Below, one piece after another: positions 1-64,000 of a stretch of 64,000 bases of DNA; position 1 is the stretch's first letter, and the number at the start of each line of letters is the position of its first letter. The notes below the pieces were generated by a model that saw only the letters and a list, made by a program, of their open reading frames with translations, ran no database searches and had not been told where the DNA came from. This DNA is from Actinomycetospora cinnamomea (GTDB lineage: Bacteria; Actinomycetota; Actinomycetes; Mycobacteriales; Pseudonocardiaceae), in contig NZ_QEKW01000013.1 in assembly GCF_003096675.1 (NCBI RefSeq), forward strand, positions 62,001 through 126,000, in the 5' to 3' direction. Both the position numbers and the translations under genes were made by a program.

Positions 1-216
1 GCGGACCACGCGACCGACGACCTCGTGGCCGGGCACCACCCCGGCGCGGTGCACGGGCAGGTCGCCCTCGGCGACGTGCAGGTCGGTGCGGCACACCCCG
101 CACGCCAGAACGGCGACGAGCAGCTCGTCCGCCCCGGGCTCGGGGACGGCCGCGTCCACCAGCTCCAGGGGCCCCTCGGACGCCGGACGTGGGCGGGTCA
201 CACGGAACGCGCGCAT
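1..216 (-). CDS. Zinc-dependent alcohol dehydrogenase, N-terminal part (truncated by window edge)
   Basis: The first 72 codons read as the GroES-like start of a medium-chain zinc alcohol dehydrogenase: MRAFRV opening, a CGVCRTDLH segment carrying the catalytic zinc cysteine, then a PGHEVVGRV motif. Such enzymes interconvert alcohols and aldehydes with NAD(P). The ATG lies at 214-216 with GAGAGGACG just upstream on the coding strand. The 3' part runs off the left edge, so the substrate and structural-zinc loop cannot be judged. It is directly downstream of the thioredoxin gene (17 bases between them) and probably cotranscribed with it. Confidence 0.85.
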
Positions 217-232
217 CTCTCGTCCTCTCACC

Positions 233-682
233 TCAGGCGCCGGCGGCGGCGCCCTGGCCCCCCAGCTCCCCGGCGACCCAGGCTCGCAGCGGCCCCGGAC
301 CGAGCGCGCCGACCCGCCGGGCGACGACCTGCCCGTCGCGCAGCAGCACCAGCGTCGGAATGCTCCGCGCGTCGAGGCGGGCGGCGACGGCAGGGGCGCG
401 GTCGACGTCCACCTTCACCACCTTGAGCCGGCCGGCGAACTCCTCGGCCACGGCCGCGACCGCCGGCGCGACCATCCGGCAGGGTCCGCACCAGGCGGCC
501 CACAGGTCGACCAGGACCGGCAGGCGCGCCCGTTCGGCCACGGCGCCGAAGTCGTCGTCACCGGCGTCCACCAGCCACGGCAGGGGCGTGCGGCACCGGC
601 CACACCGGGGGCTCCCCGGGGCGTCACGGGCGATGCGGTTGGCCTGTCCGCAGCGCGGGCAGGTCACCGGGGCGTCGGCCAC
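233..682 (-). CDS. Thioredoxin with N-terminal zinc ribbon (TrxC type)
   Basis: A 149-residue protein. Residues 8-30 hold two CxxC pairs (CPRC and CGRC) forming a zinc ribbon as in thioredoxin-2. The rest is a thioredoxin fold with the WCGPC active site at about 64-68 and the cis-proline segment SIPTL. It should reduce protein disulfides in the cytoplasm. I chose the GTG at 680-682 because it directly precedes the ribbon; longer in-frame starts reach into the neighbouring USP gene. Placed between a USP and an alcohol dehydrogenase, it fits a redox-stress group. The family call is firm; the physiological partner is unknown. Confidence 0.9.
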
Positions 683-696
683 GACTCGATCCCCTG

Positions 697-1665
697 TCAG
701 GTCGCGGCGGCGTGGGCGCGGCCGCCGGTGTGCGCCTGTGCCCGCGCGCCCGGCGGGGGCACGACGGCGACGGGACACGGCGCGCGGTGCACCATCGCGC
801 GGCTCACCGAGCCCAGCAGCAGCCCGGTGAAGCCCCCGCGCCCCCGCGTCCCCACGACGAGCAGGCGGGCCCCCCGCGCGTGCTCGAGCAGGCTCCGCGC
901 CGGCCGTGACCGGGCGACCACGGTGGACACCTCGAGGTCGGGGTGGATGTCGGAGCGCCCCGCCAGCTGCTCGGCGAGCACCCGGCGCTCGTCGGCGGTG
1001 ATCGCGTCGAGGTCGAGGAACTCCTGGGGCACCGTGTCGACCAACGGGTCCCACCACGTGTGCACCGCGATCATCGGGCACCCCTCGGCGTCGGCGACCG
1101 CCGCGGCGAAGTCGATGGCCGCCGCGCTGGAGGGTGACCCGTCGACCCCGACGACGACCGGGGCGTCCGGCTCGGTGGACACCTCCCCCCGGACCACGAC
1201 GACCGGGCCCGCGGCGTGCGCGGCCACCGTCGAGGCCACCGACCCGACGAGCGCGCCCCCCAGTCCGCCCACGCCCTGCTCACCGACGACGAGCAGCCCG
1301 TCCCCCGCCCGCTCCAGCAGGGCGGGCGCCGCCGGTCCGTCCACGAGCTCCTCGGTGACGTGCAGCTCGGGCGCCTCCGCCCGGGCGGTCTCCGCGGCCC
1401 GCCGGGCCTGCTCCCGGGCCTGCTCGAGCATCTCCTGCTGGTAGCGGCGCCAGATCGTGGCGTCGGCGACCAGGCTCGGGTCGACACCGCCGTAGGCGAG
1501 CACCACGAGCAGGCCCCGGCCCGTGGACCGCGCGGCACGGGCCGCCCAGCGCACGGCGCGCAGCGCCGACTCCGAGCCGTCCGCGCCGACCACCACCGGT
1601 CGACCGGGCGCCGCACCGTCGCCCGTTGTCGCGGCCACCGGGTTCTCGCCGGGTCCCTCGTCCAT
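697..1665 (-). CDS. Universal stress protein, tandem USP domains
   Basis: 322 residues with two USP domains (about 22-165 and 172-310). Each ends in the ATP-binding signature G-2X-G-9X-G(S): GEQG...VGS in the first and GTRG...LGS in the second, so both halves look nucleotide-competent. This is the layout of mycobacterial Rv2623-type dormancy USPs. The ATG at 1663-1665 has a clear GGAGGGAC ribosome site. It lies upstream of the thioredoxin gene in the same direction and downstream of a second tandem USP. The role is inferred from family: ATP-linked growth slowdown under hypoxia or stress. Confidence 0.93.
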   Translation of the reverse strand: MDEGPGENPVAATTGDGAAPGRPVVVGADGSESALRAVRWAARAARSTGRGLLVVLAYGGVDPSLVADATIWRRYQQEMLEQAREQARRAAETARAEAPELHVTEELVDGPAAPALLERAGDGLLVVGEQGVGGLGGALVGSVASTVAAHAAGPVVVVRGEVSTEPDAPVVVGVDGSPSSAAAIDFAAAVADAEGCPMIAVHTWWDPLVDTVPQEFLDLDAITADERRVLAEQLAGRSDIHPDLEVSTVVARSRPARSLLEHARGARLLVVGTRGRGGFTGLLLGSVSRAMVHRAPCPVAVVPPPGARAQAHTGGRAHAAAT

Positions 1666-1819
1666 CGCGCTGTCCCTCCGTCCACGCGGGTCACGTCCCA
1701 CGGGTGATCGTGGCCGCGCGGCGGGGCCCGGCGCCCGGGCCGTCCGGGCCCCGCAGTGCGGGCCCATGGTCGCGATCAGGCCGTGCCGTCCGATCGGATC
1801 AGTCCTGCTCCCGTGGGGA

Positions 1820-2701
1820 TCACCACGTCTCCTCCCGGGCTCGTGCCCCCGCCGGGGTGGTGGCGCTGGGCGGGCCCGGGGGGACGACGACCACCGGGCA
1901 GGTCGCGTGCAGCACCACACCCGGGCGGACGTGGTGGCGGTGGCGCAGCCAGCCGTGCTCGCCGACCCCGAGGACCACGAGCTCGGCCTCGCGTGCCTGC
2001 TCGGCCAGCACCCGGTCGGCACGCTCCTCGGCGATCACGACCCGCACCGCGGGCGGACGGTCCGGCCCGAGCTCGGGTGCGTCCTCGGGCAGCGGCCGCG
2101 CGTCAGGGCCGGCGCGCACGATCACCAGGGGGACCCCCCGCCTGGCGGCCCGCGAGGCCGCGAACACCAGCGCGCCCCGCGAACCCGGCGTGCCGTCGTC
2201 GCCGACCACGACCGGCGCCCGCCCACCCGCGCGATCCCGGGCCCCCGGATCGCATCCCTGGGGCACGACCACCAGGGGCACGTCGATGCGCCCGGCGAGG
2301 CCGCGGGCGATGCCGCCGACCGCGAGGTCGGCGAGACGGCCGAGGCCGTCGTTGCCCACCACGACGAGCGACGCCGTCCGCGCCTGGGCGCGCAGCACGG
2401 CGACCGCGTCGCTCTCGATGAGGTCCTCGCTCAGCGGCACGTCCGGGGCGATGTCCTGCGCCGCCTGGTGCATGTCCCGCAGCTCGCGCTGCGCCAGCGC
2501 GCGCAGCCCGGTCCGGACGTCGACCCCGACGAGACCGCGGCCGGGGTAGCCTCCGTGCGGGACGACCAGGCCGAGCACCAGGCGCAGCGGCAGCCCCCGG
2601 TCCCGCGCCTCGGCGGCCGCCCAGCGGACGGCGGTCTCGCCGTGGCCCTCGAGGGACACCCCGACCACCACGGCTCGGGCTCCCGACTCGGCTCCGGACA
2701 T
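1820..2701 (-). CDS. Universal stress protein, tandem domains with degenerate nucleotide motif
   Basis: 293 residues with two USP-fold halves, VVVGVSLEG near the N-terminus and VVVGDDGTPG at about 165. Unlike its neighbour, the glycine-rich G-2X-G-9X-G(S/T) loop is broken in both halves (GNDGLGRL... and GVGEHGWL...), so ATP binding is doubtful and it may belong to the non-ATP-binding USP class. The ATG at 2699-2701 has GGAGGTG eight bases upstream. It is transcribed away from the CBS-domain gene starting at 2916; a DosR-box-like palindrome at 2756-2769 sits 55 bases upstream of its start. Confidence 0.88.
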   Translation of the reverse strand: MSGAESGARAVVVGVSLEGHGETAVRWAAAEARDRGLPLRLVLGLVVPHGGYPGRGLVGVDVRTGLRALAQRELRDMHQAAQDIAPDVPLSEDLIESDAVAVLRAQARTASLVVVGNDGLGRLADLAVGGIARGLAGRIDVPLVVVPQGCDPGARDRAGGRAPVVVGDDGTPGSRGALVFAASRAARRGVPLVIVRAGPDARPLPEDAPELGPDRPPAVRVVIAEERADRVLAEQAREAELVVLGVGEHGWLRHRHHVRPGVVLHATCPVVVVPPGPPSATTPAGARAREETW

Positions 2702-2755
2702 CGGCCCACCTCCTTCGCGGCGACCAGCCTGCCGACGGCGGGCCCGGCGTCGGCA

Positions 2756-2769
2756 GGGCCGGAGGACCC
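2756..2769. promoter_or_regulatory. DosR-box-like palindrome
   Basis: GGGCCGGAGGACCC fits GGGNC-N4-GNCCC, the inner part of the mycobacterial DosR box. It lies in the 214-base divergent intergenic region between a USP gene and an Hrp1-like CBS gene, both DosR-regulon families in M. tuberculosis. The rest of the region is GC-rich with no other clear element. Confidence 0.45.
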
Positions 2770-2915
2770 CGGTCCCGGTCAGTGCGACCGGGAGCGGCAC
2801 GTGTGCCGTTCGGGCCCGACGAGCCGCGACCAACGGCCCTGGGCCCGGACCCCGCCGCGGGGCTGCACTCCTTCGGCAGGCCGCAGCCGTGCGGCACGAC
2901 GACGGGGAGGTCACC

Positions 2916-3365
2916 GTGAAGGCACGAGACATCATGAGTCGCCCGGTGGTGCGGGTCGGGCCGGACACCCCGGTGTCCGAGGCGGCGTCCCTGCTGGTCG
3001 AGCAGGGCATCTCGTCCCTGCCCGTGGTGGGCGAGGAGGGGCTCGTCGGCATCGTCGGTGAGGCCGATCTCGTGCGCGGCCGCATCCCCGCCCAGGACGC
3101 CGGCACGCCCGCCACCCACGCCGCGACCCGCGTGGGCGACGTCATGACGCGCTCGCCGGTCACCCGCACGCCGGACAGCGACGTCGCCGACATCGTCGGC
3201 ACCATGCTCGACCGCAAGCTCCGGGCGATCCCGATCGTCGAGGACGGCGAGCTGGTGGGCATGCTCGCCCGCCGTGACGTGCTGCGCTGCGTCGCCCACG
3301 GCGAGCTCACCTCGGCCGACGTCTGGCGTCACCGCTTCGGCCTCGTCGACACCGACCGCGGCTGA
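2916..3365 (+). CDS. Two-CBS-domain protein, Hrp1-like
   Basis: 149 residues, almost entirely a CBS pair: first domain about 5-60 (ARDIMSRPVV...), second about 75-135 (VGDVMTRSPVT...). The length and layout match mycobacterial hypoxic response protein 1 (Rv2626c). CBS pairs usually bind adenosine nucleotides and act as energy sensors. I chose the GTG at 2916 because GGGGAGG lies directly upstream; an in-frame GTG at 2889 lacks a ribosome site. It starts a three-gene run with a small zinc-ribbon protein and a glycogen debranching enzyme. The function of Hrp1 is itself unresolved. Confidence 0.9.
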   Translation: MKARDIMSRPVVRVGPDTPVSEAASLLVEQGISSLPVVGEEGLVGIVGEADLVRGRIPAQDAGTPATHAATRVGDVMTRSPVTRTPDSDVADIVGTMLDRKLRAIPIVEDGELVGMLARRDVLRCVAHGELTSADVWRHRFGLVDTDRG

Positions 3366-3375
3366 GGGGGGCGGC

Positions 3376-3621
3376 GTGACCACCTACACCGCCGCGCTCG
3401 ACCTCGAGGACGCCCTCGCCCTGCCGACGGCCTGCCCGTCCTGCGGGCACGAGCCGCTCCGGCCGGTCGCCGACGGGGACCGGTCCAACCTCCTGTGCTG
3501 GTCCTGCGGACGATGCTGGCACGTGGAGATGAACTGGACCTCGCGGGTCGACCCGCACGCGTGCGGCACCTGCACCCAGCAGGAGGCCTGCCTGCGCCTC
3601 GTGGACCGGCCACGGGAGTGA
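3376..3621 (+). CDS. Small cysteine-rich zinc-ribbon protein, function unknown
   Basis: 81 residues with three cysteine pairs: CPSC near 20, CWSC near 43 plus CGTC near 64, and additional single cysteines, giving at least one zinc-ribbon. There is no signal peptide or membrane segment. The GTG at 3376 follows GGGGGCGG and begins 10 bases after the CBS gene; its stop overlaps the start of the debranching enzyme (GTGA), so the three are translationally linked. I do not recognise the family. Metal or nucleic-acid binding is possible from the cysteine pattern only. Confidence 0.75.
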   Translation: MTTYTAALDLEDALALPTACPSCGHEPLRPVADGDRSNLLCWSCGRCWHVEMNWTSRVDPHACGTCTQQEACLRLVDRPRE

Positions 3622-5714
3622 CGACGCCGGCGCCGGGCGCGGAGGGGCTGACCCTCGTGCAGGGCTCGACCTTGTGCCGCAGCGCCGCCTCGGGCGACAT
3701 CGTCCCGTGGCATCCCCAGGGCCTGTTCGTCCGCGACGTCCGGGCCCTCGCCCGATGGGAGCTGACCGTCGACGGCGTCCCGGGCGAGCTCCTCCGCGCC
3801 GACGTCGACGAGCCGTTCGCCGCGTCGGTGCTCCTGCACGTCCCGGGCGACCCCGAGGGGGCCCGGCACGGCAGCCTGCTCGTCACCCGTCGCCGGTTCG
3901 TCGGCGAGGGGATGCGGGAGGACCTCGTCGTGCGCAACAGCACCGCCCGCCCGACGACCTGCCGGGTCGCCCTCACCGTGGCCGCGGACTTCGCCGACCT
4001 GTTCGCGGTCAGGGAGGGCCGGGGCCGCGGGGTGGCGGTCACGGCCACCCCGGGCTCCGACGCCCTCGTCCTCACCGCCCCGGAGCACGACCACGTGGTC
4101 ACGGTCGGCGCGAACGGGGAGCCCGTGGTGCACGCGGACGGCTTCTGCTGGGAGGCCCACGTCCCGGCCCACGGCGAGTGGCACGCAGGCGTCAGCGTCG
4201 AACCCGCTGTGGCCGGGCGGCGCCTGACGCTGCACCACCCGCGCGGCCAGGACGCCACCCCCTCCCACCCGGTGCGCCGCGCGCGGGACGGGCGGGCCGA
4301 CGCGCCCCGCCTCGAGACCGCGGACCCCGACCTGGCGGCGGTGCTGCGGCGCAGCGTGGAGGACCTCGGCGCCCTGCGCATCGTCGACCCCGAGCACCCC
4401 GAGCGGGCGCTCGTGGCCGCGGGAGCGCCCTGGTCCCTGGCGCTGTTCGGCCGCGACGCGCTGCTGACCGCGCTCATGCTGCTCCCGCTCGACCGCGGGC
4501 TCGCCCTCGGGACGCTGAAGACCCTGGCCTCGTTCCAGGGTGCGGTCGTCGACCCGGACACCGACGAGCAGCCCGGGCGGATCATGCACGCGATGCGCTT
4601 CGGTCCGCCGGACTCGCTCGCGCCCGGGACCCGCGACCGTTCCTACGGCACCGCCGACGCCACCGCCCTCTTCGTCGTCGTTCTCGACGAGCTCGCCCGC
4701 TGGGGCGCGCCGCTCGAGGAGGTCGCCGATCTCCTACCCCACGCCGACCGGGCGCTCGGGTGGATCGAGCAGTACGGGGACGCCGACGGCGACGGCTTCG
4801 TGGAGTACCGGCGAGCCACGCCCCGCGGCCGTCTGCACCAGGGCTGGAAGGACTCGCTCGACGGGATCCGCCATGCCGACGGCCGTCCCGCCGAGCCGCC
4901 GATCGCGCTGGTCGAGGTGCAGGCCTACACCTACGCGGCCTACCTGGCGCGGGCCCACCTCGCCGACGCCGTCGACGATGCCGTGACCGCGGAGCGGTGC
5001 CGGCGCCGGGCGGCCGAACTCCGGCGCCGCTTCCACGCGCACTTCTGGCTCCCGGAACGCGGCTGGTTCGCCGTCGCGCTCGACGGGCACAAGCGGCCCG
5101 TCGACGCCCTGGCCTCCAACCCGGGCCACGCGCTGTGGGCCGGCATCGTCGACGAGGAGTACGCCTCCGCCGTGGCCGCCGGCCTCGTCTCGCCTGCGCT
5201 GTTCTCCGGGTGGGGCGTGCGCACCCTCGCGACCTCGATGGGCGCCCACGACCCGATGAGCCCGCACAACGGCTCGGTCTGGCCCCACGACACGGCTCTG
5301 TGCATCGCGGGCCTCGTCCGCTACGGCTTCACCGACGAGGCACAGCAGCTGGCCATGGCGCTCCTGCGCACCTCCGGTGCTCTCGGCCACCGGCTCCCCG
5401 AGATGTTCGGGGGCTTCGACCGCGCCGAGACCGGGCGACCCGTGCCCTACCCCACCGCCTGCGCCCCGCACGCCGCGGCGGCCGCAGCCCCGGTCCTCGT
5501 GCTGCGCTCGCTGCTGCGCCTCGACCCCGACGTCCCGCGCGGCACCGTGACGTGCGGTCCGGTCCCACCCGCCGAGCTGGTGCCGCTGCGGGTCAGCGGC
5601 CTGCGGATCGGGTCGGCCACCGTCGACGTCGCGATCAACGGATCGGGCTGGTCGGTCACCGGGCTGCAGGGCACCCCGCTGCGCATCGAGGCCCTCGACG
5701 TACCCCGACGATGA
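3618..5714 (+). CDS. Glycogen debranching enzyme-type amylo-alpha-1,6-glucosidase
   Basis: 698 residues. The N-terminal half (about 12-200) is the GDE_N-type beta domain (LVQGSTLCRS..., GLFVRDVR). The C-terminal half is the (alpha/alpha)6 barrel, with FGRDALLTALML, SLDGIRHADG, and the MSPHNGSVWPHDT segment typical of this glycosidase group. It should hydrolyse alpha-1,6 branches or trehalose/maltooligosaccharide-like glucans in the cytoplasm, releasing stored carbon. The GTG start overlaps the preceding stop (GTGA). A product named 'glycogen debranching N-terminal domain protein' is common in actinobacteria at this length. The exact substrate is not proven. Confidence 0.85.
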   Translation: MTTPAPGAEGLTLVQGSTLCRSAASGDIVPWHPQGLFVRDVRALARWELTVDGVPGELLRADVDEPFAASVLLHVPGDPEGARHGSLLVTRRRFVGEGMREDLVVRNSTARPTTCRVALTVAADFADLFAVREGRGRGVAVTATPGSDALVLTAPEHDHVVTVGANGEPVVHADGFCWEAHVPAHGEWHAGVSVEPAVAGRRLTLHHPRGQDATPSHPVRRARDGRADAPRLETADPDLAAVLRRSVEDLGALRIVDPEHPERALVAAGAPWSLALFGRDALLTALMLLPLDRGLALGTLKTLASFQGAVVDPDTDEQPGRIMHAMRFGPPDSLAPGTRDRSYGTADATALFVVVLDELARWGAPLEEVADLLPHADRALGWIEQYGDADGDGFVEYRRATPRGRLHQGWKDSLDGIRHADGRPAEPPIALVEVQAYTYAAYLARAHLADAVDDAVTAERCRRRAAELRRRFHAHFWLPERGWFAVALDGHKRPVDALASNPGHALWAGIVDEEYASAVAAGLVSPALFSGWGVRTLATSMGAHDPMSPHNGSVWPHDTALCIAGLVRYGFTDEAQQLAMALLRTSGALGHRLPEMFGGFDRAETGRPVPYPTACAPHAAAAAAPVLVLRSLLRLDPDVPRGTVTCGPVPPAELVPLRVSGLRIGSATVDVAINGSGWSVTGLQGTPLRIEALDVPRR

Positions 5715-5776
5715 TCTCCGGCAGGCGGTCGGCCCTCCCGCGACGCCGGTCGGGACGACCGTGGCGGGCCGGCTCG

Positions 5777-5995
5777 TCAGGGAGCCCCGCCCGGCGCCGC
5801 GGGGTGCACCGGGTGCGCCTCGACCCGGGCGTCCGGGCCGGGGAACACCAGGCTGCGGTGGTCGTCGTCCAGCCACCGGACCCAGTACGGCGGGCTCCCG
5901 TCCGGGTGGTCCACCTCGACGATCTGACCCTGTCGCCGGGACGACGCGTCGGTCAGCCCCTCGACGATCAACCAGTTCCCGACCTGTGCACGCAT
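5777..5995 (-). CDS. DUF1918 protein (Rv0569-like)
   Basis: 72 residues, a full DUF1918 domain: MRAQVGNWLIVEG, then GSPPYWVRW and the PGPDA turn. The family has a small SH3-like beta barrel; Rv0569 is a hypoxia-induced member of the DosR regulon and may bind DNA. The ATG at 5993-5995 has GGAGATGCG upstream on the coding strand. It is transcribed divergently from the VOC protein at 6191. A near DosR-like palindrome (GGGCCCTCCGGCTC, 6083-6096, one mismatch) lies 88 bases upstream. The molecular role is unknown. Confidence 0.9.
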   Translation of the reverse strand: MRAQVGNWLIVEGLTDASSRRQGQIVEVDHPDGSPPYWVRWLDDDHRSLVFPGPDARVEAHPVHPAAPGGAP

Positions 5996-6190
5996 GTCGC
6001 ATCTCCTCCGCACCGAGCGACGGTCCCCGAGCGTCGGACCGGGACTCGTCGGCGGACCAGGGCCACCCGCACCCTCGGTCACGGGCCCTCCGGCTCTCGC
6101 GCGGCGGGCCCAGCGGCTCCTGCCCCGGACGCCGGGCCGCGACACCGTCGGGAGGAGCGGTTTCCGGCCGCCGGCCGAGAGGAGATCACC

Positions 6191-6553
6191 ATGGGCGACC
6201 CCGTCGTGCACTTCGAGATCGGGGGCGCCGACGGCGCGCGCTCCCGGGCCTTCTACGCGGAGCTGTTCGGCTGGTCGGTGGAGCCCGAGTCCCACGGGTA
6301 CGGGGTCGTGTCCACCGGCTCCCCCGACGGCATCGGCGGCGGGATCATGGAGACCCCACCCGGCGTGCCGCACTGGGTCACCGTGTACGTCGCGGTCGCC
6401 GACATCGAGAGGTCGCTGTCGAAGGCCGAGGAGCTCGGCGGCAAGCGGGTCATGGGGCCGACGCCCGTCGAGGGCGTCGGTGACATCGCCATGTTCAGCG
6501 ACCCGGACGGGAACGTCATCGGCCTGCTGACGATGGCCGGGGACGCGCCGTGA
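6191..6553 (+). CDS. VOC (glyoxalase/bleomycin-resistance) superfamily protein
   Basis: 120 residues with two beta-alpha-beta-beta-beta modules: VHFEIGGAD...FYAELFGW at the start and the closing SDPDGNVIGLL motif. The fold binds a metal and a small substrate; the reaction cannot be predicted. The ATG at 6191 follows GAGGAGATCACC, a good ribosome site. The stop overlaps the kinase start (GTGA), so it is cotranslated with the PfkB gene and probably with the ion channel and site-2 protease downstream. Confidence 0.85.
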   Translation: MGDPVVHFEIGGADGARSRAFYAELFGWSVEPESHGYGVVSTGSPDGIGGGIMETPPGVPHWVTVYVAVADIERSLSKAEELGGKRVMGPTPVEGVGDIAMFSDPDGNVIGLLTMAGDAP

Positions 6554-7566
6554 CGAGCGGCGTGACGAGTGTGCGGCCGTGCGACGTCCTCTGCGTCGGC
6601 GACGTCGTCACGGACACCGCGATCGACCTGATCCCGAGCGACTCGACGACCACGCTCCCCGACGAGGACGGCGACTGGCTGGCCATGCGGCTCGGGGCGA
6701 AGCTGCCCTTCGCCGACCTGAAGATCTTCGACGCCGTCGGCAACGCGGCCAACGCCGCGGTGGCCTGCACCCGCCTGGGCCTGCGGGCGGGCATCGCGAC
6801 CGATGTCGGCAAGGACGACGCCGGGCAGCGGATCATCGCGCGGCTCGACGAGCAGGGCGTGGACGTCGGCCTGGTCCACGTGCACCCCGACCAGCAGACC
6901 AACCACCACTTCGTCCTGCGGTACGGCGCGGAGCGCACGATCCTCGTCCGCCACCACGAGTTCGACTACCGCTGGTCCGGCCCGACGGCTCTGCCACGCT
7001 GGGTCTACTTCAGCTCCCTGAGCGAGCACGCCGGGGCCTATCAGCACGCCCTCGCCGCCTGGCTCGACGACCACCCCGAGGTCCGTCTCGCGTTCTCGCC
7101 GGGCACGCTCCAGATCGCGGGCGGTGTCGCCCCGCTGCGGGCGATCTACCGGCGCAGCGACGTCGTGATCATGAACCGCGAGGAGGCCGTCACCGTCACC
7201 GGCGGGGACCACGCCGACGTGCCCGACCTCCTGCGCCGGCTCCACGACCTCGGGCCGACGCGGGTGGTCGTCACCGACGGCCCGGCCGGGGCCTACGCCT
7301 CGGACGGCGACGAGCACCTCCGGCTGCCCCCGTACCCGGACCCCGCTCCGCCCGTGGAGCGCACGGGTGCCGGCGACGCCTTCGCCTCGACGCTCGTCGC
7401 CGCGCTCGCCCGCGGGGAGACCTGGCGGACCGCCCTGCGCTGGGCCCCGGTGAACAGCATGAGCGTCGTCCAGCAGGTGGGCGGGCAGTCGGGTCTGCTC
7501 ACCCTCGTCGAGCTCAAGCACCTCCTCTCCCGGGCGGACGAGCGGTACGAGCCCACTCCGTCCTGA
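6550..7566 (+). CDS. PfkB-family carbohydrate kinase
   Basis: 338 residues with the ribokinase fold. The N-terminal segment VLCVGDVVTDTAID and NAANAAVACTRLG match the sugar-binding side, and ERTGAGDAFAST near residue 270 is the PfkB signature 2 with the catalytic aspartate. The kinase would phosphorylate a sugar or nucleoside with ATP. The DosR regulon of M. tuberculosis includes a PfkB-family member (Rv2029c). The GTG start overlaps the VOC stop; in-frame GTGs at 6562 and 6571 are alternatives. The substrate is unassigned. Confidence 0.87.
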   Translation: MTSGVTSVRPCDVLCVGDVVTDTAIDLIPSDSTTTLPDEDGDWLAMRLGAKLPFADLKIFDAVGNAANAAVACTRLGLRAGIATDVGKDDAGQRIIARLDEQGVDVGLVHVHPDQQTNHHFVLRYGAERTILVRHHEFDYRWSGPTALPRWVYFSSLSEHAGAYQHALAAWLDDHPEVRLAFSPGTLQIAGGVAPLRAIYRRSDVVIMNREEAVTVTGGDHADVPDLLRRLHDLGPTRVVVTDGPAGAYASDGDEHLRLPPYPDPAPPVERTGAGDAFASTLVAALARGETWRTALRWAPVNSMSVVQQVGGQSGLLTLVELKHLLSRADERYEPTPS

Positions 7567-7592
7567 CCGCGAGGCACCACACCGGAGGCGCG

Positions 7593-8537
7593 ATGAACCC
7601 GGCGAGTGCCGTGCTCAGTTCGTTCGTCGGCGCGGCGTTGATCGGGCTCGCCCTGTTCGACGTGTTCGCCACGCTGTTCTCGCACCCGCGGCGGCACTCG
7701 CTGAGCCGTGCGGTGGTCGCCGCGACGTGGTCGGCGTGCCACCGCCTGCCCGGGTCCCGGGCGCTGGCGTTCGCCGGACCCGCCGCGTTCCTGATCGTCG
7801 TGACGAGCTGGGTGGCATTCCTCGGGGCCGGCTGGGCGTTGGTGTACTGGCCGTGGATGCCCGGGGGCTTCCTGCGCCCCGCGCGGCTCGACGGTCTCGG
7901 CACGAGCCTGCTCGACTCCGCTTACTTCTCGCTGGTCACCCTCACCACCCTCGGCTACGGCGACATCTCGCCCGCCCACGGGCTGCTGCGCCTGGCCGCA
8001 CCGCTCGAGGCCCTGCTCGGGCTCGGGCTGCTGACCGCCAGCGTGTCCTGGTTGCTCTCGATCTTCCCCGTGCTCTCCCGTCGACGGGCCCTCGCCTATG
8101 AGATCCGCCTGCTGCAGGAGGTCGGCGCCGACGCGACCGACCCCGGCCCGCCCTCGCCGCTGCCCGCCGGCGTGTACGCCGACCTCACCTCGCGGCTGGT
8201 CGCCAGCGAACGCGACCTGGTCACCTTCCCCATCACCTACTACTTCCACGACGACGACGTTCGCTTCGCGCTCCCGGCGGCGATGGGGCACCTGCTGGAC
8301 CTCGGCGAGCAGGCACGCCGACAGAGCGCCTCCTCCGACGCGCACTTCCACGGCGGGCTGCTGCTCCGCGCGATCGACGACTTCGCGGCCAGCATCGTCG
8401 ACCGCTTCCGGGTCCCGAACGGTGGCTCCACCCGGGACGTGCTGTGCGCCTACGCCCGCGACCACGCGGTGGGGTCCGACGGATCGGAAAGGCCCGCTCC
8501 CCCGGGTCCGTTCCGTGCCCGCGGCCTCCGCCTGTGA
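7593..8537 (+). CDS. Two-TM potassium channel-type protein with cytoplasmic C-terminal domain
   Basis: 314 residues. Hydrophobic segments lie at about 8-28, 60-85 and 135-160. The pore loop contains TTLGYGD at about 118-124, the K+ selectivity filter. The C-terminal 150 residues are soluble and not an obvious RCK/TrkA domain (no Rossmann glycine motif seen). It probably forms a tetrameric K+ channel in the plasma membrane. The ATG at 7593 follows CCGGAGGCGCG. It starts 26 bases after the PfkB kinase and is probably in the same operon. The gating ligand is unknown. Confidence 0.85.
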   Translation: MNPASAVLSSFVGAALIGLALFDVFATLFSHPRRHSLSRAVVAATWSACHRLPGSRALAFAGPAAFLIVVTSWVAFLGAGWALVYWPWMPGGFLRPARLDGLGTSLLDSAYFSLVTLTTLGYGDISPAHGLLRLAAPLEALLGLGLLTASVSWLLSIFPVLSRRRALAYEIRLLQEVGADATDPGPPSPLPAGVYADLTSRLVASERDLVTFPITYYFHDDDVRFALPAAMGHLLDLGEQARRQSASSDAHFHGGLLLRAIDDFAASIVDRFRVPNGGSTRDVLCAYARDHAVGSDGSERPAPPGPFRARGLRL

Positions 8538-8642
8538 GCCGGCAGCCGTTCCCGGAGGGCCCGGGACCCGGTGACCTCCGGTCCTCCCGTCGACGGGCAC
8601 CGCGTGGGCCACTGGGAACCGAACGCGATCGCGGGAGGCGTG

Positions 8643-9884
8643 ATGGCCCGAACGGGGACGGGGACGGAGCGGGGCGCGGTACGACTCGGGCGGCTCGCCG
8701 GGGTCCCCGTCGCGGCGCACTGGAGCGTGCTGGGCATCGTCGTCCTGATCGCGGTCGTCATGGCCCGCAGCGAGCTCCCGCTGCTGGCCCCGGGCTACGC
8801 ACCGGCCGCCTACGCGGCGGCCGGTCTCGCGGTGGCACTGCTGCTCATGGTGTCGCTGCTCGCCCACGAGGCGGCCCACGCCGTCGTCGCCCGTGCCCAC
8901 GGGCTCGGTGTCGACGGCATCACCCTGTGGCTCCTCGGCGGCACGACACGGCTGCGCGGCGAGCCCGAGGGCCCGCGGGCCGAGCTGCGGATCGCCGTGG
9001 TCGGTCCCGTGGTCAGCGGGGTGCTCGCCGGGCTGTTCGCCCTCGCGGCCGGTGGCGCGCGGTGGGTGGCGACCGATCTGGTGGTCGCGGTCCTCGTCGA
9101 GCTCGCGGTGATCAACCTCGTTCTGGCGGTGTTCAACCTCCTCCCGGCCGCACCGCTCGACGGCGGCCGCGTGCTCCGCGCGGCCCTCTGGGCGCGGCGG
9201 GGCGACCGCTGGGGCGCCGGGATCGCCGCGGCCCGCGTCGGGCAGGGGCTGGGGGCGCTGCTCCTGGGCGGTGGCGTCCTCCTCGCCCTCACCGTCGACC
9301 TCGGCGGCTTCTGGCTGATGATCCTGGGATGGTTCATCGCGGGCGCCGCGGGCCTGGAGGAGCGGCGCGCCCGGCTGGGGCGTGCGCTCGAGGGCGTGCC
9401 GGTCGCCGCCGCCCTGTCCGGGCCACCCGTCCTCGTGGCGGCCGACGCGCCGGCGGCGATGCGGGCCGCCGCGGGCACCGACCCGGCCCGGACCGCGGGC
9501 GTGCTGCTGACCGGACCGGACGGCCTCGTCGGCTACCTGCCCCCGGAGCGGATGCGCGCCGCGGCGGAGCGGGCCGACGAGCCGGCGGCGCTGCGCCGCC
9601 TCGTCGTCCCCGCGTCGCGGCTCACCACGGTGCGCCCGGACGACCCGCTCGCGCCGCTGCTCGGGCGCCTCGCGGAGCCCGACGCCCGGCTCGTGGTGCT
9701 CGCGGGCGACACCCCGATCGGCATGGTGTCGGCGGCCGACGTCGAGGAGCTGGGCCGTAGCGGTGGGCAGGCCGGGCCCGTGACCGGGCAGCGGCCCGGC
9801 GCCGACACCGCTCCACCGCCGGGGTGGTGGTGGCCCGGTGGGCCGGCCGCCGATCCCGACCGGTCCCCGCGTCCCTCGCCCTGA
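8643..9884 (+). CDS. Site-2 protease-family membrane metalloprotease with C-terminal CBS-like region
   Basis: 413 residues. Zinc site HEAAH at about 75-79 and the second motif NLLPAAPLDGG with aspartate near 173 define the M50 site-2 protease fold in several membrane helices (about 28-42, 60-75, 115-140, 145-170, 200-240). The C-terminal 170 residues resemble a weakly conserved CBS pair. The same arrangement is found in Rv2625c, next to USP and Hrp1 genes in M. tuberculosis. The ATG at 8643 lies four bases after GGGAGG; a GTG at 8640 is too close to it. It cleaves membrane substrates by family; the target is unknown. Confidence 0.88.
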   Translation: MARTGTGTERGAVRLGRLAGVPVAAHWSVLGIVVLIAVVMARSELPLLAPGYAPAAYAAAGLAVALLLMVSLLAHEAAHAVVARAHGLGVDGITLWLLGGTTRLRGEPEGPRAELRIAVVGPVVSGVLAGLFALAAGGARWVATDLVVAVLVELAVINLVLAVFNLLPAAPLDGGRVLRAALWARRGDRWGAGIAAARVGQGLGALLLGGGVLLALTVDLGGFWLMILGWFIAGAAGLEERRARLGRALEGVPVAAALSGPPVLVAADAPAAMRAAAGTDPARTAGVLLTGPDGLVGYLPPERMRAAAERADEPAALRRLVVPASRLTTVRPDDPLAPLLGRLAEPDARLVVLAGDTPIGMVSAADVEELGRSGGQAGPVTGQRPGADTAPPPGWWWPGGPAADPDRSPRPSP

Positions 9885-9908
9885 CGGGCGGTGGTCTACG
9901 GGCGGTGG

Positions 9909-11399
9909 TCACGGTCGGGTGCGCGCCGTGTCGGCGGGATCGGGGGTCGGCGTGGCGTCACGCGTCCGCGGGAGCTGCCACGACACGAGCGTCCCTCCCG
10001 TGGGACGCGGCGTGACCGCCAGCGTGCCCCCGAGACGCTCGACGCGGGCCGCGACGACGGCGAGGCCCTCCCCCGGGGCGAGGTCGCTCGGCACCCCGAC
10101 CCCGTCGTCCTCGACCGCGAGCACGACCCGCGCCTCGTCCACGGCCAGCCGCACCGCCGCCGAGGGGGCGCGGGCGTGCCGCGCGACGTTGCCGAGGGCC
10201 TCCCGCAGCGCCGCGAGCAGCTCCCGGGCCGCCTCGTCGGTGACCGCCTCCTCGAGGGGTCCGCGGATCTCGAGAGCAGGCGTGATCCCGAGAGCGCGGC
10301 CGCAATCACGCACCAGGTCGAACACCTGTCCCCGCAGCGTCGCGGCCGAGACCTCGGTGCGCACGAGGCCCGCGATCAGTTCGCGGAGCTCACGGACGAT
10401 GGCGTCGGTCTCGTCGACGAGGGGGGCGAGGTCGCCCTCGGCCGCCGGGTGGCGGGCCGCCGCGGCCTGGAGGGCGAGCCCGAGGGCGAAGAGCCGCTGG
10501 ATGCTGTTGTCGTGCACCTCGGCCGCCAGGCGGTCCCGCGCGTCGCGCAGGGCGAGCTCGAGGCGGGCGTCGGTGAGCTCGGCGCCGTGGCGCAGGAGAC
10601 TGGTGCGCATCGTCTCGACGGCGTCGCCGATCGCGACGAGGTCCCGGGGGCCGGTGACGGCGATGGGGGTCTGGTAGGCGCCGTCGGCCGTGCGCTCCGC
10701 CTGCGCCTGCAGGCCGACCAGGGGCCGGACCATCCGACGGCGCATCAGGGGCACCGACGCCACCGCGACACCGAACGCCAGCACCACGGCGCCGAGCGCG
10801 ACGACGTTAGCCGTCCGCTGTGCGGCGTCGATGGCGGCGAGCGCACCCCGCTCCCGGCTCGCGGTGCGCTCCTGCAGCGCGGCCAGCCGCTGGCGCAGCA
10901 CGTCGAACAGCTCCTTGCCGCGGCGCTCGGAGGCCGCCACGCGCTCGGTCGGCAGCGGACCGGCCCGACGGGCGGCGATGTTCGGTTCGGCCACCTCGGT
11001 GCGCCACGCGGCCGCGGCGGCCGTCGCCGCGGCGAGGTCGGCCCCGGCTGCCGGGTCGGCACGCAGCAGTGTGGTGAGCGCGGCGGCGGCTCTGGCCTCG
11101 GCCTCGCGGCCGCTGACGTACGGGGCGAGGAACGCCGGGTCACCCAGGAGCAGGTAGCCGCGCTGCCCGGTCTCCTGGTCCACCGACGCGATGGTCAGCG
11201 CTCGGGTCTCGCGCTGCGTAGGCATCAGCTCACCGGCCAGCTCGGTGACGCCGGCCGCGACCCGCATCCGGGCCATACCGGTGACGAGCGCGGTGAGGAC
11301 GACGATCCCGACCAGCACGGTCACCAGGCTCCACACGGTCACGCGCAGCGTGGGACCAAGCCTGGAGCGCCGGGGCCCGGATCGATCGCGTGACCGCAT
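9909..11399 (-). CDS. CHASE3-HAMP sensor histidine kinase of the NarL/HisKA_3 class, orphan
   Basis: 496 residues. TM1 is at about 20-42, followed by an extracytoplasmic CHASE3-like helical domain at about 45-190 (ETGQRGYLLLG is typical). TM2 is at about 198-218, HAMP about 219-271, then a HisKA_3 dimerisation helix with EVHDNSIQ (phospho-His about 296), and an HATPase domain with GNVARHAR and EDDGVGVP. The ATG at 11397-11399 follows GGAGGTGA. No response regulator adjoins it; the nearest is DevR at 35466-36113, so it could feed DevR or an outside partner. It ends 24 bases from the site-2 protease, convergent. Confidence 0.9.
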   Translation of the reverse strand: MRSRDRSGPRRSRLGPTLRVTVWSLVTVLVGIVVLTALVTGMARMRVAAGVTELAGELMPTQRETRALTIASVDQETGQRGYLLLGDPAFLAPYVSGREAEARAAAALTTLLRADPAAGADLAAATAAAAAWRTEVAEPNIAARRAGPLPTERVAASERRGKELFDVLRQRLAALQERTASRERGALAAIDAAQRTANVVALGAVVLAFGVAVASVPLMRRRMVRPLVGLQAQAERTADGAYQTPIAVTGPRDLVAIGDAVETMRTSLLRHGAELTDARLELALRDARDRLAAEVHDNSIQRLFALGLALQAAAARHPAAEGDLAPLVDETDAIVRELRELIAGLVRTEVSAATLRGQVFDLVRDCGRALGITPALEIRGPLEEAVTDEAARELLAALREALGNVARHARAPSAAVRLAVDEARVVLAVEDDGVGVPSDLAPGEGLAVVAARVERLGGTLAVTPRPTGGTLVSWQLPRTRDATPTPDPADTARTRP

Positions 11400-11457
11400 G
11401 CTCACCTCCGGCGCCGGGTCGATCAGGGAGCATGGCCCGCGCCGGCGGGCGATCCCA

Positions 11458-11471
11458 GGGCCATCCGGCCC
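11458..11471. promoter_or_regulatory. DosR-box-like palindrome, first of a pair
   Basis: GGGCCATCCGGCCC fits GGGNC-N4-GNCCC. It is 59 bases upstream of the histidine kinase start and in the 229-base divergent region before the DUF1876 gene, where a second copy lies at 11535-11548. Nothing else is evident in this intergenic stretch. Confidence 0.45.
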
Positions 11472-11534
11472 CCTCCCCCACCGCCGACGCCCGGCCGGCC
11501 CGCCCGGTCCGAGCGACGAAGGCCCCGGCCCGGA

Positions 11535-11548
11535 GGGCCGGCGGACCC
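11535..11548. promoter_or_regulatory. DosR-box-like palindrome, second of a pair
   Basis: GGGCCGGCGGACCC fits GGGNC-N4-GNCCC. It lies 81 bases upstream of the DUF1876 start at 11629 and 64 bases after the first box. Paired boxes are usual at strongly DosR-induced mycobacterial genes. Confidence 0.45.
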
Positions 11549-11628
11549 TTCCGGGACGACAGCACCGCCCCGAGCGTCCGCACCGACGCGCGCCGCGACG
11601 GCGAGCGGTGATCGACGGGGAGGTCGGG

Positions 11629-11898
11629 ATGATCCACACCGAGGACTGGACCGCCAACATCCACATCGAGGAGCAGGAACGCACCACCCACGCGGTGGCC
11701 CGCCTCCACACACGCGACGCGACCTCGCTCGAAGGACACGGCACGGCCCGCCGCAACCCCAGCGACCGGGACGTGCCGGAGATCGGTGCGGAGCTGGCCG
11801 TCGCGCGCGCCCTCCTCGACCTCCAGCACCGCCTGCTCGAGGCCGCCCTCCTGGACATCGAGCAGGCCACCGGCGAGCCGGCGCACCTGACCCGGTGA
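11629..11898 (+). CDS. DUF1876 protein (Rv1738-like)
   Basis: 89 residues spanning a full DUF1876 domain: an antiparallel sheet region (WTANIHIEEQERTT), then HGTARRNPSD and a helical C-terminus (IGAELAVARALLDL). Rv1738, a strongly hypoxia-induced M. tuberculosis protein, belongs here and resembles hibernation factors in fold. The ATG at 11629 has GGGGAGG at 11617-11623; an in-frame GTG at 11608 has none. It precedes bpa by 97 bases on the same strand. A second DUF1876 gene lies at 22606-22953. Ribosome or RNA association is inferred, not shown. Confidence 0.9.
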   Translation: MIHTEDWTANIHIEEQERTTHAVARLHTRDATSLEGHGTARRNPSDRDVPEIGAELAVARALLDLQHRLLEAALLDIEQATGEPAHLTR

Positions 11899-11995
11899 CG
11901 GCCGGACGGCCCGCCGCCGCGGGCCCGGCGACCCTGACCCCGGCGCCGGCCGACGCGGACCCTGACCCGTCGAGCACCCGAACGCTGGAGGAGCC

Positions 11996-12592
11996 ATGGC
12001 CGTGCCGATCCCCGGGCCCGAGACGGACACCACCGACGGCCCCGAGGTCGAGACCGCCCTCGAGACCGCCCCGGCCGCCGGGCCGGTCATCCGCGACTCA
12101 CGCCGGTGGTCGCGTGACGACCGGTCGGCCCCGGCCGCCGCGCCCGCTCCCCCGACACCCGCGGCCGCGCCCTCGGAGGGCTCCGGCGCCGACCCCGACG
12201 TCATCGACGCCGGCCCGCTGCTCCGGATCGGCACGATGATCCGCAAGGTGCTCGAGGAGGTGCGGGAGACACCGCTCGACGACCGCGCACGCGAACGGGT
12301 GCGGGATCTGCGCACGCGGGCGATGGACGAGCTCGTCACCCACCTCGGCCCGGACCTGCGGGAGGAGCTGCAAGCCCTCGACGTCCCGCTGCCCACCGAC
12401 GAGGTCGCCGGCGACGCGGAGCTGCGGATCGCCCAGGCCCAGCTCGTCGGCTGGCTGGAGGGCCTCTTCCAGGGCGCGCAGATGGCCCTCGCCGCCCAGC
12501 AGATGGCCGCGCGGTCCCAGCTCAGCCGCCTGCGCAGCGAGGCGCAGCCCCAGGGGGACACCTCGTCGGGCCACGGGGGCCAGTACCTCTGA
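11996..12592 (+). CDS. bpa: Bacterial proteasome activator Bpa/PafE
   Basis: 198 residues. The first 65 are low-complexity and Pro/Ala-rich; about 72-185 form the helical Bpa domain (LRIGTMIRKVLEEVRE, DAELRIAQAQLVGWLEGLF). The protein ends in GQYL, the HbYX-like tail that docks into the 20S proteasome alpha ring and opens the gate without ATP. The family member is Rv3780 of M. tuberculosis. The ATG at 11996 follows GGAGGAGCC. It implies that the host carries a 20S proteasome elsewhere. It lies downstream of DUF1876, so protein turnover could be co-induced with stress genes. Confidence 0.93.
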   Translation: MAVPIPGPETDTTDGPEVETALETAPAAGPVIRDSRRWSRDDRSAPAAAPAPPTPAAAPSEGSGADPDVIDAGPLLRIGTMIRKVLEEVRETPLDDRARERVRDLRTRAMDELVTHLGPDLREELQALDVPLPTDEVAGDAELRIAQAQLVGWLEGLFQGAQMALAAQQMAARSQLSRLRSEAQPQGDTSSGHGGQYL

Positions 12593-12602
12593 GCAGCACG
12601 CC

Positions 12603-12875
12603 TCAGGGCACGCCGGCGGCGGTGAGGAACGCCGCGGCGCTCGCGACCGTCCGCAGCCGGGGGTAGTCGTCCTCCTCGATGCGGACCCCCGTCGTCCGCG
12701 AGAGCTGCTCGACGAAGGCGAGGAAGTCCAGGGAGTCGAGCTCGAGGGCGTCGCGGAGATCCGCGGTGTCCTCCAGGGCGTCCAGGTCGGGGCCGGGCGC
12801 GATGCGGGCGAGGCCGGCGCGCACCAGCGCGCGGGCCGCCTCGTCGCGAGCGGTGGGGGCGTCGGCCGGGATCAT
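12603..12875 (-). CDS. Acyl carrier protein, last gene of dehydrogenase operon
   Basis: 90 residues with the four-helix carrier fold and phosphopantetheine attachment motif ELDSLDFLAF, serine at about 48. The ATG overlaps the E2 stop (ATGA), with GAGGAG upstream, so it is translationally coupled to the acyltransferase. A carrier directly behind a 2-oxoacid dehydrogenase E1/E2 set suggests the acyl group made by the complex may be passed to this ACP rather than only to CoA. Such transfer is known for two-carbon loading in naphthyridinomycin-type pathways. That parallel is my inference; no ketosynthase or peptide synthetase is visible here. Confidence 0.88.
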   Translation of the reverse strand: MIPADAPTARDEAARALVRAGLARIAPGPDLDALEDTADLRDALELDSLDFLAFVEQLSRTTGVRIEEDDYPRLRTVASAAAFLTAAGVP

Positions 12876-14284
12876 GACCACTCCTCGGTGTCGTGCAGGA
12901 CGTCGTCGATCGCGTGCAGGAACCGGCCGCCGACGACGCCGTCGGTGGCGCGGTGGTCTCCGGTGAGCGTGGCCGTCACCGTCGGGCGCACGCCGAGGAG
13001 GTCGCCCTCGGCCCACGGGCGGCGCACGACCGCACCGAAGCCGACCAGCGCCACCTGCGGCGGGAAGATCCGGCCGTGCACGCTGTGCCCGCCCGTCTCC
13101 CCCAGGTCGGTGACCGTGAGGCCGGCGTCCGCGGCGTCGGAGGTGCGCAGCCGGCCCGTGCGGGCCCGGGCCACGACGTCGCGCAGCGCCGCCATGAGCT
13201 CGGAGAGCGTGAGCTCGTCCGCGGCCGGAATCGTGGGCACGAGCAGGCCGCCCCCGCGCAGGGAGACGACGACGCCCAGGGCGACCGTGGTGGCCGGGAC
13301 GAGGGTGTCGTCGACCCAGTGCCCGTTGAGCTCGGGCACCCGCCGGGCCGCCCGCGCCGTGGCGTGGAGCAGCAGGGCCGCCGGGACGATGCGCTCCGAC
13401 ACCGGGAGGCGGCGGTTGACCTCGCGCAGGCGGTCGAGCGGCGCGCCCAGCTCGAGGACGCTGTCGACGTGGTACTGCGGGATCGCGAGCGAGCGGGTCA
13501 TGCGCGCGGCGATGGCCGCTCGCATGCCCTGGGCGGCCGGTCGAGGTGACGGCGGCGTGGTCGGCCGGGTCGGCTGGGGGGTCGGCCGGGGAGTCCGCGT
13601 CGGGGTCGCACCGGTTCCGGCGGGCACGTCGCGGGCGCGGACGACGCCGTCCGCTCCGGGCCGCAGAGCCTCCGGCGGCGTGCCCCGCTCGGCGGCGAGC
13701 CGGCGGGCGTAGGGGGTGATGCGGGGGCGCTCGGCGGGGGCCGCGGGAGGGACCGTCGGCGTCGGTGAAGGCACCGTCGTGTCCGTCGTGTCCGTCGTGT
13801 CCGTCGTGTCCGTCCTGGCCGTGGTACCCGTGCTCGCCGCGGCCCGGACGTCGGCGTGGGTGACGGTCCCGTGCGGGCCGGTGCCCGGAAGGCGGGCGAC
13901 GTCGAGCCCGAGGCGTTCGGCGAACCGGCGCACGGGTGGGGTGGCCCGGGGCAGGGACGCCGCGCCGTCGCGCTCCGGGGTCCCGGCCGCCGGGGCGGGC
14001 GCCGGAGTGAGCGCAGGGGTGGGCGCAGGGGTGGGCGCCGGGGTGGCCCCCTCCGGCGCGATCACGGCGAGCGGGGTGCCGACCGCGACCTTCGTGCCGA
14101 CGGGCACGAGCAGCCGCTCGACGACGCCGTCCTCGAAGCACTCCACGTCGATGACCGACTTCTCGGTCTCCACGGCCGCGACGAGGTCTCCCCGGTGGAC
14201 GTGGTCGCCGGGCGCGACCGCCCACTCGACCACCGTCCCGGCGTCCATGTCCGCTCCCAGGGAGGGCATGCGGAACTCGCCCAC
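12872..14284 (-). CDS. 2-oxoacid dehydrogenase E2, dihydrolipoamide acyltransferase with two E3-binding-like domains
   Basis: 470 residues: lipoyl domain 1-77 with the modified lysine at about 42 (VETEKSVID), a Pro/Ala/Thr linker, a peripheral subunit-binding domain at about 113-149 ([14 protein letters not shown]...GTGPHGTV), a second similar segment at about 188-222 ([13 protein letters not shown]...VVRARDV), and the acyltransferase core from about 250 with DHRATDG at 443-449. It moves the acyl group from lipoate to an acceptor. The GTG start follows the E1-beta stop by three bases. The linker between the two binding domains is built on a 9-base tandem repeat (13775-13810). No lipoamide dehydrogenase gene is nearby. 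Confidence 0.9.
13775..13810. repeat. 9-base tandem repeat inside E2 linker
   Basis: Four perfect copies of CGTCGTGTC, followed by a degenerate fifth, encode a Thr-Asp-Thr repeat linker on the minus strand. Copy number may vary between strains; the unit is a multiple of three so the frame is kept. Confidence 0.9.
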
Positions 14285-14287
14285 GGC

Positions 14288-15301
14288 TCAGCCCACCGTC
14301 CGCCGGGCGGCGGCCACGACGTCGTCGACGGCGGGGCGTGCCGCCCGTTCCAGGTGGGCGGCGTAGGGCACCGGCACCTCCGCCGAGCACACGCGCTCCG
14401 GCGGGGCGTCGAGGTCGTAGAACGCCTGCTCCGCGACGCGGGCGGCGACCTCGGCGGCGAGGCTCCCGCTGCGCCAGCCCTCGTCGACCACCACGAGCCG
14501 ATGGGTGCGGCGCACCGAGGCGAGCACCGTGGCCTCGTCGAGCGGCCGCAGGGAGCGCAGGTCGACGACCTCGGCGGCGATCCCCCCGGCCTCGAGGGCC
14601 TCGGCGGCCGCGAGGGCGGTCGGGAGCATGCCCCCGTAGGTCACCAGCGTGACGTCCTCGCCGGGCCGGCGGACGGCGGCGCCGTCCAGGGCGACCGGCG
14701 TGTCGTCGACCTCGCCCTCGCTCGCGTACAGGCCGGCGTGCTCGAACAGCAGCACCGGGTCGGGCGACGCGAGGGCCGGGGCCAGCATCCCGCGGGCGTC
14801 GGCCACGGTCGCCGGGGCGACGATCCGCAGCCCCGGGATGTGGGCGTACCAGCCCTCGAGGCTGTGCGAGTGCTGCGCCGCGAGCTGGCGTCCGGCGCCC
14901 GTGGTCATGCGCACGACGAGGGGCACGGCGAGCTGGCCGCCCGACATGTGGGCGAGCGTCGCGGCGTTGTTGAGGATCTGGTCGAGCGCGAGCAGGCTGA
15001 AGTTGACCGTCATGATCTCGACGACCGGGCGCATCCCCCCGAGCGCGGCCCCGATGCCGGCCCCGACGAACGCCGACTCCGACAGTGGGGTGTCGCGCAC
15101 CCGCTCCGGCCCGAACTCCTCGAGCAGCCCCAGGGTCACCGCGAAGCAGCCGCCGTACCGGCCGACGTCCTCGCCCATGACGAACACCCGCTCGTCGCCC
15201 CGCAGCGCCTCCCGCAGCGACTCCCGCAACGCCTCCCGGTAGGTCATCCGCCCGGGCGGCAGCTCCGTGCCCGGGGCGGCGGCGCTCGTCACGGCGCTCA
15301 C
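14288..15301 (-). CDS. Pyruvate dehydrogenase-like E1 beta subunit
   Basis: 337 residues with the transketolase-like pyrimidine-binding domain ([28 protein letters not shown]) and the C-terminal transketolase domain ([22 protein letters not shown]). With E1 alpha it decarboxylates a 2-oxoacid on thiamine diphosphate and acylates the E2 lipoyl arm. The GTG overlaps the E1-alpha stop (GTGA). A later in-frame ATG (MTYREAL) about 18 residues in is an alternative start. The substrate cannot be fixed from sequence; pyruvate is the default for this subfamily. Confidence 0.9.
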
Positions 15302-16308
15302 GACGGCTCCGCGTAGACGAAGCGGGTCAGGTCCTCCACCGGCTCGAGGGGACCGGCCTCGGCGGCGGCGACGGCGGCCTCGATCTCCTCGTCCACCGCG
15401 GCGACCAGCCGGTCCCACGACGCGCCGTCGAGACCGCCGTCGCGGACCATCCGGGCCCGCAGCCGATCCACGGGGTCCTGGTCCTTCCACCGGGCCACCT
15501 CCGCGCGGTCGCGGTACCGGTCGGGGTCGTACATGGAGTGCGCCCGGAAGCGGTAGGTGCGCATCTCGAGGAAGCAGGGCCCCGAGCCCGACCGGATCGT
15601 GGCGAGGGCCCGCTGCGTGGCCTCGGCGACGGCCTCGGGGTCCATGCCGTCCACGGGCCAGGCGGGCATCCCGTAGGACGCGGCCCGCAGGGCGAGGTCG
15701 GTCTGGGCGTGCTCGAACTCGAGCGCGGTGCCCATGGCGTAGCGGTTGTTCTCGCAGCAGAACAGCACGGGCAGGCGCCAGAGGGCGGCGAGGTTCAGGC
15801 TCTCGTGGAACTCGCCCTCGGCCACCGCCCCGTCGCCGAAGAGGCAGGCGGTGACCACGGGATGCCCGCGGAGGGCGTCGGCGAGCGCGAGCCCGACCGC
15901 GATCGGCAGCCCGCCGCCGACGATGGCGTTCCCGCCGTAGAAGCGGCGGGAGACGTCGAAGAGGTGCATCGAGCCGCCGCGGCCCCGGCTGCACCCGGAG
16001 GCCCGGCCGAACATCTCGGCGAGGACCGCGGACATCGGCACGCCCCGTGCGAGCGCGTGGCCGTGCTCGCGGTAGGTGGACACGACGGCGTCCTCCGCCG
16101 CCAACGCGCCCACCAGACCGACGGCCACGGCCTCCTCCCCCACGCACAGGTGCATGAACCCACGGATCCGCTCGGCGCTGTAGAGCTCGACGCACCGCTC
16201 CTCGAAGCGCCGGATGCGCACCATCCCGCGCAGCAGGGCGAGCCGCGGGTCGTCGCGCTCGTCGCCCGGCGGGGTCGGGTCGGTCGCGGTGTCGGTGGGT
16301 GTGCTCAC
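15298..16308 (-). CDS. Pyruvate dehydrogenase-like E1 alpha subunit
   Basis: 336 residues with the thiamine-diphosphate fold: [36 protein letters not shown], and the cofactor motif [15 protein letters not shown]...ENNRYAMG. The phosphorylation-loop-like region [11 protein letters not shown] is pyruvate-type rather than branched-chain-type. It decarboxylates the oxoacid with E1 beta. The GTG start at 16306-16308 overlaps the stop of the acyl-CoA synthetase gene, placing all five genes (synthetase, E1a, E1b, E2, ACP) in one tightly coupled operon. Confidence 0.9.
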
Positions 16309-18095
16309 GACGTCTCCACGGTGGACAGGTCGCCCTCGGGCAGGCCGAGCTCGCGGGCCTTGAGCAGCCGGCGCAGGATCTTCCCGCTGCGGGTGTGCGG
16401 CAGGTGCGGGTCGACGACGAGCTCCTTCGGGGCGACGCTGCCGAGACGCCGGCGGGCGAAGGCGATCAGCTCGTCGTGCAGCGCGTCGCTGGGCCACCAG
16501 CCCGGGCGCAGGGTCACGAACGCCTTGACGAGCTCGCCGGCGACGGGGTCGGGCTTGCCGATCACGGCCGCCTCCGCCACCGCGGGGTGGGCCATGAGGA
16601 CGCTCTCGACCTCGAACGGGCCGACCAGGTGCCCGGCGGTCTTGATGACGTCGTCGGCGCGGCCGGCGAACCAGTACCACCCGTCGGCGTCGCGGCGGAC
16701 CACGTCGCCGGTGAGGTACCAGCCGTCGGCGAAGCTCGCCCGGTAGCGCTCGTCCTCGTGCAGGTAGCCCCGGAACAGCGACGGCCAGCCCACCCGCAGC
16801 GCGAGCTCGCCGTCGACCCCCGGCGTGGTGACCTCGCGGACGCCGCCCCCCGTGCGCAGCGCGCGGCCGTCGGGGCCGCGCTCGAGCACGGTGGCCTCGA
16901 TGCCGGGCAGGGGGCGTCCCATCGACCCGGGGCGGATGTCCTCGCCCGCGAAGTTGCTGATCATGATGGCCCCGGTCTCGGTCTGCCACCAGTTGTCGTG
17001 CACCGGGGTGCCGAGGACCTCGGCCGACCACCGGACCACCTCGGCGTTGAGGGGCTCGCCGACGCTCGCGACGTGGCGCAGCGCCGAGAGGTCGCGCCGG
17101 TGGGCGGCCTCCGCGCCGTGGCGGGCCAGCATGCGCAGCGCCGTCGGCGCGGTGTACCAGACGGTGACGCGCTGCTCGGCGAGCACGTCGTACCAGCGCT
17201 CGGCGTCGAAGTCGCGCTCGTCGACCAGCAGGGTCGCGCCGTGCGTCAGGGGCGCGACGATCCCGTAGGACGTGCCGGTCACCCAGCCGGGGTCGGCCGT
17301 GCACCAGAAGACGTCGTCGGGCCCGAGGTCCAGGGCGGCGGTCGCGGTGGCGTGGTGTGCGACCGCGGCCTCGTGCACGTGCACCGCACCTTTCGGCCGG
17401 CCGGTCGTGCCGCTGGTGAAGTGCAGCAGCGCCGGATCCTCCGGGTCGGTCGGCGGGATGGTGAACCCGTCCTCGGCGGCGTCCAGGAGGTGCTGCAGCG
17501 CCGAGCAGCCCTCCTCACCGTCGTCCGGGCCCTCGGCGGGGTCTCCGGTGAGCAGCACGTGGCGCAGGTCCGGCAGGTCGGCGCGCTGCGGGCGGACCCG
17601 GCGCTCGTACAGCCGGGGCGTGGTCGCCAGCACCCGGCCCTCCCCGAGCCGCAGGCGCTGGGCCACCGGCTCGGGGCCGAAGGCGGAGAACAGCGGCGAC
17701 AGCACGCAGCCCGCCTTGAGCGTGCCGAGCGCGACGACGTAGAGGTCGAGGGTGCGCGGCAGCAGCGTGAAGACCCGCTCCCCCCGCGCCACGCCGAGGG
17801 CGCGCAGGGCGTTCGCGAAGCGGTCGGTCCGGCGGCGCAGCTCGGCGTAGGTGACCTCGTCGACCGCCCCGTCCCGGCTCAGCACCCGCAGCGCGACCGC
17901 GTCCCCGCGGCCCGTGGCGTGCCGGTCGACGGCCTCGTGGGCGATGTTGAGGCCCCGGCCGCCGGGCAGCCCGCTCATCTGCGCCCGCGCGCCGGCCCAG
18001 GTGAACGTCCGTCGCGCGCGGGCGTAGTCCGGCATCCGCGCCCGGCGGCGCACGGCTTCGGGCTTCTCGATCAGCTCCACACCGGCACCCTCCAC
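16305..18095 (-). CDS. Acetyl-CoA synthetase-type AMP-forming ligase, first gene of dehydrogenase-ACP operon
   Basis: 596 residues of the ANL superfamily: P-loop-like [15 protein letters not shown], the acyl-pocket region [35 protein letters not shown], and the C-terminal catalytic lysine segment [10 protein letters not shown]. It resembles acetate-CoA ligases of the AcsA group. It would activate acetate or a short acid as acyl-AMP, then acyl-CoA or possibly acyl-ACP. The GTG at 18093-18095 has a weak GGCGGGG site. A perfect DosR-box-like palindrome (18117-18130) sits 22 bases upstream, so the operon may be under DevR. Confidence 0.88.
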
Positions 18096-18116
18096 CCCCG
18101 CCGGAGGCCCGGGTCA

Positions 18117-18130
18117 GGGACGAACGGCCC
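18117..18130. promoter_or_regulatory. DosR-box-like palindrome before acyl-CoA synthetase/dehydrogenase/ACP operon
   Basis: GGGACGAACGGCCC fits GGGNC-N4-GNCCC and shares the central GAAC/CAAC core with boxes at 18954, 20091 and 36202. It lies in the divergent gap between the operon start (18095) and the small gene at 18209. Confidence 0.5.
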
Positions 18131-18208
18131 GACCGGCGGCGTCGCCGGGCCCTGCCTCGCGCGGCGGCACCGGCGGACCGTCGGGGGCACCCGGAGAGAG
18201 GAGGAGCC

Positions 18209-18433
18209 GTGACCGAGCAGGCGGACACCGCGGAGGTGCTCCGGCGCCTCGACGAGCTCGTGGCCCTCGTGCGCAGTGTGGACACGCGGTTGGCGCGCCT
18301 GGAGCAGGCCCGGAGCGCGCGTCAGCCGCTCGGTGAGGACCCGGACGTCGGGCGCCCCCGCCGCCTGGACCTGACCGAGGCGATGGAGGACGCCGCGCGG
18401 GTGGGGCTCGTCGGGAGGGCCGGCGCGACCTGA
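18209..18433 (+). CDS. Small coiled-coil-like protein, unknown function
   Basis: 74 residues. The first 40 form a probable amphipathic helix with heptad-like leucines (VLRRLDELVALVRSVDTRLARLE), suggesting a short coiled coil; the C-terminal half is Arg/Asp-rich. There is no signal or membrane segment. The GTG at 18209 has a strong GAGGAGGAG ribosome site. It is divergent from the synthetase-dehydrogenase operon and shares its intergenic DosR-like box. I do not recognise a family. About 190 bases without a clear gene follow it. Confidence 0.65.
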   Translation: MTEQADTAEVLRRLDELVALVRSVDTRLARLEQARSARQPLGEDPDVGRPRRLDLTEAMEDAARVGLVGRAGAT

Positions 18434-18626
18434 CCCCGTCGCACGGCGCCAGGAGGTGGGCGCGCCGAGACCGCCGGCCGCCCCTCGCGGGGGGAGGTGA
18501 GGTACGGCCGACGGTCCGGTCGCCCCCGAGGTGCTCGTCGCGCCCGGTGGCGCCGTCAACCCTAGGGCGGCGTCCTCCTCCCGACGATCACCCGGCGGCG
18601 CCAACTCCGCCCAAGGATCTCGGCCG

Positions 18627-18881
18627 TCAGCCGCACTCGCTCAGACGCTGCCGGGCGAGGCGCTCGAGCAGCTCGGGCAGGGCACCGGGAGGCGCGCCGG
18701 CGAGGTCGCGCCGGCACTGCGTGACGGTCGCGGACACGACCGCGGCGTGGCGCCCGGGGAACTCCGCCACCAACCGGGCGACGGCGTGGGGCACCGTGCC
18801 CCCGTGCGCGCTGGTGCCGGTGAGGTCGGGGCCGCCGACGGCGGGACGCGAGCGGGGGGCCTGCGGTGTCCGGAGAGTCAT
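18627..18881 (-). CDS. Three-helix-bundle domain protein, unknown function
   Basis: 84 residues. A disordered start is followed by three predicted helices (HAVARLVAEFPGRHAAVV, VTQCRRDLAG, LPELLERLARQRL). The pattern recalls the small three-helix bundle dimerisation domain common in actinobacterial stress proteins, but I could not test this. I chose the ATG at 18879-18881 with AGGACG upstream; a longer GTG/ATG start at 18938 would add 19 residues without a ribosome site. A perfect DosR-like box (18954-18967) lies 73 bases upstream. Confidence 0.65.
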   Translation of the reverse strand: MTLRTPQAPRSRPAVGGPDLTGTSAHGGTVPHAVARLVAEFPGRHAAVVSATVTQCRRDLAGAPPGALPELLERLARQRLSECG

Positions 18882-18953
18882 CGCGTCCTGTTCTGTCGGT
18901 GGGCAGGGGCCGCGCTGCCCGGCATCGTGGCCGCACACCCCGACAGCGCGGCA

Positions 18954-18967
18954 GGGCCGAACGTCCC
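18954..18967. promoter_or_regulatory. DosR-box-like palindrome, identical to the one before devR
   Basis: GGGCCGAACGTCCC fits GGGNC-N4-GNCCC. The 17-base word GCAGGGCCGAACGTCCC is identical here and at 36199-36215 upstream of devR. It precedes the small three-helix gene. Confidence 0.5.
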
Positions 18968-18972
18968 GAGCG

Positions 18973-19389
18973 TCACCCGAGCCGGACGTTGTGCGCGCCC
19001 ACCAGCCCGTGGCGCAGCACGCGCCGCACCGGCGTCCGCGGGTGCTCGATGCTCAGGAGCCCGCCGTGCTCGCGGAACCTCCGGGTCCCGTGGAGCAGCG
19101 CCGTGCAGCCGCGGAGCCCCAGGAACTCCAGCAGCGCGAGGTCGAGCCGGAAGACATCCCGGCAGGGGTCGCTGGCGGAGGCGAGCACCAGCGCGGCGCC
19201 GGAGCTGGTGAAGAAGGTGAGGGCCCCACCGAGGTGTAGCCGCCAGGGGACGCCCTGCCCGCCGTCGGCCTCCTGGTGCGAGATGACGATCTGGGTACCG
19301 GCCGCTCGGACCTCGTCCACGCAACTGCGGACATGTGGCGCCACCGCCAGGTCGCTCTCGAACACGATGAGGGCATCGCCGTTGTGCAT
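18973..19389 (-). CDS. STAS-domain-like protein
   Basis: 138 residues. The start (DALIVFESDLAVAPHVRSCVDEV) and end (RLDLALLEFLGLRGCTALLH) match the strands and helices of a STAS/anti-sigma-antagonist fold, with an insertion of about 30 residues in the middle. The usual phosphorylatable serine (DSSG) is not evident, so partner switching by phosphorylation is doubtful. The ATG at 19387-19389 is preferred to an upstream in-frame GTG. It lies downstream of hsp20 on the same strand behind a hairpin terminator. Regulatory role only inferred. Confidence 0.6.
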   Translation of the reverse strand: MHNGDALIVFESDLAVAPHVRSCVDEVRAAGTQIVISHQEADGGQGVPWRLHLGGALTFFTSSGAALVLASASDPCRDVFRLDLALLEFLGLRGCTALLHGTRRFREHGGLLSIEHPRTPVRRVLRHGLVGAHNVRLG

Positions 19390-19527
19390 CCGTCCTGTCG
19401 CCCCCACACCTGATCTGTGTGCTGCGGCGCCCGACGGTCCGTGGACCGCCATGCGCCGAGCACGCCAAGATCCCAGGTACGGGCGTCCGGAGCAAGCGAA
19501 CGAAACAATTGTCCTGAGAACGAGGGC

Positions 19528-19560
19528 GAGCGGGCCGGGCCGTCGATGCCCGGCCCGCTC
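19528..19560. terminator. Hairpin terminator after hsp20
   Basis: A perfect 13-base stem (GAGCGGGCCGGGC pairing with GCCCGGCCCGCTC) with a 7-base loop lies 10 bases beyond the hsp20 stop on its strand. No U-tract is present, as is common for actinobacterial terminators. An unusually AT-rich patch, AACAATTG, lies just beyond (19506-19512). Confidence 0.75.
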
Positions 19561-19570
19561 GGTGCCGGCG

Positions 19571-20041
19571 TCAGCCCTTCTCGATCGCGATCGTGGTGGG
19601 CTCGGCGCCCTTCTCGGGCTCGGGCATCGGGACGCGCACCATGAGCATCCCGTCCTTGTACGACGCGGTCACCGCGCCCGGGTCCACACCGTCCGGCAGC
19701 GGCAGCCGGCGGGCGAAGGTGCCGTAGCGCAGCTCGTGCCGGTGATACCCCTTGTCCTCGGTGTCCTCGGTGACCTTGCGTTCGGCCCGCAGGTCGAGGA
19801 TGCCGTCCGCCACCGTCAGCGACAGGTCCTTGTCCGGGTCGATGCCCGGGATCTCGGCCTTGATCACCAGGTCGCCGTTCTCGCGGTACTCGTCGACCTT
19901 GATGACCTCCTCGGGCGCCCGCAGGGCCGGCTGGTCCCACATCCGCGCGGGGAAGGCACGCATCCAGTCGTCGAACATGCGGTCGAACTGCCTGAAGACG
20001 TCGGTCGAGGTCGTGGGGTTCTGGCGTCGGATGATTGACAT
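19571..20041 (-). CDS. Hsp20/alpha-crystallin small heat-shock protein
   Basis: 156 residues. A flexible N-terminus (DVFRQFDRMFDDWMRAF) precedes the alpha-crystallin domain at about 45-140 (ENGDLVIKAEIPGIDPD, TFARRLPLPDGVDP, YKDGMLMVRVP), followed by a short C-terminal tail. It is an ATP-independent holdase that forms oligomers and prevents aggregation; HspX/Acr of M. tuberculosis is the best-known DosR target. The ATG at 20039-20041 has GGAGGTG upstream. A near DosR box, GGGACCAACGGCCT (20091-20104, one mismatch), lies 50 bases upstream. Confidence 0.95.
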   Translation of the reverse strand: MSIIRRQNPTTSTDVFRQFDRMFDDWMRAFPARMWDQPALRAPEEVIKVDEYRENGDLVIKAEIPGIDPDKDLSLTVADGILDLRAERKVTEDTEDKGYHRHELRYGTFARRLPLPDGVDPGAVTASYKDGMLMVRVPMPEPEKGAEPTTIAIEKG

Positions 20042-20090
20042 GTTCTCCACCTCCGTCACGGACGCTCCGCCCGCCCGCGGCCGGGTTCCA

Positions 20091-20104
20091 GGGACCAACG
20101 GCCT
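20091..20104. promoter_or_regulatory. DosR-box-like element upstream of hsp20 (one mismatch)
   Basis: GGGACCAACGGCCT departs from GGGNC-N4-GNCCC only in the last base. It is in the 168-base divergent region between hsp20 and the pseudokinase gene. Confidence 0.45.
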
Positions 20105-20209
20105 GCGACCGACGAACGTCCGGTCCCCCACCGCGGGTGCCTGCGACCGTGTCGACCCCACGCCCGGCACCCGAGAGTCGTCGTCAGCCCAGCCCGTGCG
20201 GAGGACGTC

Positions 20210-21484
20210 GTGGACCAGGTCGACACCGGAGCCACCGGTCCCGTCGTCGCCCGCCGGTACCACCTCGGACGTCGCCTGACCGCCGACCGGCGCCGCCGCG
20301 TCCACGAGGCATGGGACGCACGGCTGCAGCGCACGGTCGCTCTGGTCCTCGTCACGCCCGCGCCCGGCACCGACCCCGACCCCGACCCGACCCTGCCGAC
20401 GTCACCGGGGGCCGCGGTCCACCTGCACCATCCTGGCCTCGTCGAGCTCTACGACGGCGGCGTCCACCAGGGGCAGCTCTTCCTGGTGTGCCAGCGCGTG
20501 CCTGGGCCCACGCTCGCGAGCTCGGGGCGGCACGGCGCCGAGCTCGCCGACCTCGTGTGCCGCCTGGCCCTGACGCTCGCCCCCGTCCACCGGATCCGCG
20601 CCGCCCATGGCGCCCTCACCCCGGAGTGCGTCCTGCTCGGCGGTCCCCACCCGATGATCGCCGACTGCGGCGTCGCCGCCCTCGTCGAGCGCTGGGCCGG
20701 GCCACCCGCCTCGAGCCGGTACCGCGCGCCGGAGCAGCTCGCCGGCGGGACCGGCCCACCCGCCGACGTCTACGCGCTGGGCCGGATGCTGCTCGCCGCT
20801 CGGGCGGGGCGCGAGGTGCGCGCCCTGGCGCGCCGGATGACCGCCGAGGACCCGCACGCTCGTCCGACCGTCGACGAGGTGGCCACGGCCCTGGCCGCCC
20901 AGCACACCACGGACCACCCCGCGCCCAGCGCCGGCCGCCGGACCCGGCGGCTCGCCGGGGCTGCCGCCGCGGCGGCGATCGTCGTGGGTCTCGCCCTGGG
21001 GGCGGCGTCGGCGCTGCCGCTGGGCACGCCGTCCTCCGGGGGCGCCTCGGCGCTCGTCGCGCCCCCGGTGCCGGGAGCGCCGAGCGCGGCGCCCGCCTCC
21101 TCGCGGCCGGCCCCGATCTCGGACCCGCGTCCACCGCTCGCGACCGACCAGGTGTCGCCGGCCGCGGCGAGCACCGAGGACGACGGTGAGGGGCCGTCCT
21201 CCACCGCGCGGGTCGCCGTGCCCACGACCCCATCGACCACCACGCGAGCGACCACGACCGACGCCGCCCCGTCGGCCCGTGAGCCCTCCTCGTCCCCGCC
21301 GACCCACGCGTCGTCCGTGTCGTCGCGCCCGTCATCGTCGGCCGAGCCCACCTCGGAACCCACCTCCGAGCCCACCTCCGAGCCCACCTCCGAGCGGACC
21401 TCCGAGCCCACGTCCGAGGAGCCGCGCACGGCGCGCACCTCCGCGCCCGCGGCCTCCTCGTCCGACACCGCCACCGGCGGCTGA
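20210..21484 (+). CDS. Membrane-anchored Ser/Thr kinase-like protein, probably a pseudokinase
   Basis: 424 residues. Residues 12-230 follow the Hanks kinase fold (RYHLGRRL glycine loop, SSRYRAPEQL activation segment, ADVYALGRML), but key residues are gone: the VAIK lysine is replaced (VALVLV, 43-48), HRD...N becomes HGALTPEC (133-140) and DFG is DCG (152-154). One TM helix at about 246-267 is followed by a Ser/Thr/Pro-rich extracytoplasmic tail with EPTS repeats. It probably acts as a scaffold rather than a kinase. GTG at 20210 with GGAGG upstream. It ends 10 bases from a convergent gene. Confidence 0.82.
   Translation: MDQVDTGATGPVVARRYHLGRRLTADRRRRVHEAWDARLQRTVALVLVTPAPGTDPDPDPTLPTSPGAAVHLHHPGLVELYDGGVHQGQLFLVCQRVPGPTLASSGRHGAELADLVCRLALTLAPVHRIRAAHGALTPECVLLGGPHPMIADCGVAALVERWAGPPASSRYRAPEQLAGGTGPPADVYALGRMLLAARAGREVRALARRMTAEDPHARPTVDEVATALAAQHTTDHPAPSAGRRTRRLAGAAAAAAIVVGLALGAASALPLGTPSSGGASALVAPPVPGAPSAAPASSRPAPISDPRPPLATDQVSPAAASTEDDGEGPSSTARVAVPTTPSTTTRATTTDAAPSAREPSSSPPTHASSVSSRPSSSAEPTSEPTSEPTSEPTSERTSEPTSEEPRTARTSAPAASSSDTATGG
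21344..21415. repeat. 12-base tandem repeat encoding EPTS units
   Basis: Six copies of GAGCCCACCTCC or close variants encode Glu-Pro-Thr-Ser repeats in the extracytoplasmic tail of the kinase-like protein. The unit keeps the frame. Confidence 0.9.
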
Positions 21485-21499
21485 GCGGGCTTCCTCAGC
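21480..21499. terminator. Short bidirectional hairpin spanning two convergent stop codons
   Basis: GCTGAG and CTCAGC form a six-base stem around an eight-base loop; the TGA of the kinase-like gene and the TGA of the opposing membrane gene both fall within the stem arms. Possible shared terminator; short, so uncertain. Confidence 0.35.
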
Positions 21500-21839
21500 G
21501 CCACCGCGTGGTGGCGTGGCGCAGGGTCGCGAGGGCCCAGAGCGCGAGGACGAGGAGGACGAGCACGGCCAGCGCCGTCGCGCTCGCGGTCAGGACGGTC
21601 ACGATCGCGACGAGCACCGCGACCAGGCCCAGGGCGGCCGGGGCCCGTAGCGCCACCGGGTCGGCCGGTTCCCGCCACGCCCCGCTGACGAGGGCGGCCG
21701 CGGCGGCGAGCGCCGTCACGAGCAGGGCGGTGCCGCGGACCCCGGCGAGCAGCTCGGCGCCCGCCGGCGTCGAGCCGAACACCCAGACCACGACCGCCGC
21801 CGCGACCAGCACCCCGGCAGCGGAGTCCCGCCGGTTCAC
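21495..21839 (-). CDS. Small integral membrane protein, unknown function
   Basis: 114 residues with four hydrophobic segments (about 8-25, 34-52, 68-84, 86-104) and charged ends RRD and RHATTRWR. No catalytic motif seen. The GTG overlaps the stop of the hibernation-factor gene (GTGA), making it the third gene of a coupled DUF1876-HPF-membrane operon. It could anchor or report membrane state to the ribosome factor, but that is a guess from position only. Confidence 0.7.
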   Translation of the reverse strand: MNRRDSAAGVLVAAAVVVWVFGSTPAGAELLAGVRGTALLVTALAAAAALVSGAWREPADPVALRAPAALGLVAVLVAIVTVLTASATALAVLVLLVLALWALATLRHATTRWR

Positions 21840-22609
21840 CGCACCGGCCCTCGGCGGATCTCCGCGGCACCGGCGTCCACGTCGACGAGGACGGCCCGGC
21901 CGCGCTCGTCGAGGTGGACGACGCGGGCGCGTCCCGCGCCGGGGTCGTGGAAGAACAGGAACGGCAGCGCGGCGAGGCGCAGGTGCTCCACCGCCCGCTC
22001 GGGGCCCGAGACCCGCGCCGGCCGACCGCTGGTGGTCACGCCGTCCGGGGGCGGCAGGGCCGGAGCGGATCCGTCGTCGAGGGCCACGCGCCGCCCCGTC
22101 GGCCCGCCGCGGTAGGCGACGGCACGCCGGCGGGTGGTCCGCTCGACGAACAGGTGGAAGGCCTCCCGGCGGCCCTCCATGATCGCGACGGCGTCGGCCA
22201 CCGAGGTCGGGACCGCCTGCACCACGTCGTGACGGGCGATGCCGGTGTCGGTGCCGCCGTCGTCGGGGCGAGCGGGGCGCCGGGGCCGTCGCCGGGCGTG
22301 GGCGTCGAGGACCTGGCGGCGCAGCCGGTCGACGAGCAGGTCGACGGCCTCACGGGGCGCGTCGGCGACGACGTGGGCGTGGAGCCGGCCACCGGCGAGG
22401 TCCACGTGCGCGCTCGCGACGACCGGATGCTCCCGCGCCGGGTCGTCGTGCCGCACGACCCGGATGCGGGCGGGGCCGGTCGGGTCCACGCCGTGGTCGA
22501 GGGCGTGCAGGACCTTCGCGTGGGCGTACTCGGCGAGATCGGTGGCGATCCGTCCGCGCAGCTCGATCACGGGCGGGGGAACGCGCGAGGCCGGAGCGCC
22601 GGGGGTCAT
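21836..22609 (-). CDS. Ribosome hibernation factor (HPF/RafS-like) with two C-terminal dimerisation-type domains
   Basis: 257 residues. About 14-105 resemble the HPF/YfiA N-terminal domain (VIELRGRIATDLAEYAHAKV, then a beta strand HVDLAGGRLHAHVV). Two S30AE C-terminal-like units follow at about 130-180 (VADAVAIMEGRREAFHLFVER) and 205-250 (AVEHLRLAALPFLFFHDP). A doubled C-terminal unit is also reported for mycobacterial hypoxia factors (RafS type). It would bind the 30S decoding region and stabilise idle ribosomes. Its ATG overlaps the DUF1876 stop. N-terminal basic residues are fewer than in long HPF. Confidence 0.82.
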   Translation of the reverse strand: MTPGAPASRVPPPVIELRGRIATDLAEYAHAKVLHALDHGVDPTGPARIRVVRHDDPAREHPVVASAHVDLAGGRLHAHVVADAPREAVDLLVDRLRRQVLDAHARRRPRRPARPDDGGTDTGIARHDVVQAVPTSVADAVAIMEGRREAFHLFVERTTRRRAVAYRGGPTGRRVALDDGSAPALPPPDGVTTSGRPARVSGPERAVEHLRLAALPFLFFHDPGAGRARVVHLDERGRAVLVDVDAGAAEIRRGPVR

Positions 22610-22953
22610 GGCGAGGACGGTGTCCCCACCTCCCGCCGCGGGGCAGGGCCGTTCGACCCGGTCGCGGCCTGCCCGAGGGCCGGGCGCCCGTAGGCGTTGG
22701 CGAAGGCGTCGTCGAGGGCGTGGTCCCCGAGCCGGTGCCCGAGCTCCACGAGCGCCCGGGCCGCCGCCGCCTCGCGCCCGATGGTCGTCACGGCCGGGTG
22801 GTCGGGCCACCGGACCGCGCGGCCCTCGACGGCGAGCACCTCGCCGGGGCCGAGGACGTCGTCGGGCGAGCTGTCGAGCACGGCGCGGGCCCAGGTGGTG
22901 CCGTCGTCGTCCTCGAACGTCAGGGTCACCGTCCACGTGCTGGCCGTCGTCAT
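22606..22953 (-). CDS. DUF1876-like protein, first gene of hibernation operon
   Basis: 115 residues. Residues 5-85 align with DUF1876 features seen in the gene at 11629: WTVTLTFEDDDGTTWARA, VEGRAVRWPDHP, IGREAAAARALVELGH. The C-terminal 30 residues are disordered. The ATG at 22951-22953 starts an operon with an HPF-like factor and a membrane protein, which strengthens the idea that DUF1876 works at the ribosome. A perfect DosR-like box (22990-23003) lies 37 bases upstream. Confidence 0.8.
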   Translation of the reverse strand: MTTASTWTVTLTFEDDDGTTWARAVLDSSPDDVLGPGEVLAVEGRAVRWPDHPAVTTIGREAAAARALVELGHRLGDHALDDAFANAYGRPALGQAATGSNGPAPRREVGTPSSP

Positions 22954-22989
22954 GCAATGACCCTCGCCCGCGCCGGGCGGCGACCGGAC

Positions 22990-23003
22990 GGGTCGGAGGT
23001 CCC
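22990..23003. promoter_or_regulatory. DosR-box-like palindrome before DUF1876-HPF operon
   Basis: GGGTCGGAGGTCCC fits GGGNC-N4-GNCCC. It lies 37 bases upstream of the operon start in the 61-base gap after the PEP synthase gene. Confidence 0.5.
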
Positions 23004-23014
23004 CGATCAGGAGG

Positions 23015-25357
23015 TCACCGGTCGCTGCGTGCGCGACCGCGGGCGGCGTCGAGCAGCACCCGCCGCTCCGCGCGCCCGATCGCCGCGCGGACGGCGTCGA
23101 CCGCGTGCGGGTCCACCGACACCGCGTCGATCCCTGCCCGGACGAGCACCTCGGTGAACTCCGGGCGCCGGGTCGGGGCCTGGCCGCACAGCGACGAGGG
23201 CACGCCGCGCCGGCGCGCGGTGGCGATGATGCGCTCGATGGCGTCGACCACGGCGGCGTCGCCCTCGTCGTACACCTCCGCGCAGCGCTCGCTGTCCCGG
23301 TCGACCCCGAGGACCAGCTGGGTGAGGTCGTTGCTGCCGATCGAGACGCCGTCGATCCCGCACGCGATGTACTCGGGCAGACGGAAGACCACCGACGGCA
23401 CCTCGGCGGTCAGCCACCGCTGCAGCCCCCGCTGGCGACCGAGGGGGCTCGCGTCGACCAGCTCGAGGCAGGCCTCGAGCTCCCAGCGGGTGCGGACGAA
23501 CGGCAGCATGACGTGCAGGTTCGGTGCCTGCTCGCGGACCCGGGCCAGGGCGCGCAGCTCGAGGCCGAACACCTCGGGCTCGCGCAGGTACCGGTAGGCA
23601 CCGCGATAGCCGATCATCGGGTTGCTCTCGACCGGCTCGTGGTGCTCGCCCCCGGTCAGCCCGCGGAACTCGTTGCTGCGCAGGTCGGTGGTCCGGTAGA
23701 TCACCGGCCGCGGGGCGAACGCCGTGGCGATCGTGGTCACGGACGCGGCGACGCGGTCGACGAACCGCTCCTGCTCCCCGCGCGCCACGACCTCGCGGGG
23801 GTGCACGCCGCCCAGCGCCGCGGTCAGCAGGAACTCCGCCCGCAGGAGGCCGACGCCGTCCACACCGGGGCGTGCCGCGACCCGCTCCGCCGCCTCGGGC
23901 AGGGCGAGGTTGACGTGGACCTCGGTGGCCAGTGGCTCCGCCTCGCTCGCCGTGACCGTGGTGGGCGCGGGGAGGCCCGGCGTGCGCAGCGCGACCTCGG
24001 CGGGGGGCACCGTGGCGACGGCGGTGCCGGCGGTGTGGTCACCGTCGAGCACCTCGCCGGTCGACCCGTCGACGGTGACGACCTGCCCGTCGGCGAGCGC
24101 GGCGGTGGCGCGGCGGGTCCCGACCACGCAGGGCAGCCCGAGCTCGCGTGCCGCGATCGCGGCGTGGCACGTGGCGCCGCCCGTGTCGGTGACGACTGCC
24201 GCCGCCCGGCGCAGGGCCGGCAGCCAGTCGGGGTTGGTGAGCGGCGCGACCAGCACCTCGCCCGGCTGCAGGGCGGCGCCCTCCTCCGGCGCGTGCAGGA
24301 CGCGGACCGCGCCGGCGACCCGACCCGGCGTGGCGGGGAGCCCGCGCAGCAGGACCGCACCCCGGGAGGGCCGGCCACCGTCGATCCCTGTGGTGATCGG
24401 ACGGGCCTGCACGAGCCACAGCCGCTCGCCGTCGTGCGCCCACTCGACGTCCTGGGGCGTGCCGTAGTGCGCCTCCACGCGGCGGGCGAGCGCCGCGACC
24501 TCGACGATCTCGTCGGGGGCGAGCACCGGTGCCCCGCCGCGCTCGGGGTCCACGGGCAGGGTGAGGTCGGCGCCGTCGGGCCCGCGCACGACCTCGTGGG
24601 TCTGCTCGCCGATCTGCACCGACCGCAGCCGCAGCCGCGACCCGTCGACGGCGACCTCGTAGGTGTCGGGCTCGACCGCGCCGGAGACCACGACCTCGCC
24701 CTGGCCCAGGGCCGCCTCGACGAGCACGGTGCCCCGCTCGCCGGTGCGGGGGTCGGCGGTGAACGCGACCCCGGCGCGCTGCGCGGGCACCATCGCCTGG
24801 ACGACCACCGCGATTGCGGGCTCGGCCGTGTAGCCGCGGGCGGCCCGGTAGGCGACGACGCGCGCTCCGAACAACGACGCCCAGCAGTCGACGATGCGCG
24901 CCACCAGCTCGTCGGCGTCGCGCACGTTGGTGAAGGAGGCGTTCATGCCGGCGAACGACGCCTGCGCACCGTCCTCCCCCACCGCCGACGACCGCACGGC
25001 GACCACGGGCGCGCCGAGGCGCCGCCACGCCGCCCGGACGTGCTCCTCGAGGGCCGCGGGCATCCCCGCCGCCCGCACGCGCCCGGCCAGCGCCTCGCAC
25101 AGGTCCGGGAGCCGGGCGGGCGACGCGGACCGGGCATCGTCGTGCCCGGCCGACAGCGAGGCCCGCACGCCCGCGGCGTCCATGGCGGCCCGGTAGGCCT
25201 CGGCCGGCAGCACGAACCCGTCGGGCACCGGGAACCCGGCGGCGATCAGTTCGCCGAGGTGGGCGGCCTTGCCCCCGACCTGCTCCGCGTCACCGGCGCG
25301 GACGTCCGACAGGGGCCGGACGGCGCTCGCCGTCGGACGCTCGGTGGTGGTGCTCAC
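23015..25357 (-). CDS. ppsA: Phosphoenolpyruvate synthase
   Basis: 780 residues. ATP-grasp domain at about 15-335 (GGKAAHLGEL, VAVRSSAVGEDG, DVEWAHDGERLWLVQARP), phospho-histidine swivelling domain with the histidine at about 398 (GGATCHAAIA), and PEP-utilising TIM barrel (LRAEFLL, SIGSNDLTQ, catalytic cysteine about 724 in SLCGQAP). It converts pyruvate, ATP and water to PEP, AMP and phosphate, feeding gluconeogenesis. GTG at 25355-25357 with GGGAGG. Length is close to E. coli PpsA (792). A weak palindrome, GGGCGGAAGGTCCT, lies about 90 bases upstream. Confidence 0.93.
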   Translation of the reverse strand: MSTTTERPTASAVRPLSDVRAGDAEQVGGKAAHLGELIAAGFPVPDGFVLPAEAYRAAMDAAGVRASLSAGHDDARSASPARLPDLCEALAGRVRAAGMPAALEEHVRAAWRRLGAPVVAVRSSAVGEDGAQASFAGMNASFTNVRDADELVARIVDCWASLFGARVVAYRAARGYTAEPAIAVVVQAMVPAQRAGVAFTADPRTGERGTVLVEAALGQGEVVVSGAVEPDTYEVAVDGSRLRLRSVQIGEQTHEVVRGPDGADLTLPVDPERGGAPVLAPDEIVEVAALARRVEAHYGTPQDVEWAHDGERLWLVQARPITTGIDGGRPSRGAVLLRGLPATPGRVAGAVRVLHAPEEGAALQPGEVLVAPLTNPDWLPALRRAAAVVTDTGGATCHAAIAARELGLPCVVGTRRATAALADGQVVTVDGSTGEVLDGDHTAGTAVATVPPAEVALRTPGLPAPTTVTASEAEPLATEVHVNLALPEAAERVAARPGVDGVGLLRAEFLLTAALGGVHPREVVARGEQERFVDRVAASVTTIATAFAPRPVIYRTTDLRSNEFRGLTGGEHHEPVESNPMIGYRGAYRYLREPEVFGLELRALARVREQAPNLHVMLPFVRTRWELEACLELVDASPLGRQRGLQRWLTAEVPSVVFRLPEYIACGIDGVSIGSNDLTQLVLGVDRDSERCAEVYDEGDAAVVDAIERIIATARRRGVPSSLCGQAPTRRPEFTEVLVRAGIDAVSVDPHAVDAVRAAIGRAERRVLLDAARGRARSDR

Positions 25358-25472
25358 GGGGCCTCCCGACCGGGTGCGGTGCGTGCGCTGAGCAGCCACC
25401 GTCGGCCGCCGACCCGGCCGGGCCCCAGGGGCGGGCGGCCCGCGGGCGCGGGGCGGAAGGTCCTGCGGCACC

Positions 25473-25676
25473 TCACGCCACGCGATGGGCGACGCCGGCG
25501 GTCACCTCGCGCGGACCGGCGACGACCTCTCCTCGCGGCGCCGGCCCGCGGGCCGGCGCCGCATCCTCCGTGGTGGGGCGAGGTCGGGTGAGGTGGCGGT
25601 CGAGTAGGTCGAGCAGGAGCATGAGGACGATCAGACCGGGTGGCAGGGCCACCGGGACCCAGAGCCAGGCGGTCAC
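25473..25676 (-). CDS. Possible small single-TM membrane protein
   Basis: 67 residues if started at the GTG at 25674-25676. One strong hydrophobic helix (TAWLWVPVALPPGLIVLMLLLDLL) is followed by a basic and acidic tail. No clear ribosome site is visible, and an in-frame ATG at 25784 would add a basic leader. I do not recognise the family; coding status rests on the sharp hydrophobic/charged pattern. About 250 bases before the histidine ammonia-lyase start hold no other gene but include the inverted repeat GGACC-TCC-GGTCC at 25758-25770. Confidence 0.4.
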   Translation of the reverse strand: MTAWLWVPVALPPGLIVLMLLLDLLDRHLTRPRPTTEDAAPARGPAPRGEVVAGPREVTAGVAHRVA

Positions 25677-25923
25677 GACCCGCAGCCTCGTCGCGGTGCC
25701 GCGCCCGTCCAGGGCCCCGGGACGGCTGGGCCTGCGGGCCACGGTCCCGGCTCCCCGGGACCTCCGGTCCTTCCGCGTGCGCACCGACGAAGGACGAGGG
25801 TGGCGGATCGTCGCGGGCGCTCCCCTCGCGACGCCGGGGGCGCCGCGCCACGCGGGACCTCCGGTGGCGCGACCAGGGACGTTCGGCGCTCGGCCGGCGC
25901 GCCGCGTCGCGCAGGCTGCGGGT

Positions 25924-27492
25924 GTGAGCTCGTTCGGTGCACCGGCTCCTCCACCCGACGGACCGGGTGTACGCCGCCCCGTCGCGGTGGGGCCGGGGCC
26001 GCTCTCCCCCGCCGAGGTCGTGGCCGTCGCGCGGGGCGAGGCGCCGGTGGAGCTGACCGCCGAGGCGTGGGCGCGGATCGCCCGAGGCCGGGCGGTGGTC
26101 GAGGACCTCGCCGGACGCCCGGAACCCCACTACGGCGTGTCCACCGGGTTCGGGGCGCTGGCGACGACCCCGGTCCCCGCGCACGACCGGGCTCGGCTGC
26201 AGCGGAGCGTGCTGCGGTCGCACGCCGCCGGCGCGGGTCCCGGGATCGAGCGGGAGGTCGTCCGGGCGATGATGGTGCTGAGGCTGTCGACGATGGCGAC
26301 CGGGCACACCGGGGTGCGCCCGCAGACCGCGCGAGCCGTCGCGGCCCTCCTCGACGCCGGCATCACCCCCCACGTCCCCGAGTTCGGATCGCTCGGGTGC
26401 TCGGGGGATCTCGCGCCGTTGGCGCATTGCGCCCTGGCCCTGCTGGGCGAGGGGACGGTGCGCGACCGCGACGGGGTCGCGCGTCCCGCCGCCGAGGCCC
26501 TGCGCGCCGCCGGGCTCGAGGCGATCACCCCCGCGGAGAAGGAGGGGCTCGCCCTGGTGAACGGCACCGAGGGCATGCTCGCCATGCTGGTGCTGGCCAC
26601 GGAGGACCTCGACCTCCTCCTCGCCGCCGCGGACGTCGTGGCCGCGATGAGCGTCGAGGCCCTCCTCGGCACCGACGCCGCCTTCGCGGACGACCTGCAG
26701 GCGCTGCGCCCCCACCCGGGGGCGCGGGTGACCGCCCGGACCCTGTGCCGCGTGCTCGCCGGCTCGGGGATCATGGCCAGCCACCGGGATGCGTCCTGCA
26801 CGCGGGTCCAGGACGCCTACTCGTTGCGGTGCGTGCCCGCGGTGCACGGGGCGGCGCGGGACTCCCTGACCCACGCCCGCCTCGTCGCGCGGCGGGAACT
26901 CGCCGCCGCGATCGACAACCCCGTCGTCACCGGGGACGGGCGCCTGTGCAGCACCGGGACCTTCCACGGCGCCCCGCTCGCGCACGTCCTCGACCTGCTC
27001 GCCATCGTCGTCGCCGACGTCGCCGGCATGTCCGAGCGCCGGACCGACCGCCACCTCGACCCCGCGCGCAACCAGGGGATGCCGGCCTTCCTGGCCGACC
27101 GGCCCGGCGTCGACTCGGGCTTGATGATCGCCCACTACACCCAGGCGGCGCTGGTGACCGAGCTCCGCCGCCTCGCGGTGCCCGCGTCGGTCGACACGAT
27201 CCCGGTCAGCGCGATGCAGGAGGACCACGTCTCGCTGGGCTGGTCGAGCGGGCGCAAGCTCCGCCGCGCCCTCGACGAGCTGGCGACCGTGCTCGGCGTC
27301 GAGCTGCTCGTGGCGGCCCGGTCGCTCGACCTGCGGGCGCCGCTGAGACCCGCTCCGGCCACGGCCGCGGTGCGCGCGGCCCTCCGCGCGGAGGTCGCGG
27401 GCCCCGGCCCCGACCGCGTGGTCGCGCCCGAGATCGAGGCGGCGGCGCGCTTCGTGCGGGACGGGCGCCCCGCGACAGTGGCGGAGGCCTGA
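25924..27492 (+). CDS. hutH: Histidine ammonia-lyase
   Basis: 522 residues of the MIO ammonia-lyase family. The MIO-forming triad is CSG at about 159-161 in GSLGCSGDLAPLAH, a variant I recall as usual in actinobacterial HutH. HYGVSTGFGAL, the RSHAAG histidine-type selectivity segment, and NPVVTGDG are present. It converts L-histidine to trans-urocanate and ammonia. The GTG at 25924 lacks a clear ribosome site, so the N-terminus may be slightly different. No hutU or hutI lies nearby, so the rest of the histidine pathway, if present, is elsewhere. Confidence 0.9.
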   Translation: MSSFGAPAPPPDGPGVRRPVAVGPGPLSPAEVVAVARGEAPVELTAEAWARIARGRAVVEDLAGRPEPHYGVSTGFGALATTPVPAHDRARLQRSVLRSHAAGAGPGIEREVVRAMMVLRLSTMATGHTGVRPQTARAVAALLDAGITPHVPEFGSLGCSGDLAPLAHCALALLGEGTVRDRDGVARPAAEALRAAGLEAITPAEKEGLALVNGTEGMLAMLVLATEDLDLLLAAADVVAAMSVEALLGTDAAFADDLQALRPHPGARVTARTLCRVLAGSGIMASHRDASCTRVQDAYSLRCVPAVHGAARDSLTHARLVARRELAAAIDNPVVTGDGRLCSTGTFHGAPLAHVLDLLAIVVADVAGMSERRTDRHLDPARNQGMPAFLADRPGVDSGLMIAHYTQAALVTELRRLAVPASVDTIPVSAMQEDHVSLGWSSGRKLRRALDELATVLGVELLVAARSLDLRAPLRPAPATAAVRAALRAEVAGPGPDRVVAPEIEAAARFVRDGRPATVAEA

Positions 27493-27514
27493 GGAGCACC
27501 GGCCGGGCCTCGGG

Positions 27515-27943
27515 TCACGCACCGTCCGGGGCGGTGGCGCCGGACGCCCTCGCCGCGGGGCGCTCCTCGGGCAGCGAGACCAGCCAGGCGACGGCCTCGT
27601 CGAAGGCGTCGGCGGCGAACACGCGGATCGGGAAGGGCACCAGGACTCCGGCCCACCCGACGACCTCGCCGATCCACCGGATGTCGCTCACGAGGGCGTA
27701 GCCCGCGATCTCGTGCCACAGGCCCGGGTGCCGCATCCACGTCCCGGCCTTCTCCCACACCACGTCCGCGGTGAAGCCCTCGTACTCCGGACCGAGCTGC
27801 AGCAGGATCCGCGGCGGCCGACCCTGCGTCCGGGCGTCGTCGAGCATCGGCCAGACCACCCCCGCGTAGTCCGCCGCGGTCACCGTGCCGACGGCCCTGA
27901 GCGCGACGATCCCCTCGGGCACGTCCGGGATGATCTCCAGCAT
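27515..27943 (-). CDS. SpoIIAA-like (STAS-related) protein
   Basis: 142 residues resembling the SpoIIAA-like/YcaO-associated STAS family: MLEIIPDVPEGIVALRAVGTVTAADY, a central RILLQLGPEYEGFT, then HEIAGYALVSDIRWIG and VRVFAADAFDEAVAWL. Typical members are about 120 residues. It is cytoplasmic with no membrane segment. The ATG at 27941-27943 follows GGAGGAGACG. It is the last of three same-strand genes with a USP-like protein and a small membrane protein. Role unknown. Confidence 0.8.
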   Translation of the reverse strand: MLEIIPDVPEGIVALRAVGTVTAADYAGVVWPMLDDARTQGRPPRILLQLGPEYEGFTADVVWEKAGTWMRHPGLWHEIAGYALVSDIRWIGEVVGWAGVLVPFPIRVFAADAFDEAVAWLVSLPEERPAARASGATAPDGA

Positions 27944-27989
27944 CGTCTCCTCCTCGGGCCCTCCCGGAGCCCTGATCAGCCGGGAGCGG

Positions 27990-28484
27990 TCACGGTCCGG
28001 CGCTCCGCGGCGTCGTCGTCCGTCCGGCGGGGACGACGATCACCGGGCACCGCGCGTGCCGGGTGCAGCCGGCGGCCACCGACCTGAGGGGGCCCGCCTC
28101 CTCGCCGTGGCCCACGACGAGCGCCGTGGCGTCCACGGACGCGCGCACGAGCACGTCGACGGGGTCACCGGGCACCGCCCGGAGCTGGATCGGGGGCAGG
28201 TCCCGTGGCAGGGCCCGAGGCGGGTCGGCGAGCACCTCGTCGACGAACGTCTGCAGTGTCGCGTCCTCGGCGGCCTGGATCCGGCCGCGACCGAACACCG
28301 GCAGCCATCCGCTCCCGGGCAGGGCGGCCAGCGCGCCCCACGAGTAGCCCACGGCGTCGTAGGCGGTGACGACGGTGACCCGGGCGTCGGACTCCACGGC
28401 GCGGCGCAGGGCCTCGCACAGGGCCAGGCCGGAGCTGGTCGAGCCGTTGACGCCGCAGACGATGCGGGGGTGGGCGCGCGTCAC
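27990..28484 (-). CDS. Divergent universal stress protein-like
   Basis: 164 residues. The fold pattern is USP: RIVCGVNGSTSSGLALCEALRRA at the start, VVTAYDAVGYSWG, then PVDVLVRASVDATALVVGHG and RHARCPVIVVP. The glycine loop (GHGEEAGPLRSVAAG) lacks the second glycine spacing of ATP-binding members. The GTG start overlaps the stop of the small membrane protein gene (GTGA). It probably acts in the same stress group; the ligand is unknown. Confidence 0.8.
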   Translation of the reverse strand: MTRAHPRIVCGVNGSTSSGLALCEALRRAVESDARVTVVTAYDAVGYSWGALAALPGSGWLPVFGRGRIQAAEDATLQTFVDEVLADPPRALPRDLPPIQLRAVPGDPVDVLVRASVDATALVVGHGEEAGPLRSVAAGCTRHARCPVIVVPAGRTTTPRSAGP

Positions 28485-28783
28485 CGGTGGTCCTCCATCG
28501 GCATGCCGCTGGGCTGGGGCTCCCAGTGCCGGAGGGCGGCGTAACCGCATCCCGCCGCGACCGCGACCGGCCAGCTCACCACACCGGTCACGGCGAGGGC
28601 GCCGATGCCGAGGTAGACCGGTACCGGCCGGGGCAGTTGCTCCCGGACCCGGTCGACGAGCACCGCGCCGCGGCGCACGCTCCGGTCGAGGACGTCTCCG
28701 ACGCGCTCGGCGGGTGCCGCGCTGGTCGGGACCACGTCGGTCGAGGGCTCCGGTTCCACCGTGGGGGCGTTTGCTGTCGCCAT
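28481..28783 (-). CDS. Small membrane protein, unknown function
   Basis: 100 residues. A disordered acidic start precedes a basic amphipathic stretch (RVGDVLDRSVRRGAVLVDRVREQL) and one or two hydrophobic segments at about 55-83 (YLGIGALAVTGVVSWPVAVAAGCGYAAL). No known motif. The ATG at 28781-28783 begins the three-gene stress operon. A perfect DosR-like box at 28820-28833 lies 37 bases upstream, in the divergent region before the 2TM-domain gene. Confidence 0.7.
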   Translation of the reverse strand: MATANAPTVEPEPSTDVVPTSAAPAERVGDVLDRSVRRGAVLVDRVREQLPRPVPVYLGIGALAVTGVVSWPVAVAAGCGYAALRHWEPQPSGMPMEDHR

Positions 28784-28819
28784 GCGCCCAGCGTCACGCG
28801 TCGCACCCGAGCGTGGTCA

Positions 28820-28833
28820 GGGTCGAGGGTCCC
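28820..28833. promoter_or_regulatory. DosR-box-like palindrome in divergent region
   Basis: GGGTCGAGGGTCCC fits GGGNC-N4-GNCCC. It could serve both the 28783 minus-strand operon and the 2TM-domain gene starting at 28932. Confidence 0.45.
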
Positions 28834-28931
28834 GGTTCCATCCGGCGTTCGGCGGTCGCACCGGACCCACGGGACCCTTCCTCCGCGCTGCTCGGCGGCG
28901 GACGGTCGCGGACGACCCGAGAGGAGGTCCC

Positions 28932-29261
28932 ATGACCACCGACGACCAGGCGCGTGCCGACACAACCGCCGACACGACCGCCGACACGACCCCCACGTCC
29001 CCCGAGGACGAGCTGCGCCGGCAAGCCGTCACCCGGCTCCGCAAGCGGGCGGACTTCCGCTCCCACGCGCTCATCTACGTGCTGGTGAACGCCATGCTCG
29101 TGGTGATGTGGGCGGTGATCGGCACCACCACGTTCTTCTGGCCGATCTTCCCCATCCTGGGGTGGGGCGTCGGGCTCGCCGCGAACGCCTGGGACGTCTA
29201 CCGCCCGGACCCCGTCACCGAGGAGCGGATCCAGCGGGAGATGGGGCGCCTCCGGCCCTGA
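28932..29261 (+). CDS. 2TM-domain membrane protein
   Basis: 109 residues. A Thr/Asp-rich start is followed by RRQAVTRLRKRADFRSHALIYVLVN, the typical opening of the 2TM domain, then two helices (about 58-76 and 80-98) with a W-rich turn. Such domains often sit with histidine kinases or stress proteins and are of unknown function. The ATG at 28932 follows GAGGAGGTCC. It is convergent with the gene ending at 29268, seven bases away. Confidence 0.82.
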   Translation: MTTDDQARADTTADTTADTTPTSPEDELRRQAVTRLRKRADFRSHALIYVLVNAMLVVMWAVIGTTTFFWPIFPILGWGVGLAANAWDVYRPDPVTEERIQREMGRLRP

Positions 29262-29267
29262 CGCCGG

Positions 29268-29459
29268 TCAGGCCGCGTCGTCGCCGGTCGTCGGCTCCTG
29301 GGGCGTGCAGGTCCGGTCGGCGTGCTCGTAGCCCAGGGAGACGATCTCGTCGCCCTCCCGGCCGACGCGTCGCCGCACCGGCTCCTCGGGCCCGACGGGG
29401 AACCAGCACCGCTCGCACAGCAGCGGGGCGGGCATGGGCCACTCCGCGCGCCCGCTCAC
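29268..29459 (-). CDS. Small cysteine-containing protein, unknown function
   Basis: 63 residues with a CERC pair near the N-terminus and one later cysteine (DRTCTP). The GTG start at 29457-29459 overlaps the stop of the upstream small gene (GTGA), and both are short cysteine-rich proteins, which supports them as a coupled pair. It may bind zinc. No family recognised. Longer in-frame extensions are shadows of other genes. Confidence 0.5.
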   Translation of the reverse strand: MSGRAEWPMPAPLLCERCWFPVGPEEPVRRRVGREGDEIVSLGYEHADRTCTPQEPTTGDDAA

Positions 29460-29680
29460 GCCGGCACCGCCGGTCCGCCGGCACGGCGCGGGGCCAGACG
29501 GGAGGCGCGGGCCCGCTCGGCGGCCCGGTGCCGGGCGGCGACCCGCCGGGCCGTCGTGGCGGCCGGCTCGGCGGGCGATGCGAGCGTGGGGCAGGAGCAG
29601 GGCCATACACGGCCGTCGACCCATGCCCAGGCGGGCCGGCCGCAGATCGCGCAGCCGAGCCCGTACATCTGCATGAACAT
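29456..29680 (-). CDS. Small cysteine-rich protein, unknown function
   Basis: 74 residues if started at the ATG at 29678-29680; in-frame ATGs at 29674 and 29668 are alternatives. It holds CAIC and CSC motifs within the first 35 residues (MYGLGCAICGRPAWAW...), suggesting a zinc site, then a basic helical tail. No strong ribosome site. The next 256 bases to the MarR gene carry only the MarR promoter region and no gene I can support. Confidence 0.5.
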   Translation of the reverse strand: MFMQMYGLGCAICGRPAWAWVDGRVWPCSCPTLASPAEPAATTARRVAARHRAAERARASRLAPRRAGGPAVPA

Positions 29681-29859
29681 CCGACGATCCCGACGTCGAC
29701 GATGGAAGGGGCCGCCGGTGGTCACGGGGGGTTCGACCACCGGCGGCCGGTGCCCGGGAGCCGGGTCGTGCGACGCGGATCGGCGGGGCACACTCGACGT
29801 TAGGGCTCGGGCACGGATCGTCGCCAGACACCGTCCGCCGCATCTCGTCTGATTTGTAC

Positions 29860-29874
29860 GATGGTGGGACCATC
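29860..29874. promoter_or_regulatory. Candidate MarR operator
   Basis: GATGGT-GGG-ACCATC is a perfect inverted repeat 63-77 bases upstream of the MarR start, in an AT-richer stretch (GATTTGTACGATGG) that could hold the promoter. The position suits autoregulation; binding is inferred. Confidence 0.45.
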
Positions 29875-29936
29875 CGATCACGGTAGGTGTCGAGGTATCG
29901 TTCGGTGGCCTGATCGCTTCGTCGTGGAGAGACGGG

Positions 29937-30455
29937 ATGCACGAACTGGCGCGCCGCGTCCGTGAACTGATCGTCGCCTCGGACAGCTACCGACGCACCA
30001 TGGCGGCCGGGATCGACCTCAGCACGACCGAGGCCGCGGTGCTGGGCCACCTCCTGCACGACGGACCGCAGACGCCCTCGCTCGTCTCCGCACGGGCCGG
30101 GCTCACCCCGGCCGCAGGCACCTCCCTGCTCGACCGGCTGGAACGCGGCGGCCTGGTGGCACGGGGGCCGCATCCGCGAGACCGTCGCAGCCTGCTCGTC
30201 GACCTCACGCCGCGGGGTCGCACCGCCATCACGGCGATGTTCTCGATGTTCTCCGAGGACCTCCTCCACGCCCTCGAGGGGGCCGATCCGCGCCTGCTCG
30301 AGGACCCCGACCTCCGGCGCGTGATGACCGAACTGCTCAGCAGCATGGCCGCCGCCCTGCGCGTCCGGGCCGGCGACACGGCGGGCGTACGGACCGCGAT
30401 CCACGCCGAGCTCGCCGCGTTGCGGGAGCCGGCGGAGGAGGACGTGACCCGCTGA
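29937..30455 (+). CDS. MarR-family transcriptional regulator
   Basis: 172 residues with the winged helix: IDLSTTEAAVLGHLLHDGPQTPSLVSARAGLTPAAGTSLLDRLERGGLV, then the wing RGPHPRDRRSLLVDLT. Terminal helices would give the usual dimer. The ATG at 29937 follows GGAGAGACGGG. It is 118 bases upstream of a carboxylesterase on the same strand, which may be its target along with itself through the repeat at 29860-29874. The ligand is unknown; aromatic or phenolic acids are common for the family. Confidence 0.88.
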   Translation: MHELARRVRELIVASDSYRRTMAAGIDLSTTEAAVLGHLLHDGPQTPSLVSARAGLTPAAGTSLLDRLERGGLVARGPHPRDRRSLLVDLTPRGRTAITAMFSMFSEDLLHALEGADPRLLEDPDLRRVMTELLSSMAAALRVRAGDTAGVRTAIHAELAALREPAEEDVTR

Positions 30456-30464
30456 CGCCCGGAG

Positions 30465-30478
30465 GGGCCGAAGGCCCG
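30465..30478. promoter_or_regulatory. DosR-box-like palindrome before carboxylesterase
   Basis: GGGGCCGAAGGCCC fits GGGNC-N4-GNCCC, 96 bases upstream of the esterase start. It could also simply be a GC-rich hairpin after the MarR gene. Confidence 0.3.
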
Positions 30479-30573
30479 CAACCCGAGGCACGACGGCCCT
30501 GGGCGTGCCCGGTCCGACCCGGTGTCGTGTCCGCGCCGGTCCGGCGGGGGGCGGCGGAACCGAGGAGGCCGCG

Positions 30574-32097
30574 ATGGTCGAGACGATGGTGCGTACCGCG
30601 CAGGGGCGCGTCCGCGGGACCACGACCGCTGCGGGGGCGCGCTTCCTCGGCATCCCCTACGCCGCGCCCCCGGTCGGGCCGGGCCGGTTGCGGCCGCCGC
30701 GACCACCGGCGTCGTGGGACGGCGTGCGCGACGCGACCGACCTCGGCCCCGAGCCACCCCAACCACAGTTCGGGAGCGACCCCGACGGGCTCCTGTTCGA
30801 TCCTGCGGTCCCGGGGGACGACTGCCTCAACCTCAACGTCTGGACCCCCGACCCCGGGGCGACCGGGCTACCCGTCATGGTGTGGATTCCGGGCGGTGCC
30901 TTCCAGTTCTCCTCCGGCGGGAGCTACGACGGGAGCCGCTTCGCCCGCGACGGCGTGGTGTGCGTGACGATCAACTACCGCACCGGCGCCGACGGCTTCC
31001 TCTACCTCGGGGAGGGCGACGACGCGAACCTCGGCCTGCTCGACCAGATCGCCGCGCTGTCGTGGGTGCAGGACAACGTCGCCGCCTTCGGCGGCGACCC
31101 CGGCCGTGTCACGGTGTTCGGCGAGTCCGCCGGGGCGATGTCGCTCGGTGTGCTGCTCACGGTGCCACGGGCCGTGGGTCTCTTCCGGCGGGCCGTGCTG
31201 CAGAGCGGCGCGGCGCACCACATCGTCCCCGCCGCCGACGCGGCCCGCGTCGGCGCCGAGCTCGCCGGGGCGCTCGGGGTACCCCCGACGCGCGAGGCGC
31301 TGGCCGAGGTGCCCGTCGATCGCCTGCTCGAGGGCCAGGCGCGCATCGACGCCGAGGTCCGGACATGCCCCGATCCGGCGCGCTGGGGTCGGGAGGTGGT
31401 CGCCAGCGTGATGCCGTTCCACCCCGTGGTCGACGGGGACGTCGTCCCCGCTCCGCCGATCGAGCGCCTCGCCGCGGGGGTCGCCGCGGACGTCGACGTG
31501 CTGGTCGGGACGAACACCGACGACTGGCGCTTCGGCCCGGTCCTCGGCGGCTTCATCGACCAGGTCACCGAGGACGCGCTCGCCGGGCCGGTGGAGGAGT
31601 ACGGCTCGTGGAGCACCGCGGCCTTCGGACTCCCGGCCGACCGGGCCCTGCCCCATTACCGGGCGGCACACCCCGGCGCGGCACCCGGCGACCTGCTGGC
31701 CGCCCTGCTCACGGACTGGTGGGTGCGCGTGCCCGCCCTGCGCCTGGCCGACGCCCACGCCCCCGGCGCCGGGCGCACGTTCGCCTACGAGTTCGCCTGG
31801 CCGTCGCCACTGTTCGGCGGGCGGCTCGGTGCCTGCCACGCCCTCGAGATCGCATTCGTCTTCGACACCCTCGACCTGGGGCGCCAGCAGATGATGGGGG
31901 GCGCGCTGGGCGCCGACCCGCCCCAGGACCTGGCCGACACGATGCACCGCGCGTGGATCTCCTTCGCGACCGGCGGCGATCCCGGGTGGCCGCGCTACGA
32001 CCGGGAGCGGCGTGCCGTGCGGCGGTTCGGGGCCGGCCCCGCCGTCGTCGACGACCCCTACGCGCCGGAACGCGCCCTCTGGGCGGGGGTGCGCTGA
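30574..32097 (+). CDS. Type B carboxylesterase
   Basis: 507 residues of the carboxylesterase/cholinesterase alpha/beta-hydrolase family: FLGIPYAAPPVGPGRLRPP, DCLNLNVWTP, oxyanion-hole IPGGAF, nucleophile serine about 185 in FGESAGAMS, and a late LGACHALEIAFVF histidine region. It hydrolyses esters; the substrate is not predictable. No signal peptide, so cytoplasmic. The ATG at 30574 follows GAGGAGGCCGCG; an in-frame ORF upstream to 30505 is non-coding in look. Possibly controlled by the MarR regulator before it. Confidence 0.9.
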   Translation: MVETMVRTAQGRVRGTTTAAGARFLGIPYAAPPVGPGRLRPPRPPASWDGVRDATDLGPEPPQPQFGSDPDGLLFDPAVPGDDCLNLNVWTPDPGATGLPVMVWIPGGAFQFSSGGSYDGSRFARDGVVCVTINYRTGADGFLYLGEGDDANLGLLDQIAALSWVQDNVAAFGGDPGRVTVFGESAGAMSLGVLLTVPRAVGLFRRAVLQSGAAHHIVPAADAARVGAELAGALGVPPTREALAEVPVDRLLEGQARIDAEVRTCPDPARWGREVVASVMPFHPVVDGDVVPAPPIERLAAGVAADVDVLVGTNTDDWRFGPVLGGFIDQVTEDALAGPVEEYGSWSTAAFGLPADRALPHYRAAHPGAAPGDLLAALLTDWWVRVPALRLADAHAPGAGRTFAYEFAWPSPLFGGRLGACHALEIAFVFDTLDLGRQQMMGGALGADPPQDLADTMHRAWISFATGGDPGWPRYDRERRAVRRFGAGPAVVDDPYAPERALWAGVR

Positions 32098-32111
32098 GCT
32101 CCCGGTCCGGT

Positions 32112-32564
32112 TCACCGGTCGGGAACGACCGTCACCGGGCAGGTCGCGCGCAGCAGGCACGCCAGCGCCACCGAACCGAGCAGCAGGCTCGCGACGGCGC
32201 CGTGACCCCGGTGCCCGACCACGAGCTCGTCCGCGTCCCGCGCCGCCTCGCCCAGCACGTCGGCCGGGTCGCCCGGCAGGGCCACCACCTCGACGTCCAC
32301 CGGCAGGCCCGTCCCGTCCCGCAACTCGGCGATGACCTCCTCGGTCATCCGCCGGGTCGCCTCCAGCTCCGCGCAAGCCGGGACGGGCCGGCTGGGCGTC
32401 GGCTCGACGTCGGCCGGTCCGAGCGCCCTGGCCCGCATCCACTCCGGTGGCCGGTAGGCCATCACGACGCGCAGCCGGGCGCCCCGGGCCGCGGCGGAAC
32501 GCGCGGCGTGGCGGAGCGCCCGGCAGGAGGCGTCGGACCCGTCGGCCCCGACAACCACCGTCAC
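32112..32564 (-). CDS. Universal stress protein, single domain
   Basis: 150 residues. VVVGADGSDASCRALRHA opens the fold; GHRG...LLGSVALACL at about 118-135 is the intact G-2X-G-9X-G(S) nucleotide loop, and CPVTVVPDR closes it. The GTG start overlaps the stop of the HdeD-like gene (GTGA), so the two are coupled. It is ATP-binding by motif; the role is stress adaptation by family. Confidence 0.92.
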   Translation of the reverse strand: MTVVVGADGSDASCRALRHAARSAAARGARLRVVMAYRPPEWMRARALGPADVEPTPSRPVPACAELEATRRMTEEVIAELRDGTGLPVDVEVVALPGDPADVLGEAARDADELVVGHRGHGAVASLLLGSVALACLLRATCPVTVVPDR

Positions 32565-33097
32565 GAGGCCGTCACGGAGGTGGGCCGCAGCCGGCCGGCG
32601 ACGAGGATCGTCGCGCCCTCGACCAGGATCTGGATACCCAGCAGGAGCCCCAGCAGCGACGGCACCGCGATCCTGAGGTTGAACAGCACGATGAGGCCCA
32701 GGACGACCGACAGGATCCCGCTGACGATCAGCACGGCCCGTGCCGAGGGCACCTGGGCGGCAGCGAACAGCCGGGCCAGTCCGACGGCCAGGAAGAGCGC
32801 GCCGGCCAGCAGCGTCAGCCCCGCCGCGCCGGCGAGCGGGTCGCGGACGATGATCACGCCCAGCACGATGAGCACGGCCCCGCCGAGGGCGGCCGACCAG
32901 GAGATTCCGGACTCGCGGCGGACGAACGCGCCGACGAGGGTCACGACGCCCGATCCGATCGCGAGCCACCCGAGGAACAGCACGGAGAGGAAGGTCGCGA
33001 TCACCGCGTTGCCGAGCACGAACAACCCGGCCAGCAGCAGCAGGATGCCGAGGACCACGTCCCAGCCCGTCCTGCGTCGGTCCATGACGGTCGACAT
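32561..33097 (-). CDS. HdeD-like DUF308 membrane protein
   Basis: 178 residues with six hydrophobic segments (about 12-30, 35-55, 65-83, 88-108, 118-137, 145-165), typical DUF308 pattern (GILLLLAGLFVLGNA, ...GLARLFAAA). HdeD is linked to acid resistance in E. coli; the molecular role is unknown. The ATG at 33095-33097 follows GGGAGAAGG. Two DosR-like palindromes lie 87-115 bases upstream. Confidence 0.87.
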   Translation of the reverse strand: MSTVMDRRRTGWDVVLGILLLLAGLFVLGNAVIATFLSVLFLGWLAIGSGVVTLVGAFVRRESGISWSAALGGAVLIVLGVIIVRDPLAGAAGLTLLAGALFLAVGLARLFAAAQVPSARAVLIVSGILSVVLGLIVLFNLRIAVPSLLGLLLGIQILVEGATILVAGRLRPTSVTAS

Positions 33098-33183
33098 TCG
33101 ACCTTCTCCCTTCACCGGGGGTTGGGTGACCGAGGCTGCCCGCCCGCGACGACGCCGGTAGAGGCCGCAGGTCCCGGCCGGAG

Positions 33184-33212
33184 GGGGCCTCGGTCCCGGG
33201 GGCCCTCGTCCC
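33184..33212. promoter_or_regulatory. Two adjacent DosR-box-like palindromes
   Basis: GGGGCCTCGGTCCC (33184-33197) and GGGGCCCTCGTCCC (33199-33212) both fit GGGNC-N4-GNCCC, 15 bases apart. They lie between the divergent HdeD-like (33097) and CheB-like (33363) genes. The remaining intergenic bases are GC-rich without other signals. Confidence 0.45.
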
Positions 33213-33362
33213 GCCCGGCTTCCCACGGTCCGAGGGGCTCCCGGCACGCCCGGGCCCGGAGGTCCCGGGGATCGCGGGCCCCGCGACCCTGGCCCGCGAG
33301 GCCCCACCGATGCAGCGTCGTCGGGTCCGCTCGAGACGGGCCCCGTCCCGAAGGGAGCCAGG

Positions 33363-33965
33363 GTGACCACGACGGCTCCGGTGATCGTGCTCGTGGGCTC
33401 GGCCGGGGGTCTGGACGCCGTGGTTGCGGTGCTCGAGCCGCTGCCGCCGACCCTCCCGGCCTCCGTGCTGGTCCTGCTGCACCAGGACCCGAGGACCGGC
33501 GACGTCCTCGCGCCGCTCCTCGAGCTCCGCTGCCATCGACCGGTCCGGGAGATCCGCAGCGGCGAGCCCCTGACGACCGACACGGTCCTCGTCGTCCCGG
33601 CCGGGCAGCACGCGCTCGCGACCGCGCTCGGCACGATCGTGCTGGTGGCCTCGGACGGACCGCCGCCCTACCGCCCGTCGGCGGACCTCCTGCTCTCCAC
33701 CCTCGCCGTGACCGCGGGCCCCGGCGTCATCGCCGTCGTGCTCTCCGGGCGCGGCAACGACGGGGCGACGGGCGCGGTGGCGGTCCACGACCTCGGCGGC
33801 ACCGTGCTCGCGGCGGACCGGGTCTCCTCCGCCCACTTCGCGATGCCGGAGGCCGCGATCGGGCGGGACGACGCGGTCGACCGCGTCCTGCCCGTCGATG
33901 CGATCCCCGCGGTGCTGGTGGACCTGGTGGACCGGGCCGCCGACCGCGCGGGGCCGACGGCCTGA
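33363..33965 (+). CDS. Stand-alone CheB-type methylesterase domain protein
   Basis: 200 residues matching only the CheB catalytic domain: GSAGGL with the nucleophile serine, LLHQDP with the catalytic histidine, and LSGRGNDGATGA with the aspartate. There is no receiver domain and no chemotaxis gene nearby. CheB-like esterases outside chemotaxis may act on signalling proteins; the target here is unknown. GTG at 33363 follows GAAGGGAGCCAG. It ends 13 bases from the convergent phosphoribosyltransferase gene, in a shared hairpin. Confidence 0.87.
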   Translation: MTTTAPVIVLVGSAGGLDAVVAVLEPLPPTLPASVLVLLHQDPRTGDVLAPLLELRCHRPVREIRSGEPLTTDTVLVVPAGQHALATALGTIVLVASDGPPPYRPSADLLLSTLAVTAGPGVIAVVLSGRGNDGATGAVAVHDLGGTVLAADRVSSAHFAMPEAAIGRDDAVDRVLPVDAIPAVLVDLVDRAADRAGPTA

Positions 33966-33983
33966 CCGACCGCCGCGGTCAGG
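33961..33983. terminator. Bidirectional hairpin containing both convergent stop codons
   Basis: CCTGACCG and CGGTCAGG form a perfect eight-base stem with a seven-base loop. The TGA of the CheB-like gene and the TGA of the opposing gene both lie in the stem. It probably ends transcription from both sides. Confidence 0.55.
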
Positions 33984-35349
33984 ACCGGAGAACCGGCGCG
34001 AGGTGGTGGGAGAACCACGCGCGGGCGTGCTCGGCCGCCAGCTCGAGGGTGCCGGGTTCGTCGAACAGGTGGGTGGCGCCGGGTACGAGCACCAGCCGGT
34101 TCTCGCAGTGCAGCCGCGCCTGGGCTCGCCGGTTGAGTTCGACGACGACGCCGTCGTGCTCCCCGACGATCAGCAGGGTCGGGGCGCGTACCTCGCCGAG
34201 CCACGGATCGGCGAGGTCGGGCCGGCCCCCGCGCGACACCACCGCGGCGATCTCGGCGTCCGGCGCCGCGGCCGCCCGCAGCGCCGCGGCGGCGCCCGTA
34301 CTGGCCCCGAAGTAGCCGACGGGCAGGGACGCGCAGGCCGGGTCCGACCGCACCCACCGCGTCGCGGCGTCGAGCCGGTCGGCGAGCAGGTCGATGTCGA
34401 AGACGTTCGCGCGCCGCCGTTCCTCCTGCGGGCTCAGCAGGTCGAACAGCAGGGTGGCGAACCCCGACCGCTGGAGGACCTCGGCCACGGACCGGTTGCG
34501 CGGACTGTGCCTGCTGCTGCCGCTGCCGTGGGCGAAGACCACCACCCCGGCCGCCCGGTCCGGTACGACGAGACGCCCGCCGAGGTGCGTGCCCTCCACC
34601 GGGATCACGACCTCCTCGTCGCGCGCCGGCGGGTCGTCGCCGAGGACGGCCGCGGGCTCTGCGGGCTCTGCGGGCTCTGCGGGCTCTGCGGGCTCTGCGG
34701 ACTCTGCCGGCTCCGAGGGCGCGGGGCGCCGCATCAGCTCGGCGACCTCGGAGTCCGGCACCTGGTGGAAGTCGGCGTAGTACTGGCCGACACCGAAGAA
34801 CCGCTCCGGGGTCTCCAGGCACACGAGCTCGTCGACGTCGCCGCCCAGGCGGGCCGCGGCGTCGGGCGCGCACACCGGTGCCGCGAGGACGACCCGCGCC
34901 GCGCCCTGCGCACGGGCGACCCGGCACGCCGCGCGCGCCGTGGCACCGGTCGCGATGCCGTCGTCGACGAGCAGGGCCGTGCGGCCCACGAGGGACCGCC
35001 GCTCCCGACCGGGTCGGTAGCGGCGCGCCCGTCGCTCGATCTCGGCGCGCGCCCGTCGCTCGGTCTCGGCGAGCTCCGCCTCGCTCACGTGCGCCCGTCG
35101 CAGGACGGCGTCGTTGAGCACCAGCACGTCGCCCTCACCGACCGCGCCCATGGCGAGCTCCGGCTGGAAGGGCACGCCGAGCTTGCGCACGAGGATCACG
35201 TCGAGGGGGGCGTGGAGGTCGTCGGCCACCTCGGCGGCCACCGGGAAGCCACCCCGCGGCAGGGCCAGGACGACGACGTCCTCCCCGCGCAGGTGCTGCA
35301 GCCGGCGGGCGAGCCGTCGCCCGGCCTCCGCACGGTCCGTGAACGTCAT
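33979..35349 (-). CDS. Phosphoribosyltransferase-dienelactone hydrolase fusion
   Basis: 456 residues. The first 215 form a type I phosphoribosyltransferase domain with the PRPP loop VDDGIATGATARAA. An acidic Glu-Pro-Ala repeat linker (about 213-236) follows, then an alpha/beta hydrolase at about 245-455 with VVVFAHGSGSS, nucleophile motif GYFGASTG, EHDGVV and a terminal GATHLF histidine. The first half resembles the DosR-regulon protein Rv0571c. Reaction unknown; salvage and hydrolase activities might be coupled. ATG at 35347-35349 with GGAGGGG. A near DosR-like box (35434-35447, one mismatch) is 85 bases upstream. Confidence 0.9.
   Translation of the reverse strand: MTFTDRAEAGRRLARRLQHLRGEDVVVLALPRGGFPVAAEVADDLHAPLDVILVRKLGVPFQPELAMGAVGEGDVLVLNDAVLRRAHVSEAELAETERRARAEIERRARRYRPGRERRSLVGRTALLVDDGIATGATARAACRVARAQGAARVVLAAPVCAPDAAARLGGDVDELVCLETPERFFGVGQYYADFHQVPDSEVAELMRRPAPSEPAESAEPAEPAEPAEPAEPAAVLGDDPPARDEEVVIPVEGTHLGGRLVVPDRAAGVVVFAHGSGSSRHSPRNRSVAEVLQRSGFATLLFDLLSPQEERRRANVFDIDLLADRLDAATRWVRSDPACASLPVGYFGASTGAAAALRAAAAPDAEIAAVVSRGGRPDLADPWLGEVRAPTLLIVGEHDGVVVELNRRAQARLHCENRLVLVPGATHLFDEPGTLELAAEHARAWFSHHLAPVLRS
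34652..34714. repeat. 9-base tandem repeat in the fusion linker
   Basis: Five perfect GCGGGCTCT units plus two degenerate ones encode Glu-Pro-Ala repeats on the minus strand, joining the two domains. The unit preserves frame, so length could vary between strains. Confidence 0.92.
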
Positions 35350-35465
35350 CGGCCCCTCCTCGACGCGCCGTCGCCGAGGCGGACGGTGCGCCTCCGGGCG
35401 CGCCGGGGGCACCGGCGGGAGACCCGGCGCGCACGGCCGAAGGTCCCGCGGCGCGAGCGGGCGGC

Positions 35466-36113
35466 TCAGCCGGGTCCGGCCTCGTCGGCGCGGACCTTGT
35501 TGGCCAGCACGGCGGCCTGCACCCGGCGCTGCATCCCCAGCTTCGCCAACAGCGCCGACACGTAGTTCTTCACCGTCTTCTCCGCCAGGAACATCCGCTG
35601 GCCGATCTCGCGGTTGGTCAGCCCCTCGCCGATGTAGCCCAGCACCTCCCGCTCCTTGACGGTCAGCTCGGCCAGCGGGTCCGGCGTCTCGGCCCGCGTC
35701 CTCAACCGGGACATCAACGCCGACGCCGCACGACCGTCGAGCAGCGAGCCCCCCGAGCCCACCTCCCGCACCGCGTTGACGATGTCGTTGCCCCGCACGT
35801 CCTTGATCACGTAGCCGGACGCCCCCGCGAGCACCGCGTCGAACATCGCCTGCTCGTCGGTGAAGGAGGTCAGCATCAGGCACGCCAGGCCCGGCATCCG
35901 CGACCGGAGCTCCCGGCACAGCTCGATCCCCGTGCCGTCGGGCAGTCGCACGTCGAGCACCGCCACGTCGGGCCGCAGTGCGGGGATCCGCGCCAACGCC
36001 TCGGCGACCGACCCCGCGCCCCCCACCACCTCGAGATCGTCCTGCGCGTCCAGGAGCGCGGCGACCCCCTGCCGTACCACCTCGTGGTCGTCGACCAGGA
36101 ACACCGAGATCAC
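35466..36113 (-). CDS. devR: DevR/DosR-type NarL-family response regulator
   Basis: 215 residues, very close to mycobacterial DevR in pattern: receiver domain with acidic pair D8/D9, phosphoacceptor D54 ([10 protein letters not shown]), T82 and K104; then a LuxR-type HTH from about 150 with [24 protein letters not shown], including the lysine/asparagine set (K180, K183, N184) that contacts the box in DosR. It should activate dormancy genes when phosphorylated. GTG at 36111-36113 with GGAGGA. A perfect DosR-like box (36202-36215) 89 bases upstream suggests autoregulation. No DevS-like GAF kinase is in the window. Confidence 0.95.
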
Positions 36114-36201
36114 GTGCGCTTCCTCCTGCAGTCCTCCGACCGGGCGTGGACCGCCCGCGATGCACGGCGACCAGCATCGTCGGCGGCAGGAGCGCCGGGC
36201 A

Positions 36202-36215
36202 GGGCCGAACGTCCC
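36202..36215. promoter_or_regulatory. DosR-box-like palindrome upstream of devR
   Basis: GGGCCGAACGTCCC fits GGGNC-N4-GNCCC and is identical over 17 bases with the site at 18951-18967. It lies between devR and the upstream USP gene. Confidence 0.55.
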
Positions 36216-36221
36216 CCGTGA

Positions 36222-36737
36222 TCAGGGACCCGCCGGGGCCGGCACCGGGTCTCCGTCGGGCACCACCCGCACCGGGCAGGGGGCGCGCAGGACGCAGCCC
36301 CAGCCGACCGACCCGAGGAGGGCGCTGGCCAGCGCTCCGCGTCCCCGGTGCCCGACCACGAGCTCGTCGGCGTCGCGGGCCACGGCGACCAGGACCTCGG
36401 CGGCGTCGCCCGGCACAACGTAGACCTCGATCTCGGGTCGGGCGAGGTGCTCGCCACCGAGCTCGTACGCGACCTCGGTGACCATCTGGTGGACGGCCTC
36501 CAGCAGCGACCCCTCGATCTCGGCGCGGCTGGGCAGGGGCGTGGGCGGCAGGGGCAGGCGCCACTCCGGCGGCTCGTACACCGCCACCACCTCGAGGCGT
36601 GCCCCCCGCCGCGCCGCGGAGCGCATCGCGTCGACCAGGGCGGCCCGCGAGCCCGGTGAGCCGTCGACACCCACCACCACGGTCGGGCGGTGCTCGTCGC
36701 CCACGCCCGCCCGCACCTCGTCCGCCAGGGTCCTCAT
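36222..36737 (-). CDS. Universal stress protein, single domain
   Basis: 171 residues. TVVVGVDGSPGSRAALVDAM begins the fold after an 18-residue lead; GHRGRGALASALLGSVGWGC near 135-155 is the intact nucleotide loop. The ATG overlaps the stop of the upstream membrane gene (ATGA). It lies directly upstream of devR (108-base gap), recalling the Rv3134c USP-devR order in M. tuberculosis, which supports the DevR assignment. Confidence 0.93.
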   Translation of the reverse strand: MRTLADEVRAGVGDEHRPTVVVGVDGSPGSRAALVDAMRSAARRGARLEVVAVYEPPEWRLPLPPTPLPSRAEIEGSLLEAVHQMVTEVAYELGGEHLARPEIEVYVVPGDAAEVLVAVARDADELVVGHRGRGALASALLGSVGWGCVLRAPCPVRVVPDGDPVPAPAGP

Positions 36738-37453
36738 GAGCGCTCCTCGTGTCGCACCGGTGCCGGCCCCGACCCTCGGGGGTCGGGTCCGGCACGCCCA
36801 GGGCCCAAGGGCACCCCGCGGGTCCCGGCCCGGCCCGGGCTCCGTGCGAGCAGCCGGACGAGCCCGACCCCGGTCGCCGCGGCCATCACCACCGCCATGA
36901 GCGCGCCCGCGCCGAGCCCGACGGCCACCGCCACGGCGACCGGCTGCCCGGGGCGCCAGAGCGGGGTGGCGACGGCGAGGAAGACGCCCAGCCCGAGCAG
37001 CCACGCGAGGGCGGTGACCCCGATCCACCCCCCGGCGCGCACGACGTGACGCCGCAGCTCGAGCCACTGCGCGGTGCCGATCACTCCGAGCAGCAGGACG
37101 CCGAGGACGGCGCCCAGGCCCACCAGGACCGGCACCGGCCAGCTCGCGGTCACCGACGCCGTGGTCGACGGCAGGAGGCCGAGGAGGTAGGCCAGCGCCG
37201 CTGCGCCCGCCGTGGCGCCGACCCAGCGGGACACGGACACGGCGGGCAGGACGCGGCGCAGCACGACGACCTGCCCCGCGCCGAGCAGGGCTCCCTCCAC
37301 CGCGCCCGCCGCGATCAGCGCCGGCACCGACACCGCCGTCGGCGAGGCGGCGGCCAGCACCCCCACCACGGCGGGCAGGGCGAACCCGACGAGCTCGGCG
37401 AGGGCGACCACCGGGATCCACGTCCGCAGCAGCGCCCGGTCCCGTGGCTCCAC
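36734..37453 (-). CDS. Multi-pass membrane protein, unknown function
   Basis: 239 residues with about six to seven hydrophobic segments between 12 and 210 (for example WIPVVALAELVGFALPAVVGVL, GWIGVTALAWLLGLGVFLAVA). No catalytic motif identified. The GTG at 37451-37453 follows GGGGAGG. It is first in a run with a USP and devR and is divergent from the P-type ATPase gene. The 143-base intergenic region has several GGNCC palindromes, none a full box. Confidence 0.75.
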   Translation of the reverse strand: MEPRDRALLRTWIPVVALAELVGFALPAVVGVLAAASPTAVSVPALIAAGAVEGALLGAGQVVVLRRVLPAVSVSRWVGATAGAAALAYLLGLLPSTTASVTASWPVPVLVGLGAVLGVLLLGVIGTAQWLELRRHVVRAGGWIGVTALAWLLGLGVFLAVATPLWRPGQPVAVAVAVGLGAGALMAVVMAAATGVGLVRLLARSPGRAGTRGVPLGPGRAGPDPRGSGPAPVRHEERS

Positions 37454-37596
37454 GCGACCTCCCCACGACCTCCGCGACCGGTCCACCCGCACGGTCCGCG
37501 GGCAGGGCCCCGGTGCACCAGGGACCCAGGGGCGGTCCCCCGCGGTGACCTCCGGCCCTGGCGACCGGTCCTCCCGGCGGGCCACCGTGGGACACC

Positions 37597-40098
37597 GTGA
37601 CCAGCACCGCGTCCGCGCCGGGTCTCGACGACGCCGAGGCCGCCGCGCGCCTGGCGCGGGACGGCCCCAACGAGCTCCCCCGCCCACCCCGACGGTCCGT
37701 GGCGCGGCGGGTGGTCACCCAGCTCACCGACCCGCTGGTCCTCGTCCTCCTCGTGGTCGCGACCGTCACCACCGCCATCGGCGACCACACCGACACCGCG
37801 GTCGTCCTGCTCGTCGTGCTCGGCAACACCACGGTCGGGGTGATCCAGGAGATCCGGGCCGACCGCTCGGTCGAGGCCCTGGACCGCCTCGGCGCCGCCC
37901 GGGCCCGGGTCCGGCGCGGCGGATCGGTGCGCACCGTGCCCGCCCGCGAGGTCGTGCCCGGCGACGTCCTCGTGGTCGGGGCCGGCGACGTCCTCGCCGC
38001 CGACGGCACCGTCGCGTGGGGCGAGTCCCTGCAGCTCGACGAGGCCGCCATCACCGGGGAGTCCCTCCCGGTCGAGGCCCACCGCCCCGGCACCGCCGTC
38101 CTGTCCGGCAGCGTCGTCACCCGCGGCCGCGGCGAGGTCGTGGTCGAGGCCACCGGGCCGGCGTCGGCGATGGGTCGCATCGCCGAGGGGCTGGTGCGCA
38201 CCCGCTCCCGGCGCACCCCGCTGCAACGCCAGCTCGCGGTCCTCGGCCGCCGCCTGGCGCTCGTCACCGTCGTCCTGTGCGCCGTGGTGTTCGTGCTCGG
38301 CCTCGCCCGCGGTGAGTCCCCCGTGCTCATGCTCGTGGCCGCGATGAGCCTCGCGGTGGCCGCCGTCCCCGAGTCCCTCCCGATCGTGGTCACCCTCGGC
38401 CTGGCGCTGGGGGCGCGCCGGATGGCCGCGCGGAACGCGGTGGCGCGCAGCCTGCCGGCGGTCGAGACCCTCGGCGCCGTCACGCTCCTGGCGACCGACA
38501 AGACCGGCACCCTGACCGAGGGACGGCTGCGGGTCGCCGAGACGTGGACCGACCGCGAGCACGACCTCGACGAGCTCGTGCGCGCGGCGGTGCTCTGCAA
38601 CGACGCGCCGGCCGACCCCGGCGGGGACGCGTCCTCGCCGGGCACCGACCCGCTCGAGACCGCGCTGGTTGACTGGGCGCGCGAGCAGGGCGTCGACGTC
38701 ACCGAGGTCCGGCGGCGGCACCCGCGCCGCGGGGCGCTCCCGTTCGACGCGCTCCGGCGGCGCATGACGACCTGGCACGACGACGGGACCGGCGGCGTCC
38801 TGGCCGCCGGCAAGGGCGCCCCGGAGACCGTGCTCCCCCCGCCGGGGGTCTCCGCCCGCGCCGATCGGGCGCGGGCCTGGGCCGACGACGCCGCCGGTCG
38901 GGGCCTGCGCGTCCTCGTCGTGGTCACCGGCCACCGCCGCGCCGAGCCGGCGGCGGGCGACGCCGAGCAGGACCTCGACCTGGTCGGCGTGGTCGCCCTG
39001 CAGGACCTCCCCCGCCCCGCCGCCCGCGGCGCCCTCGACGGCTGCCGGCGGGCCGGCATCCGGCCGGTGGTGCTGACGGGCGACCATCCCGGGACCGCGG
39101 CCACCGTCGCCGGCCAGGTCGGCCTCGTGGGGCACGGCGAGCCGGTCCGTGTGGCGACGGTCGACGAGGACGACGACCACCCCGACGACCACCCCGACGA
39201 CCACCCCGACCGCCACCCCGACCGCCTGCTCGACGCCGACGTCGTGGCGCGGTGCCGGCCGGAGCGCAAGCTCGAGCTCGTCGCCGGCTGGCAGGCCCGC
39301 GGCGAGGTCGTCGCGATGACCGGCGACGGGGTGAACGACGGCCCCGCCCTGCGGCGGGCCGACATCGGGGTGGCGATGGGTCGGCGCGGCACCGAGGTGG
39401 CGCGCCAGGCCGCCGACCTCGTGCTCGCCGACGACGACCTGAACACGGTGGTCGCGGCCGTGGACGAGGGCCGGCGCATCCACACCAACGTGCGCCGCTT
39501 CCTCGCCTACGCGCTGGCCGGCGGCCTCGCCGAGGTGCTGGTGATGCTCGCCGGGCCGGTGATCGGGGTCGCGCTGCCCCTGCTCCCGGCGCAGATCCTC
39601 TGGATCAACCTGCTCACCCACGGCCTGCCCGGCGTCGCCTTCGGGACCGAGCCGTCGGAACCGGGCGCCATGGCGGCGCCGCCACGGCGGCCGGGCGCCT
39701 CGGTGCTCGCCGGTGGTCTCTGGCTCGCCGTCCTGCTCGTCGGGGCCACGGTGGCGGCGCTGACGGTGGCCGCCCTCGTCCTCGTCGGCGAACCCGACCC
39801 CCGCAGCGTCGCCTTCCTGACCCTCGGCCTCGGCCAGCTGGGCGTGGCGGTCGGCCTCCGCGCCAGGCGGCCGCCCCGCACCACCCGCGCGCCCGGGCCC
39901 GACTGGTTGCTCATCGCGGTCGCCGGCGCCGTCGTCGCCCAGCTCGCCGCCGTCACGGTGCCCCCGCTCACCACCCTGCTGCGCACCACCACCCCCACCC
40001 CCACCGGCCTGGCCGCGGCGATCGCCGGCGCGGTCCTCGCCGGCCTGGTCGCCCGCTGGATCGCCCGCCCTCGCGTGGCGGAGAAGGAGTCATCGTGA
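37597..40098 (+). CDS. P-type cation ATPase, CtpF/Ca2+-ATPase-like
   Basis: 833 residues of the P2-type: actuator TGES at about 153-156, membrane motif AVPESLP, phosphorylated aspartate about 301 in DKTGTLT, KGAPE in the nucleotide domain, TGDGVND at 575-581, and about ten TM helices. CtpF of the DosR regulon is a plasma-membrane Ca2+ exporter of this class; here the usual PEGLP is PESLP. An Asp/His-rich insert (about 526-541, DDHP repeats) sits in the P domain region and could bind metal. GTG at 37597. Its stop overlaps the following membrane gene. Confidence 0.9.
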   Translation: MTSTASAPGLDDAEAAARLARDGPNELPRPPRRSVARRVVTQLTDPLVLVLLVVATVTTAIGDHTDTAVVLLVVLGNTTVGVIQEIRADRSVEALDRLGAARARVRRGGSVRTVPAREVVPGDVLVVGAGDVLAADGTVAWGESLQLDEAAITGESLPVEAHRPGTAVLSGSVVTRGRGEVVVEATGPASAMGRIAEGLVRTRSRRTPLQRQLAVLGRRLALVTVVLCAVVFVLGLARGESPVLMLVAAMSLAVAAVPESLPIVVTLGLALGARRMAARNAVARSLPAVETLGAVTLLATDKTGTLTEGRLRVAETWTDREHDLDELVRAAVLCNDAPADPGGDASSPGTDPLETALVDWAREQGVDVTEVRRRHPRRGALPFDALRRRMTTWHDDGTGGVLAAGKGAPETVLPPPGVSARADRARAWADDAAGRGLRVLVVVTGHRRAEPAAGDAEQDLDLVGVVALQDLPRPAARGALDGCRRAGIRPVVLTGDHPGTAATVAGQVGLVGHGEPVRVATVDEDDDHPDDHPDDHPDRHPDRLLDADVVARCRPERKLELVAGWQARGEVVAMTGDGVNDGPALRRADIGVAMGRRGTEVARQAADLVLADDDLNTVVAAVDEGRRIHTNVRRFLAYALAGGLAEVLVMLAGPVIGVALPLLPAQILWINLLTHGLPGVAFGTEPSEPGAMAAPPRRPGASVLAGGLWLAVLLVGATVAALTVAALVLVGEPDPRSVAFLTLGLGQLGVAVGLRARRPPRTTRAPGPDWLLIAVAGAVVAQLAAVTVPPLTTLLRTTTPTPTGLAAAIAGAVLAGLVARWIARPRVAEKESS
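39172..39219. repeat. 12-base tandem repeat encoding DDHP units
   Basis: Three perfect GACGACCACCCC copies and a fourth variant encode an Asp-Asp-His-Pro stretch in the ATPase. In frame and rich in possible metal ligands. Confidence 0.9.
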
Positions 40099-40517
40099 CC
40101 ACGACGTCACCGGCGCCGCCGCGCCGGGCCGCCACCCGAATCGTCCTCGTGCTCCTCGAGGGCCTGCTCGGGATCAGTGCCGTCTACGGCGCGGTCGGCC
40201 TGCTCACCGGGAGCATCGGCATGACCGACGACTGGCTGACCGGCACGCCCTTCCGCAGCTGGCTGCTCCCCGGCATCGCGCTCTTCCTCGTCGTCGCGGT
40301 GCCCATGCTGACCGCGGCGGCGCTCGAGGTGCGGGGGCACGGGCTCGCGCCCGCGGCGACCGTGCTCGCGGGGGTCCTGCAGGTCGGATGGATCGCGGTG
40401 CAGCTGCTGCTGATGCAGCGCTACTTCGTCCTCCAGCCCGTCGTGCTGGTCGTCGCCGCGCTCATCCTGCTCGTGGGCGGCCTCCGCGGGAGCCCGCCCT
40501 CGGCGTCACGGCCGTGA
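40095..40517 (+). CDS. Small four-TM membrane protein, unknown function
   Basis: 140 residues with hydrophobic segments at about 15-38, 55-75, 85-105 and 110-130. The GTG overlaps the ATPase stop (GTGA), so it is cotranslated with the pump and might be an accessory subunit. It overlaps the convergent flavodoxin-like gene by 12 bases. No named family recognised. Confidence 0.78.
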   Translation: MTTTSPAPPRRAATRIVLVLLEGLLGISAVYGAVGLLTGSIGMTDDWLTGTPFRSWLLPGIALFLVVAVPMLTAAALEVRGHGLAPAATVLAGVLQVGWIAVQLLLMQRYFVLQPVVLVVAALILLVGGLRGSPPSASRP

Positions 40518-41069
40518 GGGCGCGGGGCCGCGTCGCGCCGGCGGTCGTCGGGGCGCCGGCAGCGTCGTGAGCACCCGCGCGATGCCGTCCGCCCACGCGT
40601 CGAGGCGGTCCCAGTCACGGTAGTCGCCGGCGCCCCGCGTGAGGAGGAGCATCGCCAGCCACCCGATCAGCGGCAGGTGCTCGGCGCGGATCACCCCGCT
40701 GACGACGAGGTGGTCCCGGATCGAGACCCGGCTCGCGAACTCGGACACGAGGACCGGGGGCTGGAACAGGTGGGCGAGCGCGGGCAGCGGGGAGCGCAGG
40801 GCGTCCGGCATCCCCACGCTGAGGAGCCACACCGGCTTCGCCGCCAGCTCGGGGGCGTGCTCGGCGACGAACGCCCGCGCCTCGGGCAGCCAGCGCTGAC
40901 CGTGGACGGCGCTGGCCAGGACGTAGGCGTCGAAGGTCTCCGGCGCCGCGACGAGGCCGAGCTCGGCGACCTCGACATCGAGCCCGTGCCGCGCGAGGCG
41001 GGCCCCGAGGTGCTCGGCGATCTCGCGGGTGGAGCCGTGCGCCGTGGCGTACCCGACGAGGACCCTCAT
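40506..41069 (-). CDS. Flavodoxin-domain protein (HemG-like)
   Basis: 187 residues. The FMN phosphate loop ATAHGSTREIA lies at about 8-18; VLASAVHGQRWLPEARAFV and VWLLSVGM fit the flavodoxin-like protoporphyrinogen oxidase group. It would carry electrons through FMN; the partner is unknown. The ATG overlaps the methyltransferase stop (ATGA). The C-terminal 20 residues are Pro/Arg-rich and overlap the opposite gene. Confidence 0.82.
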   Translation of the reverse strand: MRVLVGYATAHGSTREIAEHLGARLARHGLDVEVAELGLVAAPETFDAYVLASAVHGQRWLPEARAFVAEHAPELAAKPVWLLSVGMPDALRSPLPALAHLFQPPVLVSEFASRVSIRDHLVVSGVIRAEHLPLIGWLAMLLLTRGAGDYRDWDRLDAWADGIARVLTTLPAPRRPPARRGPAPSRP

Positions 41070-41719
41070 CGACGACCTCCCCGTCCTGCCGGGGCGCCCC
41101 GTCCTCCCGGGGACGCCGACTCCGGACCGCGACGCAGCTCGACGAGCGCGTCCACCGCGTCCCGGGCGGGCTCGTCCGACACGGGGCGCAGCACCTCGAC
41201 ACCGCGGACGAGCTGCAGGTCGGTGTCGGCGAGGTCGTCCACGACGTCCTGCGCCGTGTAGAGCACCGCGGGGTCGCGGGGACCGCCGACGCCGCGGGTG
41301 AGGTTGGCGCTGTCGTGGCCCACGACGAGCAGCGTGCCGCCGGGCGCGAGGGCGTCCGCGGCGGCGTGCAGGACCCGCCGGCGCTCCTCGGCCGGCAGGT
41401 GCAGGTAGGCGACGAGGACCAGGTCCACCGGTCCGGGCGGCACCCACGTGGTGACGTCGGCCTGGACCCACCGCACGGTGACCCCGCGCCGGGACGCGGC
41501 CACGGCGGCGCGCGCGAGGGCGGTCTCGGAGAAGTCCACCGCGGTGACCTCCCAGCCCTCCTCGGCCAGCCACACCGCGTTGCGGCCCTCGCCGCACGCG
41601 AGGTCGATCGCCCGGCCGGGTCGACGGCCCGCGAGGACCTCGTGCACCCACCGGTTGGGTGTCTCGCTCCAGAGCCGGTCCGCGTCGGCGTACCGGGCCT
41701 CCCAGGTCGCCGCGTCCAT
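41066..41719 (-). CDS. Class I SAM-dependent methyltransferase
   Basis: 217 residues. AIDLACGEGRNAVWLAEEG is motif I, VTAVDFSETAL motif II, and DLVLVAYLHLP the catalytic-site strand; the layout resembles TehB/thiopurine-type methyltransferases that detoxify metalloid or small molecules. The ATG at 41717-41719 is shared with the stop of a 23-codon upstream ORF (TGATG), so translation is probably coupled. Substrate not determinable. Confidence 0.87.
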   Translation of the reverse strand: MDAATWEARYADADRLWSETPNRWVHEVLAGRRPGRAIDLACGEGRNAVWLAEEGWEVTAVDFSETALARAAVAASRRGVTVRWVQADVTTWVPPGPVDLVLVAYLHLPAEERRRVLHAAADALAPGGTLLVVGHDSANLTRGVGGPRDPAVLYTAQDVVDDLADTDLQLVRGVEVLRPVSDEPARDAVDALVELRRGPESASPGGRGAPAGRGGRR

Positions 41720-41790
41720 CACCGCTCCCCCGGTCCGGCGGTCACCGGGGCGGCCTCGGCGTCGGGCAGGGCGAGCCGGATCTCGCTCAT
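41719..41790 (-). CDS. Possible 23-residue leader ORF coupled to the methyltransferase
   Basis: The ORF begins at an ATG (41788-41790) preceded by a strong GGAGGAGGACG ribosome site and ends in TGA that overlaps the methyltransferase ATG. The peptide starts MSEIRLALPDAEAA. The ribosome site is better than the methyltransferase's own, so ribosomes probably enter here. It could be a leader peptide or just a coupling device; there is no attenuation hairpin I can see. Confidence 0.45.
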   Translation of the reverse strand: MSEIRLALPDAEAAPVTAGPGER

Positions 41791-41811
41791 CACGTCCTCC
41801 TCCGGCGTCGG

Positions 41812-42510
41812 TCAGGGATGGGGCTCGGGGAGCTCGCCGCCGGCGTGCGCCCTGTGGCGCCCGTGCGCGCCGGCGTGCCGGTGCGGGGGCTCCGGGGGCT
41901 CGGCGAGCACGACCGGTACGGGCGAGTGTCTGCTGACCTGGTGCGCCACGTTCCCGAGCAGGTGCACCGTGCGGCCCGCACCGTGCCGGCCCAGCACGAT
42001 GACGGCGGTGCCGTGCGCGGCGGCCACCGTCTCGATGGCCCGGGCGGGCTGGCCGCAGACGATCTCGGTCGCCACGCGCTCGGCACCGTCGGGTCCGAAC
42101 CAGGTGGCGCGGTCGGCGAGCACCGCCCGGGCGCGCGCCCGGGTGTCGTCGTCGTCAGGGCGGTCCGCGGTGTCCGGGTCGAGGACCGTGACGAGGACGA
42201 CGCGCGTGCGGGCCGGGTCGAACAGCTGGGCGGCCAGACGCACGGCGCGGTCGGAGCCGGCCGAGCCGTCGACGCCGACGACGATCGCGGTGTCCCCGGC
42301 ACCCGGCTCCTCGCCGACGGTCTCGACCACGGCCACCGAGCGGTCCGCCCGCTCGGCGGCCATCGGGATGAACAGCGGGCCGAGGACGGCGCCGATCACG
42401 TACCAGCGCCAGTCGCGGTATCCCTGGCGGCCGAGGAGGACGAGCGCGGCGAGCACGCCCGCGGCGACCCAGACGGTGACGGCGAGGGCGGCGAAGATCT
42501 GCACGCTCAC
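41812..42510 (-). CDS. Membrane-anchored universal stress protein
   Basis: 232 residues. One or two hydrophobic segments at about 5-27 and 36-52 anchor the protein; a USP domain follows from about 73 (TAIVVGVDGSAGSDRAVRLA ... VIVLGRHGAGRTVHLLGNVAHQ). The glycine loop has eight rather than nine residues before the last glycine and Asn instead of Ser, so nucleotide binding is uncertain. The C-terminus is His-rich. GTG at 42508-42510 with GGGGAG. Divergent from the AhpD-like gene. Confidence 0.83.
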   Translation of the reverse strand: MSVQIFAALAVTVWVAAGVLAALVLLGRQGYRDWRWYVIGAVLGPLFIPMAAERADRSVAVVETVGEEPGAGDTAIVVGVDGSAGSDRAVRLAAQLFDPARTRVVLVTVLDPDTADRPDDDDTRARARAVLADRATWFGPDGAERVATEIVCGQPARAIETVAAAHGTAVIVLGRHGAGRTVHLLGNVAHQVSRHSPVPVVLAEPPEPPHRHAGAHGRHRAHAGGELPEPHP

Positions 42511-42586
42511 GGGGTGCTCCCCACCAACGGTGGGTCGGACGCGGTCATGGGGTGACCGTGCCGCGTCGGGCGGCGGGCGCGAGAGA

Positions 42587-42619
42587 GGCGTTCGGCCGGG
42601 AACCCGTGGCCCGAACGCC
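42587..42619. promoter_or_regulatory. Inverted repeat in divergent region
   Basis: GGCGTTCGG and CCGAACGCC form nine-base arms around a 15-base centre, between the USP (42510) and AhpD-like (42658) genes. The location suits an operator; it ends 39 bases before the AhpD-like start. Confidence 0.4.
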
Positions 42620-42657
42620 CCTGCTCGCCCGGGATGCCGCCGCCGCACGGTGCCCCC

Positions 42658-43071
42658 ATGCGCAGCGCCCTGGACATCGCGAACGACTGGCACACCCCGT
42701 CGGACGAGCCGCCGCACGTCCGGCACGCGGACGAGGACCTCCGCACCCAGGGCCGCGCGCTGCGTCGCGCGATCCCCGAGGTGTACCGCGGGTTCGCGGG
42801 GCTGCGTGACGCCGCCCTCGCGCCCGGGGCCCTCGACGCGCGGACCAAGGAACTCATCGCCCTGGCGCTGGCGGTCGCCGAGTCGTGCGACGGCTGCATG
42901 GCCGCCCACGCGGACGGCGCCGCCCGTCAGGGCGCGTCCGAGGACGAGGTGGCCGAGGCCCTGGGGGTCACGGTGATGATGGGCGGCGGGCCGGCGATCT
43001 CCTCCGCCCCCCGGGCGTTCGCCGCCTTCCGGGACGCGCGGGGACGCCGTGAGGCCGACACCGAACGCTGA
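42658..43071 (+). CDS. AhpD-like/carboxymuconolactone decarboxylase family protein
   Basis: 137 residues. ELIALALAVAESCDGCMAAHADGA carries the CxxC plus histidine active site of AhpD-type peroxidase partners. The CxxC would cycle redox for peroxide removal. The ATG at 42658 lacks a clear ribosome site; an in-frame ATG at 42634 is an alternative. It ends 37 bases upstream of the GntR gene. Family is secure, substrate not. Confidence 0.85.
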   Translation: MRSALDIANDWHTPSDEPPHVRHADEDLRTQGRALRRAIPEVYRGFAGLRDAALAPGALDARTKELIALALAVAESCDGCMAAHADGAARQGASEDEVAEALGVTVMMGGGPAISSAPRAFAAFRDARGRREADTER

Positions 43072-43087
43072 CGCACCGGTGCGCCAA

Positions 43088-43097
43088 TGTCTCGACG
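43088..43097. promoter_or_regulatory. Sulfur-island element, copy 1 (one mismatch)
   Basis: TGTCTCGACG, followed by TTAGG, matches TGT-N4-ACA in five of six fixed bases. It lies 11 bases before the GntR start, which looks leaderless, so it could be an autoregulatory site overlapping the -10. Confidence 0.45.
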
Positions 43098-43107
43098 TTA
43101 GGCTGGG

Positions 43108-43920
43108 GTGGTGCCGAAACGCGCCGTCGACCGCCAGAGTCCCGTCCCCCTGTGGTCCCAGGTCCAGGACGATCTGCGCCGGCGCCTGTCCGAGGGAGAG
43201 TTCGACACCGTCTTCCCCGGCGAGAACGCGCTCGTCACCGACTACGACGTCAGCCGCAACACGGTGCGCGAGGCGTTGCGGGGGCTGCGCGCCGAGGGCC
43301 TCGTCACGGCCGAGCGGGGACGTGCCCCGAGGGTGCGGCGCGCGGAGATCGAGCAGCCCGTCGGCACGCTCTACAGCCTGTTCGCCTCCGTCGAGGCCGC
43401 GGGCCTGACGCAGCGCTCCGACGTGCGGGTGCTCGACGTGCGGGCCGACGGCGTGGTGGCGGCCCACCTCGGGCTCGAGGAGTCGACCCCGCTCGTGCAC
43501 CTCGAGCGCCTGCGCCGGGCCGGCGACGCGCCGCTCGCCGTGGACCGTGTCTGGCTGCCCGCCACGGTCGCCGCTCCCCTGCTCGATGCCGACTTCACCC
43601 ACACCTCGCTCTACACCGAGCTCGCCGCACGCACCGGCACGCGGCTGGAGTCCGGGCACGAGCGCATCAGCGCCCAGGTCCCGACGGAGGGCGAACGGAA
43701 GCTGCTCGAGTGTGGCGAGGACGTCGCGGTCTTCGTCATCGAGCGCACCGGCATCGCCCAGGGACGACCACTCGAGTGGCGCCAGACGATCGTGCGCGGC
43801 GACCGTTTCGCCTTCGACGCCCGGTTCTCGGCGCGCGGTCTCCATCTCGCCGTCGCCCCACCCGCCCCGCCACCGTCGCCCCCGCCCGCCCCGGTGATGC
43901 CCACGGCCGCCGGGACCTGA
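43108..43920 (+). CDS. GntR-family regulator with UTRA domain (HutC type)
   Basis: 270 residues. The N-terminal winged helix at about 12-75 (PLWSQVQDDLRRRLSEGEF, YDVSRNTVREALRGLRAEGLV) precedes a UTRA ligand-binding domain at about 95-240 (LVHLERLRRAGDAPLAVDRVWLP, LEWRQTIVRGDRF). A Pro-rich tail ends it. GntR/HutC proteins bind GT...AC palindromes, and TGT-N4-ACA elements precede it and the sulfur genes that follow, making it the best local candidate for their regulator. The GTG at 43108 (or 43111) has no ribosome site. The ligand is unknown. Confidence 0.9.
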   Translation: MVPKRAVDRQSPVPLWSQVQDDLRRRLSEGEFDTVFPGENALVTDYDVSRNTVREALRGLRAEGLVTAERGRAPRVRRAEIEQPVGTLYSLFASVEAAGLTQRSDVRVLDVRADGVVAAHLGLEESTPLVHLERLRRAGDAPLAVDRVWLPATVAAPLLDADFTHTSLYTELAARTGTRLESGHERISAQVPTEGERKLLECGEDVAVFVIERTGIAQGRPLEWRQTIVRGDRFAFDARFSARGLHLAVAPPAPPPSPPPAPVMPTAAGT

Positions 43921-44002
43921 GTCCCGGGAGGTCCGGACCTTCGACCCCGAGGGTGAGGACTTCCGGCGGGACGGGACCGACCCGGGCCGGTGTTCCCTCA
44001 GA

Positions 44003-44014
44003 TGTCAGTACATT
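44003..44014 (+). promoter_or_regulatory. Sulfur-island element, copy 2, overlapping a -10
   Basis: TGTCAGTACATT contains TGT-N4-ACA and ends in TACATT, a good -10 (TANNNT), 22 bases before the CstB-like start at 44036. A near DosR-like sequence (43934-43947, one mismatch) lies further upstream. Confidence 0.55.
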
Positions 44015-44035
44015 TCCTGCCGCTGAGGAGACGCC

Positions 44036-45418
44036 GTGTTCTTCGCCCAGTACTACCTCGACTGCCTCTCCCAGGCCTCGTACATGATCGGGGACGAGAC
44101 CACCGGACAGGCGGTCGTCGTCGACCCCCGCCGCGACGTGGCCGAGTACCTCGCGGACGCCCGGCACCACGACCTCACGATCGTGGGCGTGATCGACACG
44201 CACTTCCACGCCGACTTCCTCGCGGGACACCTCGAGCTCGCGCGCGCCACGGGCGCCTGGATCGGCTTCGGGCGACGTGCCGAGGCCGACTACGAGATCC
44301 GCCACTTCGCCGACGGGGACCGCATCCCGCTGGGGGAGGTCGAGCTCAAGGTGCTCGAGACGCCCGGCCACACCCCGGAGTCGATCAGCGTGCTGGTCCG
44401 CGAGCACGCCGGTGACGCCGTCCCCTACGGCGTCCTCACGGGCGACGCCCTGTTCATCGGCGACGTCGGCCGCCCGGATCTGCTCGCCTCGATCGGCTGG
44501 ACGAGCGAGGACCTCGGGCGGATGCTGCACGCCTCGATCACCCGTCTGATGACCCTGCCCGACGACGTGCGGGTCTTCCCCGCCCACGGCGCCGGCTCGG
44601 CGTGCGGGAAGAACCTGTCCACCGAGCGTTGGTCGACGATCGGCGCGCAGCGGGCCACGAACTACGCCTGCCAGCCGATGAGCGACGAGCAGTTCCTGGC
44701 CCTCGTCACCGCCGACCAGCCCGCGGCGCCCGCCTACTTCCTGCACGACGCCGTGCTCAACCGGCGCGAGCACCCCGTCCTCGACACCTCCGCGGCCCCG
44801 ATGCCGCTGGAGCTCGAGGAGGTGCTGGAGCGCCGGCGGGCGGGAGCGGTGATCCTCGACGCCCGCGAGCCCGCCGAGTTCGCGGCGGGCCATCTGGCCG
44901 GCTCGCTCAACGTGCCCGCCGACGGGCGCTTCGCCGAGACCGCCGGCTCGGTCGTCCGGCCCGACGAGGAGATCGTCGTGGTCGCCCCGCAGGACCGCGA
45001 GGAGGAGATCGTCATCCGTCTCGCCCGCATCGGGTTCGACCGCGTCACGGGCTACCTGCGCGAGCCCGAGGGCGCGTTCCTCGCCGCCGGCGACGAGGTC
45101 CGCCCGGCGAGCCGGCTGACCACCGCAGAGCTCGCCCGGGCGCTGGACTCGGAGACCCCGCCGACCGTGCTCGACGTGCGCAACCCCGGCGAGACCGCGG
45201 TCGGGGGCACCGTGCCGGGCGCCCTCACCATCCCGCTGGCCGCCCTGCCCGCCCGTCTCGACGAGGTCCCCACCGATCGCCCGGTCGTGGCGTACTGCGC
45301 GGGCGGCTACCGCTCGAGCGTCGCGGCGAGCCTGCTGCGGCGGGCCGGCCACGCCGACGTCTCCGACCTGCTCGGCGGCTACGGCGCGTGGACGCTGCTC
45401 ACCCCGCAGCCGGCCTGA
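44036..45418 (+). CDS. cstB: CstB-like persulfide dioxygenase-sulfurtransferase
   Basis: 460 residues. An ETHE1-like metallo-beta-lactamase domain (1-240) has the iron site THFHAD (H56, H58, D60) with H65. Two rhodanese-like domains follow: one at about 255-355 lacking the cysteine, one at about 365-458 with the active loop CAGGYR (C421). This order, dioxygenase then inactive then active rhodanese, is that of CstB, which turns persulfides into sulfite and thiosulfate. GTG at 44036 with GAGGAG. Convergent with sqr, separated by a 24-base-stem hairpin. Confidence 0.9.
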   Translation: MFFAQYYLDCLSQASYMIGDETTGQAVVVDPRRDVAEYLADARHHDLTIVGVIDTHFHADFLAGHLELARATGAWIGFGRRAEADYEIRHFADGDRIPLGEVELKVLETPGHTPESISVLVREHAGDAVPYGVLTGDALFIGDVGRPDLLASIGWTSEDLGRMLHASITRLMTLPDDVRVFPAHGAGSACGKNLSTERWSTIGAQRATNYACQPMSDEQFLALVTADQPAAPAYFLHDAVLNRREHPVLDTSAAPMPLELEEVLERRRAGAVILDAREPAEFAAGHLAGSLNVPADGRFAETAGSVVRPDEEIVVVAPQDREEEIVIRLARIGFDRVTGYLREPEGAFLAAGDEVRPASRLTTAELARALDSETPPTVLDVRNPGETAVGGTVPGALTIPLAALPARLDEVPTDRPVVAYCAGGYRSSVAASLLRRAGHADVSDLLGGYGAWTLLTPQPA

Positions 45419-45437
45419 TCCCCCGGGTGCGCCTCCG

Positions 45438-45489
45438 GCGCTCGTGAGCAGGAAGAAGTGCTCCGGCACTTCTTCCTGCTCACGAGCGC
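45438..45489. terminator. Bidirectional terminator hairpin with 24-base perfect stem
   Basis: GCGCTCGTGAGCAGGAAGAA continues to a 24-base arm (45438-45461) that pairs perfectly with 45466-45489 across a TCCG loop. It lies between the convergent CstB-like and SQR genes. No U-tract follows; the very long stem suggests strong bidirectional termination. Confidence 0.85.
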
Positions 45490-45507
45490 GTCAGCGCACC
45501 CCCTCAG

Positions 45508-46704
<1,197 letters not shown>

Positions 46705-46723
46705 GGGTGGCCCTCCTCACATA

Positions 46724-46733
46724 TGTAGGGACA
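46724..46733 (-). promoter_or_regulatory. Sulfur-island element, copy 3, at sqr promoter
   Basis: On the minus strand TGTCCCTACATA, holding a perfect TGT-N4-ACA. A possible -10, TATGTT, lies at 46738-46743, so the element would cover the transcription start, 20 bases before the sqr ATG. Confidence 0.55.
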
Positions 46734-46888
46734 GCCCAACATAAGAGGCACCCCTCGCACGGGCAAGGACGGGCCCGACCGACATCGGTGGGTCCTTGGA
46801 CCCTTGTCGCGGGCGCCCACCTGTACCAACCTCTGCGTCCGCTCCGGGCATCTCGCGGGCGGAGGGGGTCGGGGTGAGGAGAACGCGC

Positions 46889-48409
46889 GTGACCGCCTGG
46901 CGCCGCACCGTGCTGCGGGACGTGGTGGCCGGGCTGAGCGTGGCGATGGTCGGCATCCCGCAGTCGTTGGCGTACGCCGAGCTCGCCGGGATGCCGCCCG
47001 TCGTCGGCCTCTACGCGGGCGCGCTGCCGCCCCTCGTGGCCGCGGTGTTCGCCTCCTCGCCGTACCTGCAGACCGGTCCGGTGGCGGTGACGGCCCTGCT
47101 CACGTTCGGAGCGCTGAGCACCGTCGCCGTGCCCGGCAGTCCGGAGTACGTCGGGCTCGGCCTCGCCCTGGCGCTGCTCGTCGGCGCGGTGCGGGTGCTG
47201 CTCGGGCTCCTGCGCGCCGGATGGCTGGCCTACCTCATGTCGCAGCCGATGTTGCTGGGGTTCGTCCCCGCGGCGGCGCTGCTGATCGCCGGCTCGCAGC
47301 TGCCCAGAGCGCTGGGAGTGACGGCGCCGGCACCGTTCGGCAACGAGATCCTCGACGCCGGCTGGGCCCTGGCGGGACCCGACCGGTGGGCGGTCGCCGC
47401 GGTCGTGGCGTCGCTCGTCACGGCGGCGATCGTGCTGGGCGGGCGCCGCCTGCACGCCCTGTTCCCGGGCGTCCTGGTCGCGGTCGTCGCCGGGGTCGCG
47501 GTCTCCGCGGCCGGCCTCTACCCCGGGGCCACCGTCGCCTCCATCCCCACCGGGTTGCCGCCGTTCACGCTCACCGCGATCCCGTGGTCGTCGCTGCCGG
47601 CGCTGGCCCTGTCCGGGGTGCTCATCGCGCTGGTCGGCTTCACCGAGGCCGCGTCGATCTCGCGGCGCTTCGCCGCCGAGGAACGCACCCGCTGGAGCGC
47701 CGACCGGGAGTTCGTCAGCCAGGGCGCGGCGAACCTGACCGCCGCCGCGTTCGGCGGCATGCCGTGCGGCGGGTCCTTCTCGCGCAGCTCGGTCAACCGC
47801 ATGTCCGGGGCCGCCACGCGGCTCTCGGGCGGTGTCACCGGCCTGGCGGTCCTCGCCTTCCTGCCGGTCGCCTCGGTGCTGGAGCCCCTCCCCACGGCCG
47901 TGCTCGGGACGATCGTCGTGGTCGCGGTGGTCAACCTGATGCGGTTCGGGCCGTTGCTGGCGCTCTGGCGTGTCTCGGTCCCGCAGGCGATCGTCGCCTG
48001 GGGCACCTTCCTCGCCACGATCCTGCTCGCGCCACGGGTCGACCTCGGCGTCCTCGTGGGGATCGGGCTCTCGCTGCTGGTGTTCCTCGCACGGATGCTG
48101 CGGCTCGACGTCGACACCCACGTCGAGGACGGCGTGATCACGTTCCGGCCGCGTGGCGTGCTCTGGTTCGGCACCGCCCAGGAGCTGGACACGGCCCTGC
48201 TCGACGCGCTCGCCGAGCACACCGACGCCACGGCGCTGGTGATCGACCTCGAGCGCCTCGGCCGGATCGACACGACGGGGGCGCTCGTCCTGCGCTCGGT
48301 GCTGGACCAGGCGCGCGCGGCCGGTCTGACCGCCGAGGCCCGCGGCATCCCGCCGCAGTCGGAGGACCTCACCCGGCGTGTCCTGACCTCGCGGAGCTCG
48401 CTGTCGTGA
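46889..48409 (+). CDS. SulP-family anion transporter with STAS domain
   Basis: 506 residues. About 11 TM helices from residue 10 to 420, with the SulP signature region VVAGLSVAMVGIPQSLAYAELAGMPPVVGLYAG; a C-terminal STAS domain follows (about 425-505, LVIDLERLGRIDTTGALVL). It would move sulfate or a related anion across the membrane. I chose the GTG at 46889 with GAGGAG seven bases upstream; GTG at 46874 is an alternative. Divergent from sqr and 84 bases upstream of the ferredoxin-NrfD gene. Direction (import or sulfate release) unknown. Confidence 0.88.
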   Translation: MTAWRRTVLRDVVAGLSVAMVGIPQSLAYAELAGMPPVVGLYAGALPPLVAAVFASSPYLQTGPVAVTALLTFGALSTVAVPGSPEYVGLGLALALLVGAVRVLLGLLRAGWLAYLMSQPMLLGFVPAAALLIAGSQLPRALGVTAPAPFGNEILDAGWALAGPDRWAVAAVVASLVTAAIVLGGRRLHALFPGVLVAVVAGVAVSAAGLYPGATVASIPTGLPPFTLTAIPWSSLPALALSGVLIALVGFTEAASISRRFAAEERTRWSADREFVSQGAANLTAAAFGGMPCGGSFSRSSVNRMSGAATRLSGGVTGLAVLAFLPVASVLEPLPTAVLGTIVVVAVVNLMRFGPLLALWRVSVPQAIVAWGTFLATILLAPRVDLGVLVGIGLSLLVFLARMLRLDVDTHVEDGVITFRPRGVLWFGTAQELDTALLDALAEHTDATALVIDLERLGRIDTTGALVLRSVLDQARAAGLTAEARGIPPQSEDLTRRVLTSRSSLS

Positions 48410-48429
48410 CCCCGGGACCTTCGACTTCT

Positions 48430-48441
48430 TGTCCCAACATT
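48430..48441 (+). promoter_or_regulatory. Sulfur-island element, copy 4
   Basis: TGTCCCAACATT holds TGT-N4-ACA. Followed by GGTACCCATG, it aligns base for base with the site at 58345 (TGTCGGTATGTT-GGTACCTATG), giving the same 19-base distance to an ATG. Confidence 0.6.
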
Positions 48442-48493
48442 GGTACCCATGTCACACTCCGGCTCCCAGGGCCGTCGAGGAGGGGGGCGTCCT

Positions 48494-50032
48494 GTGCGCT
48501 ACGGATTCGCGATCGACCAGACCACGTGCATCGGCTGCCATGCCTGCACGGTGGCGTGCAAGACCGAGCACCAGGTGCCGGTGGGCCAGTTCCGCACCTG
48601 GGTCAAGTACGTCGACCAGGGCACGTTCCCGAACAGCACCCGCGACTTCGGGGTGATGCGCTGCAACCACTGCACCGACGCCCCCTGCGTGACGATCTGT
48701 CCGACGCAGGCGCTCTTCCAGCGCGACGACGGCATCATCGACTTCGACCGGGACCGCTGCATCGGCTGCAAGAGCTGCATGCAGGGGTGCCCGTACGACG
48801 CGATCTACATCGACGAGGAGACGCACACCGCGGCCAAGTGCAACTTCTGCGCCCACCGCATCGACGACGACCTCGAGCCGGCGTGCGTCGTGGTATGCCC
48901 GACGCACTCGATCTGGGTGGGCGACCTGGACGACCCCTCGAGCGGCATCTCGCGCCTGGTCAGCTCCCGCCCGACCCAGGTCCGCTCCCCCGAGCAGAAC
49001 ACCGGCCCCAACGTGTTCTACCTCGGCGCCGAGCGTGCGGTGCTCGACCCGCTGGCCGCGCCGGCCGACTCCGGCTACATCTACTCGCGCCCGGACCGCC
49101 ACCGCGCCGACGTCGCGCGGGACATGGCGACCGACCCGGTGACGAAGGCCCGCACCACGCTGAACACCGCCCATCCCCGGCCCTGGGGCTGGCGGGTCAC
49201 CACCTACCTCTGGGCCAAGGGCGTCGGCGGGGGCGCGGTGCTGCTCGCCGCGCTGGCCCTGCTCCTCGGCGTGGACCTCGGCGTGCTCACCACGCTGGTC
49301 GCACCGGCGCTGGGCGTCCTGGGCACCGCGGTGACCGGCGGGCTCCTGGTCTGGGATCTCAAGCGCCCCGACCGCTTCTGGTACATCCTCACGAAGTCGA
49401 ACCCCCGCTCCTGGCTGGTGCTCGGCGCGTACGCGCTGGCCGCCTTCGCGGCGGTGTCGGGGGTGTGGCTGCTCTACGGCATCGCCCTCGAGACCGGGTT
49501 GCTCGCGGCGAGCCCGGTGGTCTGGACCGTGCTCGCGGTCCTCGGGATCCCGACCGGGCTGATGGTCGCGGGCTACACCGCGTTCCTCTTCGGCCAGGCC
49601 GAGGGCCGCGACCTGTGGCAGTCCCCCCTGCTGTTCTGGCACCTCGTGGTCCAGGCCGTCATGGTCGGCGCCGGCGCGCTGGCCGTCGCCGCGCTCGTCG
49701 CCGGCACGGACGCGGCCGGCGCGGCCCTGATCGTGCGCGCGCTGGTCGTCGCCACCGTCGTGCACGTGGCGATGCTGCTCGTCGAGTACCTCGGCCGGCA
49801 CGCCACGAGGGCCGCCGCCACCGCGGCACACCTGGTGACCCACGGCCGCTACGCGCGGCTGTTCTGGACCGCCGGCGTCGCCCTCGCGCTGCTCGCCGCC
49901 CTCGTCGCCCTCCCGGCCTGGGGCGGCGGGATGCTCGCACTCGCCGCCCTCGCCGGCCTGGCCGTCCAGGTGGCACTGCTGGCCTACGAATCCGTGTTCG
50001 TCCGCGCCGGTCAGGACCTCCCCCTGTCCTGA
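48494..50032 (+). CDS. Ferredoxin-NrfD fusion: electron-transfer and membrane anchor subunit (SoeBC-like)
   Basis: 512 residues. The first 230 form a four-cluster ferredoxin of the DmsB/SoeB type: CIGCHACTVACK, CNHCTDAPCVTICP, CIGCKSCMQGCPY, CNFCAHRI...CVVVCP. From about 235 there are eight or so TM helices of the NrfD type (KRPDRFWYILTKSNPRSW is characteristic). The two subunits are normally separate. It would pass electrons between the molybdenum subunit and the quinone pool. I chose GTG 48494 (GAGGAGG upstream); an in-frame ATG at 48449 exactly follows the promoter element and could start a leaderless form. Confidence 0.88.
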   Translation: MRYGFAIDQTTCIGCHACTVACKTEHQVPVGQFRTWVKYVDQGTFPNSTRDFGVMRCNHCTDAPCVTICPTQALFQRDDGIIDFDRDRCIGCKSCMQGCPYDAIYIDEETHTAAKCNFCAHRIDDDLEPACVVVCPTHSIWVGDLDDPSSGISRLVSSRPTQVRSPEQNTGPNVFYLGAERAVLDPLAAPADSGYIYSRPDRHRADVARDMATDPVTKARTTLNTAHPRPWGWRVTTYLWAKGVGGGAVLLAALALLLGVDLGVLTTLVAPALGVLGTAVTGGLLVWDLKRPDRFWYILTKSNPRSWLVLGAYALAAFAAVSGVWLLYGIALETGLLAASPVVWTVLAVLGIPTGLMVAGYTAFLFGQAEGRDLWQSPLLFWHLVVQAVMVGAGALAVAALVAGTDAAGAALIVRALVVATVVHVAMLLVEYLGRHATRAAATAAHLVTHGRYARLFWTAGVALALLAALVALPAWGGGMLALAALAGLAVQVALLAYESVFVRAGQDLPLS

Positions 50033-50061
50033 CCCCTGTCCCGACCACACCGGGAGAAGCG

Positions 50062-53000
50062 ATGACCGAGACCGCCCCCCGTGGCGCCGCCCCCACGCGG
50101 CCGGCGGCACCGTCGACACCGCCGGGGACACCGCCGGCGACACCGCCCGACGACACCCCGCCGCGCACCGAGCGGCACCCGCTGCCCGGGGCCCGGACCC
50201 ACGAGCACCTGCGCAACTTCCCGCCGGTCTCCGACTGGGACCACCACGTCGAGCACGACGCCCGGGCCCACCCGCGCAAGGTGCCGCGGGAGTACATGCT
50301 CGTGCCGACGACGTGCTTCAACTGCGAGTCCGCCTGCGGGCTGCTCGCCTACGTCGACAAGTCCGACCTGTCGGTCCGCAAGGTCGAGGGCAACCCCGCC
50401 CACCCCGGCTCCCGGGGCCGGAACTGTGCCAAGGGCCCGGCGACGATCAACCAGATCGACGACCCGGAGCGCATCCTGCACCCGCTGCGGCGCACCGGGG
50501 AGCGCGGCGGCGGGCAGTGGGAGCAGGTCAGCTGGGACACCGCGCTCGACGACGTCGCCGGACGCATCCGGGCCGCGATCCTCGAGGGCCGCCACGAGGA
50601 GGTCACCTACCACGTCGGGCGACCCGGCGAGGACGGCTTCGCCGAGCGGATGCTGCAGGCCTGGGGCGTCGACGGGCACAACAGCCACACCAACGTCTGC
50701 AGCTCGGGCGCCCGTCTCGGCCAGACCCTGTGGGGCGGGTTCGACCGGCCGTCGCCCGACCACAGCAACGCCAAGGTGATCCTGCTGTTCTCCTCGCACC
50801 TGGAGACCGGGCACTACTTCAACCCCCACGCCCAGCGCATCCTCGAGGGCAAGAGCGCCGGTGCGAAGCTGGTCGTCGTCGACCCGCGCATGTCCAACAC
50901 GGCCTCGCACGCCGACGTCTGGATGGCGCCGTGGCCCGGCAGCGAGGCCGCGATCCTGCTCGCCGTCGCGTCGTACCTGCTGCGGACCCGCCGCATCGAC
51001 CACGAGTACCTGCGGCGGTGGTTCAACTGGGAGACCTACCTCGCCGAGCTGCACCCCGGGGCGGCCACATCTGATCGGGCCGGCACGTTCGAGGCGTTCC
51101 TCGACCACCTCGAGGGCGACTACGCCGACTACACCTTCGACTTCGCGGCCGAGGAGTCCCAGGTCCCGGTCGAGCGCATCGAGGAGCTGGCCCGCCTGGT
51201 GGCCGACTGCGACCACCGGCTCTCGGCGCACATCTGGCGCTCGGCCGCGGCCGGCAACCTCGGTGGCTGGCAGGTGGCCCGCTGCCTGTGGTTCGTCCTC
51301 GCGCTCACCGGGTCGATCGGCACCCCGGGCGGGACCAGCCCCAACGGCTGGAACAAGTTCATCCCGCACGGCCCGGACGTGCCCGCCCACGACCACTGGA
51401 ACGCGCTGGCGTGGCCGCGCGAGTACCCCCTGTCGACCAACGAGATGTCGATCCTGCTGCCGCACTTCCTGCAGGAGGGGCGCGGCCGGCTCGAGGTCTA
51501 CTTCTCGCGGGTCTTCAACCCGATCTGGACCTACCCCGACGGCTTCACGTGGATGAAGACCCTGTCCGACCCGGGAAAGGTCGGGCTGCACGTCGCCCTG
51601 ACCCCGACCTGGTCGGAGACCGCCGAGTTCGCCGACTACGTCCTGCCGGTCGGCCACGCCACCGAGCGCCACGACACCCACTCCTACGAGACCCACGCCG
51701 CGAAGTGGCTCGGCTTCCGTCAGCCGGTCCAGCGGGTGGCCCGGGAGCGGCTGGGACGCCCCGTCGGCGACACCCGGGACACCAACCCGGGCGAGGTGTG
51801 GGAGGAGAACGAGCTCTGGTTCGAGCTCTCCTGGCGCATCGACCCCGACGACGCGCTGGGCATCCGCCGCCACTTCGAGTCGCCGTACCGGCCGGGCGAG
51901 AAGGTCACCGTCGACGAGTACTACCGCTGGATCTTCGAGAACCGGGTGCCCGGGCTCACCGAGAAGGCGCAGGCCGAGGGGATGACCCCGCTGGAGTACA
52001 TGCGTCGCTACGGGGTCGTCGAGGTCGCGACGGATCTCTACCGCCAGGACGAGCGCCTGCTCTCCGAGTCCGAGCTCTCCGGCACGGTGGAGGACACGTC
52101 GCCCGAGACGCGGGGGGTGCTGCGCACGCCGACCGACGACGACTCGGTGCCGCCGCTGATCGGCGAGGCCGGGGCGGTCGGGGTGCGCCACGCCGACGGC
52201 ACCGCGACCGCGGGCTGGCTCACCCCGTCGCGCAAGCTGGAGGTCTACTCCACGGCCATGCGCGACTGGGGCTGGCCCGAGCACGCGACCCCGGGCTACA
52301 TCCGCTCGCACGTCGCGCGCTCCGAGATCGACCTGGAGTCCGGCGAGCTCGTGCTCGTCCCGACGTTCCGGCTCCCGACGCTGATCCACACCCGGTCGGG
52401 CAACGCGAAGTACCTGAACGAGATCAGCAACTCGCACCCGCTGTGGCTGCACACCCGCGACGCGCAGCGCCACGGGGTGCGCACCGACGACCTCGTGCGC
52501 CTGTCCACCGCGATCGGCCACCTCGTCGCCCGCGTCTGGGTCACCGAGGGGATCCGCCCCGGCGTGTGCGCGCTGTCGCACCACATGGGCCGCTGGCGGC
52601 TGCACGACACCGAGGGCAGTCGCTGGGTGCAGGGCCTGGTCGACATCACCCACCCCGACGGGCCGGACACCTGGAAGCTGCGCTACCGCGGGGGCATCGA
52701 GCCCTTCACCTCCGACGACCCGGACTCCGAGAGGATCTGGTGGAACGACCCGGGCGTGCACCAGAACCTGGCGTTCGGGGTGCAGCCCGACCCGTGGTCG
52801 GGCATGCACTGCTGGCTGCAGAAGGTGCGGATGGAACGCGCGCACCCGGGCGACCGGTACGGCGACGTCTACGTCGACACCGCCCGCTCCCGCGAGGTCT
52901 ACCGGCAGTGGCTCGCGAAGACGCGCGCCACCATCGGCCCCGGCGGGCAGCGGCGCCCCGAGTTCCTCATGCGCCCGGTCAAGCCCCGTCGGCGCGCCTA

Positions 53001-53073
53001 CCGGGTCGACGGCGGCGACCAGCCGCCGCGGACCCCCGACCCGGCACCGTCCGAGGGCGGGGCGTCCGGATGA
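50062..53073 (+). CDS. Molybdopterin oxidoreductase catalytic subunit (SoeA/PsrA-like)
   Basis: 1003 residues of the DMSO reductase family. After a disordered Pro/Thr-rich lead, a [4Fe-4S] motif C85-x2-C88-x3-C92-x29-C122 is followed by the molybdenum site with cysteine about 213 (NVCSSGARLG), and the C-terminal cofactor-binding domain (SHHMGRWRLHD). No twin-arginine signal, so the subunit faces the cytoplasm as in SoeABC sulfite dehydrogenase, not like periplasmic Psr/Phs. Likely oxidises sulfite to sulfate or reduces a sulfur compound. ATG at 50062 with GGAGAAG. Coupled to mrp by ATGA. Confidence 0.88.
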   Translation: MTETAPRGAAPTRPAAPSTPPGTPPATPPDDTPPRTERHPLPGARTHEHLRNFPPVSDWDHHVEHDARAHPRKVPREYMLVPTTCFNCESACGLLAYVDKSDLSVRKVEGNPAHPGSRGRNCAKGPATINQIDDPERILHPLRRTGERGGGQWEQVSWDTALDDVAGRIRAAILEGRHEEVTYHVGRPGEDGFAERMLQAWGVDGHNSHTNVCSSGARLGQTLWGGFDRPSPDHSNAKVILLFSSHLETGHYFNPHAQRILEGKSAGAKLVVVDPRMSNTASHADVWMAPWPGSEAAILLAVASYLLRTRRIDHEYLRRWFNWETYLAELHPGAATSDRAGTFEAFLDHLEGDYADYTFDFAAEESQVPVERIEELARLVADCDHRLSAHIWRSAAAGNLGGWQVARCLWFVLALTGSIGTPGGTSPNGWNKFIPHGPDVPAHDHWNALAWPREYPLSTNEMSILLPHFLQEGRGRLEVYFSRVFNPIWTYPDGFTWMKTLSDPGKVGLHVALTPTWSETAEFADYVLPVGHATERHDTHSYETHAAKWLGFRQPVQRVARERLGRPVGDTRDTNPGEVWEENELWFELSWRIDPDDALGIRRHFESPYRPGEKVTVDEYYRWIFENRVPGLTEKAQAEGMTPLEYMRRYGVVEVATDLYRQDERLLSESELSGTVEDTSPETRGVLRTPTDDDSVPPLIGEAGAVGVRHADGTATAGWLTPSRKLEVYSTAMRDWGWPEHATPGYIRSHVARSEIDLESGELVLVPTFRLPTLIHTRSGNAKYLNEISNSHPLWLHTRDAQRHGVRTDDLVRLSTAIGHLVARVWVTEGIRPGVCALSHHMGRWRLHDTEGSRWVQGLVDITHPDGPDTWKLRYRGGIEPFTSDDPDSERIWWNDPGVHQNLAFGVQPDPWSGMHCWLQKVRMERAHPGDRYGDVYVDTARSREVYRQWLAKTRATIGPGGQRRPEFLMRPVKPRRRAYRVDGGDQPPRTPDPAPSEGGASG

Positions 53074-54194
53074 GCGTGCTGACGAGGCGGCGCGGCCCGG
53101 CCGTCGACCCCGCAGCGGTCCGCGCGGCCGTCGACGCCGTCGTCGACCCCGAGCTCGGGCGCCCGCTGGGTGAGCTCGGGGCCGTCGACGAGGTCACCCA
53201 CGGTCGCGGTGGGCGGGTGCTCGTCCGCGTCGCGACCCCCACCCACGACGTCGCCCCCGAGCTCGTCGCGGCGGTCCGGGCGGCCGCCGAGGGTGCGGGC
53301 GCGGGCCGGGTGGCGGTCGAAACGACGCCGATGACCCCGCGCCGGCGCGCGGAGCTCGCCGAGCGACTGGCCGCCGCCGCTGCGCCGCGGCCGGGTGGCC
53401 CCGCTCCCCGTGTCTACGCCGTGGCCAGCGGCAAGGGCGGCGTCGGCAAGAGCACGGTCACCGCCAACCTCGCGACGGCGCTCGCCGCGTCCGGGCAGCG
53501 GGTCGGCCTGATCGACGCCGACGTCTGGGGCTACTCGGTGCCCCAGCTGTTCGGCGTGCGCCGCCACCCGGTGGTGCTCGGCGAGAAGATGCAGCCGGTG
53601 CGCGCCCACGGGGTGGCGCTGATGTCGACGGGGTTCTTCGTCGACGAGGACGACCCGGTGATCTGGCGCGGGCCGATGCTGCACAAGGCGCTGCAGCAGT
53701 TCGTCACCGACGTGGCGTGGGGTCCGCTCGACGTCCTGCTGGTCGACCTGCCGCCGGGCACCGGCGACGCGACGCTCTCGGTGCTCGAGCTGCTGCCCGA
53801 CGCGGCGCTGCTCGCGGTGACCACTCCCCAGACGGCTGCGCGGGTCGTCGCCCGGCGTGTCGTGCGGATGGCCACGGAGTCCGGCGCGCCGCTCGCGGGT
53901 GTCGTGGAGAACATGGCCGGCACGGTCTGCGTCTCCTGCGGCGAGACCAGCGCGGTGTTCGGCTCCGGCGGCGGCGAGCTGCTCGCCGACGAGGCGGGCA
54001 CCACGCTGCTCGGCCGCGTCCCCCTCGACGTCCCGCTGCGCGAGGCGGGCGACCGGGGCGTGCCCGTCGTCCTCGACGCCCCCGGGGCGCCCTCGGCCCG
54101 CGAGCTCACCCGCGTCGCCGCCACCCTGCCCGCCCGGCGTCGCTCCCTCGTGGGCCGCGCCCTGCCGCTCACGGTGTGCGCTCCGCGCACATGA
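53070..54194 (+). CDS. mrp: Mrp/ApbC-type Fe-S carrier ATPase
   Basis: 374 residues. N-terminal DUF59/MIP18-like domain (VRAAVDAVVDPELGRPL), then the P-loop ATPase with deviant Walker A SGKGGVGKS and VDLPPGTGD; a CVSC pair near residue 290 binds the Fe-S cluster. It would deliver clusters to the cluster-rich neighbours. The ATG overlaps the molybdopterin subunit stop (ATGA), making a three-gene operon with the ferredoxin-NrfD fusion. No hydrophobic segments. Confidence 0.9.
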   Translation: MSVLTRRRGPAVDPAAVRAAVDAVVDPELGRPLGELGAVDEVTHGRGGRVLVRVATPTHDVAPELVAAVRAAAEGAGAGRVAVETTPMTPRRRAELAERLAAAAAPRPGGPAPRVYAVASGKGGVGKSTVTANLATALAASGQRVGLIDADVWGYSVPQLFGVRRHPVVLGEKMQPVRAHGVALMSTGFFVDEDDPVIWRGPMLHKALQQFVTDVAWGPLDVLLVDLPPGTGDATLSVLELLPDAALLAVTTPQTAARVVARRVVRMATESGAPLAGVVENMAGTVCVSCGETSAVFGSGGGELLADEAGTTLLGRVPLDVPLREAGDRGVPVVLDAPGAPSARELTRVAATLPARRRSLVGRALPLTVCAPRT

Positions 54195-54229
54195 GCGCTT
54201 CGAGGTGCTGGAGCACTCCGAACTGCTCA
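54193..54229. terminator. Imperfect hairpin between convergent genes
   Basis: TGAGCGCTTCGAGGTGCT and AGCACTCCGAACTGCTCA pair with four mismatches around a short GG loop, just after the mrp stop and 19 bases before the DUF202 stop. Probable bidirectional terminator of the same TGAGC-capped style as those at 45438 and 56566. Confidence 0.55.
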
Positions 54230-54247
54230 CGGGCGCGGTAGCGCGCC

Positions 54248-54592
54248 TCAGATCTCCGGCACCGCGAGCAGCAGCGTGACGACGCCGAACGCGACGACCA
54301 TGCCGGCGACCGCCGTGACCCCGACGGTGTCGGCGCGCACGTTCGCCGACCCCGCCACGACGGTGCGGCGGTGGCGACGCCGGCCGAGCAGGGCACAGGC
54401 CACCGCGGCGAGCAGGGCCAGGCCCGCCGGGACCCAGACGAGCAGGCTGCCGTTGCGGTTCGCCCGGAGGAGCAGCAGCGCCCCGTTGACCAGCATCGCC
54501 AGCGCCGTGCGGTCCCAGGAGAGCACCGTGCGCTCGGCCGGAAGCCCCGAGCGGTCCTGCAGGCGACGCGTTCGCGGGTCGAAAGCGCTCAC
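54248..54592 (-). CDS. DUF202 membrane protein, second of a pair
   Basis: 114 residues. ERTVLSWDRTALAMLVNGALLLL is the DUF202 signature; three TM helices at about 25-42, 50-68 and 88-108. Function unknown; one family member is yeast vacuolar YidH-like. The GTG overlaps the stop of the first DUF202 gene (GTGA). Confidence 0.82.
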   Translation of the reverse strand: MSAFDPRTRRLQDRSGLPAERTVLSWDRTALAMLVNGALLLLRANRNGSLLVWVPAGLALLAAVACALLGRRRHRRTVVAGSANVRADTVGVTAVAGMVVAFGVVTLLLAVPEI

Positions 54593-54987
54593 CGGGCCAC
54601 CACGATGAGCACCGCCACGGCCAGGGTGACGACCACCAGCCCGACGGTCAGTAGCAGCGGGAGCCGGCTGGGCGGCAGGTCCGCGTCCCGACGCATCGCC
54701 CGCTGGACGCGCTGCCAGCGCCGCAGCGCCATGACCGCGACCACGATCCCCAGCACGGCGAGCAGGCCGCCGACGATGTGCCGCGAGCCCTCGGGCCCGA
54801 ACTCGGGCACGAGCCCGGTCACGACCACGCCCCCCGCGATCAGCGCCAGCGCCGTGCGGTTCCAGGCGAGGAAGGTGCGCTCGTTGGCCAGGGTGAAGCG
54901 GTAGTCGGGCTCGATGTCGACCTCGGCGGGCTCGTCCGCCGCCCCGCTGGACGTGTCCCCGGACCGGGACCCCGTCGTCCGGCTCAT
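54589..54987 (-). CDS. DUF202 membrane protein (YidH-like), first of a pair
   Basis: 132 residues. A disordered acidic start precedes ANERTFLAWNRTALALIAGGV, the DUF202 core, and three TM helices (about 45-60, 70-88, 110-130). ATG at 54985-54987. It is divergent from the second CstB-like gene; two TGT-N4-ACA elements lie in the 205-base region between them, so it may share the sulfur control. Function unknown. Confidence 0.82.
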   Translation of the reverse strand: MSRTTGSRSGDTSSGAADEPAEVDIEPDYRFTLANERTFLAWNRTALALIAGGVVVTGLVPEFGPEGSRHIVGGLLAVLGIVVAVMALRRWQRVQRAMRRDADLPPSRLPLLLTVGLVVVTLAVAVLIVVAR

Positions 54988-55049
54988 CTCCGCCTCCCGG
55001 TCCGTCGGTCGCGGTCGGGGCTCCCGTCCCCGACCGCGCTCCCCTCAAG

Positions 55050-55061
55050 TGTCCCGACATT
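55050..55061 (+). promoter_or_regulatory. Sulfur-island element, copy 5
   Basis: TGTCCCGACATT holds TGT-N4-ACA. It is 63 bases upstream of the DUF202 start and 143 bases before the second CstB-like gene; the core is palindromic, so either side could be served. Confidence 0.5.
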
Positions 55062-55156
55062 CGGCGATTCCGGCACGGCACGCCACGCCGGTCCAGGAGA
55101 TCCCAGGCCTCGGGGGCGCGGACCATCGAGTTTGACGGGTGCCCTCGACCGTCCGT

Positions 55157-55168
55157 AATGTAGGGACA
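55157..55168 (-). promoter_or_regulatory. Sulfur-island element, copy 6
   Basis: Plus strand AATGTAGGGACA; minus strand TGTCCCTACATT, the same word as at 46724-46733. A plus-strand -10-like TAATGT overlaps it (55156-55161), 32 bases before the ATG at 55193. Confidence 0.6.
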
Positions 55169-55192
55169 TACCGACGACAAGGAGGTCGTTCC

Positions 55193-56554
55193 ATGCACGT
55201 CGAGGTGATCGCCACCGAGGCCCTCGGGGACCGCAGCTACGTGGTGCACGACGGCGAGGTCGCGCTCGTCGTCGACCCGCAACGCGACCTCGACCGCGTC
55301 CACGCGGTCCTGGCCGAGCAGGGTGTGCGGGTCGGCGCGGTCGCCGAGACCCACATCCACAACGACTACGTCACCGGGGGGCACGCCCTCGCCGCGGAGA
55401 TCGGGGTCGACTACCTCGTCAACGCCGAGGACCCGGTGACGTTCGACCGCCGGGGGGTCGCCGAGGGCGACGAGATCACGGTCGGAACCCTGCGCGTGCG
55501 GCCGGTGGCGACACCGGGTCACACCGTCACGCACCTGTCCTACGTCGTCGACGACACGGCGGCACCCGACGAGCCGGCCGCGGTCTTCACCGGCGGCTCG
55601 CTGCTGTTCGGCAGCGTCGGACGCACCGACCTCGTCGACGCCGCCCGCACGATCGAGCTGACCCACCACCAGTACCGCTCGGCCCAGCGGCTCGCCCAGC
55701 TGCCCGACGAGACCCGCGTGTACCCCACGCACGGGTTCGGCAGCTTCTGCTCCTCGGGCAACGCGACGGGCGCCGAGTCCAGCACGATCGGGGCCGAGCG
55801 CGCCGCCAACGACGCCCTGCTCGCCACCGACGAGGACAGCTTCGTCGAGACGCTGGTGGCGAACCTGACGGCCTACCCGCGCTACTACGCGCACATGGGG
55901 CCGCGGAACCTGGCCGGGCCGGACGCCGCCGACCTCTCGCCGGTGGCCGCGGTCGACCCGGACGAGCTGCGCAAGCGCATCGCCGACGGCGAGTGGGTCG
56001 TCGACCTGCGCGACCGCACCGCCTACGCCGCGGAACACGTCGGCGGCACGATCGGGATCGCGCTCGGCGGCCAGTTCTCGACCTACCTCGGCTGGCTGCT
56101 GCCCTGGGGCACGCCGGTGACGCTGATCGGGGACACCGCCGACGACGTCGCCGAGGCGCAGCGGCAGATGGCACGCATCGGCATCGACCGGCCGGCGGGC
56201 GCGGCCGTCGGCACCCCCGCCGAGCTGGCGCCCTCCGGCGACCTGCGCCACTACCCCAGGGCGACCTTCGCCGACGTGGCGGCACGGTCCGGGGCCGAGG
56301 CCGACGAGCCCGTGCTGGACGTCCGCCGCAACGACGAGCGCGCCCAGGGCGGCATCCTCGGCGCGACGCACATCCCCCTGCAGGACCTGCTGACCCGCCT
56401 GGACGAGCTGCCGGCCGGGCGGCTGTGGGTGCACTGCGCCTCCGGCTTCCGGTCCAGCATCGCCGCGAGCCTGCTCGACCGCGCCGGGCGCGACGTCGTC
56501 CTCATCGACGACGAGTACTCCCGCGCGGTCGAGCTCGGTCTCGCCACCGGCTGA
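55193..56554 (+). CDS. Second CstB-like persulfide dioxygenase-rhodanese protein
   Basis: 453 residues. A metallo-beta-lactamase domain with THIHND (H54, H56, D58, H64) and PVATPGHT; a cysteine-less rhodanese-like domain at about 250-345; a final rhodanese with CASGFR (C415). Same order as the protein at 44036, but the two differ greatly in sequence, so this is not a recent duplication. It would oxidise glutathione-, mycothiol- or protein-persulfide. ATG at 55193 with AAGGAGG. A 40-base palindrome follows before tauE. Confidence 0.88.
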   Translation: MHVEVIATEALGDRSYVVHDGEVALVVDPQRDLDRVHAVLAEQGVRVGAVAETHIHNDYVTGGHALAAEIGVDYLVNAEDPVTFDRRGVAEGDEITVGTLRVRPVATPGHTVTHLSYVVDDTAAPDEPAAVFTGGSLLFGSVGRTDLVDAARTIELTHHQYRSAQRLAQLPDETRVYPTHGFGSFCSSGNATGAESSTIGAERAANDALLATDEDSFVETLVANLTAYPRYYAHMGPRNLAGPDAADLSPVAAVDPDELRKRIADGEWVVDLRDRTAYAAEHVGGTIGIALGGQFSTYLGWLLPWGTPVTLIGDTADDVAEAQRQMARIGIDRPAGAAVGTPAELAPSGDLRHYPRATFADVAARSGAEADEPVLDVRRNDERAQGGILGATHIPLQDLLTRLDELPAGRLWVHCASGFRSSIAASLLDRAGRDVVLIDDEYSRAVELGLATG

Positions 56555-56565
56555 CCCCGTCCCAC

Positions 56566-56605
56566 GTGAGCGGAATTCACGGTGGTCACCGTGAATTCCG
56601 CTCAC
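56566..56605. terminator. 40-base near-perfect palindrome between CstB-like and TauE genes
   Basis: GTGAGCGGAATTCACGGT pairs with ACCGTGAATTCCGCTCAC around a GGTC centre, 12 bases after the stop. The AT-rich core stands out from its surroundings. It may end or weaken transcription into the exporter gene on the same strand. Confidence 0.7.
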
Positions 56606-56627
56606 GAGCCTGCGCCGAGGAGAACGT

Positions 56628-57434
56628 GTGACGCTCGCGCTCGAGATCGGCATCGGTCTCGTCATCGGGCTCGTGGTCGGTGCCCTGGGCGGCGGGGGCG
56701 GCGTGCTCACCGTGCCCGCCCTCGTCTACCTGCTCGGGGCGTCGACCCACGAGGCCGCCACGGCATCACTGGTCATCGTCGGCGTCGCCGCCCTGACCGG
56801 GCTTCCCGCGCACGCCTTCCGCGGCCACGTCCGCTGGCGTGCCGGGGTGGCCTTCGGGGCGGTCGGCACGGCGTCGGCCGTCGCCGGCACCGTCCTCGCC
56901 CGTGACCTCGATCCGTCGGTGCTGCTGCTCGCCTTCGCCGGGGTCATCACGGTGGCCGCCGTGCTCATGATCCGCGACGCCCGCCGTGGCGGGGACGAGG
57001 ACGACGCGGGGTCACCCCCCGCGGCCGCGCGGGGTCGCGCCCTGCGGCGCTCCCGCGTCCTCCGGTCGGCGCTCGTGGTCCTCGGGGGCCTCGCGGTCGG
57101 CCTCATGACCGGCCTGTTCGGCGTGGGCGGCGGTTTCCTCGCCGTCCCCGTGCTCGTGCTGGTCCTGCGGTGGCCGGCCCGCGCGGCCATCGGCACGTCG
57201 CTGCTGGTCATCGTGATCAACTCGATCGGCGCGCTCGTCCCACGCCTCGGAGCCGAGGCCCTCGACGCCCGGCTCGTGGTCCCGGTGACCGCCGCGGCCG
57301 TCACCGGCACCCTGCTGGGCAAACTCGCCGCCGACCGCGTCTCCACACCCTCCCTGAGCCGCGTCTTCGCCGCGTTGCTCCTGCTGCTCGCCGCGTACAC
57401 CGCGGTGCGGTCCGGCATCACGCTCGCGGCCTGA
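56628..57434 (+). CDS. TauE/SafE-family sulfite exporter-like membrane protein
   Basis: 268 residues with about eight TM helices and the internal repeat of the family: GALGGGGGVLTVPALVYLLG near the start and FGVGGGFLAVPVLVLVL near 165. Members export sulfite, sulfoacetate or related anions. GTG at 56628 with GAGGAG. Placement after a sulfite-producing persulfide dioxygenase supports removal of surplus sulfite. Possibly insulated by the hairpin before it. Confidence 0.87.
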   Translation: MTLALEIGIGLVIGLVVGALGGGGGVLTVPALVYLLGASTHEAATASLVIVGVAALTGLPAHAFRGHVRWRAGVAFGAVGTASAVAGTVLARDLDPSVLLLAFAGVITVAAVLMIRDARRGGDEDDAGSPPAAARGRALRRSRVLRSALVVLGGLAVGLMTGLFGVGGGFLAVPVLVLVLRWPARAAIGTSLLVIVINSIGALVPRLGAEALDARLVVPVTAAAVTGTLLGKLAADRVSTPSLSRVFAALLLLLAAYTAVRSGITLAA

Positions 57435-57497
57435 CGAACGGATGACGGCGCGCCGCGGCGCGGTTTCGGTGTCCTTCCGCCCCGGGCAGCCGCTCCC

Positions 57498-58289
57498 ATG
57501 GCAGCTGTGCACCGTGGAACGGATTCGCGCCCTCGGGGTCGGGGCCTCGCCTCGACCATCGGTGTCGGCGTCGCCTCCGGACTCGCCACCGCGGTCGGCG
57601 TGCTCGCCGGCCGGAAGGCGGCCACCCTCGCGAAGATCAGCCAGGGACATCCCCTGAAGCACCGGGTCCTCGATGCCGCGGCCGGCACCATCCAGCCGAA
57701 GTATCCGCTCGACGCGATGAGCACGTACCTCAACGGCTTCCACATGTACGCCGACGACATGGGGCGCCAGGTGGAGGCGTCGCACTTCTGCATCCACCTG
57801 CAGCCCGACCTGCACCAGTGCGTGATCTTCGACCGGAACGCGACGGACGCGCGGCTGATCGGGATCGAGTACATCATCAGCGCGGACCGTTTCCGCAGCC
57901 TGCCCGAGGACGAGAAGCGGCTCTGGCACAGCCATCACTACGAGGTCAAGTCCGGCGTGCTGGTCACCCCGGGCGTTCCGGAGCTCGCCTCGCGCGCCTA
58001 CTTCGAGGACCTCGTGACGACCTACGGGAAGACCTTCCACACGTGGCAGTACGACCGCGACGACTTCCCCTACGGCGTCCCGCAGCTGATGATGGCCTTC
58101 ACCCAGGACGGGCAGGCCGACGAGGCCCAGATCGCCGAGCGGGACCGGCGGGTCGGTGTCTCGAGCTCGCAGACGCGGCAGCGTCGTGCCGACATCCCCA
58201 CCCCCGACGTGCTGCCGGGCGCCAACCCGTGGGAGAGCGGGCGCACCGTGCAGACCACCCTGGAGGAGAGGCCGTTCCACCGGCCGTGA
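57498..58289 (+). CDS. DUF1264 protein, oil-body-associated protein-like
   Basis: 263 residues. A short hydrophobic N-terminal segment (about 17-37, TIGVGVASGLATAVGVLAG) precedes a DUF1264 core: YLNGFHMYADDMGRQVEASHFC, IGIEYIISADRFRSLPEDEKRLWHSHHYEVKSG (read in parts), TYGKTFHTWQ. The family includes plant oil-body-associated proteins; in bacteria the role is unknown. ATG at 57498 has no clear ribosome site. It may attach to a lipid surface. Why it lies in a sulfur island is not evident. Confidence 0.82.
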   Translation: MAAVHRGTDSRPRGRGLASTIGVGVASGLATAVGVLAGRKAATLAKISQGHPLKHRVLDAAAGTIQPKYPLDAMSTYLNGFHMYADDMGRQVEASHFCIHLQPDLHQCVIFDRNATDARLIGIEYIISADRFRSLPEDEKRLWHSHHYEVKSGVLVTPGVPELASRAYFEDLVTTYGKTFHTWQYDRDDFPYGVPQLMMAFTQDGQADEAQIAERDRRVGVSSSQTRQRRADIPTPDVLPGANPWESGRTVQTTLEERPFHRP

Positions 58290-58344
58290 CCTCCCGGTCG
58301 GGTGGCGACGTTCACGTGCGCCCCTCGTCGCCCGCGCCCTTGTA

Positions 58345-58356
58345 TGTCGGTATGTT
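58345..58356 (+). promoter_or_regulatory. Sulfur-island element, copy 7, with -10 for a leaderless gene
   Basis: TGTCGGTATGTT: the last six bases TATGTT make a -10, seven bases before the ATG at 58364, so the rhodanese mRNA is probably leaderless. The layout matches the site at 48430. The palindrome is weaker here (ATG instead of ACA). Confidence 0.6.
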
Positions 58357-58363
58357 GGTACCT

Positions 58364-58933
58364 ATGAGCACTCCCACCCGTCCCCTGCTCGACACCGCTG
58401 CCGTGCGCGCGCTGCTCGCGTCGCACCCCGGCACGCGCCTCATCGACGTGCGCAGCCCGGGCGAGTTCGCCGCCGCGCACATCCCGGGCTCCTACAACGT
58501 CCCCCTCGACCTGTTGCGCGAGCACCGCGACGAGCTCCGCGCGGAGCACGACGACCCGGTCGTGCTCGTCTGCGCCTCGGGCGCGCGAGCCGAGCAGGCC
58601 CGCGGCGTCCTCGACCGCACCGGCCTGGAACGGCTCGAGGTGCTGCGGGGTGGCGTCACCGACTGGCAGCGCGACGGCGGCCCGATCCGCGAGGGCGCGG
58701 GCACGTGGGCCATGGAGCGCCAGGTGCGGCTCACCGCGGGCTCGCTCGTGCTCGCCGGCGTGCTGGGCAGCCTGCGCTACCGACCCCTCGTCGCGCTCGC
58801 CGGCGTGATCGGCGCCGGCCTCACGTTCTCCGCCGTGACGAACACCTGCGGCATGGCGCGTCTGCTCGCCCTGCTGCCCCACAACCGCCGCGGTGCCCCG
58901 GACCCGGCCGCCGCCCTGGCCGCCCTGGCCTGA
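58364..58933 (+). CDS. Rhodanese with DUF2892 membrane tail
   Basis: 189 residues. Rhodanese domain at about 5-110 with active loop CASGAR (C70) and GGVTDWQRDG; then two TM helices of DUF2892 type at about 125-160 and a short tail. It would handle sulfane sulfur at the membrane, perhaps taking persulfide from SQR. The ATG at 58364 has no ribosome site but lies seven bases after TATGTT, so leaderless. Convergent with a USP gene; a small GC hairpin lies at 58946-58960. Confidence 0.88.
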   Translation: MSTPTRPLLDTAAVRALLASHPGTRLIDVRSPGEFAAAHIPGSYNVPLDLLREHRDELRAEHDDPVVLVCASGARAEQARGVLDRTGLERLEVLRGGVTDWQRDGGPIREGAGTWAMERQVRLTAGSLVLAGVLGSLRYRPLVALAGVIGAGLTFSAVTNTCGMARLLALLPHNRRGAPDPAAALAALA

Positions 58934-58976
58934 CCGACGCCGCCCCGGGTCCGGGACCCGCGGACACGGGGTGTGC

Positions 58977-59486
58977 TCACGCTCGCGCCGCAGCGGTTCC
59001 GCTCGCGTCGGCGGGCTCCGTCGCCTCCTGCCCGGGCGACGGGGGCACGACGACGACGGGGCCGGTGGCGTGCAGCACGCAGCCCAGGCCCACCGAGCCC
59101 AGCAGCGTGCTGCGCAGCCCGCCGCGGCCGCGGTGTCCCACCACGAGCAGGTCGGCGTCCCGGGCCGCCTCGACGAGCACCGGCGCCGCGCGGCCGGCCA
59201 CCGCCTCCACGGCGATCGGTACGGCGCGCAGGTGCTCGGGGAGGCGTTCGCGGACGCGCTCCACCTCGACGCTCGCCTGGTCGCGCCTCTCGGCACGGAT
59301 CACGTCGGAATCGGGTACGGGGTCGATCCCGGCGGCGAAGGCCCAGATCTCGGGGGGTTCCAGGGCGGTGACCGCCCGCACCTGTGCGCCGCGGAGCGCG
59401 GCCTCCTCGACGGCGAACCGCAGCGCCGTCTCCGCGTGCGGCGACCCGTCCAGGCCGACCACCACGGTCCGCCTCTGCTGCTCCAT
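58977..59486 (-). CDS. Universal stress protein, single domain
   Basis: 169 residues. TVVVGLDGSPHAETALRFAVEE opens the fold and GHRGRGGLRSTLLGSVGLGC is an intact ATP-binding loop. ATG at 59484-59486 with GAGGAGG. It follows another USP 43 bases upstream with nearly the same loop, a probable local duplication; both are downstream of the nuo genes on that strand. Confidence 0.93.
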   Translation of the reverse strand: MEQQRRTVVVGLDGSPHAETALRFAVEEAALRGAQVRAVTALEPPEIWAFAAGIDPVPDSDVIRAERRDQASVEVERVRERLPEHLRAVPIAVEAVAGRAAPVLVEAARDADLLVVGHRGRGGLRSTLLGSVGLGCVLHATGPVVVVPPSPGQEATEPADASGTAAARA

Positions 59487-59529
59487 CAGTCCTCCTCGGC
59501 GTGGTGCCCGCGGGCGTGGACGTCGACGT

Positions 59530-60009
59530 TCACCGGGCCTCGGCCTCGGCGTCCTCCTTGCTCGCCGGCACGACGAGGACGGGGCAGGGTGCGTGCAGCA
59601 CGCAGCCCAGCCCGACCGATCCCAGGGCCACACTGCGCAGGCCTCCGCGCCCTCGGTGCCCCACGACCAGCAGGTCGGCGTCCCGCGCGGCCTCCACGAG
59701 GACGTCGGCCGGGCGCCCGACCTGGGCCCGGACCTCGACCGTCACCCCCGCCAGCTCGGGGTGGTCGGCCATCATCCGGTCGACGCGCTCGCGGGTGTCC
59801 TTCTCGTGCGCCGCGTGAATCTTGTTCTCGTCGTGCATCGGCAGCCCGTAGAACTCGGAGAGCGTCAGCTCCGGGCGTTCCCAGGCCGACACCGCCAGGA
59901 GTCGTCCGCCCCGCCGTGCGACCTCCTCCAGGGCATAGCGCAGGGCCACGTCCCCGTGCGGGGAGCCGTCGACACCGGCCACCACGAGGGGACCTCTCTC
60001 CTCGGACAT
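59530..60009 (-). CDS. Universal stress protein, single domain
   Basis: 159 residues. VVAGVDGSPHGDVALRYALEEVA and GHRGRGGLRSVALGSVGLGC show an intact nucleotide-binding USP. ATG at 60007-60009. The 150-base region before nuoN's end includes GGGACCTTGGTC (60143-60154), a partial DosR-like palindrome. Probably cotranscribed with the USP at 58977. Confidence 0.93.
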   Translation of the reverse strand: MSEERGPLVVAGVDGSPHGDVALRYALEEVARRGGRLLAVSAWERPELTLSEFYGLPMHDENKIHAAHEKDTRERVDRMMADHPELAGVTVEVRAQVGRPADVLVEAARDADLLVVGHRGRGGLRSVALGSVGLGCVLHAPCPVLVVPASKEDAEAEAR

Positions 60010-60159
60010 CGCGCACTCCCGTCCCGTGTCGTCCCGACGCGGCTGCGCCGGAGCCGGGTCCGCACCCGGCGCAGACATCGTCCTCCGCCCGGCGCACGGG
60101 CGTCAGGGGCGAAGGGCCGCCCGACGGTCCCGGGACACCAGGGACCTTGGTCAGCTCAC

Positions 60160-61584
60160 CTACCGGATCAGGGTGACGTCGAGCAGCGTCCAGGCGACCC
60201 CCGCGCCGAGACCGAGGGCCAGCCCGGCCGCGCCGGCGGCGACGGCCGCTCCCGCGGCCCACGGGCGTGGCGGCGCGGTGGCCGCACCGTCGTCGGTGGC
60301 GGCGGACCGTCGCCGGAAGGTCGGGCCGATCCAGCGCAGGTAGTAGAAGAGGCTGAGCAGCGTGTTGGCCAGCACCGCCAGCGCGAGCCAGGCGCTGCCC
60401 CCGTCCCAGGCGGCCGCGGCGACGGTGAGCTTGCCGACGAACACCGCGGTCGGCGGGGTACCGAGCAGGCCGAGGAGGCTGACCAGCAGCGCACCCCCGA
60501 GCCAGGGTCGGGCGGCGGCGAGGCCCGCGTACCCGGCCAGCTCGCGGACACCGGGGACGGCGGCGACCACGGCGAACGCGCCGAGGTTGGTCACCGCGTA
60601 CGCGGCGAGGTAGAGCAGCAGGGAAGGCAGGGCGAGGTCGCTGCGCCCGGCGACCGCCACGGGCACGAGCAGGTAGCCCACCTGGCTCACCGTCGACCAG
60701 CCGAGCAGGCGGCGGGGGTCGTCCTGGGCGAATGCGGCCAGGTTCCCGACCGTCATCGTGACCACGGCGAGGACCGCCACGAGCAGGGGCCACGCCACCT
60801 CACCGGGCAGGACCTCGACGAAGCGGTAGAGCGCGACGAGGGCGCCGAGCTTCGGCACGGTCGTCAGGAACGCCGCGGCGGTCGTGGCGGCGCCCTGCGC
60901 CGCGTCGGGCACCCAGGCGTGCAGCGGCACCGCGCCGGCCTCGAACAGCAGCCCGGCGGCGACGGCGACGACCCCGAGCGCGACGGCCGCGACCGGGGCG
61001 GCCGGGAGCCGTTCGGCGAGGCCGGCGTAGGTGGTGGTCGCGGCGACGCCGAAGAGCACGGTGACGCCGAGGAGCAGGGTGATGCCCGAGAGCGCGCCGA
61101 GCAGGTAGGTCTTCATCGTCGCCTCGGCCGCCGCCGGCGTGCGCGCGAGCCCGACGAGGCCGTAGAGCGGGATGCTGGTGAGCAGGAAGGCGACGGCCAG
61201 GACGAGCAGGTCGTCGGCACCGGCCAGCAGGACCGCGCCCGTCGTGGACAGCAGGAGCATCGCGTAGGTCTCGCTCTCCTGCTTGCCGCCGGCGAGCTCG
61301 TCGACGCCCAGGCCGATCACCAGCAGCGCGGAGAGCGCGAGGACCAGGCGGGCGATGCCCGTGGCGCCGTCGACGGCGTACGAGCCGTCGAACACCGTCG
61401 TGGGCGGTCCGGGCAGCGCGACCGCCGCCGTGACCGCCGTGGCGAGCAGGGCCGCGACGGCGATCAGCCGGCTGACCCACTGCCGGCGGCGGGGCAGGAA
61501 CGAGCCGCTGATCAGCGCGAGCACGGCGCCGGCGAGCAGGCAGATCTCGGGCAGCAGCGCCAGGACCATCGCGGTCATGTCCAT
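60160..61584 (-). CDS. nuoN: NADH-quinone oxidoreductase subunit N
   Basis: 474 residues with about 14 TM helices of the antiporter-like family. The proton-channel lysine region (LFEAGAVPLHAWVPDAAQGA...VPKLGALVALYRF) is intact. It is a proton-pumping membrane subunit of complex I. ATG at 61582-61584, two bases after the nuoM stop. It is last in the nuoL-M-N order, as usual. A long in-frame reading region through nuoM is a shadow. Confidence 0.93.
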   Translation of the reverse strand: MDMTAMVLALLPEICLLAGAVLALISGSFLPRRRQWVSRLIAVAALLATAVTAAVALPGPPTTVFDGSYAVDGATGIARLVLALSALLVIGLGVDELAGGKQESETYAMLLLSTTGAVLLAGADDLLVLAVAFLLTSIPLYGLVGLARTPAAAEATMKTYLLGALSGITLLLGVTVLFGVAATTTYAGLAERLPAAPVAAVALGVVAVAAGLLFEAGAVPLHAWVPDAAQGAATTAAAFLTTVPKLGALVALYRFVEVLPGEVAWPLLVAVLAVVTMTVGNLAAFAQDDPRRLLGWSTVSQVGYLLVPVAVAGRSDLALPSLLLYLAAYAVTNLGAFAVVAAVPGVRELAGYAGLAAARPWLGGALLVSLLGLLGTPPTAVFVGKLTVAAAAWDGGSAWLALAVLANTLLSLFYYLRWIGPTFRRRSAATDDGAATAPPRPWAAGAAVAAGAAGLALGLGAGVAWTLLDVTLIR

Positions 61585-61586
61585 GG

Positions 61587-63077
61587 TCAGCGCCCGACCA
61601 TGCTGGTGACGGCCTGCGCGGCGGGCTCGATGACGTCGAGCAGGGGCCGCGGGAGCACCCCGAACAGCAGCGCGAGGCCGAGCAGGGGCGCCACCGACCA
61701 CACCTCGACGCGCCGCAGGTCGCCGAAGCCCTCCGTGGTGGCCTCGGCCGGCCCGGTGAACACCGACTGCAGCGCCCGCAGGAACAGTGCCGCGGTGACG
61801 AGGATGCCGGGCAGCGCGAGCGCGGCGGCCGGCACGGCGGCGATCGTGCCCACGAACACCTGGAACTCGGCGACGAAGCCGACGAACCCGGGCAGGCCGA
61901 GCGAGGCGAACGCCGCGACGGCGAACAGGGTCGCGAACCGGGGCGCGGGCCGGGCGAGGCCGCCGAACGAGGCCATGTCGTAGGTGCCGGCGCGGTCGCG
62001 CAGCACCCCGACCAGCAGGAAGAGCGCCCCGGTGATGAGCCCGTGGGCGACCATCTGGGTCACCGCGCCGGTGACCGCCACCTGCCGGGTCGCGGCGTCG
62101 GCACCCGCGACGAGGCCGGCGGCGCCGACCCCGAGCACCACGTAGCCCATGTGGTTCACCGAGGTGTAGGCGATCATCCGCTTGAGGTCGGTCTGGCCGA
62201 GGGCCACGAAGGCGCCGTACAGCACCGACACGACGCCCACGACGACGATCACCCAGGCCCACGCGCGCCACGCCGCGGGCAGCATCGGCATCGCGATGCG
62301 GACGAACCCGTAGGTGCCCATCTTCAGCAGCACGCCGGCGAGGACCGCCGAACCCACGGCCGGGGCGTCCGTGTGGGCCGGCGGCAGCCACGTGTGGAAC
62401 GGCACCGTCGGGGTCTTCACCGCCAGCCCGACGAGCACGGCGGCGAGGACCAGGCCCCCGCCCACGGGCGCGCCGGTCAGCGGCGGCGCCGCGGCCAGCG
62501 CGACCATGTCGAACGTGTGCGGGCTCGCGGCGACGTAGAGCCCGATGAACCCCGCGAGCAGCGCCAGCGACCCCAGGAACGTGTAGAGGAAGAACTTCAG
62601 CGCCGATCGGGCCGGGTCGCCGTGACCCCAGCCGCCGATCACGAAGTACATGGCGACGATCGACAGGTCGAAGAACAGGAAGAACAGGATGAGGTCGGCG
62701 GCGACGAACAGCCCCAGGCAGGTGGTCTGGAGGAACAGGAACAGGGCCGCCTGCGCGCGCGGGCGGCGTTCCTCGCGCAGGGCGTAGACGGCGCAGGCCA
62801 GGAACACGACCGCGGTGAGGGCGACCAGCGGCAGCGACAGGCCGTCGACGCCGACGTGGTAGCTCGAGTTCACCCCGGGGATCCAGGGCACCTGCTCGCT
62901 CCAGGCGAGGGCGCCCGGCGGCGGGGTGCGGTAGCCCGCCCACACGACGCCGACCAGGGCGAGGTCGACCGCGGCGACCGCGACCCACGCCCACCGGGCC
63001 ACCGCGTCCGGCAGGCCGCGCGCCGCGGCGAGGACGACCGCGGCGGCCAGCGGGAGGAACACGACGATGCTGAGCAC
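61587..63077 (-). CDS. nuoM: NADH-quinone oxidoreductase subunit M
   Basis: 496 residues with about 14 TM helices; AVKTPTVPFHTWLPPAHTDAP and GVLLKMGTYGFVR are typical of NuoM. The TM5 position that is usually glutamate (FFE) appears to be aspartate (LFFDLSIVAMYF). It pumps protons within complex I. GTG at 63075-63077, three bases after the nuoL stop. Homology is clear despite the substitution. Confidence 0.93.
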   Translation of the reverse strand: MLSIVVFLPLAAAVVLAAARGLPDAVARWAWVAVAAVDLALVGVVWAGYRTPPPGALAWSEQVPWIPGVNSSYHVGVDGLSLPLVALTAVVFLACAVYALREERRPRAQAALFLFLQTTCLGLFVAADLILFFLFFDLSIVAMYFVIGGWGHGDPARSALKFFLYTFLGSLALLAGFIGLYVAASPHTFDMVALAAAPPLTGAPVGGGLVLAAVLVGLAVKTPTVPFHTWLPPAHTDAPAVGSAVLAGVLLKMGTYGFVRIAMPMLPAAWRAWAWVIVVVGVVSVLYGAFVALGQTDLKRMIAYTSVNHMGYVVLGVGAAGLVAGADAATRQVAVTGAVTQMVAHGLITGALFLLVGVLRDRAGTYDMASFGGLARPAPRFATLFAVAAFASLGLPGFVGFVAEFQVFVGTIAAVPAAALALPGILVTAALFLRALQSVFTGPAEATTEGFGDLRRVEVWSVAPLLGLALLFGVLPRPLLDVIEPAAQAVTSMVGR

Positions 63078-63080
63078 TCC

Positions 63081-64000
63081 TCACCTCACCAGGACCAGCA
63101 GGACGACACAGGCCGCGAGCACCGCCACGGCCCCGAGGTAGTAGTGGTGCAGCTCGCCGGTCTGCAGCCGCCGCACGTATCCGCCCAGCCGACGCACACC
63201 GCCGGCGAGCCGCTCGACCGCCGCGTCCACCCCGCCGACGTCGACGCGGGCCGCGCCGCGACCCACGGCGAGGGCGCCTCGGGCGACGCCGGTGACCGCG
63301 CGGTCGAGCACCCGGTCGTCGAGGCGGGCCAGCCACTGCGAGAGGGCGAGCGCCGGGCGGACCACCACGGCGTGCGTCGCCGCCTCCAGCCCCAGCCAGC
63401 TCGTCGCCCAGCGGGTCGCGGCGCGGGGTGGGGCGGGGTGGAACGGGGCAGGCCGGGCCCGCATCGCCCAGCGGACGAGGCCGAGCACGACGAGGGCCAG
63501 GACCGCGGAGCCGCCGAGCTCCCACGGCCCACCGGTCGGGGGCGGCGGTTGCCCCAGGGCGTGGGCCAGCAGCTCGACGACGGGCGGGAGCGCGAGCACG
63601 CCCAGGACGGCCGCCCCGGCCGCGAGCACGACCAGCGGCGCCTGCTGCACGCGGTGCACGCGCCGCGTGCCCGCCTCCTCGGTGTCGAGCGGCTCCTCGG
63701 CCTCGGCCGACGACCGCCAGACGACGACGAGGATCTTCCCCGCGTACGCCGCCGCCAGGGCGGTCGCGGCGAGCCCGACGACGTAGAGCGCCGCGGAGTG
63801 CTCCAGCGCCACCACCAGCACCGCGTCCTTCGTCGCCCACAGCGACAGCGGCGCCACACCGGCCAGCGCGAGCGCGCCGACCGTGGCGGCGACCCCGACG
63901 ACCGGCCAGCGCCGGGCCACGCCGGACAACGCCGGCAGCGCCTTGGTGCCCAGCGCGCCGAGCCAGGCCCCGGCCGCGAGGAACAGCAACGCCTTCGTCG
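63081..64000 (-). CDS. nuoL: NADH-quinone oxidoreductase subunit L, C-terminal part (truncated by window edge)
   Basis: About 306 C-terminal residues are visible; the N-terminus lies beyond position 64000. Hydrophobic helices with PLSLWATKDAVLV and the long amphipathic stretch (WLARLDDRVLDRAV...) followed by a final TM helix (LGAVAVLAACVVLLVLV) match the lateral-helix C-terminus of NuoL. It is a proton-pumping subunit of complex I and first of the three genes here. Confidence 0.88.
   Translation of the reverse strand, partial: TKALLFLAAGAWLGALGTKALPALSGVARRWPVVGVAATVGALALAGVAPLSLWATKDAVLVVALEHSAALYVVGLAATALAAAYAGKILVVVWRSSAEAEEPLDTEEAGTRRVHRVQQAPLVVLAAGAAVLGVLALPPVVELLAHALGQPPPPTGGPWELGGSAVLALVVLGLVRWAMRARPAPFHPAPPRAATRWATSWLGLEAATHAVVVRPALALSQWLARLDDRVLDRAVTGVARGALAVGRGAARVDVGGVDAAVERLAGGVRRLGGYVRRLQTGELHHYYLGAVAVLAACVVLLVLVR

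Follow-up and report, generated by a model that had tools for sequence, protein, structure and literature searches.

A palindromic element before the genes of a sulfur island in Actinomycetospora cinnamomea as the probable operator of an adjoining GntR/HutC-type regulator

The actinobacterial circuit that we found described for the handling of sulfide, persulfide and sulfite is of the CsoR type. According to PMC7533328, ScCsoR of Streptomyces coelicolor recognizes the operator ATACC-N6-GGTAT and represses a PDO, a rhodanese and a sulfite transporter; ScCsoR and CstR belong to the CsoR family and respond by cysteine persulfidation. In Salmonella, sulfite stress involves the YeiE-YeiH pair, in which YeiE, a LysR-type sulfite-binding regulator, controls its own gene and is divergent from yeiH (PMC12880088). 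A third type of regulator, represented by NagR/YvoA and DasR (PDB 4u0v, 2wv0, 4wwc, 4zs8), combines a GntR winged helix-turn-helix with a UTRA domain, and PMC4494728 gives GT-N4-AC as the operator spacing of the HutC subfamily.

The sulfur island described here lies in a 64-kb stretch of the A. cinnamomea genome (all of which we call the window). We consider it probable, at roughly 85% and judging from sequence comparisons, that a short word found before its genes is the operator of an autoregulated GntR/HutC-type repressor that would be released by a sulfur signal. This protein has the two domains of NagR/YvoA and DasR but, unlike them, its proposed targets are sulfur genes. The proposed repression of a PDO-rhodanese enzyme, a rhodanese, a sulfite transporter and its own gene resembles that by ScCsoR/CstR (PMC7533328), whereas neither a CsoR-family gene nor an ATACCC...GGGTA operator was found between positions 40000 and 60000 of the window. 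The Amycolatopsis and Kutzneria loci, where the gntR gene is divergent from yeiH, recall the Salmonella pair, with a GntR/HutC-type protein in place of a LysR-type one. The features of the island are the following (PWM, score in the weight matrix described below).

43087..43098, candidate operator before gntR, ATGTCTCGACGT (PWM 6.6; autoregulation proposed)
43111..43920, + strand, GntR/UTRA (HutC-type) regulator of 269 aa, proposed repressor (Pfam GntR PF00392, UTRA PF07702; fold matches)
44002..44013, candidate operator before cstB1, ATGTCAGTACAT (PWM 24.0; sites before cstB1 also in L054 and L063)
44036..45418, + strand, CstB-type MBL/rhodanese protein 1, proposed persulfide dioxygenase/sulfurtransferase (Pfam Rhodanese, Lactamase_B)
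45508..46704, - strand, sulfide:quinone oxidoreductase (SQR) by best match (Pyr_redox_2)
46723..46734, candidate operator between sqr (-) and sulP (+), ATGTAGGGACAG (PWM 9.6)
46889..48409, + strand, SulP-family anion permease with STAS domain, start inferred (Sulfate_transp PF00916, STAS)
48429..48440, candidate operator before the Fd-NrfD/Mo operon, TTGTCCCAACAT (PWM 7.4; kept in L054)
48449..50032, + strand, fused 4Fe-4S ferredoxin-NrfD membrane protein (Fer4_11, NrfD; in-frame ATG 8 bases past the word)
50062..53073, + strand, molybdopterin oxidoreductase of 1003 aa (Molybdopterin, Molydop_binding, Molybdop_Fe4S4)
53070..54194, + strand, Mrp/ApbC-type P-loop Fe-S carrier (PF10609)
54589..54987, - strand, DUF202 membrane protein (PF02656)
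55049..55060, candidate operator before DUF202, GTGTCCCGACAT (PWM 14.5; comparable site before DUF202 in L055)
55158..55169, candidate operator before cstB2, ATGTAGGGACAT (PWM 20.5; overlaps the -10 TAATGT)
55139..56554, + strand, CstB-type MBL/rhodanese protein 2 (Pfam; coordinates of the listed ORF, in which ATG 55193 is the likely start)
56628..57434, + strand, TauE/SafE sulfite exporter family protein (PF01925)
58344..58363, two overlapping word registers before the rhodanese gene (PWM 4.9 at 58344, 10.4 at 58352)
58364..58933, + strand, rhodanese with YgaP-like membrane segment (Rhodanese, YgaP-like_TM; domains scanned inside the longer ORF 57818-58933)

The seven elements proposed by the sequence-only reading are all present at their places in the window. 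That they precede gntR and the sulfur genes holds as well, with the refinement that the element at 55050 fits DUF202 on the minus strand and the one at 55157 the second CstB, while the GntR start, formerly put at 43108, is more likely the GTG at 43111, as in the G008 copy. The SQR has type III SQR (NF049943) as its best NCBIfam match, at 224 bits and under the cut-off of 525, and SulP (start GTG about 46889) faces it across the 46723 site.

The element is best described as a palindrome, ATGT-N4-ACAT, with consensus AAATGTMCGKACATTT; its CCC centre is a lineage flavour, the centre of Actinomycetospora sites often being unlike the CG centre found more widely. The proposal of a GT...AC palindrome agrees with the spacing published for HutC operators (PMC4494728). 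The exact word TGTCCCNACATT occurs at 48430 (+), 55050 (+) and 55168-55157 (-), although the strand says little since the core is palindromic, and it is AT-rich, as had been claimed, within DNA of 76% GC. With up to two mismatches the window holds eight matches, six of them already in the earlier reading, against 3.49 +/- 1.70 expected, a number reached in 3 of 100 shuffles. Word counting alone was discarded as evidence: across 61 genomes, among them that of the window, the exact word is no commoner than its reversed control, with 10 matches each. The case for the element is strong and is carried by its location together with the palindrome and independent motif evidence.

For a weight matrix only other genera were used, which supplied 39 distinct sites. 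Its top eight places in the window are the seven elements plus 58352, a shifted register of 58345. Over 30 Markov windows, the best score per window had a mean of 4.1 and a maximum of 17.2, and there were on average 0.13 scores above 8, versus five in the real window. Because they score low against these Markov windows, the sites at 48429 (Fd-NrfD, 7.4), 43087 (gntR, 6.6) and 58344 (rhodanese, 4.9, with 10.4 in the other register) would not stand alone. The first recurs in locus L054, four further Actinomycetospora loci (L054, L056, L063, L231) have elements like the second before gntR, and a site like 58352 lies before a rhodanese gene in L054.

When the upstream sequences of 80 homologous gntR genes were scanned without bias for gapped palindromes, ATGT-N4-ACAT came first of 681 observed types, present at 41 of the 80 loci against 0.05 expected. 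In the 1.25 Mb around these genes, 61 of 64 exact copies were upstream of gntR, yeiH, cstB-type genes or sqr, regions that make up 3.5% of the bases, while 11 rearranged control palindromes gave 30 copies in total, two of them upstream of regulon genes. Similarly, ATGTMCGKACAT was found at 16 places in 18 hand-picked genomes (reversed control, 2), 13 of which adjoin yeiH, sqr, cstB2 or gntR; another precedes an MFS gene that elsewhere adjoins yeiH or gntR. No site above 8 was found at 20 of the 80 loci, chiefly of the Pseudonocardia and Actinokineospora groups, and when 11 genomes of this kind, one of which has a weak site, were searched throughout, six had no strict palindrome at all. In the tree, counts are indicative only: the 23 loci labelled by hand as lacking a site comprise these 20 and L117, L118 and L137, which have a weak site only, and L079, L090 and L098 were left ungrouped. 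The palindrome thus tracks the GntR clade across genera and is present before gntR itself, in keeping with the suggestion that the protein controls the set and its own gene.

Regions with SQR/CstB homologs offer a comparison between loci with and without the regulator (45 regions, 12 with a gntR gene and 33 without). A site scoring at least 15 lay upstream of SQR/CstB in 12 of 12 GntR-bearing regions versus 1 of 33 GntR-less ones (Fisher 4.5e-10, kinship ignored and some test genomes possibly close to the species used for the matrix); the latter rose to 2 at a threshold of 10 and 3 at 6. In the single exception a gntR gene (81% identity) lies just past the edge of the fetched region. The palindrome is missing, then, at homologous sulfur genes without GntR, as expected of a GntR operator. 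These regions bear also on whether another regulator, a persulfide sensor of the CsoR/CstR or ArsR type, could bind the word while GntR merely adjoins. ScCsoR does repress equivalent enzymes in S. coelicolor (PMC7533328), and 20 of the 33 GntR-less regions carry a CsoR-family gene, but the GntR-less loci use their own, CsoR/CstR-like palindrome, ATACCC...GGGTA, found in 24 of 33 (0.1 expected from Markov copies) versus one of the 12 GntR-bearing regions, and a CsoR gene is absent from 11 of those 12. We regard this as the least probable of the alternatives.

The word could also be a conserved promoter element, an extended -10 or the box of an alternative sigma factor, and no repressor site. 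TACATT or TATGTT is present in several copies, the word stands out from its surroundings as AT-rich, the ATG starts at 48449 and 58364 lie 8 bases 3' of it in a leaderless-like manner, and the cstB2 gene of L057 keeps the site without the -35/-10 pair seen in other copies. Elsewhere, however, distinct promoter-like pairs overlap or precede the word. The cstB2 gene of the window has a -35 TTGACG (55132-55137) and a -10 TAATGT (55156-55161), and this TTGACG-N17/18-TAATGT pair appears in 5 of 6 Actinomycetospora copies examined, site and pair being found also in L054, L055, L056 and L063. At sqr, a TTG-N17-TA...T pair lies a few bases 5' of the word in all three copies; in the window it is TTGCCC-N17-TATGTT at 46766-46738 (-), with the 46723 operator just downstream. 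The data do not support an extended -10 as what the copies have in common, since at cstB2 the word is on the strand opposite to the gene and these separate pairs overlap or precede it. The two-fold symmetry with N4 spacing, the coupling to gntR and the frequent pairing of operators 23-24 bp apart in other genera argue likewise against a pure promoter element, which seems quite unlikely. We propose repression as the sign from the promoter-like pairs seen at two kinds of target, and L057 lacks one of these pairs.

Both domains of the regulator are clearly recognizable (PF00392, 50.7 bits against a threshold of 27; PF07702, 113.7 against 23.8), and its fold matches are YvoA/NagR, PhnF and DasR at 24-27% identity. 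Its best NCBIfam matches are the equivalogs HutC, the histidine utilisation repressor (TIGR02018, 106 bits), and PhnF (TIGR02325, 97 bits), under their curated cut-offs of 220 and 156.8. NagR/YvoA and DasR share with this system half-sites six bases apart; the inner-G reader of NagR, Arg48, corresponds to Arg49, and the phosphate-binding Arg133/Arg135 are kept. The outer G and its reader Arg38 are replaced by T and Asn39 (among the 80 homologs the latter position is Arg in none and Leu in 65), and the sugar contacts Phe89, Glu145 and Tyr228 by Leu90, Asp145 and Val228. GntR might bind the word and still answer mainly to a carbon or phosphonate ligand, the sulfur genes being incidental: solved UTRA relatives bind sugar phosphates (PMC4333415) and the top family matches are HutC and PhnF, both sub-cut-off. 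Yet the targets are repeatedly cstB, sqr, tauE and yeiH in six named families, and a non-exhaustive look at the neighbours of the sites noticed no sugar or phosphonate genes, which makes this highly unlikely.

The palindrome, its targets, the link to the GntR clade, the promoter overlap and the compatible contact residues are thus supported by comparative data, from which we infer physical binding by GntR, repression and the nature of the ligand. In the mechanism that we propose, a GntR dimer would read two TGT half-sites 4 bases apart via its winged helix-turn-helix, with Arg49 contacting the inner G, and would sit over the -10 or the start point of cstB1, sqr/sulP, Fd-NrfD/Mo, DUF202, cstB2-tauE, rhodanese and gntR itself. 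A rising sulfur metabolite would occupy the UTRA pocket, the repressor would leave the DNA and the enzymes that clear sulfide, persulfide and sulfite would be produced. Sensing by a cysteine thiol was rejected as a common mechanism: 76 of the 80 homologs have one to three cysteines at variable locations, and four (L078, L079, L080, L141), as well as L057, have none. Three observations lead us to prefer sulfite, or a similar small oxyanion, to thiol persulfidation: many genomes have this operator before yeiH, both anion-binding arginines of NagR are retained, and several of the homologs are Cys-free. The argument from the anion pocket is weakened by Phe91 in place of the NagR phosphate contact Thr90. 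Sulfite itself is a tentative choice, well short of even odds. More speculative, and rather unlikely in its entirety, is a widespread actinobacterial HutC-type clade of repressors that would sense an inorganic sulfur oxyanion (most likely sulfite) by a cysteine-independent route, whose UTRA pocket would have kept the anion-binding arginines and lost the sugar contacts, and which would have come to control sulfide/persulfide operons that are under CsoR/CstR in other lineages, trading yeiH and sqr/cstB as partners several times under a constant operator.

Among the matches listed from the open-access literature, there was no earlier report of this GntR as a sulfur regulator. Regulator, operator and target list are testable and concern the handling of sulfide, persulfide and sulfite in actinobacteria; they would represent a swap of regulator plus operator on homologous enzymes and make the YeiH family, of which little is understood, approachable through its regulation. 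With sulfite as the ligand, HutC-type sensing would extend to a small inorganic sulfur species.

In the genome as a whole (5.97 Mb, 50 contigs), a sequence-only profile scan, run without positive control, gave zero output, leaving even the island unreported, and carries no information. In a direct search for the motif, which the sequence-only reading had suggested for other sulfur genes, all three exact copies are within the island (reversed control, 1), as are two of three exact ATGT-N4-ACAT places and four of eight words with up to one mismatch (reversed control, 3). Of the four such words outside the island, three were discounted as chance, with matrix scores under 5; the fourth (contig 4, score 20.9) precedes a second SulP gene. 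Candidate sites were seen also before the second DUF202 gene and before the acyl-CoA-synthetase-like neighbour of SulP.

The seven TGT-N4-ACA elements that the sequence-only reading had placed before the sulfur genes are all real and were confirmed in the window sequence. All three exact copies of the word in the A. cinnamomea genome lie in the island; allowing one mismatch gives eight copies, four of them in the island (three matches for the reversed control). Over 61 genomes, this one included, the word and its reversed control gave 10 exact matches each, and six of the word's 10 belong to the island or to the corresponding regions of two other members of the genus. The word is thus informative by its place and not by its number. 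The island's content (Pfam/NCBIfam) is CMD, GntR/UTRA, CstB1, SQR, SulP, a fused Fd-NrfD protein, a Mo oxidoreductase, Mrp, DUF202, CstB2, TauE, DUF1264 and rhodanese-TM, with gene starts that are partly inferred; "CstB" is the label of that first reading for proteins with metallo-beta-lactamase and rhodanese domains (Pfam). The main features are as follows.

43111..43920 (+), GntR/UTRA (HutC-type) protein, the proposed repressor
44036..45418 (+), CstB1
45438-45489, intergenic between convergent cstB1 and sqr, long inverted repeat resembling a strong terminator
45508..46704 (-), SQR
48449-54194, fused ferredoxin-NrfD, Mo oxidoreductase and Mrp-type Fe-S carrier
55193 (+), likely start of CstB2
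56566-56605, intergenic, long inverted repeat resembling a strong terminator

The best NCBIfam matches of the Fd-NrfD/Mo unit were TtrB and PhsA, both below cut-off; sulfite, polysulfide or thiosulfate are its candidate substrates.

In other genomes, homologs of SQR and CstB2 are repeatedly preceded by the form ATGT-N4-ACAT (e.g., ATGTCCGGACAT, ATGTCCGTACAT, ATGTACGGACAT). Relatives of the GntR protein were collected by one scan with its alignment, which reaches only relatives with two common peptide patterns, and the best 80 of 181 were kept. When about 200 bases upstream of these 80 gntR genes were scanned with 256 half-sites at 13 gaps, ATGT-N4-ACAT came out on top, present at 41 of 80 loci where 0.05 were expected. 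A matrix made from 39 distinct sites, with the five Actinomycetospora loci left out (consensus AAATGTMCGKACATTT), put the seven elements at the top of the window's list. Sites scoring above 8 were found somewhere in 60 of the 80 loci, often paired 23-24 bases apart, three of these loci (L117, L118, L137) having weak sites only. In 1,250,882 bases, 61 of 64 exact palindromes fell upstream of gntR, cstB1/2, sqr or the YeiH-like gene yeiH, regions that make up 3.5% of the total; eleven rearranged palindromes, as a control, had 2 of 30 copies upstream of regulon genes.

All evidence is comparative. CstB2 homologs (50% identity or more, 18 genus genomes, 16 places) and SQR homologs (120 family genomes at E 1e-60 and 348 order genomes at E 1e-90) together provided 45 regions of 7.7-24 kb, every place from both searches being included, in which GntR was counted as present at 50% identity over 180 aa or more. 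A matrix score of at least 15 upstream of SQR/CstB was found in 12/12 regions with GntR and 1/33 without (2/33 at threshold 10, 3/33 at 6). In the exception (L055) a gntR gene of 81% identity lies 0.8 kb beyond the edge of the stretch, so that the corrected table at threshold 15 reads 13/13 and 0/32, with p-values that are nominal since the genomes are related. A few GntR-less regions had sites elsewhere, the region best reaching 15 or more in 2/33. This distribution argues for the suggested role of the GntR protein as the regulator of the shared element. The GntR-less regions carry instead ATACCC...GGGTA palindromes (24 of 33, against a mean of 0.1 and a maximum of 1 in Markov copies) and a CsoR-family gene (20 of 33), each found in only 1/12 regions with GntR. 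These palindromes resemble the ScCsoR operator, ATACC-N6-GGTAT, which the accessible text of PMC7533328 places on the same kind of enzymes. Since GntR goes with ATGT-N4-ACAT and CsoR with ATACCC...GGGTA, regulator and operator change together, which on sequence grounds is a putative swap of both, GntR versus CsoR/CstR, on the same kind of enzymes. The GntR-less CstB/SQR loci concerned (L066, L223-L229, L201-L221) often have both the CsoR/CstR-like palindromes and a CsoR-family gene, the one of L066 belonging to PF02583.

HutC-subfamily sites have GT and AC mostly four bases apart, with the consensus GTMTAKAC (PMC4494728, accessible text); unlike its central TA, the centre here is CG, often CC/GG in Actinomycetospora. 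NagR recognises the inner G through Arg48 and the outer one through Arg38, its half-sites lying six bases apart (PMC4333415, accessible text). As read from the alignment, Arg48 corresponds to Arg49 in the window GntR, invariant in 46 sequences, and Arg38 to Asn39; among the 80 homologs this second position is Leu (65), Asn (5), His (5), Met (4) or Lys (1), never Arg, and the outer base of the palindrome is T. The protein has matches in named Actinomycetospora records (A. lemnae 94%, A. sp. NBRC 106375 86%, A. chibensis 83%). No earlier description of this regulator was among the matches listed from the open-access literature, and no word starting with "sulf" occurs in the text of the HutC survey (PMC4494728).

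The predicted operator at 55158-55169 overlaps the cstB2 -10 box TAATGT (55156-55161), behind a -35 TTGACG, a promoter pair found in five of six Actinomycetospora copies (window, L054, L055, L056, L063) and absent in L057. At sqr, a TTG-N17-TA...T pair is followed a few bases on by the palindrome (3/3: window, L054, L231). Both arrangements are, as predicted promoters, of repressor-like geometry; the same simple search found no pair at cstB1, Fd-NrfD, gntR or DUF202. Autoregulation of gntR appears likely: the element before it is found again at four further Actinomycetospora loci, and sites in other genera are common to gntR and its divergent target.

One further target is predicted far from the island. 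On contig 4 (348702-348713) a one-mismatch word, TTGTTCCTACAT, has a matrix score of 20.9. The gene that begins some 40 bases after it encodes a second SulP permease (PF00916), and an acyl-CoA-synthetase-like gene (AMP-binding, PF00501) is read in the opposite direction. The gene adjoining the site is YeiH-like (PF03601, 224 bits; TIGR00698, 134 bits, below the 232.6 cut-off) in Amycolatopsis, Kutzneria, Umezawaea and some Actinomycetospora; no YeiH match was found in the window genome. A strict-palindrome search of 18 hand-picked genomes gave 16 places, 13 of them adjoining yeiH, sqr, cstB2 or gntR. One precedes, in an Amycolatopsis genome, an MFS transporter gene whose relatives adjoin yeiH or gntR (L232:3191 and L102:8834-10216), and around two others (L174, L177) no sulfur gene, yeiH or gntR was recognised within 1.5 kb. 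Eleven of the 18 genomes have a GntR locus with no or only weak nearby site; five of them contain the strict palindrome, in four cases upstream of yeiH and in one at sqr together with another gntR, and the remaining six lack it. On the GntR tree, three hand-set partner labels need nine changes. In other Actinomycetospora (L155-L159) yeiH is divergent from the gene of an additional, less similar GntR (55-56% identity), with two sites 14 bases apart.

TauE belongs to a sulfite exporter family. Salmonella YeiH confers sulfite resistance under the sulfite-binding YeiE, encoded divergently from yeiH (PMC12880088, accessible text), and ScPDO converts GSSH to sulfite (PMC7533328). The NagR phosphate arginines 133/135 are kept in the window GntR and invariant in 46 sequences, and the sugar contacts Phe89, Glu145 and Tyr228 differ; the phosphate contact Thr90, however, is Phe91. 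The 80 homologs (L069-L148) have one cysteine (53), two (22), three (1) or none (4), usually at about residues 171-193 or 196-203, and the GntR of L057 also lacks cysteine. Given the yeiH partners, ScPDO sulfite, TauE, the kept arginines and the cysteine-free homologs, the favoured candidate inducer is sulfite or a small oxyanion.
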